A DNA stretch of 64,000 nucleotides from contig JBCAQO010000005.1 of assembly GCA_039111635.1 (NCBI GenBank), forward strand, positions 806,001 through 870,000. The letters are read 5' to 3'. The translations under genes and the position numbers were made by a program. The notes under the pieces were generated by a model. The model ran no database searches. It was not told where the DNA came from and was given only the letters and a program-made list of their open reading frames with translations. Positions 1-64,000 of the stretch are shown here, one piece after another (positions within the stretch are counted from its first letter, which is position 1; every line of letters begins with the position of its first letter). This stretch comes from Heterobasidion occidentale (lineage: Eukaryota > Basidiomycota > Agaricomycetes > Russulales > Bondarzewiaceae).

Positions 1-76
1 AACAGCTGGGCACGGTGACTGTACAGCCCGAACAAACGTCCCACGATCCAACAATCCCTATTCTCACACGGACGTC

Positions 77-3000
77 ATGACTTTCCATCCCGTAAGGGCT
101 CCACTTCTTCGCTATGCGGCTCCTCGTCCGTCCTCATCAGCCCCTCTAGTTCGAGGTCTCCATACCTCATGTCGCATACGCTGTATTGGGCGGCTTCGTC
201 GTGTTTGTGCGTCTCCCGCTCTCCTCGCTCGCGCCCTGTCCGTTCGCTCAATTCACCCGACGGCCCAGTTTGGAATGTTTTCCCTCTTCATCAGAGAAAA
301 GGTGTGCCCTCTCGCCGCCATTTCCAATCCTCGTCCGTGCTCACCTCTTCCAGCTCTACATCGGCGAAGCCTGCTGGGCATTTTTATTCGGCGTTATTAT
401 CGGTGCGCTCCTCTTTTCCCCTTGGCACGTCTGGCCACAGGGCCACAGACTGAATGTGTCATCTGAACATATCCTTCTCTCATGTTCGATCAGGACCGTA
501 CGGCGCGGGCATATTCGACCCTAGAGGCTGGGGCAACGGCAGCGAGCAGGTCACCAACACGATCACCCTCGAGTTCACCCGCGTCGTCCTCGCCATCGGA
601 GTCTTCGCCATCGGCGTCGAGCTCCCAAAAGCCTACATGGCACGCCACTGGAAATCCCTCTTCTTCCTCCTCGTCCCCGTCATGACCTGGGTGCGCCCCA
701 CCTTCCTCCTTCTCTGCTTCGTCGCTGTTTCCATCTGCTCTCGCTGATGCATCGAAACCAAACAGGGCTGGTTTGTATCAGCCGGCCTCATCTACGCCCT
801 CATCCCGAAGCTCAACTTCCTCTCGTCTCTAGCGGTCGCCGCGTGCCTCACCCCGACGGACCCCATCCTCGCCGCGGCCGTCGTCGGCGGCAAATACGCT
901 GACAAGCACGTCCCCGCCCACTTGAGGCACCTCCTGGCCGCCGAGTCTGGGTGCAACGACGGCGCTGCGTTCCCGTTCCTCTACATCTCCCTCTACCTCA
1001 TCATGGACAGGACCACCGCCCGCGCGGTCGAAGACTGGTTCCTCATTCTCTGGCTCTGTGCGTGCGCATCGGTGCTGGCTGCTCTTCAGCGTTGTTGATT
1101 TCGTTAATGTTGTTGTCGTTGTCGTCATCGTCGTTTGACGTGCCGTGCGTGCGCGCGCGCTAGATCAAATCGTGCTCGGCACCGTGTGGGGCGCGATGCT
1201 CGGCTTCGGCTTCCGCCACCTGATGAAGTTCTGCGAGCGCAAGGACCTCATCGACCGGCAGTCCTACGTCGCGCAGTACGTCTCGCTCGCGCTGCTCACC
1301 ATCGGCACGACGACGATGCTCGGCTCGGACGACCTCCTCGCCGCGTTCTCGTGCGGGACCGCGTTCGCGTGGGACGGCTTCTTCAACAAGCAGACCGAGC
1401 AGGCCGTGTTCTCGTCCGTGATCGACCTGCTCTTCAACGTCGCCGCGTTCGTGTTCGTCGGCGCGTGGACGCCGTTCACGCAGTTCGATAACCCGGAGCT
1501 GTCGCTCTCCGTCTGGCGCCTCGTCGTGATCGCGATCCTGGTGCTGTTGCTCCGGCGGCTGCCCGCGATCATCGCGCTGTACAAGTGGATACCGGACGTC
1601 AAGAGCCTGCGGGAGGCCGTCTTCAGCGGGCACTTTGGCCCCATGGGCATCGGTGCGTCGTCTGCCCCCTCTTTCTTTTTTTTACACCTATCCGCAGCCT
1701 GCGTATGTGCGTCCCCCGTTCTGACGTCCGTCCGTCCCCACTCTCCAGGCGCCGTCTTCATCTCCACCCTCGCCGCCGAGACGCTCGCGGGCGCGGGCGC
1801 GGCGGCGGACTCGCAGACGGGCCTCCTGGCCGAGTCGATCCAGCCGATCGTCGCGTTCATGGTCGTCACCTCGATCGTCATCCACGGGCTCTCGATCCCG
1901 TTCTTCTCGCTCGGGCGGCGCGTGCACTCGGTCTCGCGCACGTGGTCGCGCCACGTCAACGACGCGGACGCGCCAGAGTGGACGACGCACACGCGCGCGG
2001 TCCTGCGCGGCGAGGACATCGTCATCAACCGCGACGCGGCGGACCCCCACCACCAGCACGCGCACGTGGACGCGATGGAGCGCGGGGAACTGGGCTCGGG
2101 CTCGGATGAGAAGTCGGCGACGGCGGGGGAGGCGACGCCGCCGCGCCGCGACGAGGAGAGCGACGAGACGAAGGAGGGCTCGCCTGCGGAGGAGCGGTAC
2201 AAGGCGGAGAACGCGCCCGATGGGAACGATGTCCTGCAGGAGTGGAAGGAGGGCCCGCATCGCGTGATCGAGCGGCGCGCGGGGCCGGGCGAGGAGGTGC
2301 GCGCGTTCATCCGCTCTGTCTCTTCTTCGCGTAGAGGGCTCACGGTTTCGTGTCGTCTAGGTCGAGGTCGAGGTGCAGAGGAACGTCTATGGGCCCAGCG
2401 ACGTCGAGCGCATCACGCGCGCGTTCCACGGGCAGGACGCGCACCACGCCGCGCACGCCTTCCTCGGCGGGCTCGAGCGCGCGGGGAGCAAGATCGAGGA
2501 CACGGCGGCGCACGCGGCGCACGAGACGGAGGAGGCGGCCGCGCGCGCGGCAGACGCCGTCGTGCCCGGGCACGAGCACGAGCAAGAGCACGAGCGGCAC
2601 GACGCACACGACGCGCACGACGCGCACGCAAGGGACGAGGAGGAGGGCTGGGCGTCGGACCGCAGCGCGGCGGAGGCGCCGGGCCCGCGCCGCCGCGCGA
2701 AGGGCAAGAAGAAGCCGGCGGCGCGCAAGAAGGGCCGCGCGTTCTTCAGCGCGCGCGCGCAGCCCCCGGCGGGGCCTGTAGATCCCGCGCGAGGCGACGA
2801 TGATCACGACGACGATCGCGACGATGACGATAACGATAACGACCAAGGTGGTGCTGGTGCTGGTGGTGGTGGTGGTGGTGGTGTGAGGGGCGGTGAGGGC
2901 GGTGGGGTCGTACACGTGCAGCCGGGCTCGTCGCCGGAAGACGAGCCGCGCGGACGGCGCCCGCCGCTCTCGTCCGTCGTCGGTGCGGGCGCGGGCTCGG

Positions 3001-3335
3001 ACTCGTACGCGCGCCGGCGGGCGTCGCACCTGCGGATCGAGTCGCTGCGGGGGCTCGGGAGCGGCGGCGTTGGCGGCGGGCGCACGGTGCGCGAGGCGTC
3101 GCCCGCGCGGTCGGTGCGGTTCGCAGATGAGCGCGCGGGCTCGGGGTCGGGGTCGACGGGGGCGCTGACGCCGCGCGGGCGGGGGTCGTTTTCGGTGCCG
3201 GGGAGCCAGGTGCCGTCGGACGACGAGGACGCGGGGTATAGCACCGGGGGTGGCGGGGGTGGTGGTGGTGGAGGCGGGGAGGCTGCGGAGTCGCCGCGGA
3301 ATCGGGTGACGTTCGAGTTGCCGGATAGAGATTGA
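77..3335 (+). CDS. NHA1: Na+/H+ antiporter, fungal Nha1/Sod2 type (CPA1 family)
   Basis: Plasma-membrane antiporter exporting Na+ or K+ in exchange for H+. Exons I place: 77-91, 150-206, 269-301, 354-402, 494-690, 766-1057, 1164-1652, 1749-2296 and 2361-3335, giving 884 residues. The start at 77 is chosen because the 5-codon first exon splices in frame to FEVSIPHVAYAVLGG, the conserved N terminus of the family. Seen further on: LYIGEA, the TPTDPILA loop, and AESGCNDG, which carries the Asn-Asp ion-site pair of this transporter class. The membrane domain ends near residue 450. The roughly 450-residue cytoplasmic tail is low complexity: Glu/His repeats, a Lys/Arg block, a run of Asp/Asn and two poly-Gly runs. 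Long tails are normal for fungal Nha1, where they regulate salt response. Six of the eight introns begin GTGCG or GTGTG. Identification is firm; the tail composition is poorly conserved. Confidence 0.93.
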
Positions 3336-4020
3336 TCGATGAGGAGTGGCCGAGGGGGGCCAGAGACTGGCCAGAGCCGAGGACTGTTCCGTATCTGATT
3401 CGTGCGCGCACCTGCACGTCCATTTTCTTCTTCGTTCTCGTTCTCGTTCTCGTCCTCGCTGTCTTTCTTTTCCGTCTCCATTTCTTTTTGTGTTTCGCTT
3501 TGGTTCTTTTCTTTTCTTTTTTCTGCTTTTTTCTGCTGTTCGGTTCTGTGCTCCAATCTCATCGCGTCCGGTTTATGATTGATTTGCTCGAGAGCCTGTG
3601 TATCGCTGAAACATGTGTCCGCGCGTAGAACATACCTGTATCTGTGTCTCTGTTCGGCTGTTTGGGGTCGTCGTACTTAAGGCGGGCGAGGAGGGGAGGC
3701 GAGGTCCAGCAGAACGATAGTAGTGTAGATGATAATTGGATCGCTTGGCCCGCGTTGCATAGATATACGCCTTTTGTTACCTGCTGGCCGGCTGCTTCGC
3801 CACCAGGCATGATCTAACTCTAGCTTGATTCGACACATTCGGGAGCGGGTTGGGCCCGCGGAGGCACGACACATCACACGGATACGATATCGGAGCGCGC
3901 GGCAAGCCGCCTCGAGAACTGTATGCTCCGGAGGACAGAGTTCCTCGAGAGTGGTGTCCCGATGATGCAATCCAAAAGTGCGTCGACCTTGGACTCTCAA
4001 AGGATTGTGAACGCAGTATC
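3336..4020. other. Convergent intergenic region
   Basis: The 3' end of the antiporter gene faces the 3' end of the DUF6533 gene here. The first 220 bases after the antiporter stop are pyrimidine-rich (CTTTT/CGTTCT runs around 3421-3545), as expected for a 3' untranslated region. I see no third gene. Confidence 0.5.
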
Positions 4021-5515
4021 CTACATGTGCGACATCTCCATATCTTGACCGTCAATTCTGCTCTCGCTTGCTCCAGGGAACCAGCCCCCGTCCAATGGTG
4101 CGTCGAACTCCGTGAGATCTATGAATCCGCCACCAGCATCATTACTGGTAGTGCCGGTGGACACCATGCCCACTCGACCACTTCTAACATGCCACGAACC
4201 TTCCTCAACGAATTGTTCTGTTCGCGAGGTAGAAAAATCGGCCAAGAATACTTCTCTTTTAGATGCCGAGCGAAGGTTGAAGATGAGTCTTTTGATGACT
4301 GTTAGTCACACTACAATGTAAACGATGCATCATGGACGCACCTCGAGACCATTGTCGCCGTGATCCTATCCGAATGGACATCAGCGTGAGTCATACTGAC
4401 AGGGCTGAAGGAGTCAGGCTCACAGAGATGCGAACGGCGCATTGATGGCACTAATATCATCCTGAGAATTGAGTGATCAGTCGGTTTCAAGCGATCTTAT
4501 TGTAGGCGACCAACCGGCGCGAGCTAGGAAACCAGCACATCAACGGAGGTTAAGAACTCGAAGCTTGATGGAGGTTCACGAACGGATAGCAGGAGAACGT
4601 TCAGGAGGTTAACAATGAAAATGACGCTGTCGGATGAATGTCTAGAGACGTGCGCTTTCCTGGAAGAGATGATCATGCACTCACAAGAAGTAGATGATTC
4701 CTAATCGATAAGTGAGCCTCTCCAGATATCAAGTCAAGAGGATGTTTGGTGCCTTACCGTCTCTCATGACAAGTTGAATGAGACCCAGGGCCGAATTTTG
4801 CAGTTTCAAGTAGAGACTCCGACCGAGGGTCAGCAAAAACACACCGGTGTCGAATGTCAGTGCAGCGATATATATTCCAGTCAACCTGTTGCCTGTCCCC
4901 GCTTTCTTAGATGGGACACATCCCACCCATCCCGGTGGAAGAATAGCTGGTACGCCTGAAGGTATAGACCAACCCATGACCCCTAGCTGGGCGAGATATA
5001 TTGGAACAAGGAGGTACAAGACCCAGCGTGCCCGACCATAGATTGCATGAATGCGCAAAACTAGCAGCGATTTAGTATCAGCTGTCCCGTCAGTTGTGAA
5101 TGTTAAAGTCTCTCACTCAATATCACTGGTTCCACGAAAAAGAGAGGCGTCAACATTTTCGTGACAGGATCGAGACGAGAATCTACTGACCACCTGTGCT
5201 CGCACTGACTATCGGGCCAATCGCCACAGGAAGCCAGATCCAATTCTTGCAAACGGATCCATTCCAGTGAGGACTATGCTCTGCGACCAAATTTAAAATC
5301 GATACGATAGGTGTGGCGTAGCGGAAGATGAAGAAACAGCAAGTTGGCAGGCTGATTTTCGCCCGCCATACAAGCTCGATTTCGTCTCCAAGGGTGAGGA
5401 GGTGATCATAAAGGAGCATGATAGTCGACCCGAGAATGTAGTATTTGTTGGCGAGTAAGTGTTTGAATCCTAGTTCCAGCGCGTGATGTATCACTGCTGG
5501 ATCTGGTGCGGACAT
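4021..5515 (-). CDS. DUF6533 multi-pass membrane protein, copy A
   Basis: Integral membrane protein of a large family expanded in agaricomycetes, with no known function. The N terminus carries the DUF6533 signature (KYYILGSTIMLLYDHLLTLG, then ISLPTCCFF). Exons run from 5191-5515 through a 9 bp micro-exon at 5117-5125 (plus-strand tcaatatca, coding the VILIL join) to 4758-5060, then short exons near 4690 and 4600, ending in a cytoplasmic tail exon with FDAPLDGGW at 4021-4245. The start ATG at 5515 precedes the conserved block by about 25 residues. It is paralogous to the gene at 17840-19429, with identical length for exon 1 (325 bp) and the micro-exon. It is divergent from the FAD oxidoreductase at 7133. 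The middle 3' exons are placed less surely. Confidence 0.78.
5117..5125 (-). other. 9 bp micro-exon in DUF6533 copy A
   Basis: Minus-strand TGATATTGA sits between an acceptor (accag) and a donor (gtgagag). Including it restores the VILIL segment before the RIHAIYGRARWVL block and keeps the frame. The paralogue has TTATATTGA in the same place, so the micro-exon is conserved. Confidence 0.7.
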
Positions 5516-5916
5516 TTTGACAGAGGAAGGTTGCTGAAAGATGGAGTATAATTCTGCCTTAAGATGTCTCTACAAGCGCCCATCACTACGATTGTGGACA
5601 CACCAATTTGATTAAGTAGCACTGACCCGTCAGCATTTGCTAGTTGGCATAGCACGGAACGACTTGACAATCTTACTGTATTCAGACACGTTACTTTCCA
5701 GTCAGGTAGGAAGAAATGATTTGGAACCATCTGTCAGATAATAAGTCGTGTATGCATGGAACGCATGACGCAGTGTGCAATCATCAAGTACTGCCTCAGC
5801 AGCACCCCTAGCGCACCCGTGTTTGATATGATAAACAAGGGTGGCCACGGGTTCTCGTGTGAGCGCTTTCCACTATCCAAATATGAAGGTCAGTGAAGGG
5901 ACCAATTACAAAGAGC

Positions 5917-6560
5917 TCACGTCGTGCCTTCTATAATCATCTGCGATTTCATGATCCTGATGCAGTGCATTGTGCAGCATGTTCTACGGGAAGAAGATAG
6001 ACCCCGTAAGTTGTAGGCAATTGCTCCACACAACCACATTTCAAAGAACCTTTCAACTGCGAAGTCGCATGCATAAGCCACGTCAATTCGAGACATTTGA
6101 AAGATCCTACGCATATAGTGGTAAAATCTTGCGATAATCTGCAATGATTGAAGTGGAAGTGTACGTACAAGCGATGAGAGCCAGATGATGAGCCCCATCG
6201 CTGAAAGGCGCCAAAAGATCCCACAGTGGAAGACTTTGGTGATGTATATCACCCTCAACGAAGAGAATTGTGTCCGGCGTCCCACGTTATAGCGCCAGGT
6301 AAGTATACTTGATGAAGGGAAGTCTGATGCGAGCGTGATCGGGAATGGTGCCAAAGAAGAGGGATGTGGCCATCAAGTTCGTCAGAGACGCCGACATGCC
6401 CGCTAGTGCTATATAGCCATCACATCGTCCTAGCCCCTGGTATATCCATGTTCGACCTTCTGACCTTAAGATGCCGCGTGATCGAAAGGAATCAAAAAGC
6501 CATGCCAGAGCTTCGAGAGACAGCAATATAGCAAGCATCGTATTCCGGGTTTCATGGGCC
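5917..6560 (-). other. Membrane-protein-like coding stretch, unassigned
   Basis: The minus strand reads well from about 6560 (after a possible acceptor) into TMLAILLSLEALAWLFDSF and GYIALAGMSASLTNLMATS, two convincing hydrophobic segments. The frame stops at 6287, but a second frame continues to about 5917 with further hydrophobic residues. This could be two or three exons of a multi-pass membrane protein transcribed toward DUF6533 copy A, or a decayed one. I do not recognise the family and could not find a convincing start or terminal exon. No similar stretch exists at the equivalent place near 17 kb. Confidence 0.33.
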
Positions 6561-7087
6561 TCAGATGCTCAAGACGGGAGTGAGTATGAGGAAGCAGTTC
6601 TGCCAGCAATGCAGTTTGATTGGTGTCGTGGTCGTTCGGTGGGCCGTTTGTAAATCTGATCTGTAAAGCTGTCGTCTGTCGTATGGAAGTATCTCCTCAT
6701 GGCCAAGGCTCTGAAGACATGAGAGATCGAGCGCCTGGTGGCAAGGCAAGGCAAGAATCATACCGCTCTAGATGGGTTGATCCCGGTTTGGAGAATTCTG
6801 AGCTGATTCAAGTGACTGTGAACCAGCACTGAGCAGATCAAACATGGATGCTTGATAATCGGGTGGATACTCATGCGGAACAGCTGCATGACGAGACAAA
6901 AGAGGCAAGTATGCGTGCTCGTAGCTATGTAAAATGTTGAAACTTGAAGCTTGAAGTAGTGGACGAGGTTGAGACGTGAATGAACGCGTGAGCGTCCGAG
7001 GCGGTTCGGAGGATTTGCACACTTACGCTTATGTCATCGACACAGATGGCATGGATTGGCGCCGATGATGCTCTTGCTTAGCGTTCT

Positions 7088-7093
7088 TATAAG
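7088..7093 (+). promoter_or_regulatory. TATA box of FAD oxidoreductase copy 1
   Basis: TATAAG lies 40-45 bp upstream of the ATG at 7133. The inverted paralogue has TATATAAG at almost the same distance, which supports a conserved core promoter and a short 5' leader. Confidence 0.55.
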
Positions 7094-7132
7094 GCAGAAC
7101 GTGCAGCTGAACATGCAGAACTCACTAGCACC

Positions 7133-8652
7133 ATGGCATCCATCGCAGACCTCCAACTTCAAGGATCCGTTCTGACGCCTTCTGACGAAGGGTATGAGGC
7201 GTCTCTTCATCGTGTTTCCGACCTCACGGTCCGACGCGCGGCATACGTCGCATTCCCCACATCTTTCGACGACGTCCCGAAGCTGATTAACTTCGCACGC
7301 ACAAACTCGCTCGACATCGCGATCAAGGGCGGTGGACACACGACGAACGATTCGGGCGCGTCGTCATCCGAGGGCGGGCTCGTAATCGATATGGCCAAGT
7401 TGAACAAGGTGACGGTGCAGGAGAACGGCACGGTCATAGTGCAGGGCGGAGCGAATTGGGGAGAGGTGTACGAAGAGGCGGCAAAACATAAGGTGGATGT
7501 GGTAGGAGGTGATGTGTGTAGCGTTGGTGTTGGCGGTTTCTTGTCGGGCGGAGGGTATTCAAATTTGAGCGGACAGCACGGACTGGGCAGCGATAATATC
7601 ATCCAGGCTACTGTAGCCCTCGCTGACGGACGGATAGTGACAGCGAGCCCTACAGAAGAGCCTGAGCTTTTTTGGGCGATTCAAGGTGAGTAGCGGATTT
7701 AAATGCATCAGATGTGTCTGGATTGACCGGATGCTATTCATAGGTGGTCAGAGTCAGTTTGGCGTGTTATTGCAATTCACCCTGCGCACGTACCCAACAC
7801 AAGGACCTGCCTTCGCTGGCCCCCTAGTCTTCCCAGGAACCGCCTTTGAGGCGTTCGTCCCTGTCCTTGAGGAGTATATCTCGAAGATGGAGCCTCAGGA
7901 CCATCTGATCGTTGAGTTTAGCCGCGCACCCCCTCATTTTTACGTGAGTACGCCAAATGTTGTTGAGTACATGCACTCAATTTTTTATAGCCCGGTCTTG
8001 TTGTTCTCCCGTATCTGCCCGGGCCTCCTTCTCGTGCTGAAGCTGCTCTCAAATCCTTCCGCTCCCTCAACCCTATCGTCGATTTTGTTCACCCTGTTCC
8101 AACACAATTCGAAGCGTCTCACGGAGGCGATGAAATTCTGGCGCGCGCTCCGAAGCGTCAGTACCTTGGTGGATCGCAGCTGAACGATACTTCCGTGGGA
8201 CTTGACAAGAAACTGTTTGCTCAGATGTGGGGCGCGTTTGTGAAGTTTACGGAGGATCATCCCGATGGAAAGGGGAATATCTTCATGTGGCAGTGGCAGC
8301 CAGTCGGGGTCGTCAAGAACAGAAAGCCTGATGAGACGGCTTTTTCGAAGCGCAGCAGCGTCAGCTATGTCCTAGTCCATGGACGGTACGTCCCTTTGAG
8401 ATTGAGCCTCCTCTTTCATCCTAAACATCTCGCAGGCATCATGTTCCAGAATTTGATCAGACGAATATTGCGTGGGTGCGCGAGACGATTGGCATAATCC
8501 GCGACAAGCACCCCAAAGGAGGCGCCATCCCAAACTTCGCTTGCGGTGATGAGTCACCTGAGGTCATGTATGGTGATAATGCGAAGAGATTGAAGAGTAT
8601 CAAAGCAAAATATGACCCTGAAGGTTTCTGGAAGAAGGGGATAAAGATCTGA
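7133..8652 (+). CDS. FAD-linked oxidoreductase, berberine-bridge type, copy 1
   Basis: Flavoprotein oxidase/dehydrogenase of the FAD_binding_4 plus BBE family; substrate unknown. Exons 7133-7685, 7744-7943, 7991-8385 and 8436-8652 give 454 residues, with no signal peptide. Seen: the FAD (PCMH-type) domain in the first 200 residues with AIKGGGHTTNDSG, whose His corresponds to the usual 8-alpha-histidyl FAD linkage, then VGVGGFLSGGG and FWAIQGG. The C-terminal BBE block is KYDPEGFWKKGI. The second linkage residue of bicovalent members (Cys in CPxVG) is Val here; a nearby Cys is one place off. It is divergent from DUF6533 copy A. A mobile element is inserted 232 bp past the stop. It is paralogous to the gene at 15109-16720 with the same splice sites. 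Confidence 0.9.
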
Positions 8653-8877
8653 ACAATAGGGGACTACAGTTGGAAACTCGTAACATGTACGATCAGTCGA
8701 TTGCGTATCGACGAGCGTTATAGTTGTAAAGGACGAAACAGTGACCTGAGAAAGGTCGGGACGTCTAGAAAAGGACAAATAGGACACAAATCGAATTCCA
8801 ACATGACGGAATTTCGCGGGCTGTTTACTAACAGTCACCAGCATGTTCAACGACACACTTCTTCCTCCACCGCCGGG

Positions 8878-8883
8878 CTTGAC
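8878..8883. repeat. Target-site duplication, left copy
   Basis: CTTGAC directly precedes the left terminal inverted repeat. The same six bases follow the right repeat at 10943-10948. Confidence 0.75.
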
Positions 8884-9090
8884 TATGGCAACAGGGACTG
8901 GACTGCTCATTTTGCAATCGGATGCCGCGCTTTGACATAAGCGGCATGGCATATGACCCCAGAAACCCTCGTTTAAATATTTATAATTAAAATTTCAACT
9001 TTCAGCACCAGTAAATGTACCAGCCAGGTCTGAAATTCCATAAGTGAGGTATGGAATAATACTAGCAAGGTATAAGTACTAGAGATTGGA
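8884..9090 (+). repeat. Left terminal inverted repeat
   Basis: About 200 bp matching the reverse complement of 10737-10942, with a handful of mostly transition differences. It contains its own hairpin: ATGCCGC and GCGGCAT flank a 12 bp loop (8922-8947). Confidence 0.85.
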
Positions 9091-9315
9091 GAAAGCAACT
9101 GCCTAAGTAATATTGTGCTTCTATCACTTGTAAACACTCATGCTTATATGAAGAAATAAACATTATATTGAGAATAAGGACAAGGGTCAACTCTATGCCC
9201 TTTGGTGGTTGGCTAGAGGAGGGCAAATAGAATGATCAAAAGTGTCTTGTCTGTGATATTAATGTTGAGTACACTCAGCAGGTCAGAAGGAATGGGCATT
9301 AGCATAGTGGCTATT

Positions 9316-9735
9316 ATAACTTGACCTGTTGGGACTCTGCAGAGTCAGTCTATCTGACGGTCCAAGCATCACATGCTAGGCGGCTCCGCTCCGGAGCATA
9401 CATCAAGGTATTTGGCATGTTCTTAGGAGCCGACTGGTCCGATAGTTCTCTAAGACATTGGAAGAGGATAAATGACAGGGTCATAGGTATAGCGGCTTAG
9501 TAAGATAGGCATTCACATGCCATGGGCTTCAGGCATATGAGCAAGCACCTCGTCGCACCTGGATAGATTGGTGCGACTGGAGAAGTACAAGAGTGGGCAC
9601 TGACTGAGAGAGACGGCAACCCACACTCTTCTGGGATGGGAACCTAGAGAAGCATACAGACTCTTACCCTATGCCCTATACAGTATATAAGGCCCATACA
9701 ATAGGCTGAGGAACTTCAGTCTACTCTCTTCATTC
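9316..9735 (+). repeat. Inner inverted arm, left (LTR-like)
   Basis: Pairs with 9906-10335. From 9327 it begins TGTTGGGA, and a TATATAAGG box lies near 9690. Continuing to 9795, the unit would end TAACA. TG...CA ends plus an internal TATA box suggest a retrotransposon long terminal repeat of about 470 bp, with the right arm a truncated copy in opposite orientation. No gag/pol or primer-binding site is visible. The LTR reading is an inference. Confidence 0.55.
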
Positions 9736-9905
9736 ATTCACAGTCTTCACACTGTGGATGTTATGAACTGCTCGTTCGGTAACCCAAGAGTAACAGGTTC
9801 TTCCCTAGGTCGCATGAAGGACTGAGTAGATGAGGGAGTCTTGACTGTATTAGAAGATGTAATACAGGAGTAGTTGCAGTGGTCCTACTGTAGGAAGACA
9901 ATGGC

Positions 9906-10335
9906 AAACAAAGAGAATAGACTGAAGTTCCTCAGCCTATTCTATAGGCCTTATATACTGTATAGGGTGTAGGGTAAGAGTCCGTATGCTTCTCTAGGTT
10001 CCCATCCCAGAAGAGCGTGGGTTGCCGTCTCTCTCAGTCAGTGCCCACTCTTGTACTTCTCCAGTCGCACCAATCTATCCAGGTGCGACGAGGTGCTTGC
10101 TCATATGCCCTAAGCCCATGGCATGTGAATGCCTATCTCACTAAGCCGCTCTGTCTATGACCCTGTCATTTATCCTCTTCCAATGTCTTGAAGAACCATT
10201 GGACCAGTTGGCTCCTAAGGACATGCCAAATACCTTGATGTGTGCTCCGGAGTGGAGCTACCTAGCATGTGATGCTTGGACCATCGGATAGACTGACCCT
10301 GCAGGGTCCCGACAGGTCAAGTCATAACAGTAAGT
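9906..10335 (-). repeat. Inner inverted arm, right (LTR-like)
   Basis: Reverse complement of the left arm, with its outer end TGTCGGGA at 10314 and a TATATAAGG box near 9955. It differs from the left arm at roughly one base in fifteen by eye, mostly by transitions. Confidence 0.6.
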
Positions 10336-10736
10336 ACGTAAATGTTCATGTGTTAGCATGTCAATGACAATAAGTCAAAAACAAGTCTAGGTTCAAGTCA
10401 CAGCTGAAGCACTTGACTGACCTCCTAGCTTATGTGCAAAGCACATGTTAGAACATGGTCATCACAATGACTAGATATAAAGCCAATATAATAATAATAA
10501 TAATAATAATAAACCTACCAGTTGTTTTGTACTGCTCAGTATATAAAGGCATGACCATTGCCATTCCTAGCCTTTGTGCTGCCCAGCACTCACTCAGCCA
10601 TACATAGCTGAATATACCCTGCCCCATTGGGTATACTAGCTTGTACATAGATGCCCCAGCCCTTTCAAAAAATACATAGCTAGCATTTGCACAAATAACA
10701 CTTCTTGGGCTATGGTGCACACTCACCAGTCACTGC

Positions 10737-10942
10737 CAATATCTATATTTCATACCTTGCTAGTATTATTCCATACCTCACTTGTGGAATTCCAGACCTG
10801 GCTGGTGCATTTACTGGTTCTAAAAGTTGAAATTTCAATTATAAATATTCGAACGAGGGGTTTCTGGGGTCATATGCCATGCCGCTTATGTCAAAGCGCG
10901 GCATCCGATTGCAAAATGAGCAGTCCAGTCCCTGTTGCCATA
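10737..10942 (-). repeat. Right terminal inverted repeat
   Basis: Mirror of 8884-9090. The outermost 90 bases are essentially identical to the left copy. Confidence 0.85.
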
Positions 10943-10948
10943 CTTGAC
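10943..10948. repeat. Target-site duplication, right copy
   Basis: CTTGAC, matching 8878-8883 on the other side of the element. Confidence 0.75.
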
Positions 10949-12304
10949 AACGATCATGCTCAATAAGTAGCATCCCATACTGCGTGGTTGCTCTGGTGCG
11001 TTTCTCTACATCTCACAATCAGAAGTACATCAAAGACTGGCAACCTGATAGCACCGGCTCTTGACGATTTCATCGAAATCTGCATTTCGTGGGACTCGCC
11101 ATGCATATAGAGCGCCACGATGGTTGGATATTAAGCACAAGTATCCAATAACGTAGTACCCCGGTAGCCGAAATCAAGCGACCGTACTGCAGCCGTTCTT
11201 CGCATGCTGCACCTTTGGACGTCTGCACAGCCATGCAGCCATCGACTATGGACCAAAGTCGCCTGAGTGATAACTATAATATCACAGAGTCTGGATAGTT
11301 GCTCCAGAGTACTTGCAACCGACGCTGTCGTCGGGGATTATGCAAGAAATAGTCTTATGGCTCTAGTCCATTAGGTGCGCAGACCTTCCGGGTTATTATG
11401 CTCAGTTATACTCACCTCTGACATCTGTCTGCCAGTGTGGTGAAACATAAGTATTATACTGTGGTCCTGAGCCTCCAGCTTTCAAGCCCCATATTAAGGA
11501 CATTACAGGGTCCAGGGCTCAAAGCATGACTCTGCCAAGCCAGGAACCAACCCGCTGAGATCAGATGCGACCCGGAAAAGCCAAGCCCATCATTTAGCTG
11601 CTTGTCTGTACTCTGGTCTCGCAGGACTCTAACTTGTTTGGAATGTCGTATGAACTGATCCGAGGCTGACCTCATACACTGCCTGCCTGGACCCAGACTC
11701 AGTGGCCACGAGAAGCCAAGGAGCACACAAGCCACTACAGGCCATTTTCCACTCTCTTATCTGCTTTGATACGTTTCGGCGTGCGTTATGCCGCGCAAGT
11801 GCGTCAGGTTTCTCTTTGCGTTCGCTTAAAACCTTCATGTTGAAGGGCATGCATTTGTCGTTCGTTTATCTCGCTTGACTCAAACGGCCCCGATGGAACT
11901 TGGCGAGAGCAGCTAGCAGCTCTTATAACATGAGCATCAATTCCAGACTCTTGGAGACTCTCGGGTGACGTTTTGTCAAGTTCTCTCATTTAGCGTCATC
12001 AATTGATCTGTTTCCGCGCAGACACACGCGTTTATTAGCTGGCACAGGTGGTTAATAGTCGATCAGTCGCGCTCTATGCAGCTGTGAATGCTGGCGAGGC
12101 CTCACCGTGCCTTGCTTTTATATAAATTCATTTGATCTAGCTGCTCGGAGCTTACACAAGTTGTCCTCTGGCCTCCTCGTCGCCAATTACATCCCATTGC
12201 CTGGATACTCCTGGCCTATTTCCTTTCTTGCGTGATCGGGATTGTCGTACATATAAGCTGCACGCTTGGGGACACATCGCTCACCAACCTCCCTTCTGTC
12301 CGCC
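10949..12304. other. Intergenic region upstream of the GMC gene
   Basis: No reading frame here looks coding. A TATAAA box at 12121-12126 lies about 180 bp before the GMC start codon, inside a CT-rich promoter-like stretch. Confidence 0.45.
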
Positions 12305-14638
12305 ATGGGTCCTGGGTTCTCTGGTCTTGTCGTGTCTCTCATCCTTGGCACACAACTCTGCTTTGCTACACTATATACCGATCCATCCCAGCTCCCTCGA
12401 AAAGATTATGACTACATCGTCGTCGGAGGTAAGTACGTTGCGATTAGTTCAGATATATCCGGGCTCACAATTTTTCAGCGGGTGCCGGCGGAGCTGTTGT
12501 TGCTAATCGTCTGTCCGAGGATCCCAAGGTTCAAGTCCTGCTTCTCGAGGCTGGCGCGAAGTGAGTAAGATTGATATTGCTTGTATATTCGATTGACTAA
12601 ACTTGTCGCAGCTCTGCGGGCTTAGAGAATTTTGCCATTCCATTCTTTGATGTGCAGCTCTCGCCAAACAAGGAACACAACTGGAACTTCACTACCACCA
12701 AGCAAGTTGGTTTGGCCAATCGTGCTATCAATTACCCACGAGGCAAGATTCTAGGCGGCTCAACGTCTATAAGTGAGTAGCTGCGTCTTTTTTACCTGCT
12801 TCTACGAATTCTTATATGACTGTACAGATTACATGATCTACTCGCGTGGATCAGTCGACGACTTTGACCGGTATGCAAATATCACTGGTGACGGTGGTTG
12901 GAGCTGGAACGCTCTCCAGCCTTATATCAAGAAGGTGAATCGTCTCAAATCATGTCTGTCTCGTCTGTTCACCTCGAAAAATTGCGTTCCATGTAGCACG
13001 AACGAGTGGTCCCACCAGCAGACGGTCACAACACCACCGGGCAGATTGATATGTCCGCTCATGGTACGTCAGGGCCTTTGGGGGTTTCATTGCCCGGATG
13101 GCCATTGGGTATCGACAGCATGGTCATGGAGACGACCAAACAGCTACCGGAGGAGTTTCCATTTAGTCAGGACACGAACGCCGGGACCGCGCTTGGTATC
13201 GGTGAGTAGAAGTTTTTCTTGCCCGTTTATTTTATGCTTCTAACCAATGCACACTTCAGGTTGGACACAGAACATGGTGGAGAAAGGACAGCGCGTCAGC
13301 TCCTCGACTGGTTACATCCAACCTTACCTCAAGAGGTCAAACTTCGATGTCTTGATCAATACGCAGGCGACGAAGCTCATCCAGGCAGGCACTGAGCGTG
13401 GTATACCTTCATTCCGTGGAGTCCAATTCGCAATCTCCAAGGATGGTAAGTCTGTTTGAAATCCATCCGTACAGTGCCAGATGCTGAATTAAATTGGTAG
13501 CACCCCTCTACGCCCGGAACGCCACCAAGGAACTCATCCTTTCAGGCGGTGTCTTCGGTACTCCACAGCTTCTCATGCTGTCTGGAATCGGTCCTTCCGC
13601 CGACCTCGCCTCTCTCAAGATTCCTACGGTTGTCGACAGTCCAGATGTTGGCAAGCATCTCGTTGACCATCCCCTCTTGTCAAATGTCTACGAGGTCAAC
13701 CCTGTCGGAAGCGTCACTACCGATGATCTGGTACAGAATGCCACTTTTGCGGCGCAGCAATTGGATCTGTGGCGTACTCAGAAGAAGGGTTTCTACACGA
13801 TGGCTATCTCGAATCACATCGGCTGGTTTAGATTGCCCAAGAATGCATCCATTTTCCAAACTGAGACAGACCCCGCTGCCGGTCCCCGCTCGAGTCATTA
13901 CGAGTTTTTGATATTCGTGAGTGGTGATTGCACTTGAGATCCTTTCGCATGGCTAATAATACGCCCATAGAATGGCTTTGTGTCCCCCAATGGTGATTTC
14001 GTGCAATCGGGTCACTACTTGTCCATGATCACCTCGGTCACTTCTCCGTCCTCCCGTATGTTGACAATTTGATTTGTGTTTCCCTGTCTAGCCGAGACTG
14101 AGATAACTCGTTCTGTAGGCGGCACTGTGACGCTCGCTTCCGCATCACCTTGGGATCTTCCCATCGCCAATCCCGGGATCTTGAGCTCTGCGTTCGACAA
14201 ATTTACTATCCGTGAATCCATCAAGGCGACGAAGCGAATGGTGGCTGCACCCGCCTGGGCAAACTATGTCTTAGGGCCATATGGAGATCTTGCCACAGCT
14301 GAAACCGATGCCGAGCTCGACGCATACGCCGCCAAGAACACTGCCAGCTTCAATCATCCTCTCGGCACGGTAGCTATGGGTCCATTTGGTCCTCCTGCAT
14401 ATGGAAAGGGAGCGGTTAACCCGGATTTGACGGTGAAGGGAGTGAGAGGTTTGCGTGTTGTTGATGGCAGTATTCTGGTAAGTCCGCTGCATGTGAGAGG
14501 CAATGTTGTAGCGTCTCATCGACAAACCCCTTTTCGCAGCCTGCAATTCCAGCAGCTGCACCCCAGGCTGCTATCTACATAATGGCAGAACGCGCCGCGG
14601 ATCTAATCAAGATTGCCAACAGGCAACGACACCCTTAA
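12305..14638 (+). CDS. Secreted GMC oxidoreductase, aryl-alcohol-oxidase-like
   Basis: FAD-dependent alcohol oxidase/dehydrogenase of the glucose-methanol-choline family, probably extracellular. Ten exons (12305-12428, 12479-12560, 12612-12772, 12828-12934, 12997-13201, 13260-13445, 13501-13916, 13971-14055, 14119-14477, 14540-14638) give 607 residues. Residues 1-21 form a signal peptide. Then [13 protein letters not shown] (dinucleotide fold), [27 protein letters not shown] (GMC signature 1), [18 protein letters not shown] (signature 2) and [12 protein letters not shown] with the catalytic His. Where aryl-alcohol oxidases carry a second active-site His (AHTQ-like, near the C terminus), this protein has AAAPQAA, so the partner residue seems to be lost. 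The start has a good Kozak context (CCGCCATGG). It lies between the mobile element and FAD oxidoreductase copy 2, with which it converges. Confidence 0.9.
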
Positions 14639-15108
14639 CTATCATCCCGATCTTTCATTAATTCATTGGTCACGCCTGACATACCTGATTCCACCTATCG
14701 GACAACCCATCTAGCGCCATTACCGTTACCTTCATTTTTAGTCTCATCCACTTCATTGGCGTATTCTTATCATCTATACTCTTTAAGTTATGTCCACAGG
14801 TGCAGTAGCTAATTTATCCGGTAGGCCATCTCACAATCCTTTTGTGTATTTATTATATGCATCCCGCTCTAGATGAAATGCTCTGTACACATTCCATGCA
14901 TGTTCAGTAGCTCTCATCAATACATCACATGGATTCCTATTCTTCTCTGAAAACGATCACAGGGGAATTGGCTCTTTGAAACTGCACAGTAGGTCTCTGA
15001 TCAAATAATTTCTTCACCATTGATCCACGAGTACATCGTACAACAGTACAATCCTTTCCACCGTATGCTTCTCTTTTACTACAATTAGCAAGGAGGACTT
15101 GGGTTGAC
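14639..15108. other. Convergent intergenic region
   Basis: Tail-to-tail space between the GMC gene and FAD oxidoreductase copy 2; AT-rich, probably both 3' untranslated regions. Nothing else seen. Confidence 0.45.
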
Positions 15109-16720
15109 CTAGATATCGACACCCTTCTTCCAAACACCGCGAGGATCATACCTAGCTTTGACTTCCTTGAGCCTCTTGGCGTTCTCAGGGCCAAACAATA
15201 CTTCAGCAGGCTCGTCGCCGTAGGCGAAGTTAGGGATAGCGCCTCCGTCGGGCTGCTTTGAGCGGATGGCGTCAACGGTCTCGCGCACCCACCCGATATT
15301 TGCCTTGTCAAACTCAGGAACGCGAGTTCTGTGGATTTTGGCACGACACAAAAGGATGTTACGATCAATGAGGTAAACAAGTGAGTATTGACAAGTAACT
15401 CACCTGCCATGAATCACAACGTAGCTCACAGTGTCGCGTTTTGAGAACGCAGACGCGCTCGGACTCTTGTCCTTCACGACGCCGACAGGTTGGAACTCAA
15501 ACATGACCATAGACTCCTTTGCCTCCTCGTGCTCGGTGGTCCACTTGACCCAGCGCCCCCACACATCGGCGAACAGCTCGCGGGAGTAGCCCGCAGGACC
15601 ACCGTGAAGTAGCGAGCCCGCGAGGTATACGCGACGGGGCGCGTTCGCCATAAATGCATCCGAGCCGTGCGAGACGGTGAACTGGTCCGGCGCAGCCTGG
15701 ATCATGTCGACGATGGGGCTAAGCGCGCGGAACGGCTTGAGGAAGACCTCAGCGCGCGAGGCGGGTCCTGGTATGTATGGAAGAATGAGGACCCCGGGCT
15801 GTTGGGTTGTTAGCCATTGATGGAACAATGCTTCGCGATGACATGGCGCACGTAAAAATCAGGAGGAGCACGGCTGAATGCGACGATGATGCGATCTTGC
15901 GGTTCGATCAAGGGAGCACATTCCTACACGTGTACAAAGTCAATGCTTGTCGTGAAGTCCAAGAAGGAGAGATGAATACCTCCAAAGCTGCCAAGACACC
16001 GTCAAACGCTGTACCAGGCAGTACGACTGCTCCAACGTTGGCAGGGCCTTGGGTAGGATAGGCACGGAGCACGAATTCAAGTACAACACCAAACCGACTG
16101 GTCCCACCTGTCGATATTTTAAGTCAACTAGAACGCCGGGGAGGGAAGAAGAAGAGACACTTGCCTTGGATGGCCCAAAACAAATCGGGTTCTTGATTTG
16201 GGCTTGCTTTCACGATCCGCCCATCGGCGAGCGCCACTGTAACCTCGACAATATTGTCGCTCCCCAGCCCGCGAACCGCACTGAGGTTCGAATGTCCTCC
16301 ACCTGTCAAGAAACCTCCAACTCCGACACTCCATACGTTCCCTCCAACCACGTCGACTTGATGTTTTGCAGCTTCCTGGTACACATCGCCCCAAAGCGCG
16401 CCGCCTTGCACGACGACCTCTTGTCGGTTTGATCGTACCTCTACCTTGTTGAGCTTGGCAAGGTCGATCACAAGTCCACCCTCAGAGGAAGATGCCCCGG
16501 TGTCATTTATGTTGCTCCCACCCCCTTTGATGGCGAGTTCAAGACGGTTAGCGAGCGCGAAGGCGATGAGCTTCGGCACGTCGGCATACGAGGTGGGGAG
16601 CCCGACGTATGCTGCTTTTCTAATGGCTAGATCGGTGCTACGGTGGATTGCAGCAGTATAGCCCTCATCCGCGGGAGTGAGGATGGTGCCTTCGAGTTTG
16701 AGATCGCTGAGGGTAGCCAT
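15109..16720 (-). CDS. FAD-linked oxidoreductase, berberine-bridge type, copy 2
   Basis: Inverted paralogue of the gene at 7133. Exons 16165-16720, 15980-16107, 15852-15923, 15404-15798 and 15109-15328 give 456 residues. Three splice sites match copy 1 exactly; an extra 56 bp intron (15924-15979) splits what is one exon in copy 1. The first intron appears to start with GC (CAAG|gcaagt), because only that donor restores FWAIQGGTSRFG. The flavin-linkage position reads AIKGGGSNINDTG: the linkage His of copy 1 is Ser. The other FAD-domain landmarks (VGVGGFLTGGGHSNLS, LGSDN) and the C-terminal YDPRGVWKKGV remain. The enzyme may therefore bind FAD without a covalent bond. It is divergent from DUF6533 copy B. 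Confidence 0.88.
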
Positions 16721-16758
16721 GATGTGTATCAGTGGGAGAACGCATATGTCGAAGGGGT

Positions 16759-16766
16759 CTTATATA
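16759..16766 (-). promoter_or_regulatory. TATA box of FAD oxidoreductase copy 2
   Basis: Minus-strand TATATAAG lies 39-46 bp upstream of the ATG at 16720, mirroring the spacing in copy 1. Confidence 0.55.
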
Positions 16767-17839
16767 CTGGCGTAATTCACGGCCAAGACGTTCTCTTCTG
16801 ACAATGGTGATTCACTTACTCATCCCGGCCATCTCTTGATGATGTAGTGACAAACTCGACAGCACCATTCTGATGCAGGTGCTATTATTGGGGCATCTGG
16901 ATGCTTGTCCGTGGGCCAGAGATGTCCAGCATCGACATCTGCAGATCATGGGAGTTAAATAAGCGCTAAGAATCAAGCACAGCAGAGGTCGACGATGCAT
17001 CATCAAAATCTCTCCATAACGGGGCTGTTCATTCAATAGAGCACAACACTGACCGGCATCCACCCTGTCCCAGCGTCTAACTTCGATATCATCTCCTGGA
17101 GGTGCCGCGTCCTTCAGACGTGGCAGTAGCTGATGGTGGGAGGCGCCAATGTTGGGAAATCACTTGTGTTGTGTTTTCGCATTTCTTGTAAGTTGCAAGG
17201 GCAGATCTACCGCTGGAGATATTTCAAGTTTTGCAGTCCAAGGACCGTCGGATCGGTAATACGTAGACCTCTATCGGGAGAAGCCGAAGGTATAATTAGT
17301 TAGTGCGTTCCATCAGTTTCCTTCAGCCACTTACTTTTTCTCACATGCATGCAAAAGAACACTCTATGCCATACTTCGTCCACCAGTACTCTCAGTCTCG
17401 ATGCCGTAGGCCGTAATGCGAGCTACTTGTTCCAACAACCGGTCAGCTCTACAGCGGTCCTCGAGGGATGCTTCCGAACGTCGCAATTCAGTACTTTGTG
17501 GACACCTGACAACAGACGTATTTATATCCTCGTGCAATCAAGAAATGACGATCAGCGCCCATATGGACTCTAGTGGATCCCAACCTATCCGAACGTATGT
17601 TTTTATGCGGAATTCTACAGCTACTTCTACGTAATCAGGTTGGCGCAGTGCGCACCCAAACCAAGACGTCCAGTGCCTTCCCTGACCAGATCGATCGGGC
17701 GGGAGCACGCCCGGTATCATGGAAGCAACGATCCAATGATATGCGGAAACCCGTACCCCATAAGTAGAGGAAATCTCACCAGCACCTCACCTGCCTGCCT
17801 TTTCATCCCGTTCACTTTGTGTGTACTTAGTCCGTGACG
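16767..17839. other. Divergent intergenic region
   Basis: Separates FAD oxidoreductase copy 2 from DUF6533 copy B. No coding stretch seen. It lacks the membrane-protein-like segment present in the equivalent space at 5.9-6.6 kb. Confidence 0.45.
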
Positions 17840-19429
17840 ATGTCGACGGCCGGTTCTTCAGCAGTGCCGCACGCCTATGAAGTCGGTTTCGCGCATTTAA
17901 TGGACAACAAGTACTATATCCTCGCATCGTCGCTGATCAACATATATGACCACCTCCTCACCTTCGACGAGGAGGTCAAGTATGTCTGGCAGGCGAAAAT
18001 CAGCTTGCCGACCTGCTGCTTTTTTGTCTTTCGTTATGTTCCTCCTGTCGTCTCCATCGTAAATTTCTTCGCCGACCATGACCCGCGGTTTACTGGATCA
18101 GTCTGCAGTAATTGGATATGGCTTCCGATCACGAATGCCCCCATCGTCAGCGCAAGCACAGGTGGTAAGCTGGCTTGTCTCTCCTGATCTCTTCAATATG
18201 CACTCAAATCTGACGTACTCGCTCTTGCATTTGAACAGTTATATTGAGTAAGTTCAAACTTGATCGTCAGACAGTATCAAGGAAAACATTAATCACCGGC
18301 ATGGACCTAACTTTCGTAGTCTTGCGCGTATACGCCATCTACAACCGGGCGCGATGGGTCCTGATTCTTCTCTCCGCTATATTCCTTGGCGAGATCGCGG
18401 TCATGCTCTGGTCGGTTCCAGGCGGGTCCCCCGCTGTACTTCCACCAGGCTGGGTTGGCTGTCTCCCATCGAAGAAACCCGGCACCGGCAACAGACTGTC
18501 GGCCATGTTTATGGCTGCCCTCGTGTTCGACTCGAGTGTGTTCTTGCTCACCCTCGGCAGGAGCATCTACTTGCGGCTGAAAAATTCCACGGTGGGCCTC
18601 ATTCAGCTTATCGTGAGGGACGGTGCGTGCTACGTGTTTCTTCTTGACTGTGAGACGCTCATGCATGATGGCAGGTATCATTTATTTTTTGTCAGTGTAT
18701 CTGAGCAGCTCTGTTGTCGACGTTCGCTCAAACACACGTCCAGCGTCATCTTCATCGTCAACCTACTCAACGTTTTCCTTCTTACGGTCAGTACTTGCGA
18801 AAGGTTAACTGACAGTGGCAATGACTGACCTGTCCTTGTCAAGCTTGCCCCGGTACGTCGTTCTGGATCAGTAACCGTGCTTGGCCTCATAGTGCTTACT
18901 CTCCTAGGATGACATCGGCGCGATCAATACCCCATTCGCATCCTTGTAAGTCCTACTATGTCTGCACTTGCCTTTGAAGCTGGAGATAACTCTACCTCCA
19001 GAATCACGTCCACCATGGTATCAAGGTCGGCCACCCACGACTGCCTCACCAGCTGACTGCACTAACACCCGCTTAATCTCCTCATCGACTCGACCCGACC
19101 CCTGTTCTAGACTCATGTTCAACCTCCGCTCTGCGTCGCGCTCGACGCAGTACATCTCCGGCGCGCGCACGAATCGGACTACCCAGGGCGACGTCGGAGA
19201 GTGGCAAGTCCGGCACGTACGCAGTACGGTGCTCGACACGTCGCGCAGCGGCGGTATCACCAGCGGCATCGTCAGTGCGGGCTTCATTGGGGTCGACGAG
19301 TTCGATGCGCCGCTAGACGCGGGATGGTCGGAGTCGGAGTCAACCGCGGGCGAGAGCACCGCTGCCGCTAGTCAACACATGGAGATGGACGGTCTGCGGG
19401 CCCGCACAGTGAGAGATAATACGACGTGA
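17840..19429 (+). CDS. DUF6533 multi-pass membrane protein, copy B
   Basis: Paralogue of the gene at 4021-5515, in opposite orientation. The start is the ATG at 17840. Exon 1 (17840-18164) carries the DUF6533 signature (KYYILASSLINIYDHLLTFD, ISLPTCCFFVFR). A 9 bp micro-exon at 18239-18247 is followed by an exon from 18320 with RVYAIYNRARWVL, LPPGWVGCLPSKKPGTGNR and LTLGRSIYLRLKN, all shared with copy A. Short exons near 18675, 18745 and 18908 follow, then the tail from about 19110 with VDEFDAPLDAGW. About six transmembrane segments are visible. Function unknown; expansion of the family in wood-decay fungi is general knowledge. The small 3' exons are the least certain part. Confidence 0.8.
18239..18247 (+). 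other. 9 bp micro-exon in DUF6533 copy B
   Basis: TTATATTGA lies between acceptor ttgaacag and donor gtaagttc. It codes the VILIL join together with the flanking exon bases, exactly as in copy A. Confidence 0.7.
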
Positions 19430-20164
19430 TGCCCCAAAAATGATGCATACGGCTGATTTGAAAAAAACATTCTATATACCCATGCTGCTATCCTTCCTTA
19501 CTTTCGGAGCATGTATTCTAACAAGATAGGCGGATTAGACAAGGTCAGGATGTATTTATTTCACGCAGCCTAATATGTAACCTGGAGCCTTACTACTATA
19601 CACGTAGATACAGGTGAGAAATTTTACTTGGGGAATTACGCTTAGATTGAACCATAGCCGTATCTCAGAGAATGGTGTCATTTGATACCTTAGAGCAACG
19701 GCTGTCTGATAGCCTTGCATGAGCTCGCATATCGATCACATGTGGGACGGTAGAGGTAGGTCAAGTGCCAATCACAGACTACCAGCGTGGAACTGAGCGT
19801 ATCACCGTAAGCCCAATGGGATGGATACTGATGTTACGCCTATTGATCATGATGAAGAACGATTCGAGCGGGGATCTTTGGCTGTGCATGACACGTCCTG
19901 ATACGGCTTGATCGCGCAATGTCTTGAAGGACCGCGATTGTTGTGCGAAAGGGATCTTCTTCGAGTTCTCATGGAGCATTGAATTGTAGATGTGCTGACC
20001 ATCATCAGTAACGATGATTGATCCGGTATCAATCAAGACGTACTCTTGGAAGCCATGGTACCGTCATCGCTTTTGATGAACAATAGAAGGAGAAGAAATG
20101 GGCTGAATGAAATCAGACCAAAAAACATAAATATAGTACGAGGCTGTTGCACTCATGGGCCCAC
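19430..20164. other. Intergenic region without a recognised gene
   Basis: AT-richer than its surroundings. A minus-strand open frame at 19779-20036 shows no recognisable motif and no splice context, so I leave it uncalled. Confidence 0.4.
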
Positions 20165-21324
20165 TCATAGGGTACCCCATAGATATCTCCAAAAGCCGAA
20201 CAGGAGGTTGACCAGGAACCCGACGACAAGACCCATCTGCATTCGGCGTCTGCAACAAAGCAAAGGTTCAAGCGCTGGACAGCATCAGGGACGGAGCAGA
20301 CGCTCACGAGAAAACGTTGCTTCTGAGCGATTCTGACGCGGCGCCGTTACTCCAAAACACGGCAGGCTTGGTCTCGCGAAAGAAGAAGAACGGGAGCAGT
20401 GGGAAGAAGAAGCCAACAATTATGCCGTGCAAGATCTCTGAACCGGACGCGCTATTCTGCGAGAGTGCGGCACTACCTGCGTTGTCGAGCTGGTCGATCC
20501 ACTGTTCCTCCAGCGCCCGCGCATGTTCCTCATCTGCATTGATTCGAGGATTAGTTTTAAAAGGTACTGGAAAAATAGGATCATGAACGCGCACATTCCT
20601 CATCCGTGGCGAAATCGGTCGTGGCCAGGTAGTCGAACGAGGACCGGCTGTGGAACTGACGGCGGAAGTTCGCAATATCAGCCTCCGAAAATCCAGCTGT
20701 CGTGAGGCGATCAAATCCGCGGAGAGGTTTGAGTTGGGCGGTCTATAGGAATTAGGTGGCGCGGCCGTGAGCGCTAGGATTGAAAGGGGTTCATGGATGA
20801 CTTCGTGATGCATACCTGCGGCGTGTTTTCCTCTTCGCCCTCACCGTCGGCAAATTCAGGCCCAACTGAACATTGCAACCATGACACAGTGGATGAAGGC
20901 GCGGCAGGCGCCGTTTCATCCACATCGTTGGAAGCATCCCGCGCAGTTGCTCTTTGCTGCCGCTCTTCCAGCGATTTGAGCCAAGGATACAGAAAAGTTC
21001 CGTCTGTGAGGAGGCGTCCAGAGTGAATTAACCTCAGGCGCCGATTCTTGAGTTGTGATCGAGCTGTCCGGATCTAATTAGTAAACAGCGAGCACGCGTC
21101 TTCGCGATTAGTACTGGACGCCCCGCAGCAGCTGGCCGCAGAGAACATACCTTCAGCTTGACGTCTCGCACTGAGTCTTTCTCCTCCACTTTGAGAACGA
21201 GATCAGAAATTCCCTCTGTAAACCTGACCATCAGCTCGCGCGAGAGCGCCTCTGGGACATCTGTGATGGGTTCCACGGCGCGCTGTTTCCCCTTGGCTTT
21301 CTCGCTCAGACTTGAAGACATCAT
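20165..21324 (-). CDS. dsc3: DSC E3 ubiquitin ligase complex subunit 3 (DUF2407)
   Basis: Component of the Golgi/endosomal DSC E3 ligase that ubiquitinates membrane proteins and, in some fungi, activates SREBP. Exons 21151-21324, 20816-21073, 20595-20742, 20308-20533 and 20165-20249 give 296 residues. The N-terminal ubiquitin-like domain begins at LMVRFTEGISDLVLKVEE and includes RRLRLIHSGRLL. The C-terminal DUF2407_C part has EEHARALEEQWIDQLDN, GFFFPLLPFFFFRE and a last hydrophobic helix, giving two membrane segments. The start is the ATG at 21324 or the adjacent one at 21321, just before SSSLSEKAKGKQRAV; the open frame also extends six codons upstream to 21342. Single-copy housekeeping gene, divergent from KIN17. 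Confidence 0.9.
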
Positions 21325-21568
21325 AATAGTATCTGGTATCAACAGGAGAAGTTAGTGCTCAATAAATCGCCTGGGGGAATAAGCCCAAGCGAGAGACACG
21401 ATAGAGGTCGAGTACGAGTACGCAGTCGGTGGCCATGGAATGAATGTGGGGCATTCCCAAAGTGGAAGGCATGTTTAGTCATGCTGTAGCCACAAACCCC
21501 AATCAAGGGTTTCCTCGATCCATATCCCTCTCCATCCCTCCCGTCTCTCTCTCAATCATCTGCCCAAC

Positions 21569-22630
21569 ATGCCGCGCGCTGAAGGTGAGTTCAATTTATG
21601 GTATTGCTGCTCAACTAACAATGCTTTACTGTAGTCGGAACCCCGAAATACTTGGCAAACAAGATGAAGTCGAAGGGCTTGCAGCGCCTTCGATGGTATT
21701 GCCAAGTGTGCGAGAAACAATGTCGAGATGAGAATGGTTTCAAGTGCCATGCTGCATCCGAGGCTCATTTGCGGCAGATGCTTGTCGTTGGAGAGAATGC
21801 TGGACGCCACATCTCTGATTTCTCCGGCCAGTTTCAGTCTGAGTTTGTTACTCTCCTGTCGAGACGGTACGTCCATGTAGTCCTTCGTCATCTCATACGA
21901 AAGTTTTCATCGCATATACCATGGATACAGATTTGGCACTAAACGAGTGAGAGCCAATCAAGTGTACCAGGAGTACATCCAGGACAAGCACCATCTGCAC
22001 ATGAACTCCACGCGCTGGGTCACACTCACCGAGTTCGCGAAACATCTAGGGCGGACAGGAGTCGCGCGAGTGGATGAGACAGAGAAGGGTTGGTTCATTT
22101 CGTGGATCGACAATAGTCCGAAAGCGCTCGCGAAGCAGGAGGCATCGATGAAGAAAGAGCGTGCAACAATGAGCGACGAGGCGCGTGAGCGTATGTTGAT
22201 CGAGGAGCAAATAGAACGTGCGGCGCAGGAGGGGGAGGGCAATGGAGAACGCAAATCGGCTTCGCCCCCCGTGGAGGAAGGTTTGAAGCGGGAGGAAGGG
22301 GAGAAGGTCGTGCTGTCGTTTGGAGCTAAATCGCCGACATCAACAGTGTCGACATCGGAATCTAACACTCCATCGGGCGGGCTGAAGTTGAACGCCTTCA
22401 AACCTGCCGTCAACCCTCTCAAGATAGGCGCAAATCCCCTGAAGGCAGGCGCGAACCCACTCAAGCGGCCAAACGTTTTCAAACAGGCGACTCCGAGCCA
22501 GGTATCTTCGGACGATAAGTCGAGCATGAAGAGAAAGGACACGCCCATGTCGGCTGCTGAGAGGCTGATTTTGGAGGACCAGAATCGCAAGCGTCGAAAG
22601 ATGGAGCAAGAAGGGGTGTCGGCCGCCTAA
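21569..22630 (+). CDS. kin17: DNA/RNA-binding protein KIN17
   Basis: Nuclear nucleic-acid-binding protein linked to DNA replication/repair and splicing. Exons 21569-21584, 21635-21866 and 21931-22630 give 315 residues. Seen: MPRAEVGTPKYLANKMKSKG at the N terminus, a C2H2 zinc finger (WYCQVCEKQC with HAASEAH, near residues 27-50), and the winged-helix-like KIN17 core (VYQEYIQDKHHLHMNSTRW, GWFISWIDNSPKALAKQEA). The C-terminal 120 residues are low complexity with three NPLK repeats. The KOW/SH3-like C-terminal domain of animal KIN17 is absent, which is usual for fungal forms. Confidence 0.94.
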
Positions 22631-22913
22631 TGTGTTGGACAGTGGCTAGACGGTGCGAGTTATGCATCATGTGTTTCACACATTACTTATTATTTCCCTT
22701 TCTCAACAAGTTGTATTGTATGTGACCATAGTTGCCTGGAATTTAGTGTTCCTTTGTACGTGATCGCCGTGTACCGTTGAGCAAACTCCTGAACCAGGTT
22801 GGTACTCAGTACAAAGACGACCAAACAACGATTCCGCGTTATCAAGCACTTTGACTCTGTGCAAAAAGATCTCGTTGTATGCTCTCACTTCCGGCCCGTT
22901 GTTCTATCCCGCC

Positions 22914-24018
22914 ATGCTAGACTCAGGTCCCACTGTCGAAATTCACCCCATACGAGACATACGCACCCGCGATGATCATGGACAGCCCATACCAGTCTCC
23001 GTCAATTACTTCCCCCACCGCCAATGCAATTATGCTTGCAAATTCTGCTTCCACACCGCGCTCTCCTCCAACAAGCTCAAGCTCGAGAAGGCCCAGGAGG
23101 GCCTTCGCTTGCTAAAGGACGCGGGCATGTAGCGTCTGAATATCTCGGGTGGGGAGCCATTCCTCCATCCCGAGTTCTTGGGCAAGCTGTTTCGCTATGC
23201 GAAGGTGGAGCTTGGTGTCGACACCGGCGTCATCTGTAACGGGTCGAAGGTCACTGATCAGTGGCTAGACAAATATGGCCAGTACCTGGATTGGATGGGT
23301 GTTTCGTGTGACTCGTTCAACGAGGACACGAACGAGCTTATTGGGCGCCGCGATGGCAGCAAGCGCCATGGGGAGCACTGGCGTCGCGTGCAGAGGATTG
23401 CTGAATATTGTCACGCCCGGACGCCACCCCTCAAGTTCAAAATGAACACAGTAGTAAATCGCTACAATGTTGAGGAGGACATGAACTTTGCACTGGAGGT
23501 GCTGAAGCCGCAGCGCTGGAAGGTGAGTATCTCTCTGAGACGGTCTCCTTTCGTTGCATACTATTCCCGCACCGACACTTGTATTAGGTTTTCCAAGTGC
23601 TTCTGCTTGAAGGCGAGAATACGGGCCCAGGCGCCCTGCGGAACGCCGATGACCTCGTCATCTCCAATGATGAATTCCAAGGATTCCTCGAACATCACAA
23701 GGCGCACGATCCCGTCGCCGAGGACAACGACGCGATGGAAAATTCATATCTACTCCTTGACGAGGAAATGCGGTACACATCCTTGCCATCTCTTCTCCCT
23801 TAATGTCTAACCCCTTGCACTCTCCCCACGAATATTACAGGTTTCTCAACTGCCAAGGTGGAAAGAAGATACCGGGCCGAAGCATTTTCGAAGTCGGCGT
23901 GCACGCCGCGCTCGCAGGCGCTGGCTGGGAGCCCGAGACTTTCGAAGATCGCGGTGGTATCTATGACTTTGGCGGACAAGAGCCTCCTCATCCGCTGCCA
24001 GAAGCGCTTGTATTCTAA
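22914..24018 (+). pseudogene. Viperin-like radical SAM gene with one in-frame amber codon
   Basis: Homologue of viperin, the radical S-adenosylmethionine enzyme that in animals and prokaryotes makes 3'-deoxy-3',4'-didehydro nucleotides with antiviral effect. Exons 22914-23522, 23588-23772 and 23841-24018 sum to 324 codons. Seen: the 4Fe-4S motif CNYACKFC, the SAM-binding NISGGEPFLHPEF, MNTVVNRYNVEEDM, LLLEGENTGPGALRNADDL and the hallmark SYLLLDEEMRFLNC. A single TAG at 23130-23132 interrupts the first exon between DAGM and RLNISGGEP; everything else is open and correctly spliced. No GT...AG intron could remove it without removing the cluster motif. The start ATG at 22914 gives a short N terminus without the ER-binding helix of animal viperin. 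The last residue is Phe, whereas animal viperin ends in Trp. It could be a recent null allele, a base-call error or a read-through site. Confidence 0.85.
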
Positions 24019-24768
24019 GGATCGACGGAAAGACTTCGAAGTGCATGACTTACAACTGAAGGATAAGAGGTGGCTAAGAACATCGGGCTCCCTTTCAGAA
24101 CTGGGCTCAATAGCTTGAAGCTTGGGTTAGGACCTGCATACGAATTGGTGGGTGAAGCAGGAAAGGCGCGGCGTGCTGCATTATACCCACATACTCGTGT
24201 GCACGACATAACAAATGGTTCTATCGGAAGGGCCTGCTCATGAATTGTCGTGAAGTCAATACTCAATCTTCTGCAGCCGGGCATGATGCATGCTCGTGCC
24301 GCTGTCAGATAAGACCAAAGAGCAAATCTCCCCATGAGGACTAGAGTGCGAACATCCTGATTTCTCCGGTTTCAGAAGCTCATACCACTTTTTGAGTTGA
24401 TGATTCCATTTGCCGGCACGACCGATGACAAGAATCAGGATACCACCTATCCTGGGATGGAAGCTATTTTCTTGCTCGATGTAAAACAGATAGATGTAAT
24501 GGATTGAATCAATGTCAACTGAAGCGAATACACCGCGCCCGCCATATTGCATTGTTGTTGGATGATCCTCGAAACACATATACAAACAACTATGTGATGC
24601 TCTATCTAATAGTATACGGAATGTGCATATGGCTCAGCTTCGTCTTGCACCACAACACCCTTGACTGCTTTCAATTTCTCTCTTTCGCAATGAGCATCGA
24701 TTAATCTCCCAATAGTAGCATCCTCCCTAACAAGCTCAGCTAATTGATGTAACGATATACATCGAGAC
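24019..24768. other. Intergenic region without a recognised gene
   Basis: Short open frames only; none shows family motifs. Confidence 0.4.
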
Positions 24769-25965
24769 TCACCATGTCCGCAACTGATCTGAACACGAAG
24801 CTGCGGCCCAGAAATGACACGTTTGCTCCTTCAGAGATGAAGTAATAGTATGAAATAGACCGCGGTCGACGAGATACTCATATCGCACGACGGGGTAGTC
24901 AGAGCGGCCTATCGAGAACCCTTCCACCAACTCGAAATTGTGGTCGGGGCATTTGATCAACTTCCAACTATTGTAAACCATGGGATCCCAAGCGAAATAG
25001 TCTGATGTAGGAGACAAGCGTGGACGTGGCTGGAGATCGCTGGTATCTAACGGGACTATCCACGTATGTCGGTCACGGACCAACGGGTAACGCCGCAGTG
25101 GAACGGTGCTCCTCCAGTCCTTTTCTCTTGCGGCGGAGCGATGAAGATGAGCTGCCATCCTCTGCTTCGATACTTTGCAAACTCAGCCTCCCTGTCGTTG
25201 CGAGAGGCCATGCCTAGAGACACCCTCTCTTCAAAGGTAGCCTGCGGGTATATACTGTACGCTGCATCAAACGCGATGCAGTTCATGACACAAGCTGACC
25301 GAGAATTTCAAGAAGTTTGGAAGCTGGCATACATTACAAGTAAGATTGCAACTCACTGCTGTGGAAGCTCAGTATCGTGACCAGAGGACTACGGGCAGCG
25401 GCAACAATCTGGACCTTGAGTGGGCCGTTGGGTCCATTTCGAGTGAAGCTGTATACTTCAAGAGATTGTGGGCCATAATCACTGTCGTCATCCCATCGAG
25501 TGCTTGATCTAGACGATCCGACCATGTGAGCCTTATCCGGCTGGCCACACCAAAAATTTTGTCCTGATCCCGGCTCGGTGCAAACGAGTATCCCTCATGT
25601 TCCATTAACCAGTGCCCAACCTCTTCGACGCTATCTTCCCATACATATAGGTCCAGATCTGATTCAGGATAAAAGGTTGAATCGAGGAATTGAAGTGCGT
25701 TGGAGCCAGAGATGAGAATTGCAAGACGAGCCTGCATGTTGCGGAATGCGATGGGATCATTGAAGAAGTGTCTGAGGTGACGATTGATGTTGAACGCCCT
25801 GGAGTGGAAGTCCTGCACGCTGTTGTACGCGAGACGACATGTGCGGCCAAAGCGGATGCGGGCGCCAGGGCTCAGTCGGGAGTATATTCCATCGTAGATA
25901 GGATGCCTCGTTAAGATGGAAGGGAGCGACGACACGCGTCCTGGGTCCCTTTCTGCGCAGTCCAT
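24769..25965 (-). pseudogene. F-box/nucleotidyltransferase-like gene, frameshifted copy
   Basis: Paralogue of the intact gene at 27075-28268, transcribed away from it. The start at 25965 (MDCAERDPGR) matches the intact copy. The N-terminal F-box-like helices (LSPGARIRFGRTCRLAYNSV) and SGSNALQFLDSTFY...SDLDLYV are preserved. The frame then breaks twice. Around 25500-25560 the reading passes to another frame without a usable splice site. Near 25083 one base is missing relative to the other copy (TTGGTCC against TTGGGTC), shifting out of frame before DRHTWIVPLDTSDLQPRPRL. Both copies end TW-TGA. Similarity extends into the 5' leader. Confidence 0.75.
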
Positions 25966-27074
25966 ATTGGCGCTGATGAGTGAACGTCAGTTCCGAGTCC
26001 ATCATCCATCATGCGGTTGAAACACAAAGCACGCACCTTGATGAGAGAACGAAGATTGTGGCCGAGCTCTCGTTGTTGGTGCGGAGACGAGGAGGAGGGG
26101 AGAATACGGAATGAGTGCGAGGTCAATCAGATAAGGGAGAATGAGGGTGAGTGGTCAATTTTCGAAGTCAGCTTTTTCTTCTCTTATATTTCGAAAGACT
26201 GTTAAGACCAAACATGTCAAACGCGCTGCGAGTCGTGTGAAGCCAGCTGCGCGACAGGGTCTTCGGGGCGCGGGGATGTTCTAGCAAGGGGCGTCATATG
26301 ACGATGCCAACGCGACACGGCGTCAAGCGGCTTGAATGCTGGCACTTAGTGGCCAAAAGAAAATGGAGATGTTGTTGATTTTTGAGTCTCCTGTGAACGA
26401 AAAAATTGGAGAATCCGTAAAGCCTCGTGAGGCTTTGATCCACATGAAGCATTAAAGCGCACACACCATACAGCATAGATATCGTGGCAGATCTCCCCAA
26501 TATATGGAGTGATTGACTGTATCTTGCAATACGCACATAGCTTGCTACCCGATGCTCGGATTGCTTCACAGCCAATCCAGAGGGCACTTGATCAACGTCA
26601 CATTTAGAAATGAGTCCATGACGATTGCGAGGTAGATGATAGAGTGTGGGTTTGAGGACCCGCGGTCATATCTATGACTTCCGATGAAGTTCTGAACGAG
26701 GGGTGGTTGTTGTTCTAAGTGCCGCTCGATCGTGGAGGCGTGGGAGTCGCTGGGGGTCGGAGGGGATGTATTTGAAAATAGAGGAATCAACACTTCGAAT
26801 ACACCACTTGTCCTTTTTCTAACCTCAAGCTTTGCATCTGAAGCTGAAGCGCTTGAAGCGCTGAAGCTTGAAAGTTGTCGACTTGCGTCCAAGCCGCAGT
26901 ATCCTCATTTGGGTGTTGCTTTTTCCGGAAACTCAAACCATGCCTTCACCAAATCCTTCCTCCATCGCCCTTCGTACCAACGTAGGCAATGGGTTCTCTT
27001 AAACCATCAAGGTGCGTGCTTATGTTCTAACTGCATGTCAGATTCAGAACTGACGTTCACTAATAAGTGCCAAT
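25966..27074. other. Intergenic space between head-to-head paralogues
   Basis: The first 50-60 bases upstream of each ATG are similar (an overlapping open frame reading GLRRKGPRT in both), so the duplication included the leader. The middle has no recognised gene; an open frame at 26566-26892 on the minus strand is Ser-rich at its start and unsupported. Confidence 0.45.
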
Positions 27075-28268
27075 ATGGATTGCGCAGAAAGGGACCTAGG
27101 ACGCACGTCGTCACTCCTTTCCATTTTATCGAGACATCCTATCTATGATGGAATATACTCCCGGCTTAGCCCTGGTGCTCGTATTCGTTTTGGCCGCACA
27201 TGTCGTCTCGCGTACAAAAGTGTGCAGGACTTCCACTCCAGAGCGTTTAACATCAATCGTCACCTCAGGCGCTTCTTCAATGACCCCATCGCATTCCGCA
27301 ACATGCAGGCTCGTCTTGCAATGTTCATCTCTGGTTCGAACGCACTCCAGTTCCTCGATTCGACATTCTATTCCGAATCAGATCTGGACCTATATGTTTC
27401 GTACGACAGCGCTAAAGAGGTTGAGCAGTGGTTAATAGAGCACGAAGGATACTCTTATGCGCCGAGCAAGCAAATGGAGCACGAAGGATACCCTTCTGCA
27501 CCGAGCAATTGGAAGGCTGATGAATATGCGTTCGCATCAATTGCTGTAGTCGATAATTTCACCAAGGATGGACCTGACGGCCCACTCACCGTTCAGGTCG
27601 TTGCCACGGTCATTAATCCTCTGGAGGCGATACTCAACTTTCACAGCAGTGAGTTACAACCAGATCTGTAATACACGAAAAGATTTACAACTTTTTTGGA
27701 TTTTCGGTCAGCCTGTGTCATGAACTGCATCGCGTTCGATGCGGCGTATAGCTTATACCCGCAAGCTACTTTTGAACAGAGGCTATCTCTAGGCATTGCC
27801 TCTCGCAATGATAGGACGGCCCAGTTCACGAAGTATCGAAATAGAGGATGGCAGCTCATCTTAATCACTCCGCCGCAAGAGAAAAAGGCTAGAGGAGCAC
27901 CGTTTCACGGCGATGTCATCCGTTGGGTCTGTGACCGTCATTCGTGGGTAGTCCCGCTGGACACCAGCGATCTCCAGCCACGCCCGCGCCTGTCTCCAAC
28001 ATCAGAGTATTTCCCTTGGGATCCCGTGATTTACAATAGCTGGAAGCTGGTTGAGCAGCTGGTTCCAGGCATCATGGGCTCGTTCCATATGACGCCAGGG
28101 GCTGCTATAGGCCATCGTGGCTACGGTTCCGTCATGCGATATGAATATCTTGTCTTCGACGGTGGTCTATTCCAGACTGTCACTTCGTTTCTGAAGCAGC
28201 AAATGCACGAGCGATCCGAGGCCGAGCGCAGCTCTTCTGCCAAGCAGAAGGAGCTGTCCACATGGTGA
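27075..28268 (+). CDS. F-box/nucleotidyltransferase-like protein, intact copy
   Basis: Member of an agaricomycete family annotated only as hypothetical. Exons 27075-27648 and 27712-28268 give 376 residues. Residues 15-45 resemble an F-box-like helical segment (LSPGARIRFGRTCRLAYKSV). Residues 80-105 read ISGSNALQFLDSTFY then SDLDLYV, the GS...DxD pattern of the DNA-polymerase-beta-like nucleotidyltransferase fold. The third acidic strand residue is not evident: the matching strand reads LTVQVVATV. The C-terminal half has FHSTCVMNCIAFDAAYSLYP and YRNRGWQL, both typical of this family. An internal repeat is visible around residue 125 (EHEGYSYAPS, then EHEGYPSAPS). Catalytic activity is uncertain. 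The pair with 24769-25965 arose by inverted duplication. Confidence 0.78.
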
Positions 28269-29045
28269 GTTCTGGTGTAAAACAAAACATCATCTGGCTA
28301 AGCAGTTTGTTAGGTGTGATGCCGCTATCGGGAGATTGATTGACGCTCACCGCGCAAAAGAGATACAGACGTAGGAGAAAGAGAGAATAGGCTGCAACGT
28401 AAAAACGTGTGTACAGTGTAGCCAAAGCATCACATCGCTATTTGCCCTCTTATATGTCAGAGGCCAGTCAAACAGGGAAAGCTCAACCTTCATAGCAGTG
28501 CAGTGGCATGTACTTCAGTCGACATCGATTTAGGTGATGTCTACCAGCACTACACCTATACTGCTTCACATCGAGCTAAAGATAGCTTCCACCCGAGTAC
28601 ACCATGTACCCTCTTTGTAGGACATTCATTTTTCGTGTACTTTAACATTTCGTGCCACTCCGGAACCAGATTCGATATCTATCCTCCGCATCAGCCACGA
28701 CAGTGCAGTCGGCCTCCTGCGGCAGTAGACATGAGCGATCGGCATGCCACAAAATTTGGGTGATTGGGGATAAGTAATTCGATCCTGAGTTGAATGAAGT
28801 TCCACTGGGCGCAATTACTAACGTCAATTCAAACAGCTTCATCTACCATGTCGAAGACATATCTTTCACCCAAAGCAGCCAAAACAATGGAGAACTCATA
28901 CGTTGCCAAAGTTGATTCCTGGTAACATATCCGACATGAAGTTCCGGCTATAATATATCAGTCGTTCCGCGACCCGGTTCAAATCTGCGTGATTTTTGTT
29001 CGAGACAACCTTGGTCTTGACGCTTGTTTGCAGGCTACCACCATC
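28269..29045. other. Intergenic region without a recognised gene
   Basis: No supported coding stretch. Confidence 0.4.
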
Positions 29046-30350
29046 ATGGACTCCTTGCCCGTCGATTTGCTGGAGATTATTGTGAATCAGGTTCCCGCTG
29101 GAGTAGATCTGAGGAATATCCGGGCCTCGAACAAGACATTCTGCGCGTTGTCCACTCCACGCGTATTTCGACGGATTTTCGTCAAAAATACGATCAGGCA
29201 TGCCCAGGCGTTCGAATTCGTCGTGCAGTGCGAGGCGGTGATTCCGTATCTCGAGGAGATTGTCTACCGAGATATAGATGCAGGCGAAGACGGCAATTTT
29301 TTAGAAGGTATGTATCTTCCGCGATCTTACCATGTAGATCAAGGTTTGAACGAAGCTGTGCAGCCTCTCCCAGCGTTTGTATAGAGTCTTACTACCCACG
29401 GGAAATTCGGGAATCATTGTCCTCTACATTTCGCGCCTTCATGAACTCCCAGCACTGAAGACGCTGGTGTTGAAATTCTTCCCGGAATATATGGAGGATC
29501 TTTCTCTGGGGCTCTATTATCCTTCGGGACATTCAACACTCCAAATGGCTATTCTTACCGGACTATCACGATCACCGTCTCTCTCGCTGACCTCCTTGAC
29601 CATCACTGGTCTCATCGCAGTCCACAATGAGCCCTTCGATACACCGCCCTTCCGTGCTCTTTTCGAACAGTTGACTTGTCTGCGTCTCGGTGCCATATCG
29701 AAAACGTTCTTTGGAGGGTCATCTGAACATGAGAAATTCATTGAATTCTGGGAGAAGGCGATCTCCTAGCGAATTCTCGAGCCACGCGCCTCCTTTGTCC
29801 GATCTCTGACATCGCTCACGCTTCACAGCGACCATGATGTTGGGTTCATTCCAGCCATCGATTTTTCACAGCTCACCTGCTCGAGCCTCGCATTTTTATC
29901 GCTGAAGAACATATCATTTGACGAGGTCAGCATGAACGTGGAAGACTTCATTGTTCGACACGGGGGCACGCTCGAGACTTTGGAGCTCAAAGTTTGCAGA
30001 ATCGCGGTGCACGATCCAGAGCGGGGACCAACTCGCTTCTGGTCACAAATATGGTGAAGATGGGGGCGTTGATGAAGCTCAGCGTGGAAGACGTTCACGA
30101 TATGAGATCAGGGCGAACGCAAAAGTATGTACGGCTAAATAAGGAGCTTGGCTATATGTCCTTCATGATCCCAGTTCCGAGCGAGGAGCTAGATAAGGCA
30201 GCGTTCGAGGCATTGAATGTGTTGCTGGAGTCCCAATTCATTGACTCGTCCAATATGAAAGATGCTATTCCCTACGCATGCTATTCCCTATGGAATCTGA
30301 ATGCCTACGATCGCTTCTCATACAACCTTCAACGTGACCTTCCCATATAG
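29046..30350 (+). pseudogene. F-box gene, broken
   Basis: Starts MDSLPVDLLEIIVNQV, an N-terminal F-box as in basidiomycete F-box/LRR-like proteins, which recruit substrates to SCF ubiquitin ligases. Exon 1 is 29046-29307. The second exon carries leucine-rich text (LPALKTLVLKFFPEY, SLTSLTITGLIA) up to an in-frame TAG at 29767-29769. Beyond it the same frame stays coding-like (FVRSLTSLTLHSDHDVGF, GGTLETLELKVCRI) to a TGG-TGA near 30057, after which another frame continues (LMKLSVEDVHDMRSG, QKYVRLNKELGY) to 30350. The first intron also does not join in a consistent phase. One nonsense codon and at least one frameshift make this a pseudogene. Confidence 0.72.
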
Positions 30351-30960
30351 ATAATCTCGGTCGAAGCTTTGATCGATATTCAGCCCTCGTTCCTCCTCTG
30401 TCGGGTGCTGGAAGCGCGCCACAAGCGACAGAGGCTTAGGCAGTTGACAGTCAACAATGTACAGTGGCGAGTGGATGGGTGGATGAATTAAAGGAGGCAA
30501 GGTTGGTGTGCTGCAACTGCGGTGCCATTGTACGTGTATCGAAGACTAAGTACTGATACACAATCATGAGCTAGTGTACAACTCTATGGAGTTAACAAGT
30601 TCGTCTCTATCTACGATGGTGAGTCGTACTGTATGGTATGGTATCACGTCGTATGTGGGTGTCCGTAGACGTACAACTCGAATAAAGAGATGAACATATG
30701 CAGAATGGATACCGAGCCTGGAGGAAGGAGAAGCATGAAATGTACTGTTCTCACAGAGGAGATCATAAGTGTGAAAGGGGAGGCCGAAGAGAACAGAAGA
30801 AAAGTCATCCAAGCACTGTGTATATTCGAAGAAAAAGCAAAGAAGCCCGATTCCCGAAAGAGAAAGAAGAACGCAACTCAACAATCGAGTATTTTTTTTT
30901 CAGCCGCCCCGTCGAAACGCGACCGACGGCGCGACGCTACGATCGTTCACGATCGACCTT
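30351..30960. other. Intergenic region without a recognised gene
   Basis: Short unsupported frames and a T run at 30893-30900; no motif recognised. Confidence 0.4.
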
Positions 30961-31897
30961 CTACATCGCCCGATCCGGTTGCCGGTCGGTCGTCTCACCT
31001 CGTGCCCCGCTCGAGCGCCCGCTTGCCCTGTGGATCGACGCGCGCTCTTCCCTGTCAGCTATGATCGACGCGCGCCCGCGCCGCCAGCGCGCGCTCAGGG
31101 CGGGCGGGACGGGCGGCTCGCGCTCCGGAGTGGGGACTGCACGTCGGGTGCTGGGCACCGCCGTCGCAGAGACAGATGAGGCGTGCGCATGCATGTGCGC
31201 GTGGGCGTGGGGCTGTTCGTACGAATGTGTTTGGTCGTGAGAGAGGGGGTGGGAGTGCGGGCGCGGGTGCGGGTGCGGGCGGGACGAGGCGACGGCAGGG
31301 ATGACAGCGGGTGCGTGAGAAAAAGAAGGAAATTTTGGGATAGAGAGGGAAAGCACAGGGATGGATGGGATGGACGGGAAGAGGGATGTCGACACTAAAA
31401 GGGGGAAGGGATGCTCGGAGGTGCTGGTGGGGATCTGAGGTTGTCGGGTCGAAATTGAGGAGGTGGAGAGAGTGGAAGATGACGACGATGCAGAAGATGA
31501 GGTGTAGGGGGACGAGGGAAAGGGGTACTCGAAACGACCGTCTGAGGATGCCTCGAAGGGAGTGCTAGGGTGGGCGGGGCTACGCGGGCGGAAGGGGACA
31601 CCCGGAAGGGGGCGGCGGGGAATGGGGGAATAGACGCGCTGTGCGCCGGAGGACTGATCATAGTGAGGTGAGATATGATTGAGAAAAAAAAATCATCTGA
31701 AGCGAAGGGTGTGGAGGGGGCGGTACCTTTGTATCTGCGGGAAGGAGATGGAGGCGTTGCATGCCGGTGCAGGAGGGGAGCTGGACGTCGAGCGAATCAG
31801 CGTCAACTGGCGTGGTGGAGCAGCTTGTGGAGTGGGGATGAAACGTGAGTGAGGACTGAGTGAGGACTACAACTTTGAAGGAATCGCGGAAGGACAT
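30961..31897 (-). CDS. Hypothetical Ser/Pro- and His-rich protein
   Basis: Two exons, 31727-31897 and 30961-31653, joined by an intron with GTACCG donor and a CTCAC branch-like site, give 287 residues. The first exon (MSFRDSFKVVVLTQSSLTFH, LDVQLPSCTGMQRLHLLPAD) looks like a folded N terminus. The second is low complexity: VYSPIPRRPLPG, a Ser run, then a His/Pro/Ala-rich tract (repeated HAHAHMHAHA-type). I do not recognise the family. Support comes from the frame-keeping intron and an uninterrupted frame; the composition makes this a moderate call. Confidence 0.45.
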
Positions 31898-33424
31898 GGG
31901 GCTGGTTTTCAGGACAGCCCCTGGCACGGAACTTTCTGGGCCTTCTGGCTGGGTTGATTCTCCATGACGCGTCTCTCTCTGATAGTCACCCTACGGGGAA
32001 ACCACAAATCCTTGTTATCCGATATGGTGTAACCATGCCTACTACGGGCGAGCAGACGAGAGCGAGCGTGGGCCTCCTCGCCATTCTCGTGTTTGCAGGA
32101 GGAGTTGGGACTATCGTGGAGGGGGTACTTGGTTCGGCGAGGATATGGCCCCAGGCTCAACCTTGGAGCCTCTTGCCGAGTAGCGGCACGTCTGCTTGAA
32201 CTGAACACATCTGACTCGCTCCAGCGCAATGTCAGGTATATTTCTGGATGACCGCCGAGGTGTGGTGTGATTCCGATCAGTCAGTGACAAACTCGGTGCC
32301 AAGAATACAGACATTGTCGAGGGCGTCGATCGTTGACGAAACGTGGATGATCGCATAAGTACTTACAGTATGTCGACAGATCCGGTCTCTGCTACAGTAT
32401 AAGTAGAATGGCGACCTCCTACTCAGAAAGATGTACGCGAGAGACACATCAGACAAGCGAGTGTAGCTGTCAAATGACCGCGAGCACTTACTCCGGATCT
32501 GTAAGCATGCTTCCAGATGCTTCCAGTGACATTCAACCATTCCAATGACCCTCAAGGCACGAGCCTCTCGCATCTCATAACGTATATCGGGCAATATGAA
32601 TCCTCTGCAGCGGTATGTGATGCTTGCAGCGCTCTTCAAGCTCATGAGATACATACTTCCAAGCTGGAGAATGGGGTAGGGCAGGACGTCACGCGGGAGC
32701 GTGCTGTGGACAATATGAACGCTGGACAGATGCACGAAATGGGGGAAGAAAACCACGCCCTACCACGCCTCATCCGCGACGCAAGCGAGCTAGAACGCTT
32801 GTGAAACCTGAAGCATCGAAAGCAGTCCTTATAGACGTAACGATGGGGATACGTAGAGGGCCTCCGTGCTTCACAATACGACTCGGTCAGTACAAGCTCC
32901 AGAGCGCTCTGTAGATGGTCGGTTGATATTGTGACCATACCTGTTCACACCTTGCATGAAAAGCGGTGCAATCGATAGCATGAACTCGAAAGGCAGCAAT
33001 AAGTAGGAAGGTTGCTCCAATTTCCGACAAACATGCGGATGTTTGACAAGAGTGACGAGGCAGATGAGTCGGAAGGGAATGTCGTGGCGATGAAGAGTTC
33101 TTTGCACGATCGCCAAGTGGCTATCGCGATATCGTGTGGACTGGCGATGTGGGCGATGCAGGGTGATGCAGCGATGGATGAAATCTTGAGAAGACGATGT
33201 CGTCAAACACCCGTGGGAATTCCGATACGCAACCGAGTCCTGCCAGGCGCCTGCATCCGCATCCCAACAGGCCATTCCCCAGTCATTCCCCACTAAACTT
33301 CTACTCTCACTTCCAATTTGTCAAACAACTCAGATCTCTACTTCTCTCTTCGTTCAGCTTCCTTCCTGCCTTCATTTCCATCCTCGTTTCATCCTCTGAA
33401 TTACAAACAGCCGATATTTAAGCA
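31898..33424. other. Intergenic region, no recognised gene
   Basis: Several overlapping minus-strand open frames (32277-32756, 32642-32938, 32871-33293) have mildly coding-like composition, but I could not chain them with plausible splice sites. The last 150 bases before 33425 are CT-rich, as in a promoter/leader for the following gene. Confidence 0.35.
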
Positions 33425-36400
33425 ATGTCAGATCCACCACCACCACGGCCCAAGCCGGGCTCGCTGCGTGACCGCATCGCAGCCTTCGAGCAGAAACCCG
33501 CCGCCTCTGCGTCGCCAGCTGCACCACCTGCACCGCGCCCGAAGCCAGGTGGCCTCGCGAAATGGGCACCGAAACCTTCGTCTCCACCTGCGTCGCCGAC
33601 CAGCAGCGCCACGGCAACCGTGCAGCGTGAGGGCGGGATGTCCGCCCGCGATGCGCAGGCGAGCATTGGCCAGGGTGGTACGCTCAAGGAGCGAATGGCC
33701 GCGCTCCAAGGAATGGCTGCTTTCGGGGGCGCGGCAGCGCCGGCACCCCCAAAGCCCGCGCAGGAGAAGCCTAAGTGGAAGCCGCCGCCGCAAGTCGCGG
33801 TGGCCCCGCCGATCAAAGATGACGAAGAAGACAGTGCGCGCGAGTATAAGGGTGCCGAGGAGGAAGAGGCTGTACCGGATAGAGTGTCAGTGCCCAGCGC
33901 GACTACCGAAGGCGATGCTCCAACTCCGGGTGCGGGCGAGAGCACGGAGCCTGAGAGCAACGATGCCGAGAAGGAGTTGGATCCTGAAGATGAAGAGAGA
34001 CAGCGACGCGCTGCGATCGCTGCGCGGATGGCAAGACTAGGCGGTGCGCGGGTGGGCATGGCCCCGCCGGTGTTTGGAAAGAAGCCTGTGCCCGCTAAGG
34101 AGCAGAAGCCAGTAGAACGAACTCCATCCACAAAGGAAGATGAAAAGCCTGACCATGGCGAATTGGAGCGCAAGAGCTCTATGGACGGTCAGTAATGTGC
34201 TACTCATGTATTTACCTTCCTCACACCTCTTGGTTGCAGCACAATCGTCGAGCTCTCCCTCCGCAACATCACCAGAGTCTGCCAAAGGTAGATCTGAGCC
34301 AGACCCTTATCGCTCTCCTACTGACTTTTGACTATAAAGTGCCCTCGATCCTTTCTCCCCCAGAGGCCGATGAAGGAACTACGTCTCCCAAACCGCAGAC
34401 ATCCGCTACAACAGGTATGCAAACAGCTCGTTTCCTTTTTCTCTACTATATCCTCAAGGCCGATGACATCGCCGTAGAATATCTCCCGCCATCGTCTACA
34501 TCCGCGTCAACTCTCAGCGCCGACAGCGCCGACAGCAAATCTACGAAATCGCCGTCCTCGATGCCAGCACCGTCAGTTCCGCGCCGTGCTCTTCCGCCAC
34601 GCAAGAAGACACCCAAGACACCTTCAACCCCAGCCATGCCCGAGCCTGCACCCGAGCCCACATCGTCATTGGGGCCTACGAATGTCTTGGGTGCCTCAAT
34701 CCACGTGAGCCCTTCGGCATACGGGGGCGAGAGCAGCGTCGCAGAGACGCAGGCCACGGCCTCTGGCGACAGGCAGGAAGAGGTCGGCAACGTGAATGCG
34801 AGCGCGGAAGATTACTTCGACCATCCTGCAGCCTTGGCTCACGATGAGCCTGCGGTGGTTGCTACAGCTTCTCATGAGCTTCACGACGATCCTATCGCCA
34901 AGGATGACGTTGCTGAAGTTGAGCGCGCGACTTCCCCCTCGTCCGACGCACGTCCTGAGTCGCCCGATGACCCCGAAGTCTACTTGAAACCCAAGCGCGA
35001 CATCGAGCCAGAGCCAGAGCCAGCGCACGACCCTGAGCTTGCAGTTGAGCCCTCAACTGCATCAGCCGACGCGCTGTCTGAGGTCCCAGCCGCTGAAGGC
35101 CAGCGGTCGGAGGAGGTCGAAGAAGACGAAGAAGACGAGGCGGCGCGGCGCAAGCGCATTGCTCAACGTCTTGCCCAGACGGGCGGAGTCAATCCACTCA
35201 GCGCGCCACGGGAGCCCTCCCCCGGGCATGAGGGGACAGGCGATGTACCACGGAAGAGCAGCCTTGAGGCTGCTCCTGGAAACAGAGACCCGAATGTCCC
35301 CATGCACAACTTCGAGCTCACGGACACGCCGTCAGAGCCGCGAGGCAGTGTTGAAGGTGTTGGCTCTGTGCGCAAGACGGTGGAGGATGAGGTTACTGAA
35401 GATGGTGAATTTTAATCGCTTTTCCTGCAACGAAAATTGGCACGCTTCGCATCTTCTTTGGATCTATGTATATAAAGACAGCACTGTTGATGAAATTCTG
35501 TCCTCAGATTCTACTATCCGCGAAGAACATGTTGGGTCTGATATCGGAGACCAGCCCCCTGCAGCCGTCCCCATACACAGGCGAGGTGAACGCAGAATTC
35601 AGGGAGAGGCCGTAAGGCTGGAAGGAGAGGACGAACACGAGGCTTTGCGTGACGAGATCGACCGCGATGGGCAAAATGAAACGCTCGGTACACGTGGTGA
35701 GCATGAGGCAGTTGCGGGCGCAGATGAGACCGTAGAAGACGTCACGTCTGATGGTGAGGGGGAACGCGCAGACGGCGAACAGGTACAGGACGCTCTAGAA
35801 GACAACAAAGATGTTCCGAATCCGGCCTCGATCGAGCCAGGGCACACGCGTGAACAGCGCACGGCGCCTGTGCATCCTGGCGACACTCCAGCCGAGGAGG
35901 ACGCGGCAGGCCCACGATACGACGAGAGCTTCGAAGCGAGTGGAGACGACAACGACATGGCCCCGCCGCGTATCCTGCGCCCACTCCCAGCCGCACCCGC
36001 TGCGCCCACGCCCGTGTTCAGTACGCGCCCAGACACAGATTCTTCAATAACGCGCGAATCACCCCCAACTGTTCCTCCCCCTTCTGCCAATAGAAGAGTC
36101 TCGGTGCCTCCGCCTATACGAGCCGCCCCAGCGTCCAATGTCACCGCTGCGTACGAGCCGGCATCGCCTAGAATCGCGACCACGAAGAGGACGTCGATGC
36201 CCCCACCCGTGCGCGCGGTTCCGCAGCCCGCAGGAGAGCGTGCGGCGCTTTCACCTCCACCAGCGCCAGTGCCCTTTGTCGTCGCCTCTAAAGAGGTAGT
36301 CGAAGAGCCTGAAGAGGGCGTAGAAAGCGATTCAGAAGAGCCACAGGCCTCTCCTCCCCCTTCCCCTCCCCCTCCCCCTCGCCGGTCCTCGATTCAAGCT

Positions 36401-38560
36401 TCGGCTCCCTCTACCCCTCGGAAGCCGTCCCTGCCTGGATCGCCTCCCCAGAGTCCGCGGGTGCCGGTTCCTTGGACTGCGTCATCCCAACATCGCAGAG
36501 CTAGCCGTGAGTCTACCAGCAGCTATGGCGAGAGGCGCCCATCGCTGGGATTCGTACCGCCCCCGCCCCCAGTCCCGCAAGTCACTGCTGCCTCTCCCCC
36601 GCCACTGCCTCGCGGCTCTGAATCGCCCTCAGTTCCGGTGAGGAAGCTCCCACCTACATTGGCCTCTCCTCAAGACGAAGAACATGAGGTCCTCGACGAT
36701 TCCGACGGAGGTACGTGCTCCTTGTTCATGTCGTTGAGATTCGGCCCTTGATTGTGTTTGGCACAGATCCCATTGACCCACGTTTCCACAGTCCCTTGAA
36801 ATCGTCTATGCTTCCCTCAGTGGTGGCACCGCCTCCAACAGCTTTACCACCACCCGTCGACGACACTCTTTTCACTCCACAGAGCGTGTCAAATGCGCCT
36901 TCGCCACAAGAGGATTCTGAGGAAGATGCAGAGCAGGCACGTCGCCGCACGATTGCGGAGCGCATGGCGAAGCTCGGCGGAATTAGGTTTGGCGCCCCAC
37001 CTGCACCTGCCCGTCGCCCTCCCGCCTCTGCTCCTTCTGCCGAGGAATTACCTGCCGAAGAGAACATGCCAATGGAACAGGGCACTAGTGCCTCTCAGGT
37101 TCCCGGGGAGGAAGACGAAGAGGACGAGCAAGCCAGGAGACAGAGAATCACTGCAAAGCTTGCAGGGATGGGCGGGATGCGGTTTGGGATGATACCTGGC
37201 ACTTCTCCTGTGCCTAGTCATCCACCCCCTGCGCCCAAGCGTGAGGAAGAGCCTACCCCGGCTATCCCGTCTCGTGCTATCCCTCCTGCACGTCAATATC
37301 AGCCTCCCGCTGATCCGGAGTCTGAAGCAGAGAGCAATCCTATGTCTGACGATGGGGTTCAGGTAGAAGCTGAGGAAAGTGAAGCCGAGGAAGTGCTCTA
37401 TGAAGATGCAGTGGAGGATGAGTATGTTGAACAAGCAGAAGAGGAAGAACTGCCACCTCCCCCTCCCTCTCGCTCAGCTAGGCCTCCTATTCCAACGGGT
37501 AGACCGCCTGTCCCGCCGCCTGTGAGGAAACCCTCGGTCGATACTCCACCCAGTCCCGTTGTGCCGCTTGCAAACCGCCCAACCCGTAAAGATTCATACG
37601 ACACAGTGACTTCGTCGAGTTCAAGACTGCATACTCGAGCCCCACAGTCGGACTACGTGATGGTTGAGCAGGAAGACGAAGATTCTCCGCCACCTCCGCC
37701 CCGTAGACCCTCTCGAGCACAGCCTTCTGCCCTACCACCCCCTGCGATATCCGAGCAGAATGACACTTCTGGTCAATGGGAGCTGCCATCCATTCCAACT
37801 GGCGGTCTTGATTTCGGGGAAAGTAGCGCGACGAGCGATCTTTCCGCTTCGATGCTGTCAGAGGATTCGACATACTACCCTCCTCCGCCCGCGGAGAAAC
37901 CGCTCCCTCCGACGATTGTCCCACCCTCAGACCATGCACAAGTGCCAACTCAAATGTCTGCTGAAGAACTCCGAGCACTCTGGGGGCGCGTTGGTGTGCA
38001 GATATGCGAGGTCGCAACAACCCTACATGAACGTTCCAAGAAGACGCTCATCGGAGACGGGTCGTATTCAGGCTTCGTCGCTGCCGTCCTTGCGCAGGTG
38101 CCAAATGCTCAACAACCGCCGATGGACGGAGTGGAGTATGGCTATCTCGTATACGCGCAGAGTGGCGCATCCGTGCACACGCGCGCCAGCGAGATAATGC
38201 CAGGGGACATCATCGTTCTGGAGGGTGCAAAGCTGAAGGGCCACAAGGGGCTGCACGCGTATACCACTGTAGCGGGAGAAGGGGCCCCTTGTATTGGCGT
38301 CGTGTGCGAGTTTGAGACGAAGAAATTGAAGGTGAGGTCGCTGCAGGCGAACCAGCATGTTGGCCAAGCGGTGAGTGCTCTTGTCAATTTTTCAGAAAGT
38401 ACTGTTCTCATGACAGCGTGGCTTGCAGACCGTGGAATCCGTGAGCTACAGACTAGAAGACTTGAAGAGCGGATCGATCAAAGTGAGCACATAGAGCGTA
38501 TGGCCCTGACATTGTATCGCTGATCCGTCTGTGCAGGTGTATCGCGTTCTGGAGGCATAA
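33425..38560 (+). CDS. BBC1: Bbc1-like cortical actin-patch protein
   Basis: Homologue of yeast Bbc1/Mti1, which acts at endocytic actin patches and restrains WASP/myosin-driven actin assembly. Eight exons (33425-34187, 34240-34287, 34340-34414, 34478-35404, 35478-36710, 36767-38370, 38429-38482, 38537-38560) give 1575 residues. The last 170 residues form the BBC1/AIM3 cysteine-proteinase-fold domain (LRALWGRVGVQICEVA, EIMPGDIIVLEGAKLKGHKG, KLKVRSLQANQ). The rest is disordered, acidic and proline-rich with many SH3-ligand PPPP runs. Four short motifs recur: RMARLGGARVGM, RLAQTGGVNPL, RMAKLGGIRFGAP and KLAGMGGMRFGM, each after an RRxxIxx Arg-rich helix. No SH3 domain is seen at the N terminus (MSDPPPPRPKPGSLRDRIAA), unlike yeast Bbc1. 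Confidence 0.85.
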
Positions 38561-38885
38561 TCGATTCGCCATTGTCGATTTCTGACTACAGGAGAAGTCA
38601 TGGCAGAGCCATCGTCATTTGTATTTTACATCTTTCTGGACGGTCGTGGAAATTTTTGTATATGACTTTGGGGTTTAATATTCTTCAAAGACCGTATCGT
38701 CGTGTTACACAAGAAGACACTATGGATCACAGGGTCGCTATACCACTCAGCAAGAAACCAGACACAGCTCCTCATCAGCTATAGATCTAAGGTGTCAGTG
38801 CATGCCCAGAACAGAACGGAAGTGAGACGAAGCAAGGCGCACTCACCGAGAAGGACAAGATATATAGAAAATAAGAAACAGAACA

Positions 38886-39567
38886 CTATTTTACAAGGGG
38901 GCGCACGCCAATACCGTCATCTTTCAGACTGCGGCCTGCGTAACTCTTGACTTCCCTCTCATACTGACCTAAGATGGTGTGATCTATCAGTATATTGTGA
39001 ATGTGAGCAGAACGTAGACACGCACTCATGGGCGCATCGGTCTTGATTTTCTTCACTGGAGAATCGATTGTAGTGCTCTTAGAGTCGGATGAATCAGGGG
39101 AGGGACGCTTGCCCCTCTGTTTCTGGAAGACGGAAATCACCGTTAGGGGAGGATCTGCGATATCAAAACAAAAGAGATACTTACAAACCGACTATCAAAC
39201 GTTCGCTTTCTGAAGATTCGGCAAGAAAAGGAGGAAACGTGCAAGTAAGAAGGCCAATCTAGTAAGAGGAAGGTGATATGCTCACCTGGCCAATATCTCT
39301 TCCTGCTTCTTCTTTTCTTCCTCATCCTGCATCTTATGAGTCTACTAGCCCTCAAGAACCTGGGACGATTTCAAGTACCTTCTGAATGCGCTGGAATCTC
39401 TCAAGAAAAGATCCATCGTTAGAAAATACATTGGTGGGCTTCGATTTGGGTGGGGGAGGCTTCGAGCTAGCAGAGCTCGAGGGCCCAGGTGTCGAGGTGT
39501 GTGAGTGTGTGGTGGGTGAAGCGTACCCACTGCCATGTTGAGGAGTCGGCGTCGTCACATGCGACAT
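38886..39567 (-). CDS. Small Lys/Ser-rich hypothetical protein
   Basis: Five exons (39379-39567, 39286-39332, 39185-39209, 39026-39122, 38886-38968) give 146 residues in frame. The N terminus is Ser/Thr/Pro-rich, followed by NVFSNDGSFLERFQRIQK, a charged helix (DEEEKKKQEEILARKRTFD), a basic stretch with PVKKIKTD that could be a nuclear localisation signal, and a conserved-looking end, YEREVKSYAGRSLKDDGIGV. I do not recognise a named family. It is convergent with the Bbc1-like gene, about 325 bp away. Confidence 0.6.
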
Positions 39568-42500
39568 TGCTGCTGAGGTTATTGCCGTCGTCGACGAGAT
39601 CGATGAGGGAGCGGTCTCGAACTGGCAACGAGAGGCTTGACTTGGGTGCCGTATTAGGTAATATTTCTAGGGCTTTCGCGCATTAGCGAGTTCTTTCCTC
39701 TGCGCGTACCGCCTAATCATCCTTCGTCATTCGACAGGAGTGCTGGCGGCGCGAGGTGAGAAGTATCGGAGTATCGCGAAAAGTATATTCATTGCTACAT
39801 GGCATCTTTTTCATCAATATATTGTGATATATTTAAGTGTTAAATGAAAAAGTTCGAAACGAGATACCCGAACGACTGGTCATCAAGGGGGCGCTTTGCG
39901 CTGAGCGGTACCAGTGAGCAGTCTCAGTGGAGGTAGCCGTACCAGCTGGCCACGGTTGCTAGTGAATCTAAACATGTCATTCTCCTCGCAACGAAAAAGC
40001 AATCATCTTGGAAGGCGCTTGCAGAATATCTCCAAAACCATACCACATCAAATGAATCGCCGTCGATATCAACGCCACACATCAAAGGAAGCGCAGACCA
40101 CTGAGGTCGACGTATGGTCTAGAATGTGGTAGGATGACGAGTCTGTCCCACGGGATGAGGAGACTGAGCGCAGAGCAGAGAAGACTCCGATGAGAATGGC
40201 CGAGGTGTTACTCTGCCATGGCAAAGCGACACTTGTACGCCCTTCTCTAGGCGTTTGTGCGTGTTCTTCGTCTGCAACCATTTCGATATAATTGCATACG
40301 CCACTACGTTCAGGGGCTTGGTGAACAGGTGCACCATCAAGGAACGAGAGTTTGACACGGAAAAGAGGCTGTTTATGCGCCGTATCGCAACCGCCTATCT
40401 TTTGGAGCGCCTAGTTACACAACGAATTCAGACTGCTCAACAGACGAGCGGGATTGATAAGGAGATATAGTACGTACCCCGAGCCACTTCAAGACTTGCT
40501 AGATAAGACCTTTTCTTCAGCATAGCAGGCCCAAAGCATGCCTAAGTACCTCGAAACGAGCGCCGTCAAACGAGAAGACTGTAAAATTGATACCCCTCTT
40601 GTCGTGAGGAAGAGACTTGGTCTACCAGCATTAGAATATCGCTGAGGCTTTCACCCTTGGGGCCTTGCAGCTCGATGTGCTACGAAAGATGTCGAGATAA
40701 TGAAAGAACGTATAGGATGCGAGCCGGAGGGAACAGGAGCATGCCGCTGTATCACTGCTGATGCTATGAGAAGTGACACCAAGAAGGCTGGGAAGCAATT
40801 TGATAGCTGCCATGTCAAACTTTTGAGTCGCAGTCGCGGAGACTAGAAAAGTGTTAGGCCCGCTGAGTCATGCTCGCACCAAATCTGCGTCTACTCTGGC
40901 GGGCGACCTCAAGTTGTTCAAGGGCTGTTCATCCAAATTTATCTCAGATGAGTGTAAAGCCCCGATGATGCAGGAGTTGTGTAAGTTCCTAGTGTCACCA
41001 AATTCGAAGTAGAGACACGGAGCTGAGTGTTTTCTTCTCGAAACGTCCTTGCACCGCAAATGTCTATCTGATCTGTCTAAGACCGTGAACATGACTTCAA
41101 GGTTACAGTGCGTCTACCTAGCTTGGACTGCACACTGACAAACCGTTACATCTCGTGCGTTTTCGGTCGATTTTATTTATGCCTGAATGCGGCTTCCGTC
41201 AACAGGACGAAAAACTTCGTTTTTCATCAGGGATCGCGCTCTTTTCTCTTAATCTCGCACCTTGAAAAAAAAACTTGGTGAAAAATCTAGCCTCTCATCC
41301 GATTTCTAAATTTGATCGACTGAGGGCTTCGTCCAGCCAACTTAGATCTTATGCGAGCCTGCTACGCATGCCTACCCTCGGCATTCTCGAATCACCGAGC
41401 AAGATGTCACTCATTTCCTGGTTGGCCTTTCTTCCTACGTGGCAATTGATGAACTCTAGATTCTTCTCTTTCACCCACGCGCTGAAAATACAGCCAAACC
41501 TGTCATAAGGACCCGCAAGTATCCAGATGAAACATCTGTGCCGATACCTTGCGCACAACGATGCATTGACACATTTCTCGGTCAATCACCGCGTTTTTCT
41601 CCTTCTCCCTTCGATCCTACGCTCTTTTCTACCAAAGATGCCCAAGGTCATGGCATTGCTGGCGAGATTGGTCCAAGCAGGTCTTTCTTCGCTCCACTCT
41701 TCCATGATATCGTACGCTCACTCGCACACATCAACAACTGCAAACAGAGGTCTTTTCAGGGCAATGGAAGTCGTCTTATCAAGATGGTTATACAGCAGGC
41801 TGATGGCGTGCGTAGAATCATGCAGTTAGTCCGTGGGCTTCTGATCGCACCTCGTTCCGTTCAGCCTCCCAAACCGACCTGCTCAGAATTTTTCGTGACC
41901 GGGCAGGTGTGAACGATCGCTCAACCCCAATCGGTTCCGGAAATTCTAGTCATTTAAACAATGACCGACCCTACGAAGCGATTACGCTGTTCCAGGACAT
42001 TACAGGCTTTACTGAAGACACGCTCCCGATGTGACGCTGATCTTGACTATGCCACCCCCTGCGGCTCATGAATCGAGCCTAAGTTCGAACTGGACTTCCT
42101 CTTGATTTGATGTGTTGTCTTCTTCCCTCGCGCGCCCAGTGTCCTGCGCAGTGACAGCGAAGAGGCGACGCATTTGTGCAGGTCTCCATTCTTCTATGCC
42201 ACTGGCCGATAGTTGGAGTCCGGTGTGCCCGGTGGGAAATCCCGTTCCTCGGGCACTGAGGTAAAGGCCGCCCAAAAAAATACAATGACAATACCGTTCC
42301 CACCAACTCTTTGGATTTAACGTTGTACTCCGCATCTTCTTGCCCAGATACTCCAGTATGACACTAGGAATTGTGGCCGACAGCGAATTCCAATCCACAA
42401 AGACAACGGGAGCCTGATGGCCGTCTTTGACTTGCCTCAGACATGCAATCCCCGAACTTGGCCGGCTCGTCCGCTCGGCCGGGGTGAGGCCAAGTACAGG

Positions 42501-43407
42501 CCACACCAGGACCTCTTTTTATGGAAGTCGATTGCACATCTATGACGTCTGACATGTTCTTTCACAGATTTCCCCGGATGATCACTGGGAGCAGTTGTTG
42601 TGTGGTGAACGTACGGCTGGAATGCCGCGAGGTTGGTGCTCCATGTTTTTCGGCATGCAGATAGCATCAGGAAACTGATAACTCTTTGATAGAGCGTCTG
42701 TACACGATCCCCGATTCTCACCTTGGTACGGACGTTTCCAGACGTCCGACTGATGGCTCTTGTCATGTGCGGCCCCCGTGAGCGGGCCTTAAAGTGCAGC
42801 GGCGACATATACAAAGGAAAACCCCCGTTTTATGAATCTATGAAGACTCAATCTTGTACTCCCTCCAGGCTGTTATGTTCCCTTCCTGTTAACTGACCAC
42901 AATGTATAACCGACAGCAATACCGTCCGCTTTGTCACATCTTGTGCCGAGCAAGATATGTCAACCTCACCAAATCAAAGCCGGGAAGGAAATGAGATCAG
43001 ATAAGTCACGGGGAACCAAGATGCTTCCGAGCATGAGCCAAAATGAACGGACTGCATACGGTTTACCATCCCACAGCTGTTGTACATGGATTTTTTTCTC
43101 AGATACGACAAGCTACCTACTTCATTGCGATATAGTGACTCACCCCGCTATGGAGTTCAACAGGACAGGCATGGAGAACGGAATGGATTGGCAAATGCTA
43201 CGACTAGGCCTCTTTGTTGCTACACCTGATGTCCCGGACAACCTTCGGACTTCTAACCCTTGAATGTTGTCAAACGAGGCGCTCGACGCTAAGCAATATG
43301 CGCGCGGAGAACGGCGTCAATACGATTTGATAACTACATTCGAGTACATCCCGTCATTTCGTGTCAAACCGCCAGGTATCGATGTCCGTCCGGTCTGTCG
43401 TGACCGC
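39568..43407. other. 3.8 kb without a recognisable gene
   Basis: Scattered open frames of up to about 145 codons occur (40255-40470 and 41538-41912 plus; 42066-42506 and 42437-42814 minus). None shows a family motif, a convincing start and splice chain, or terminal repeats. The composition is near-neutral and unlike the GC-rich genes on both sides, consistent with old decayed coding or transposon DNA. That reading is inference. Confidence 0.4.
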
Positions 43408-45947
43408 CTACTTGCTTACAGCAAGCTTATCGAAATCCTTCAACCAAGCTTTCACAAACTCGATCTCCTCCCCATGGATTGTTCGAATTTCTACGGGCTC
43501 TGCCGAGCTGTTTGCTAACCCATTTTCGTCCCAATGGTGCACCGCACCTACGCGATTCGTCACCGGCCAAAAAAACGAATCAGTCAGCAGATCACACGGG
43601 GACATGCAAGAGATGCGAGAAACATCTCATTGCAGTATAGATGGTGAATGACGGACCAGGGATTAGCTTGAACGGACGCAGCGTTGTGTCGGGACGGTCT
43701 TTAGCGTAGTACTGGCTATGTGGGGTATCGGGCCGCCAGGGATCGACTGCGTGATGAGTGCTCAGTCAGCGAATGAAGAGAAGCGAGCAAAGTCTCGAAC
43801 GTTCGCCATCGATGATAGCCAGCCTGTCCGCGGCAATGCCAAAGTCTCCCAGAACGTTCACAGCTGTGATGTTGGGTAAGGGTGGGACGGTGAAAAATTT
43901 GCCAGGAGGGAAAGCCTAGACGCGAAATCATTTTTGGATTTGCTGTATTGAAGATGCGAAGGGTGGGAATACCTGCGTGCAAATCTTGTGCTCGTAGTCC
44001 AGATCCAGTAGGCGAGAGATGATCGTCGGAATATCACGGCGTGGAGGAGCAGTCTGAAAGGAAATCGTAACGACAGAGGGCACGGGTGCAAATTAGAAGC
44101 TGACCGTGAGATAACCCCACTGAGTGCAATACTGGAAGGTCCATAACCTCCAATCTTGGCTTAGGTCCACATCTTGATATACCGCGTCGTCGAATGAGCC
44201 AAAGCATTCATCAAGTGTCGAATCGCTGGGGCATTCGGAAACATAGTTCTGTGATATAGTCAGTCCTGACCGTCATGGCATAGACCCGACTGACACCAAC
44301 CTCCCTGATCCAATTAGCATAGTTCACGATAGCAAGATTGACTGTTAGCCCGTCAATGGTGGTAATGTTTGAGTCGGCCGCGGTTCCTGTAGAGTTTCCG
44401 TTCAATGCGGCGCAGAAGTCGTCAAAGGCAGTGCTTCCAACAGCAGGGTCCCAGTTCTTGCTCTGCCAGTCGCCGAGGGGAGACTAGGATCCGCCCATAT
44501 GAGATACGATCAATGGGAGAAAAGGAACACGCACCGAGATGAGCGAAACAAAATCTACGTCGTGCGTGAGATTCGCAAGACCGAACAAGCTCTTAATCTG
44601 AATACGTGCAACAGGGACCTTCAGAAGTGTGTCGATGAGCGCGACGGAGTGAACAAGGTTTGCAGAGCACTTGGCGTCGGCGGCGAGTCTGATGACATCC
44701 ATGTATTCCCAATTGGTAATTGCTGCATGCGTGACGGCTAGCCAAAAAAATATCATGATTTACACGGTTAGCTTGTAGATGTCAATGGCACCCACCGCTT
44801 GACGCAATAGATCCGTAGACAATATCAGGATAGAGCACTTTCATGTGAGCCGCGCGAGCGCCTGCATAAGAACCCTGTATGCGGTTAACCCATATCATGG
44901 ATCAAATCATCGTGATGCGTACCCCATAGTAGATCCAAGGAGTGTTAGGAGCCGTAAGATCTTCATCGATACCCTCGAATTTCACATTGCGCATAAAATT
45001 GGCAGAGTCCTCGAGCGCTTGCTCGTTATTCAGCCATCTATCGTCATCCTCAGTACGTTGCATCCTCAATCAAGGGTCTGGATGAGTATTAATACTTACC
45101 GTAGATTGTCTGTGGAGAAATTGGCTACACCAACAGAGTCACCTGTAAACGTCCAGAAATACAAGGCTGATTAGTAGCTGCGGGATTTACATCACGGTTA
45201 TGACAAATGAGTAGCATAGACAGCTCAGATCAATCCTGTGTTTTTTTGGACATGACTGTACCATCATCGTAGATGGAAATACGGATCCAAGCCCTTGATG
45301 ACAGGTGGATGGACATGGGAGTCTGTACGTTATTGATGAAATACAATCTGTCTCTTTTGAGAGCGACGAGATGGATTGCAATTTGTCACCTCCTCAGCAG
45401 ATACAGGGACCATTCTGGAGTATTCCCAATTGCAGAATGTACATTGACCAGACTGCTGGAAAGCGATTTACTCACCGTAGTACCTGTGTTCCAGCACCAC
45501 ACCAACCCCACCCGTCGCCTTGGCCAGGATATCGAGAATTCCAGTATCCAAGTAAGGCAAGCGATCCTCCCCGTCCGTTTCTCCTCCATCCAAGACGATC
45601 ACGGGTGCACCCGTGCCTGGCTTGTAATGACGCGTACTGACCCAGTATCGCTGGCCGAATGTCCCATCAGTGGTGTTGTAGAAGTGATCGAGCGGCTGGG
45701 TGAATGTATACACCGGGAACGACGCAGTCGGAGCCAAAGAAAGCGAGGACGCTGCCGATGCGGTCGTAGACGCTGTCGAATTAGGGTCATCCTGGATAAG
45801 TAAAGACGTGCCCCCATTCTCGAGACGCAACCTGAGCTTCCAGATATTGACGCTCTGCGCTCCGTTCACCCGTAGGCTATTCGCACTGAATGCCGCCTGT
45901 GTGCTTGAAAGCAAGGAGAACAGGAGGATAGCTGAGCTCAATAACAT
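43408..45947 (-). CDS. Secreted serine peptidase, family S28
   Basis: Extracellular prolyl-specific serine carboxypeptidase/aminopeptidase-type enzyme (PRCP/DPP7 family). The start at 45947 is chosen because MLLSSAILLFSLLSSTQA is a clean signal peptide; the open frame extends upstream without an ATG. Seen in order: YTFTQPLDHFYNTTDGTFGQ (S28 N-terminal signature), IVLDGGETDG, GVVLEHRYYGE, the nucleophile GGSYAG (split by an intron near 44880-44925), the Asp region LAIIDGE...DPWRP near 43740-43830, and AVHHWDENGL with the catalytic His at about 43530. About ten exons of 60-450 bp. Saprotrophic fungi secrete such enzymes for peptide scavenging. The exact ends of the middle exons were not all fixed. 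Confidence 0.88.
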
Positions 45948-48273
45948 CGTGAACAGCTCTGCGCTCGCAGACGCACGTCGCACCGAGAGGGAAGCGAGTC
46001 AACGAAAAAGATTCAAAAAAGCGACTAATATATATCCACACGGCCGCATGGCTGATGACGGCAGTACAGGAACGCCCACATGCACCATATTAGGCAATCA
46101 GTCAGCCTTCGGCATCTAGTACTACGTCTTGCCCCATGTACAACAGACTCAATCATTGACGACCTGGGAACGAGTAAGACAACACAAACAGCATGGAGAT
46201 CAGCAATGTTCTGGCAGTATCCACGAAATGCGTATCCGAAGCGGTGCGGCGCGGAAGTCGGCTGGTCAGGTACACACTCCATGACTAGGCAGTGCATATG
46301 TAGTACGTCTAGCTCTCAACGGGTCGTTCTACGAATCGCCCCGGTCCAGACAAGAAGAACAAATTTTACGGGCAAGCGAGACAGCATGAGGTGAGGTGAG
46401 GTATTTGGAGTGCTGACTTTCATTCGTTGGGCACTCAGCACCCGGACACGAAGAGCTCCAAGCTCCTATAGCAAATATATCTTACGGCAATCTTGACATC
46501 TTCCTCTTTTTCGAGGAGCCAAGTCACTTGATAGTTCCACGCGTGGTCGAAAGGAATGACTTCGGAGATGTTGGAAGCAGGGGACTGGTCGACAAAGATA
46601 CACGATGCCTTGGCGCTCCTGTTTAACAGAATGTATAAGCGACACATATTTACTGGCCCAACGGCACCGACTTGAGAGCTCTTCAAATGTTATCTGCTCT
46701 TCCGAGGACTTTACCCAGTCGTATACGGCAGCCTTGCAAACATATCGGCAAATGCGGAGTTGGGGAAGTATGGGATGTGGGATTCCCAGTGCAACTGCAT
46801 CTCGGCCACGATACGAATCAAGGACTACTGTCCGAGACAATTATGAATCCTTATTGGGCGAAGTGGGAAAGAATACAACTTGCAGAGGGTTCCGCGACCT
46901 AGGCGCACCTTCCCAGGAATTCAGCCCATGCTGCATGTGTATTTCCATAGCTGACGTAGCAGCTATCTGCTATCGGTTGAGACCTGAGAAAACATGTACG
47001 CGGAATGCACTGAAACAAAGGTGCTGGGCAGTCGGGCTCAGGTTCGAATCTCGGCGTTCTCGGTAGTGCCGATACTTTGGACAACGCTGTATCAGGTCAC
47101 CGGCTGCGATTTGCCACTCGAATCCACAATTACTCGACCAGCCCTGACAGATGAGGAGTGCCGAGTTCTGTGGGATATTCTCGCGAGCTATTCGGAGTAG
47201 CGAATCAGCTCATGACACTCATGAGTTCACGGCATAAGGGAGAAGAACAAGTGCAAGGCTTTAAAGGCATCTGGATTGTCATCTTGGCAATGTTCATGTT
47301 CGAAGAATCAGATGAGCGTACAAAGGAAAGTTTGAATGTGTCCTCGGATCAGAGAAAGGTGGGAAAGGAGAAGGTCACATGGGTAGCCTTTGAGATGATC
47401 GTCTTGTGATGCGGAAGGGACTGCTAAACGATCAAGAACAGACCGGGCTCTCACAGTAAGGCTTCTGCAGCAATAGGAAACAGGACAGACACATCGAGTT
47501 GAGAACTCACATGGGACCTTGAAGCGGATCTATCCAGCCGAGTCTCGAGGTGTTTCGTCAATGAACGGACTCTCGCTAATGCACGATCATCATGGACGAG
47601 GGACATATGTGAGCCTCGATGATCGTTGGGAAAGAGAAGGCAATAAGGAGATCTGCTGATGGCTTAGCGGCAATTGAGTACCTGTAACGAGGAAGCATGC
47701 TCTGACTTTTACCGTGTGGTTCAAATGTTCAAATGAATCATTATAAGATCCTTCCGCTATTTTCACTTTATCGGCAAGGTACGAGTTCGATGGGCTTGGT
47801 GTGTAGTTTTCGAGGAGAAGATTAAAAGGCCGGGCTGGGCGGCGCCCCAAAAAGAAGGACTTCTACTGAAGGTCTCACTAAGGCATATACAGCCAGTCTT
47901 GCTCACGCATGTCAGGTTTTACAAAGCCAAACATTGTCTGGATCAATTGGAAGAGCCTGTGTCTTTGATCATGATAATGAACTATGATGAAAAGATGGAG
48001 ACATACCAGATTAGGTTCATAAACGGTAAAGGATCCACACTGTCAAGCATTCACCCACGAATCGGTGTGGGTGCAGTGGATGGGTCTTACTAGTCTCCCC
48101 GAGAGTGAGAAGGATACAGTATGCGATAGCATAAATTAAACAAGAGCTATGAAATTTAGTAGGATATGGAGCAAGTCCACGGATCCATAAAATACATACG
48201 TAAAAGTCATGAACACAAGCGTGAATTTTATCATTGGCGCTGCAACATCGCACATAGTTGAGACTCAATGCGA
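45948..48273. other. 2.3 kb without a confidently recognised gene
   Basis: A minus-strand stretch at 46435-46840 reads plausibly in two adjacent frames (ending EEDVKIAVRYICYRSLELF), which could be two exons or a relic; I cannot name it. The rest shows only short frames. Confidence 0.35.
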
Positions 48274-50448
48274 CTATTGCAATTTCTGTCTCGTCTTCCG
48301 GGTATGCCTCCGAATGTATCTCCGTGCCTTGGGTACGCCAAACTTCAAAGACAAAAGGAGCATGGGGCACGTGAGCAATGTGCCTCGCCCGACGCATCGA
48401 GAAAGACCGAACCACGTACCCGTACGATCGGATAGAGAACGAGCAGCGAAGCGCCGACTGCCCATCCGCACTGGACCGCTTTGGGAAACGGTTCTGGGAA
48501 ACGACCTTTGCTCCACTTCATGATCACGAGCAACTCGGTGCCGATTGTGGCCATGAGTAGCCAGACGTGCTGGCCCATTCGCACCGCTTTCCTGGTTGTA
48601 CTATGGTAAGTACAAGAATAGCTCGAGAGAAATACAAATACGAGCGCGCCGTCGTACCTCGGGTCATTGATATATTGGTAGAGTTCTCTCACGGCGGGGA
48701 GGGCGCATAGAAAGACGCCGGCCAGTCGCGCGATGACGAACGGATGGTCAGGCTCTATCCAGAGAAGGCTCTGCCGACGTCCAGAGCGAGGCCGAAACAA
48801 CCAAGGAAGACGATAAAGATATAGACGAATTCAGCGCCTGTTCGTGAGATAATTACCTAGGAAACAGAGCCACTGACTTTGAGATAAAAGGGATTGAGCT
48901 CTGCGGCCAGAAAGATCGCTAAGAGCATCACGACGGTGACATAATGGAGGAAAGACGCCGTGCCATGCCAATTGAACGCGGTAAAGTCGTGCGGGTAAAA
49001 CTGTGTGAGCACGCGTTTGGTCTTAGAGCGGATACCGCGGCTCTGGCGGAAACCGCGCCAAGTATAGTGCTAGACAATAGTGTAAGATAAAGCAAATTGA
49101 GATATAGGGAAGATGTCATGCCTTGACTTCAAAGTACTGGCAAGCCTTCATGCCTGCACACGGAGATATGAACGCTATGTCCGAATCCGAGATCAAGTGC
49201 ACTAACCGAGGTACGTTCCCAGCCAGTTGCATATTAGAACATCTAGGATCCACTGCGTCGTTGATTAGTGCGAAGGGAGGACGATGACACGGGTTGTAGC
49301 TTACATGATCCCACCAACACTAAAGCATGCTTGAGACGACAGAGGGGAGGCAAGTGTATGGCTGACGTACCTCTTCAAAATTGGCCAACTGGTGCTGGAG
49401 GCTGTACTCGGCGAATTCAAATGCTATGCTCAAAATCTGGAAGCCTTGAGTTGAGAGACATGGCGTAAAAAAGGCAGGCGAGCGCACCCAGCAGAACCAA
49501 TAGTCACGCAAGATCATTGCTTTACCAAACCAGCCCAGCGCATGGGCCAAACAGAAAATGTCGATTGAATCCTGTCTCGCGGAGAGAATGAGGCCCTGTC
49601 AGAGAGATCTGTGGAGTGCAACGTACCCATATATTCTGGGGTGTCAGCTCGCAATTTTCTCCATAACTTTTCTCCGGAAGGGGTCTTCCCAAATTGGAGT
49701 CCAGGTAAGTCATCATGGTCCTCGCGGAGCTAAGGTCTTGGAACAAGAGGAATACGAGTGCGAGCTCGTATAGGAGGTTGATACCAAGAATGGCACGCCA
49801 GAAGGCAGGGTGAGGACGGATGAAGGGTCCATCACGGAATTGAATCATCGAAAACGAGAGGAAACATGCGACGACGGCGTAAGCACCCCTATCATCGAAT
49901 ATATGAACATTGCATCTGAACCACAAGAATGAAGTGACTAACTTACACTCTTCGTTTGTCGCGTCCCTCCTCTAATACATCCTGAGTAGTGGCAACATAT
50001 GCCAAGGCAGCTAACCCGATCGCTAATGCAGTCAGTGTGATTGGTTTGTAGAAGAACCTGTGCAAATCGCGACGTATCCAAAAGGGAAGATAGCGAGTAA
50101 TAAGACACAAAGCGGCTCAACGAATGGAAGTGGCGTACTCAATGCTTGTGTCCTGTTTCTCCTGGAAAGGTTCAATCCGTGTATATGGTTCCGTCCGATC
50201 CGCCTATTAGTACACCCTCGCTGAGCGCGGAGAGCCATAAGCAAAAGAAAACGCACGCACGTCGTACCCTGTCCATCCGGCTCTTCCATGAGTATTGAAT
50301 CAGGCTTTTAGGGTCGTAAAAAAGACTCACAACGAACAGGGACTCCATTCAAGCCAGGCTCAGGCTCAGGTTCCGGTTCGCCGGGCGCTTCGGATTCTTC
50401 AACGGGCGACGTGGGAGACAGCTCCGCTTCCTCCTCTTGAGAGGTCAT
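48274..50448 (-). CDS. Phosphatidylserine synthase, base-exchange (animal PSS1/2) type
   Basis: Multi-pass ER membrane enzyme that makes phosphatidylserine by exchanging the head group of another phospholipid for serine (PSS family), unlike the CDP-diacylglycerol route of yeast Cho1. The start is the ATG at 50448 (MTSQEEEAELSP; acidic EPEPEPEPG tail). Exons on both sides of about ten short introns read [139 protein letters not shown] and ELNPFYLK, all landmarks of the family. The protein ends in a basic tail (RRYIRRHTRKTRQK) at 48274. Family call is firm; exact exon borders less so. Confidence 0.88.
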
Positions 50449-53000
50449 TTTTGGATTAGGATCCTCCACAATGTTTGTGATGTGGGCTTTAGAGGGAGGT
50501 CGGGGAAGTTTACCTAGATTGACAACGTCTGGCAACGTCTACACCGCGCACAGAGACAGGAGGTGGAGAAAGGCACGTGCATTGCACGTGCGTCGTCGCT
50601 CAACGCGTCGCAGGCGTCATCGCGACTTGCGATACGACTGCTCACCTCCTTCAGCATCTGATCGTCCATGTCCTATTATCGATGAAGAATGCGATGCCAA
50701 TAAGAACATATATGGCTCGTAGGTCTTGCGCAGGCCGCGCTCGAACGGCGCGACCCATCCAAGCATAATCATCGTCATCGCAGCAAAATAGCCAAGACGA
50801 TCCGAGCATGAAACTCCGTGTATACCTCGGCGACGTCTGGTTTAATCTTGGCCTTGCAGGGAAGTAGGCTCTTTTACACAAGTGAAAAGATATTCGAGTG
50901 TGAAACTCATACCTGTACAATATGCTCATATTTAGTGGAAGAAGACCTGAGCAATGGCGGCGTACGAGCGCTCGAGAAGGGTGAATCCTTCACAAGCCCG
51001 GGCGCAGTCGACGGTACCACATAGCGCCTTCTCGGTCAATAGGGGATAGCGTGGTATAGTATAGCAACCCGTCTCCCGAGCTCGCTCTCGACATGCCGCT
51101 GCAGGGTCTAGCGGCGATTGCACGAATTCTGTGTCAACACTACCTCGAATCGTCCTCAGAAGCTGCTGCGAAAAGTCATAACGGCACCGTGTCAGACCGC
51201 TCAACAGCAGTGGCGCAGGAAAGAAGTTGCCAGTGGGAGCGGTGGCGGGGTGCACGCCGCACGGCGGCAGTGGCTCTGGCAGTGGCAGGGATTGCATAGG
51301 AATGCGCGAGGACGAATGCGCTGTGAAGCTTCAAGCGCGACACGGAATTCGCTGCCACTGGAAGGTTGCTCCACAGGACAAATGCTTGGTATGTTTTTTC
51401 CCATTCCCGTTGTCAATATGTATTCGAGCCAGCGCGCGTTTGACACTAGCGATACCTTGCAACGCGCGATCACTTATCGAACTCGAAAAAGAGCGCGAGA
51501 AGCGTACCGAAGGAGATGAAGTCATAGCCTGCGTGCGTTCTGTGTACTTCGAGTGCCTTCTCATCATCTCTGTCCGACTCATCGCAGCCCTTCCTCTCCC
51601 GTTTCGTCTCTTCGACGAAGCTGACATTGACATGACGCGGGGCGGATCCGGGAACTTGGGCCTTGGAGCAGGGCGACAAGACGAGCTGATCCAAGACCAT
51701 AAGTATAACTCAAATAAGGAAGTACTACAAATTCGACGCCCCTATTTCCGATCGCAAATGTGGCGTCCTAAAACATATCCCCAGCGGCAACTGCTTGGAT
51801 ACCTATCTGACAGTGGCGCAATGAAACCGTACTCACGCTCGACCTTCATGCTTACCATTCCCACAGACTAAAGAGGCGAGCGTCCCAGGTCAATCTCCGG
51901 ACACGAGAGTGAGCCGGGTCACTTTGCCTTCGCCGTTAATCAATTATCAGACATGCCAACAAGACGATGCAGCGCTTACAGAGCAAAAAGCTAGAATGGC
52001 AAGTGCAGAGACAGATTGATGGCCCCTCACCGGGTCTCACGGGCGTCCGATCAGATCAGTGATCGAGCTTTGGGCTTTCATTGCGAACGGCAATGTCGCG
52101 CATTTCGATCCCGGAACAGCAGGTCCTCAGCAGCTCGGGCGCTCCCGTGCGCCCTGTCCTGCCGCGACGGGCCTTGCCATGAAGCTTCCATGCTTGAAGC
52201 TGATTCGAGCAGTCAACTCGGTCTGGTCTGGTTTGCTCCATGATGACAGGACTGGGCTTTTGCATGCTGGAGGCTCTGCCGGTGTGTGAAGCGCGCCAAG
52301 ACCTGCGCTGGTTTAGGGCATCCGGCACAGTGCTTCGTGGGCGCTGTGCAATGAACGGATCGAGATGAAAGGACCCCGAGAGAGAACGTGATGCAGAACG
52401 GACATGGACCACGCAAGCGATGCCGTGATATGTGGTTAGAATGTGTCTCCGAGCGCGCGCGACCCCTGTCCCCTTGAGGTAACCAGTGAAGGGAAACATA
52501 CCCTCTCATGGGTACAGGGTGTTACCCTAGAACACGGGCTGGTCAGTCACTGGCACGGTATTGCCGAATGCGTACATCTACGCCGCGGCATGGACGGTCG
52601 CCACTTATTTCTAAGACTCGTTCGCCAGGCGGGAGAGATAACGGAACAAGACGGTCAATCGATCTCCGTGGATCTTCCAGTGTGGAAAGTATGCACGGCC
52701 GCTACTACCTGGAGCAATCGCGGAACGATAACCTTAGCCTCATAACTTTACACGGGCCGGCTGTCTCACCAACATGCGTCCTCCGTTTCCCGACATGGCA
52801 CCCTGGAAGTTTTTGCTTCCTTCAGTTTTTTCTATTGATGGCCGTTTTCTGATTTTCTCGGCCATCCTGATCTCGGTCGCCCTTTCTGTTTGCGTTTTTG
52901 GAACCTGGGACGATCATCAAAGGTAGCCAGCTGCTCATGCGGTCGCAGGATTCAACTGAGCGCGATCATGATGCCGTCTGATTCCTGATGACGATCATCC
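50449..53000. other. Region with coding-like fragments but no recognised gene
   Basis: The minus strand at 50932-51297 reads continuously (RYDFSQQLLRTIRGSVDTEF, EGFTLLERSYAAIAQVF) and may be an exon of an unidentified gene. A second minus-strand stretch at 50651-50800 is possible in two frames. Neither could be chained into a full model, and I recognise no domain. Confidence 0.3.
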
Positions 53001-53696
53001 GCGCACAACTTAGAATACAAAGGGGCACACATACATACGCAATCAGCAATCCAAGTGACAGCCTGGGCTAGGTCGGAGTTGCAGGCGTAGAATTGGACGT
53101 GTCAATCAGCTCGGTCCCCCGTCCGTCCATCCGTCAGCCCACGCCGCTCACGGCGCTGAGTCGTACAGGGCGAAGGGTCGAAGGCTGTCCGGCTTCCGCA
53201 AGGCGCACGCCGGGTGCCCAGACAATCTCACCCATTCATTGTCTTGCGCTATCTTCGTCTCCCCGTCGAACGCAGGATCTCTCCTCGATCCCGCCTCGCC
53301 ATGACGTGGAGGACGAGCGGGAGCCGCGCCAACGGCGCGATTGCGCAGCAAAGCACGCGTGACCAATAAACAACAATAACACCCAGCGTGACTCGGTGGC
53401 GCCCTTCATCAAAGTTCACGAAAATGCAAATTCCCCCGCACGCCCGATTTGTTTTTGAAATGAAATTCGCAGTCCAGCTTATCATCGGGTCGCGGGGCGC
53501 GGGCTGGCGCGGGTGCACATTCGATCGTCATCACCGTCCCAATCTCGTTCGAGCGCGGCCTTGCAGCGTGCAACGTGCAGATATGCATGCAGGCAGATAC
53601 GGGCACAGCCACCGAACGTCTTGGGGTCGATGACGCTCACCTGCCCGAAAAGCTTCGATCCACTCGTATCGAGAAAGAATCGCGCATGCCACGTCT

Positions 53697-53733
53697 CGTA
53701 CGTACGTACGTACGTACGCACGCACGCACGCAC
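53697..53733. repeat. ACGT/ACGC microsatellite
   Basis: About five ACGT units run directly into four ACGC units. Confidence 0.9.
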
Positions 53734-56464
53734 CTGCCTCCCCACTTCACAATGCAGCGCCGTCCGCTCCAAGCTTCACGTGCACGTAACTGAGCTATTC
53801 ACTCGGACATCATCTCGACGCCCCAGGACCGTGCCCTCCCACGAGTCGACGCGCGACTTACGTCTGCATCAGCGCGTACACAGTCGCACACACGCGCACA
53901 CACGCTTTTAATTAAGCCCTCGCCCTTCACGTACACAGCCCTGTCACACAATGCATAATATAGGCCCCCGCGCGCCCAGCCCAGCCGCCCATCTGAGTCA
54001 GGTACTACGCACGCCCCGCCATCAGCGAAGCAAAAAGACGCGTTCGCGGTCAGTGAGCCTTAGTCACGCGAATCAGAGGGCTCGGAACTGTGCGGGTGAG
54101 TGAGTAAGTCGGTCGATCGACGGGTCGACGTCGCGCTCGGGGGCTCGAGTCCGTTCGTCCGTGAGTGACAGCACGCGGCGTCGCCGCGCATCGCAGGCGC
54201 AAGGGGATACGGAGCAACGGAACCACGGAAACGCCACCGGAGCGGTAGCCACAGGAGACGAAGAAACAAAGTGTGGCTTGTTGATAGGGGGTCGCCGCGC
54301 AGGCTTCTCAGAAGTATGCTCGCACATACGCACCTCGCTTAGCGTCCACGCCCCACCAGGACTCCCACGCACGCCGCCCGGCGAGTGTGGCGTCTCGCCA
54401 CCGCGCGCGCGGACACCGGTGAGATCGACGAGAAGTGGGAGGTCAGTAAGCACTGCGTGGGGTGATGCGACGCGACACGATACGAGGCTTACAGCACCAC
54501 GGACACGGGCGCGCGGGCGAGATGAACGCCGGGAGATTAATTGGCAAAAGAACTCCAACGGACGGACGGGCGCGCGGGCGGGCGGGGCAGAAGTCCGGGG
54601 CACCGAAAGCGAGTTGGCGATCGCACTGCGCGTGCGTGCGTGCGTGTGAGCTCGCATTGCACGTAATGGCGTGCAGCTGATCGTAACCAGAGCCGGTGGG
54701 GGACGAGACACCCTGAGACACCACGCATTGCGTTGTGCGTACTCACATGTCGGTCCCATTAGACAATCGTCCTCGAACTGGGTCCAGCTGGCGCTGCCGA
54801 CCGTAAGCTATCCCATATCGACAGGGCCTCGCGGACAGTCCAATCGGCCCCTATGTAGTATACATTCAGCCGCGATGGACGTTCGATCCAGCTCACAGCG
54901 AGCCCAACTGCATATGACACGGCATCATCAGCCTAGCCACACATACACACACACACACGAACCGATTCCTGATCCCCGTCCTGCGATAGCCTGCGCTTCG
55001 CAGCGTGCAGCGAGCTAGCAAGAAGGCGCCGAGGAAGGAAACCCGCAGGGCCAGCCAGCCAGCCAGCGTCGTCGCGCGAGCCAGTGAGATACCGACCCGC
55101 GACGCCGGCGCAGAACGTGCACGTGCACGCCATATCCCATATATGTCATTACTTCGCTGCGATCGGGGGGCCAGCAGCGGGTCCGCGCGCTCGGCACGGC
55201 CGGTGCACGCGGAGGCTTTCGTGGGCGCAGCGCGGGGAGGGGGTGCAAATGCCGGACGGGATTGGAGGGAGAGCACAGAGCAGAGAAACGGCGCGGGTCC
55301 GTGCGTGCGTGCGTCGTCTCTCGAGTCATGGGCCTAGAGAGACGCGCGCGCGTGGGAGCGTGGGTGGAGGCGGGCGCATGGAAGCCACGGCTGCCGCAGG
55401 ATTGCGACGGCGGCACGCAAGCAAGCAAAAGCGGCGGTCGCGGCGAACCCGCTGCAAGAACGCGTCACCGTCCGAACCCTGTCGCGGTTCGGCGCCTCGA
55501 CCCGCGCCTCCTCCTCCTTCGTCTCGGTCTTCGTCATCGTGTTCGTCGTGTTCGGCACCGCGTCGGCATCGGCACGCCCATATCCAGTCGGACGTGAGAG
55601 GCGTGTCTGCACCCGTGTCGTTTTGGCATGGCATGAGCTCGCGCAGAGACGGACACAGACACAGACACATACATGGACGTAGACACAGACGCAGACACAA
55701 GACGCAGACGCAGACATAGCAGACATAGACACAGACATGCGATGCAACGTAACGCACAAACGTGGGCGCAAGCCTCGCCCCGCTTCGAAAACGGCGGGCT
55801 CGCAGAGGTCGCCCAATTGGGATGCCGCAGGCGAAGTGCTGGTGGAGGTAGTGCCGGTGCTGCAGCTGGCAAAGCGACGCCTCGCATTCACGCAGGAAGA
55901 AGGCTGAATAAGGCCAGAAGAAGAGGCCCGGACGCGCCCTTCGTACGAACATGGCTGTCTCATACCCACCACCGGCCAGCCCAAGTAGAATCGAAATCGG
56001 AATCGGAAATCGGAATCGGAACAGGGATCGGATTAGGCAGAGGCATCGAATAAGAATAGGCATACGCAAAGATGGGCATAGACTCAGACATAGATAGGAT
56101 TTGGAATAGGTGTAGAGGCGGCGGCCAGAAGAACGCAAGAGATGACGGTGCGGCGACAAGACGCGACAGGCGGACGACAGGACGACAGGTAGCCGGAGGG
56201 AGGGAGAGAAGCGGAAGCGGAGGGGCCTCCACGGCGAGATGTGCCAGGAAGCTAGCGCAGAAGCGCTGTCGAGGGCGGGCAGGCGGATGCACGGCCAGCC
56301 AGCCAGCAAGCAAGCAGCTGAATCAAACGAGCGGGCACGGCGCCTGATATATATATATATTGATTTCTTTGATTTTTCGATTTTTCTCTTGATCCCGCGT
56401 ACGAATGCATCGTACTCGGCGGGCGGCTCTCGAGCTACGGTAGCGGACGGGCGGATGCGACGCG

Positions 56465-56476
56465 CAGATCGATCTG
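56465..56476. promoter_or_regulatory. Perfect 12 bp palindrome, copy 1
   Basis: CAGATCGATCTG followed by GCGCC. The same palindrome recurs at 56711 and 56820. Candidate binding site for a dimeric regulator, about 2.2 kb upstream of the Zn2Cys6 start codon; function is inference. Confidence 0.4.
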
Positions 56477-56710
56477 GCGCCAAGCAAAAAACTAAGCACA
56501 AAGTTGGCGGCGACGCTACACGCGCGATCCAGATAATGATACCCCATGGTGCCCCGCACCGCACCGCGCTATGCCTGATGGATCATGCCTCCATCATTGC
56601 ATATCCTCCTGCGCGCGCTCAGCGCGCAGATCTCGCCGTCCCTGCCGCGCTCTGGCGCTTTGGCGCTGCTGTTGGTGGCGGTGGGGGCTGGTGGGTGGGG
56701 GCGACGTGCG

Positions 56711-56722
56711 CAGATCGATCTG
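56711..56722. promoter_or_regulatory. Perfect 12 bp palindrome, copy 2
   Basis: CAGATCGATCTG with GTGCG before and GCGC after, as in copy 1. About 35-40 bp downstream, both copies also share AAAGTTGGCGGCG, so part of this is an old tandem duplication. Confidence 0.4.
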
Positions 56723-56819
56723 GCGCTAACGCTAACGCCAAGGGCAAAGCAAGTAAGCGCAAAGTTGGCGGCGGGCGGCGACGCTGTTCGGCGATGCGAT
56801 GGGGGTACGTGAGGGTGCC

Positions 56820-56831
56820 CAGATCGATCTG
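56820..56831. promoter_or_regulatory. Perfect 12 bp palindrome, copy 3
   Basis: CAGATCGATCTG followed by GCGG. Upstream flank differs from copies 1 and 2, so the palindrome is kept while its surroundings are not. Confidence 0.4.
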
Positions 56832-58088
56832 GCGGTGTGTGCGCCGCGCGCCCGAGATTCTGAGTTGCCGTGCGTTTCTCCATGCATGCATGTGTGCGTG
56901 CACACATACATACATACGTATCTCCGTCTGTCCTGCGCGTCCGACGCGCGAGTTCTTCTTTTTCCGTTCGCTTTCGCGCTTTCTGGCGTTTTAGCAAGAG
57001 GATGCAGAGGCGGAGGAGACGACGACGCTCGCGGACGCGCTTCGGTGTCGTCGTGATTGATGGCCATCTTGCGCGGCGTGGGTTCGCGTTCGCTGTCCGG
57101 CGTCCGTCGGCCATTGATCCTGTCACCGCGGCCGCGTCCTCGATCGCGTCATCGATCGCGCGTCCTGGCAGCATCAAGCTTTTGGCAGCGTCAGCGTCGT
57201 GCTTTCGAAGGACCGTGGGCGGTGGAGTGCACTGCGTGTCGTGTCGTGTCGCGGTGCGCGAGGGCGAAGGCCGGCGAGGGATCGCAGAAGGAAAGAAGGG
57301 CGCGGGCGCGGGGAAGGTGAGGGCAGCGATCGCTGGGCTTGGGTTTGGGGGATGAGCGTCATGCGATGATGGATGGATGGATCGCGGCTTCGGGATGCCG
57401 ACCGGGGGACCGCGATGGCTGGGAAGAGAAGGCGGGTCGGGGCCGGGCGGCGGCCACGACGGTACGGGACGAGCTATGGCGTGCCGAGGCGCTGCAGAGC
57501 GGGGCATCGAAGAGGTAGAGCGCAGAAGGCGGAAGGCAGAAGCGCCAGAGGCTAAGGACGGCGGGGCCCGGGGGAGGAGGGGAAGCGGGATGCCGAGTCT
57601 GGCGACGCGGGGGTGCGCGATATGACGCAAGCGTGGCGAGTGCGTGTGTGTGTTGGGCCGATCGGGAGGCGGCCTTGCCAGAAGGAGGGGGGGGGGAGGG
57701 TGCGAGGTGTACGGCATGTGTGTCGGGCGACAGGGTAGGCTCGGGCGGATCGATCTTAAAGGGACGGATGATGGGATGCAGGGAGGCGGAAGCGCGAAGG
57801 CGAAGGTGAAGGGAGACGGGTGATGGACGGGTGGCAGGGAGGGGACGGACGGACGGGAGGGAGGGGAAGGCCATCGTTGTTGTGACAGGAGGGAGGGTAA
57901 TACGAGCGAGCGAGGAGAGGTGGGAAGGCTCGGCTCGGGGACATGAGAAAAACATAATGAAAAAGAAGCCCAGGCACGGCCGGGGTACCCGACGTCGAGG
58001 GCCTCGCGAGGCGGTGGAGAAGTTCGGGGTCACGAGGCGCAACGCGCGGAGGATTGGCAACACGCAAACGTACAACGTACAATACCGT

Positions 58089-58109
58089 GGGGGGGGGGGG
58101 GGGGGGGGG
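58089..58109 (+). repeat. Poly-G run
   Basis: 21 consecutive G. Such runs are length-unstable and error-prone in assemblies. Confidence 0.9.
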
Positions 58110-58637
58110 TAGGACGAGGCGTAGGAGCAGGAGGAGCAGGAGGCGCAGGAGGACGGGGTCGTGATCGGGGCTAATCTCGGAGGAGAGGAGAGATCTGGAG
58201 GGCGAGGGACATGGAATGTGGAGGGTTGCGTGTCGGGAGAGAGGGATTCATGTCGATATCGCCGGAGGCAGATCTGATGGGGATGGGGATGGTGGGATGT
58301 CACCGGGAAGGGGAATTGGATATTATGGTGATGGGTGAGGCCTCGGGGGGCAGGGACGAACCGGAGTGGTTCGGACGGGGGGGTCGGTTCGGGTTTGGCA
58401 GCCGTGGGGAGGAGGACGAGGAGCCGAGCTGTGGGACGGCGGGGGCTGGACGGTCCATCAGGCACGGGACAGAGGAGAGAACCGAGGCCCCGTCCCGGTC
58501 GAGTTCCAAGGAGCGTCTCTCTCTCTCTGCGGATGCCAGTCCGACACGAACAATGTCTGCCGCTCAAATACGCCGCCCTCCACACATCTCCCTCCCTCCC
58601 CGCACCCCCCTCCATCCACCCACCCACACACACACAC

Positions 58638-60354
58638 ATGGACGACTCCACCTCCTTCGACCACGCCCCCGTCCAGCTCAAGGGTGAGCTCATGGACTTT
58701 GACTTTTCCCTCGACATGGACCACCGCAAGCGCAGACGCAACCGCACCACCCAGTCCTGCCTCAACTGCCACACCTCCAAGCGCAAGGTCCGTTCCCGCC
58801 CCCTTCCCCCCCCCCCCTCTCTCTCTCCTCCTTGCCCTCCTCGCCCCCGCTCACGTGCCCGTCCAGTGCGACCGCAAGCGCCCCTGCCAGCGCTGCATCC
58901 AGCTCGGCCTTGTCCGTGCCCCCTTCCCTTGCCGTTCCCCCGCCCCCCCGCCCTTGCTGACCTTGTGCTCTGCTGCCTGCCCCACAGACCGGCCTCTGCG
59001 TGTACGAGGTCGACGACCCCGCTCTCAGGTCCGTGCCCCCCCCCCCCCCTCCCGCGATCTGACGCGTCTCTCACCCCCTCCCCCCCTAACCTTCCAGAGA
59101 CGATCCCACCATCGACGAACCCACCCGCCTCCGCAACCGCATCGCAGAGCTCGAGTCCCTCGTCCGCGAACTCCGCGGCAAGCCTCACCCCCGCTGGGCC
59201 TCCTCCGCCACCGCCCTCAGCGCCGCCAACGCCTCCTCCAGCCCCAACCCCCAAGGCGCCTCTATCGCCGCCACAACCGGCGCGGGCCTCCTCGCCCTCT
59301 GCGACGGCGACCCCTCCGACCGCTGGCACTCCCGCGCCACAAAGCGCCGCCGCTCCCTCGACGCGCCCCAGCTCCCCCGCACCGCCTCCGGCCCCATGTC
59401 CTCCGCTCACATCAACGGCCTCGCCATGAACGGCATCGGCGCCATGAACATCGCCGTCGGCATGAACGGCATCGGCGCCATCGCCATGGGCATCGACATG
59501 GGCCTCGACGCCCACCACCCCATCTCGGCCTCCGTCAAGTCCGAGCCGGGCGCGGCGGACTTTGCACACGGCGCGATGCACCAGCAGCAGCAGCAGCAAC
59601 AGCCGTACCCGTACCGCTTCACGCCGTCCCCAGACGGCGCGGGCGGCTCCGTCTCGCCCTACGCCGCCTTCCCGCCCTCCTCCTCCTCCTCGACCGCCTA
59701 CTCCCCCTACGGCTCCGCCTCCTCCACCCTCGGCTCGTCCTCCGCCCACGCGCACCCCGACTCGGCCGACGGCGACCTCGGCAGCCTCGACCTCGACGCC
59801 GCAGCCGGGGTCGGCATGGACGACGCGCTCGACCTTGCGCTCGGCGAGTACTACTGCCAGTGCCTCACGAACCCCGCCGCAGGCAGCCCGCTCATCGCGC
59901 TCGCGCAGTCGCTGGCGCAGTCGCTCGCCGCGTTGCGCGCGCTGCCGGAGCACCAGCAGCACCAGCAGGGCCCTGGGGGCGGAGGGGGCGGAGGAGGCGC
60001 GCAGGAGGGCGCCCAGCGCGCGCGGATGGCGCGCTGTCGGCTCGTGCGGAGGATGGAGGAGCTCGACGAGGTGCTGCAGTGAGTCGCCGTCGCCTGCCGC
60101 CGCGGGTCGCGCGCGTTGCTTACCTTTTTTTTTCGCGCCTCGTTTAACCCCCTGGTCGTGTAGTGGGTCATATGCCGGCGCGCAGCATGCCCACCAGCAC
60201 CACCACACACAAAACGGCGCGCTGCACCACCACTCGCACCAGCACCAGACGCATCAAAACCAACAGCAGCAGCAGCAGCAGAACCACCACGCTGCGCACT
60301 CGCACGCACACCAGCAGCAGCAGCAAAACCACCACCACCTCCAGCAACAACAGC

Positions 60355-60388
<34 letters not shown>

Positions 60389-60971
60389 CCAACAACAACA
60401 ACAACAACAGCAACACCATCAACAGCAGCAGCAGCAGCACGCGCGGTACGCGTACGCGCCCGACCCGCTGTCGTCGTCCACGTCGACGACGACGGGGACG
60501 CCGCCCGAGAGCGACGTCTCGGAGGACCTGACGCCGCTCTCGCTCTCGTCTGCGGGCGAGTATTCGCACGCGCACCAGCATCCGCACCAGCAGCATCACC
60601 AGCATCCTCATCAGCAGCAGCAACAACATCAGCACCAGCACACGCAGCACCAGCAGCAGCACACCCATACGGGCGGGCCGCGGCACGGTGGTGGCGGAGG
60701 GAGCGCGGGCGGCGGCGGCGGCGGGTGGAGCCCGAGCGCGACGTTCAACCCGTACTTCCCGCCGCTACAGGAGGGCGCGCAGGCACAGCATCCACAGCAG
60801 CAACAGCAGCAGGGACAGGGGCGGCAGCGCGAGAACTCCGGGCGGGGGAAGGAGGACACGGATGGCGGCTCGGGCGCGGGCGTGGGTGTGGGTGTGGGCG
60901 CGATGGGGCTGGGCGGGGACGTGGGCGTGATGGGCGTCGTCGGGGTGGGCGTGGACGACTTTCGGTTGTGA
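58638..60971 (+). CDS. Zn2Cys6 transcription factor with Gln/His-rich tail
   Basis: Fungal binuclear-zinc-cluster regulator. Exons 58638-58787, 58867-58911, 58988-59028, 59098-60078 and 60164-60971 give 674 residues. The zinc cluster (CLNCHTSKRKC - DRKRPCQRC - C, spacing C2C6C5C2C8C, residues 42-70) is split by two introns, and a third follows at VDDPALR. It is followed by a linker and short coiled coil (TRLRNRIAELESLVRELRG), then low-complexity Ser/Gly/Ala text, a helical segment (LIALAQSLAQSLAALRALPE ... RRMEELDEVL), and a final exon dominated by Gln and His runs before a Gly/Val-rich end. The first three introns all start GTCCGT. The start ATG at 58638 follows a CA-rich leader. No fungal_trans middle-homology domain is visible. 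Targets unknown. Confidence 0.9.
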
Positions 60972-61321
60972 GATCAGTGGGGTGTGCGCGTGGAGAGGAC
61001 AGTTCGATTTTTCCGACTTTTCTTTTTGGTTTTCGGTTGGTTCGAGGAGGCGGATGATACCTGATACCTGATACCTTTCTCTTTCTTTCTTTCTCTCTCT
61101 CTCTCTCTCTCTGTTTTTTGTTTTTGTTTTGTTTGCCGAGTGCGTGCTCCTGTCCTGTCTCTGTCTGTGCTTCAGCTGTGTGTCGTGTCTCGCCGTCCGT
61201 CTGTTTGCTCTCTGCTCTCTGTTTGTTGTGCCTTTTTCAGTTTTTTTTCTTTCAATTACATTCGGACCCTCGCTCTATCCTATCTCTACCCGCCGTCGTT
61301 GTAGTACCCTACCCACCCATA

Positions 61322-61374
61322 TATCCCTATCCCTATCCCTATCCCTATCCCTATCCCTATCCCTATCCCTATCC
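61322..61374 (+). repeat. CCCTAT hexanucleotide array
   Basis: About eight and a half CCCTAT units, shortly downstream of the Zn2Cys6 stop. One base differs from the CCCTAA telomere unit. Confidence 0.9.
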
Positions 61375-61720
61375 TATCTATATATCCTATCCGTCTGCAT
61401 GCATACATGAATACATGCTCTTACAGTCGTCGTATATATCCCGCCTCGCCCGCACGATGCTATCAGGACACTTCTTCCGCCGCTACACACGTACACATAC
61501 CGCCCACTTACATGCTCGTGAGGAGACGCGACTATGGGCCCCGCATTTTCGTTTGGCTGTCTGTTTTTCGAGCTTTTTGTTTTTGTTTTTTAGCTTTTTA
61601 GTTTTTAGTTTTTGTTTTGGCTTTGTGTTTTTGTGGGTTTGGTTGGGTGTACGTACGGCCGGCGACGAATAGATACCCCGTTTTTCGGCGTTTTTCTTTG
61701 GCTTGTTGTTCGTCTAAGGT

Positions 61721-61771
61721 TTGAGCTTGAGCTTGAGCTTGAGCTTGAGTTTGAGCTTGAGCTTGAGCTTG
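61721..61771 (+). repeat. GAGCTT hexanucleotide array
   Basis: About eight TTGAGC units with one substituted unit (GAGTTT). Confidence 0.9.
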
Positions 61772-64000
61772 GTCGCTGGATCGCACGGGGGACGGAGCTA
61801 GGCATATGGAACTTTGGACCTCATGCATCTCTCAGGCCTCTGCGATTGCGACTCACGCGCACAGCTACTACGTACCTATCTCGGCCGGACGTACGGCTTT
61901 GGGAGATGAAGTTGTCATGCATGAGGAGGATAGCGAGTGCATGCTGATTGCTGGCCGACTCCGGCCTCGACTTGTCCTGCAAAATGACTCCCCCGCCATG
62001 CGCATGTGCATCCTCCCCCATCGGACCGTTGGCGGTTTAATAACCTCATCCGAGAAACCCATCTTGCACGCTTGGCAGAGATGGGATCAGAACGCACGCA
62101 CGCACGCACGTCGAGACTCGAGACTCGAGTCCTCGTCTCTCGCCCGAACACCGAACATCGAACACCGAACGGGTCGGTGTGAGAAGCGGGAGGTGAGAAC
62201 GGGGTCGCATCCCAGAGCAGAGCGCGTCGCCGAGGCTCGGCAAGGGTGCCAGGCTTGAGCCTGCGCCTCAGCCTCAGGCAGCAGAGACACCCCAGCTGCC
62301 CCACCCACCCACGCTCGACCGCGCCGACTCGCGACACACGTTCTTCGACGGCTTCGCTTCGCGCCCCGGGGCGCTCGCCCGTCCACACAGTACGTACAGT
62401 ACGAGTCTAGCACTCGTCGACCCGTTGCCAATAAGCAGCTGGTTCAGTTAAGAGTTGCCAATGCCCATATCGAGCCGCCGCGTCTTTGTTCCCGATATAT
62501 CCAGCGCAACCTAAAAAAAAATCAATTAGCCAAGTATTAATGAGTCCCCGCAGGCGCGTCGAGGCTTCGGCGTGACGGCGCCCGCGTGCCATTGGTCGAG
62601 CAGCGGGAAGCTCTCTCAAAGGGCCCTGGGAGCTCGAGGACTTCCGCGCGCGAGACGAGTCGCGGGGCTCGCTCTCGCTCGCTCCACGGCACGGCACAAA
62701 ACGAAACGATCGCTCGCTCGCCATCGCGATACCCCCGGATGGCTCTGTTCGGCGGGCTGTACGCTAGCCAGGGTGCGCCAGGGCACGCTTCGAGGCGAGG
62801 CCTCATGCTCTGCTCTGTTCTGTTCTGCTGTGTTGGGCACACGGCACAAACCTGCGCGCGGAGGGGAGTGGAGTGGAGCGTACGACACCCTGATTCGTGG
62901 GGTAGCGCCCGGAGCGCTCGCGCGTTTTTACATACATACCCACACACATGCACACTCGTACATACTGCACAGGAAACGCCCGGCCGCTGGACGCGCGCGA
63001 TGCGCGCGACGGAGGCAGAACCGGGCGCTGGAAAGCAGGCGGCGCGGTCGGCGCGATGCAGCGCTGCGGCCGCTGGCACTTCCCTCCCCCCGCCCAAGCC
63101 GAAATCCCAAGTATCCGACGCGGGGGAGGCCACTGGCGCGCGCGTGCGCGCACGCACGCGCCGTACATGGGGCCAGCGATCTCGAGCTCGAGCGTGGCAG
63201 CGCCTCCCCCGGTGGCTCACGGGCGATCCACGCAGGCCTGGCCACTACCCCACGCTGCGCGCTAATGATCCAGCAGTCCAGCGGATTGGGTTGCGCGCGA
63301 CGAAGTCGCCGAGGGGACGCTCGGAAGCCGGGCACACTGCACTGCTGTGCGTCCCACGATCCAGATCCAGATCCCACCGTGACTAGCCTAACTCGCACAG
63401 GATAGATTACGAGGGGCCCCCGGCAGCCTCGCATCGCAGACTCCAGAGGCAGGCAATTTGAAGGTGGGCGGGTGGGCGAAGCACAAGGAAGCTGGGAGAG
63501 GAGAAAGCGCTGGGCTGCGGCTATTTTTAGAGTTTTTGGTGTGGGCGTGGGCGAGGTGCGTGCGTTGGCGCCAAGAGAGAAGCTTGCTTGCGAGAGGGCG
63601 CCGCGGGCGGAGGGCCTCTGGGCTTTGGGGGCTTTGGAGGGACGGCGAGGATCGGAAGTGAGAAGAAGGTGGCCGTGCACCGCGCGATCGAGGACCGTTG
63701 GAGATACTTACGGCCGGAGCACGAGAGCGGTCTGTGCGGTGGGCTCGCCCAGCCGCGTCGGTTATCCGCACGGGACGCCGTGATAGATAATGAACGAGAG
63801 ATACGACAGACGTGCGGACGTACGGGGGTACGGAGGTACGGATAGGTGGGCAGATGGGCGGATGGGCGGATGGATGGATGGATCACACAGACGGACTTGT
63901 TGCGTCCGCAGGCTTCTCCCACTTCAGGAAAACAAGGCGCATGCGCGCAGGGTGTAATCAGCACCGAGGGCTCCATTCATTCCACCCGGTCCGAAACACC

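Follow-up and report, generated by a model that had tools for sequence, protein, structure and literature searches.

A single in-frame TAG in a KIN17-linked viperin gene of Heterobasidion occidentale, probably a recent nonsense mutation

Gene model and viperin identity

A viperin-like gene of Heterobasidion occidentale, of three exons with a single internal stop, raises the question of whether that stop is a real nonsense mutation, an error, or a codon that is spliced out or recoded. The gene lies at 22914-24018 (+) of the window, by which we mean the whole 64,000-nucleotide stretch of DNA analysed (contig C5, 806001-870000, in an assembly of 45.05 Mb and 159 contigs). Exon 1 (22914..23522, +) begins with the ATG at 22914 and holds the CNYACKFC and SGGEP motifs; it is followed by a GT-AG intron of 65 nt (23523..23587, +), exon 2 (23588..23772, +), a second GT-AG intron of 68 nt (23773..23840, +) and exon 3 (23841..24018, +), which closes with a normal terminal stop, TAA. 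The exons sum to 972 nt, a multiple of three that gives 323 codons plus the terminal stop. The internal stop is a TAG at 23130-23132 (+), codon 73, in the context ATG-TAG-CGT. It falls between CNYACKFC, which starts at residue 38 and provides the CxxxCxxC radical-SAM cluster motif, and SGGEP, which starts at residue 78, five codons downstream of the stop. The gene coordinates, the in-frame sum of the three exons and the position and context of the TAG had been given by an earlier sequence-only reading and were confirmed when the sequence was read again. In a genome search with the gene DNA, only one copy of the stop-bearing region was found in the assembly.

The window protein was scored with an X at codon 73. 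It reached 244.5 bits with the NCBIfam model NF038283, above the cut-off of 180, and 227.1 bits with the PADLOC model pVip, and it matched PDB 5vsl at 1e-90 over residues 24-308, spanning the stop. With the NCBIfam viperin model TIGR04278 it scored 337.3 bits, below the cut-off of 450 for that model. The model and structure matches are beyond chance and, judged by them, the frame is a real gene. Viperins have an aromatic C-terminus that resembles a CIA-recognition end. Among the best 120 of 1118 matches in a protein collection, W or F is the last residue in 108 of 119 homologues, and 90 of 119 fit the pattern [LIM][DES][WF]; the window protein and its closest relative end in LVF. The identity proposed from the letters alone was thus borne out by NF038283, pVip and PDB 5vsl, and by the tree of viperin homologues described below. 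On these grounds the gene is best classed as a viperin of the radical-SAM ddhNTP synthase type, belonging to a KIN17-linked Agaricomycete clade.

The closest relative and the extent of decay

The search of the protein collection with the window viperin returned 1118 matches, the best 120 of which were listed. The closest of those listed, P0001, is 97% identical, 323 residues long, ungapped and uninterrupted, and has nine member sequences. Besides the stop column, where P0001 has a residue and no gap, it differs from the window protein at ten residues. That P0001 is a full-length protein on a 2459-base contig suggests that its source is a transcript assembly, and since it is uninterrupted, intact copies of the gene exist. 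The next best homologues among the 120 come from Amylostereum, Dentipellis and Artomyces at 66-68%, followed by other fungi and animals at lower values. Bondarzewia, Amylostereum, Dentipellis and Artomyces are members of the Russulales.

The stop is not shared. P0001 and all the other listed homologues (119/119) have a residue at column 73; in these 119, from the best 120 of 1118 matches, eight kinds of residue occur there, with no Trp and no gap. Predicted-protein collections are biased towards intact forms, and this comparison has to be read accordingly. The best 120 of 1118 matches included no truncated close relative, and the 72-residue piece before the stop, used as a query, gave no stop-bearing candidate in the same collection; being made of predicted proteins, it could miss one in either case.

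Outside codon 73 the protein is little changed. There are 85 columns at which at least 95% of the 119 homologues agree, and the window protein departs from them at three (74, 239 and 308). The departures at 74 and 308 are common to the window and the uninterrupted P0001, and only that at 239 is the window's own; since two of the three also occur in P0001, the decay of the window viperin is slight. The shared changes are K to R at residue 74, in exon 1, and W to F at residue 308, in exon 3, at columns where all 119 other listed homologues (best 120 of 1118) agree. By this comparison, change in the lineage of the window and P0001 may predate the stop.

When derived changes were counted against five outgroups, the ratios of window to P0001 were 4:1, 3:0, 2:2, 1:2 and 3:1. 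These counts disagree between outgroups, so they give no independent sign of relaxed constraint on the window branch. The end branches of the viperin tree measure 0.028 for the window and 0.0091 for P0001, and those of the KIN17 tree 0.022 for the window and 0.021 for P0121, P0001 and P0121 being possibly from different organisms. Relaxed constraint is not claimed here: the branch lengths differ, but the derived-change counts flip with the outgroup. Taken together, the protein comparisons fit a very recent stop, with no visible relaxation before it. The sequence-only reading had offered a very recent loss, an allele or an error, and the intact relative at 97%, with no clear decay elsewhere in the protein, supports that range.

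A second viperin, two clades and the KIN17 neighbour

The genome search with the gene DNA found one further place, a diverged viperin on contig C12 with 66% identity over about 320 bases. Read by its evident splice sites, one GC-AG intron included, this paralog gives a 948-nt reading of five exons and 315 residues without an internal stop. The GC-AG intron, at 1947-2010 of locus L003, is needed to keep the frame as read. The C12 paralog, which the sequence-only reading had not noticed, looks intact, so that a loss of the window gene would not be a loss of all viperin.

A tree of 48 rows was built from 46 of the 120 listed homologues, the window protein and the C12 paralog, with two vertebrate RSAD2 proteins as outgroup and no non-viperin rows. 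The window and P0001, on a stem of length 0.52, fall inside an Agaricomycete clade of 11 rows (support 100/95) together with Dentipellis, Amylostereum, Artomyces, Volvariella, Pluteus, Agrocybe, Hypsizygus, Lyophyllum and Collybia. The C12 paralog belongs to the other group, which has 34 rows, all fungal (support 99/89). The root of this tree is insecure because the outgroup joins at the long branch of Rhizophlyctis.

The gene just upstream of the window viperin is KIN17, recognised in a stop-to-stop frame with the last large exon at 21881..22630 (+) by PF10357 (WH_KIN17, 1.2e-39). Its best relatives, P0121 among them, are 95% identical, followed by Bondarzewia mesenterica at 75% and Dentipellis at 74 and 73%. 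Linkage to KIN17, another feature that the sequence-only reading had not noticed, was scored by eye from contigs of equal length in the two lists, and shows a common contig rather than adjacency. Viperin and KIN17 share a contig in five of the six other clade species found in both best-120 lists: Dentipellis sp. KUC8613 (P0003), Artomyces (P0004), Hypsizygus (P0006), Pluteus (P0013) and Collybia nuda (P0029). The sixth, Agrocybe pediades, is entered in the viperin list under another record than in the KIN17 list. For the other viperin group we counted the tree proteins whose species also appear in the KIN17 list, and none of 11 proteins (10 species) lies on a KIN17 contig, some of them coming perhaps from different assemblies. 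The shared contig supports vertical descent of the window viperin near KIN17. The tree and the linkage point to two old viperin clades in the Agaricomycetes, one of them linked to KIN17.

The rest of the window has features of its own. Downstream of the viperin gene, 24677-26043 and 27005-28363 form an inverted duplication of about 1.4 kb and 75% identity. Each arm has a long open frame beginning RSLISANMDCAERD, and the frames that were tested (25372-25986, -, and 27672-28265, +) matched no Pfam family at E 0.001. Nested inverted repeats with arms of 420 and about 207 bases and 93-94% identity occupy 8884-10942 and are perhaps a recent inverted insertion or element. Two opposed FAD_binding_4 frames flank a GMC oxidoreductase C-terminal frame (7082-7690, +; 14073-14579, +; 16127-16759, -). 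The ends of the window (1-4000 and 54001-64000) have a GC content of 58-70% versus about 47-60% elsewhere, and carry long overlapping frames on both strands.

Readings of the TAG

The wholly intact remaining frame and the existence of P0001 are also what one would see if the TAG were a base-calling or assembly error in an ordinary intact viperin gene. We hold this to be unlikely. The contigs of this assembly (45.05 Mb, 159 contigs) are of megabase size, so it was probably built from long reads, and the residual errors of long reads are mostly indels and less often substitutions. Still less credible, to the point of being negligible, is the removal of the TAG by a non-canonical intron. Within exon 1 we listed the in-frame introns, 40-250 nt long and with GT-AG or GC-AG ends, whose excision would take out the TAG and keep the exon open; there were 65 candidates, 17 GT-AG and 48 GC-AG. 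None of the 17 GT-AG introns within exon 1 keeps both CNYACKFC and SGGEP, and the claim that no splicing can rescue the frame holds for that class. Two of the 48 GC-AG introns, both ending at the TAG, do keep the two motifs, and the C12 paralog appears to use one GC-AG intron; against this, they would cost the protein 14 or 25 codons, which seven aligned relatives have and which include residues invariant in an alignment of eight rows. Their donor hexamers, GCGCTC and GCCCAG, do not resemble strong sites.

The UAG might also be read, by readthrough, a suppressor tRNA or RNA editing, to give a conditional full-length viperin. We regard this as very improbable, and as highly doubtful the more specific idea of a programmed UAG switch in a basidiomycete antiviral-type gene, with full-length viperin made only in the sexual stage, under stress or in virus infection. 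The reading frame past the stop is conserved, as either would have it, and the base after the stop is C. For editing there is a U before the A of the UAG, and a 6-bp hairpin carries that A in its loop, which is the setting preferred by A-to-I editing in Fusarium, where 62.4% of sites fall in hairpin loops (PMC11156358, PMC4817773); the 100 nt surrounding the UAG also give a better fold than 198 of 200 shuffled versions (z -2.60). Yet such hairpins are common by chance, which makes this one unremarkable: 320 of the 1054 UAGs on both strands of the window (30%) have their A in a predicted hairpin loop, and 4.2% of the 1054 in one with at least 6 pairs, and in 2000 synonymous recodings the figures were 44% and 8.5%. 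Editing would yield Trp, which 0 of 119 homologues have at column 73 (best 120 of 1118). Ame1 orthologs are reported in Agaricomycetes in a part of PMC11087585 that nevertheless has the editing role of Ame1 evolve in Sordariomycetes, and PMC11156358 states that, for the basidiomycetes it names, a more careful analysis detected no A-to-I editing. A 2020 review (PMC7306014) mentions several kinds of editing reported in Polyporales, warns of allele artefacts in dikaryons and, in the passage concerned, gives premature-stop correction as not reported in that order; PMC10532568 has RNA editing in Coprinopsis cinerea as its subject. A-to-I editing was set aside: the hairpin looked striking, but the base rates and the papers on re-examined basidiomycetes speak against it. 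As to readthrough, the Ustilago motif is UGA CU, with reduced readthrough at UAG according to a portion of PMC4207609, and the window stop, UAG CGU, does not match that leaky context. A search for CUA anticodons by pattern yielded 31 matches against 63 in a backward control, and ARAGORN, run with the bacterial code, called no CUA tRNA in these 31 loci (Val(aac) 7, Cys(aca) 1, nothing 23). This is a weak scan of the genome for a suppressor: intron-bearing or odd tRNAs would be missed because the pattern requires the T-loop to follow soon after the anticodon, and although the companion CUG pattern gave 104 matches versus 41 in the backward control, ARAGORN was run on just two of the 104 and called each a Leu tRNA, which leaves the scan with no example of a recovered Gln tRNA. 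With a motif that does not match, no CUA tRNA called and a hairpin of a common kind, the read-through that the sequence-only reading had suggested found little support.

We therefore favour, with a probability of about 0.83, a real nonsense mutation, either a null allele or a fixed loss (a very young pseudogene), in a partly redundant gene. The KIN17-linked viperin would recently have gained the nonsense mutation, and translation would stop after 72 residues, with the cluster-binding cysteines kept and the rest of the barrel missing. The transcript would probably be degraded by nonsense-mediated decay, since the first intron does not begin until 390 nt after the stop. This would leave a null allele or a very young pseudogene, and the C12 viperin probably buffers the function. 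Loss of function, mRNA decay, recency and buffering by C12 are what we infer from the gene model and its relatives, and no full-length enzyme (ddhNTP synthase) is predicted from the window gene. The data also allow an intact/null polymorphism of the KIN17-linked viperin that the population maintains and that dikaryons mask. An ordinary loss, now under way in a gene that has a paralog, is the likeliest cause. A literature search joining viperin and basidiomycete gave no match. In a part of PMC10732462, the patchy eukaryotic distribution of such immune proteins is ascribed to ongoing, repeated loss; the window locus may capture the very beginning of such a loss, the fungus still having its other viperin. 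It is otherwise an ordinary observation, a single stop codon in one assembly.

Among known systems, the Fusarium genes of the PUK1 type, which undergo premature-stop correction, share with the window gene an in-frame UAG whose A follows a U and is predicted to lie in a hairpin loop. The window gene differs from them in belonging to a basidiomycete, in that editing is only a candidate and in that such hairpins are common there by chance. The window protein matches the viperin structure PDB 5vsl (viperin/RSAD2) and the viperin-like 7n7h and 7n7i, in alignments that start at residue 24, 25 or 26 and end at 308 or 309; unlike these, it has a stop at codon 73 and the C-terminus LVF. The KIN17-linked viperins of Dentipellis, Artomyces, Hypsizygus, Pluteus and Collybia nuda belong to its clade, but they are uninterrupted proteins. 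P0001 is the nearest parallel, like the window protein in its 323 residues, its ungapped alignment, its departures at 74 and 308 and its C-terminal LVF, and unlike it in having a residue at position 73.
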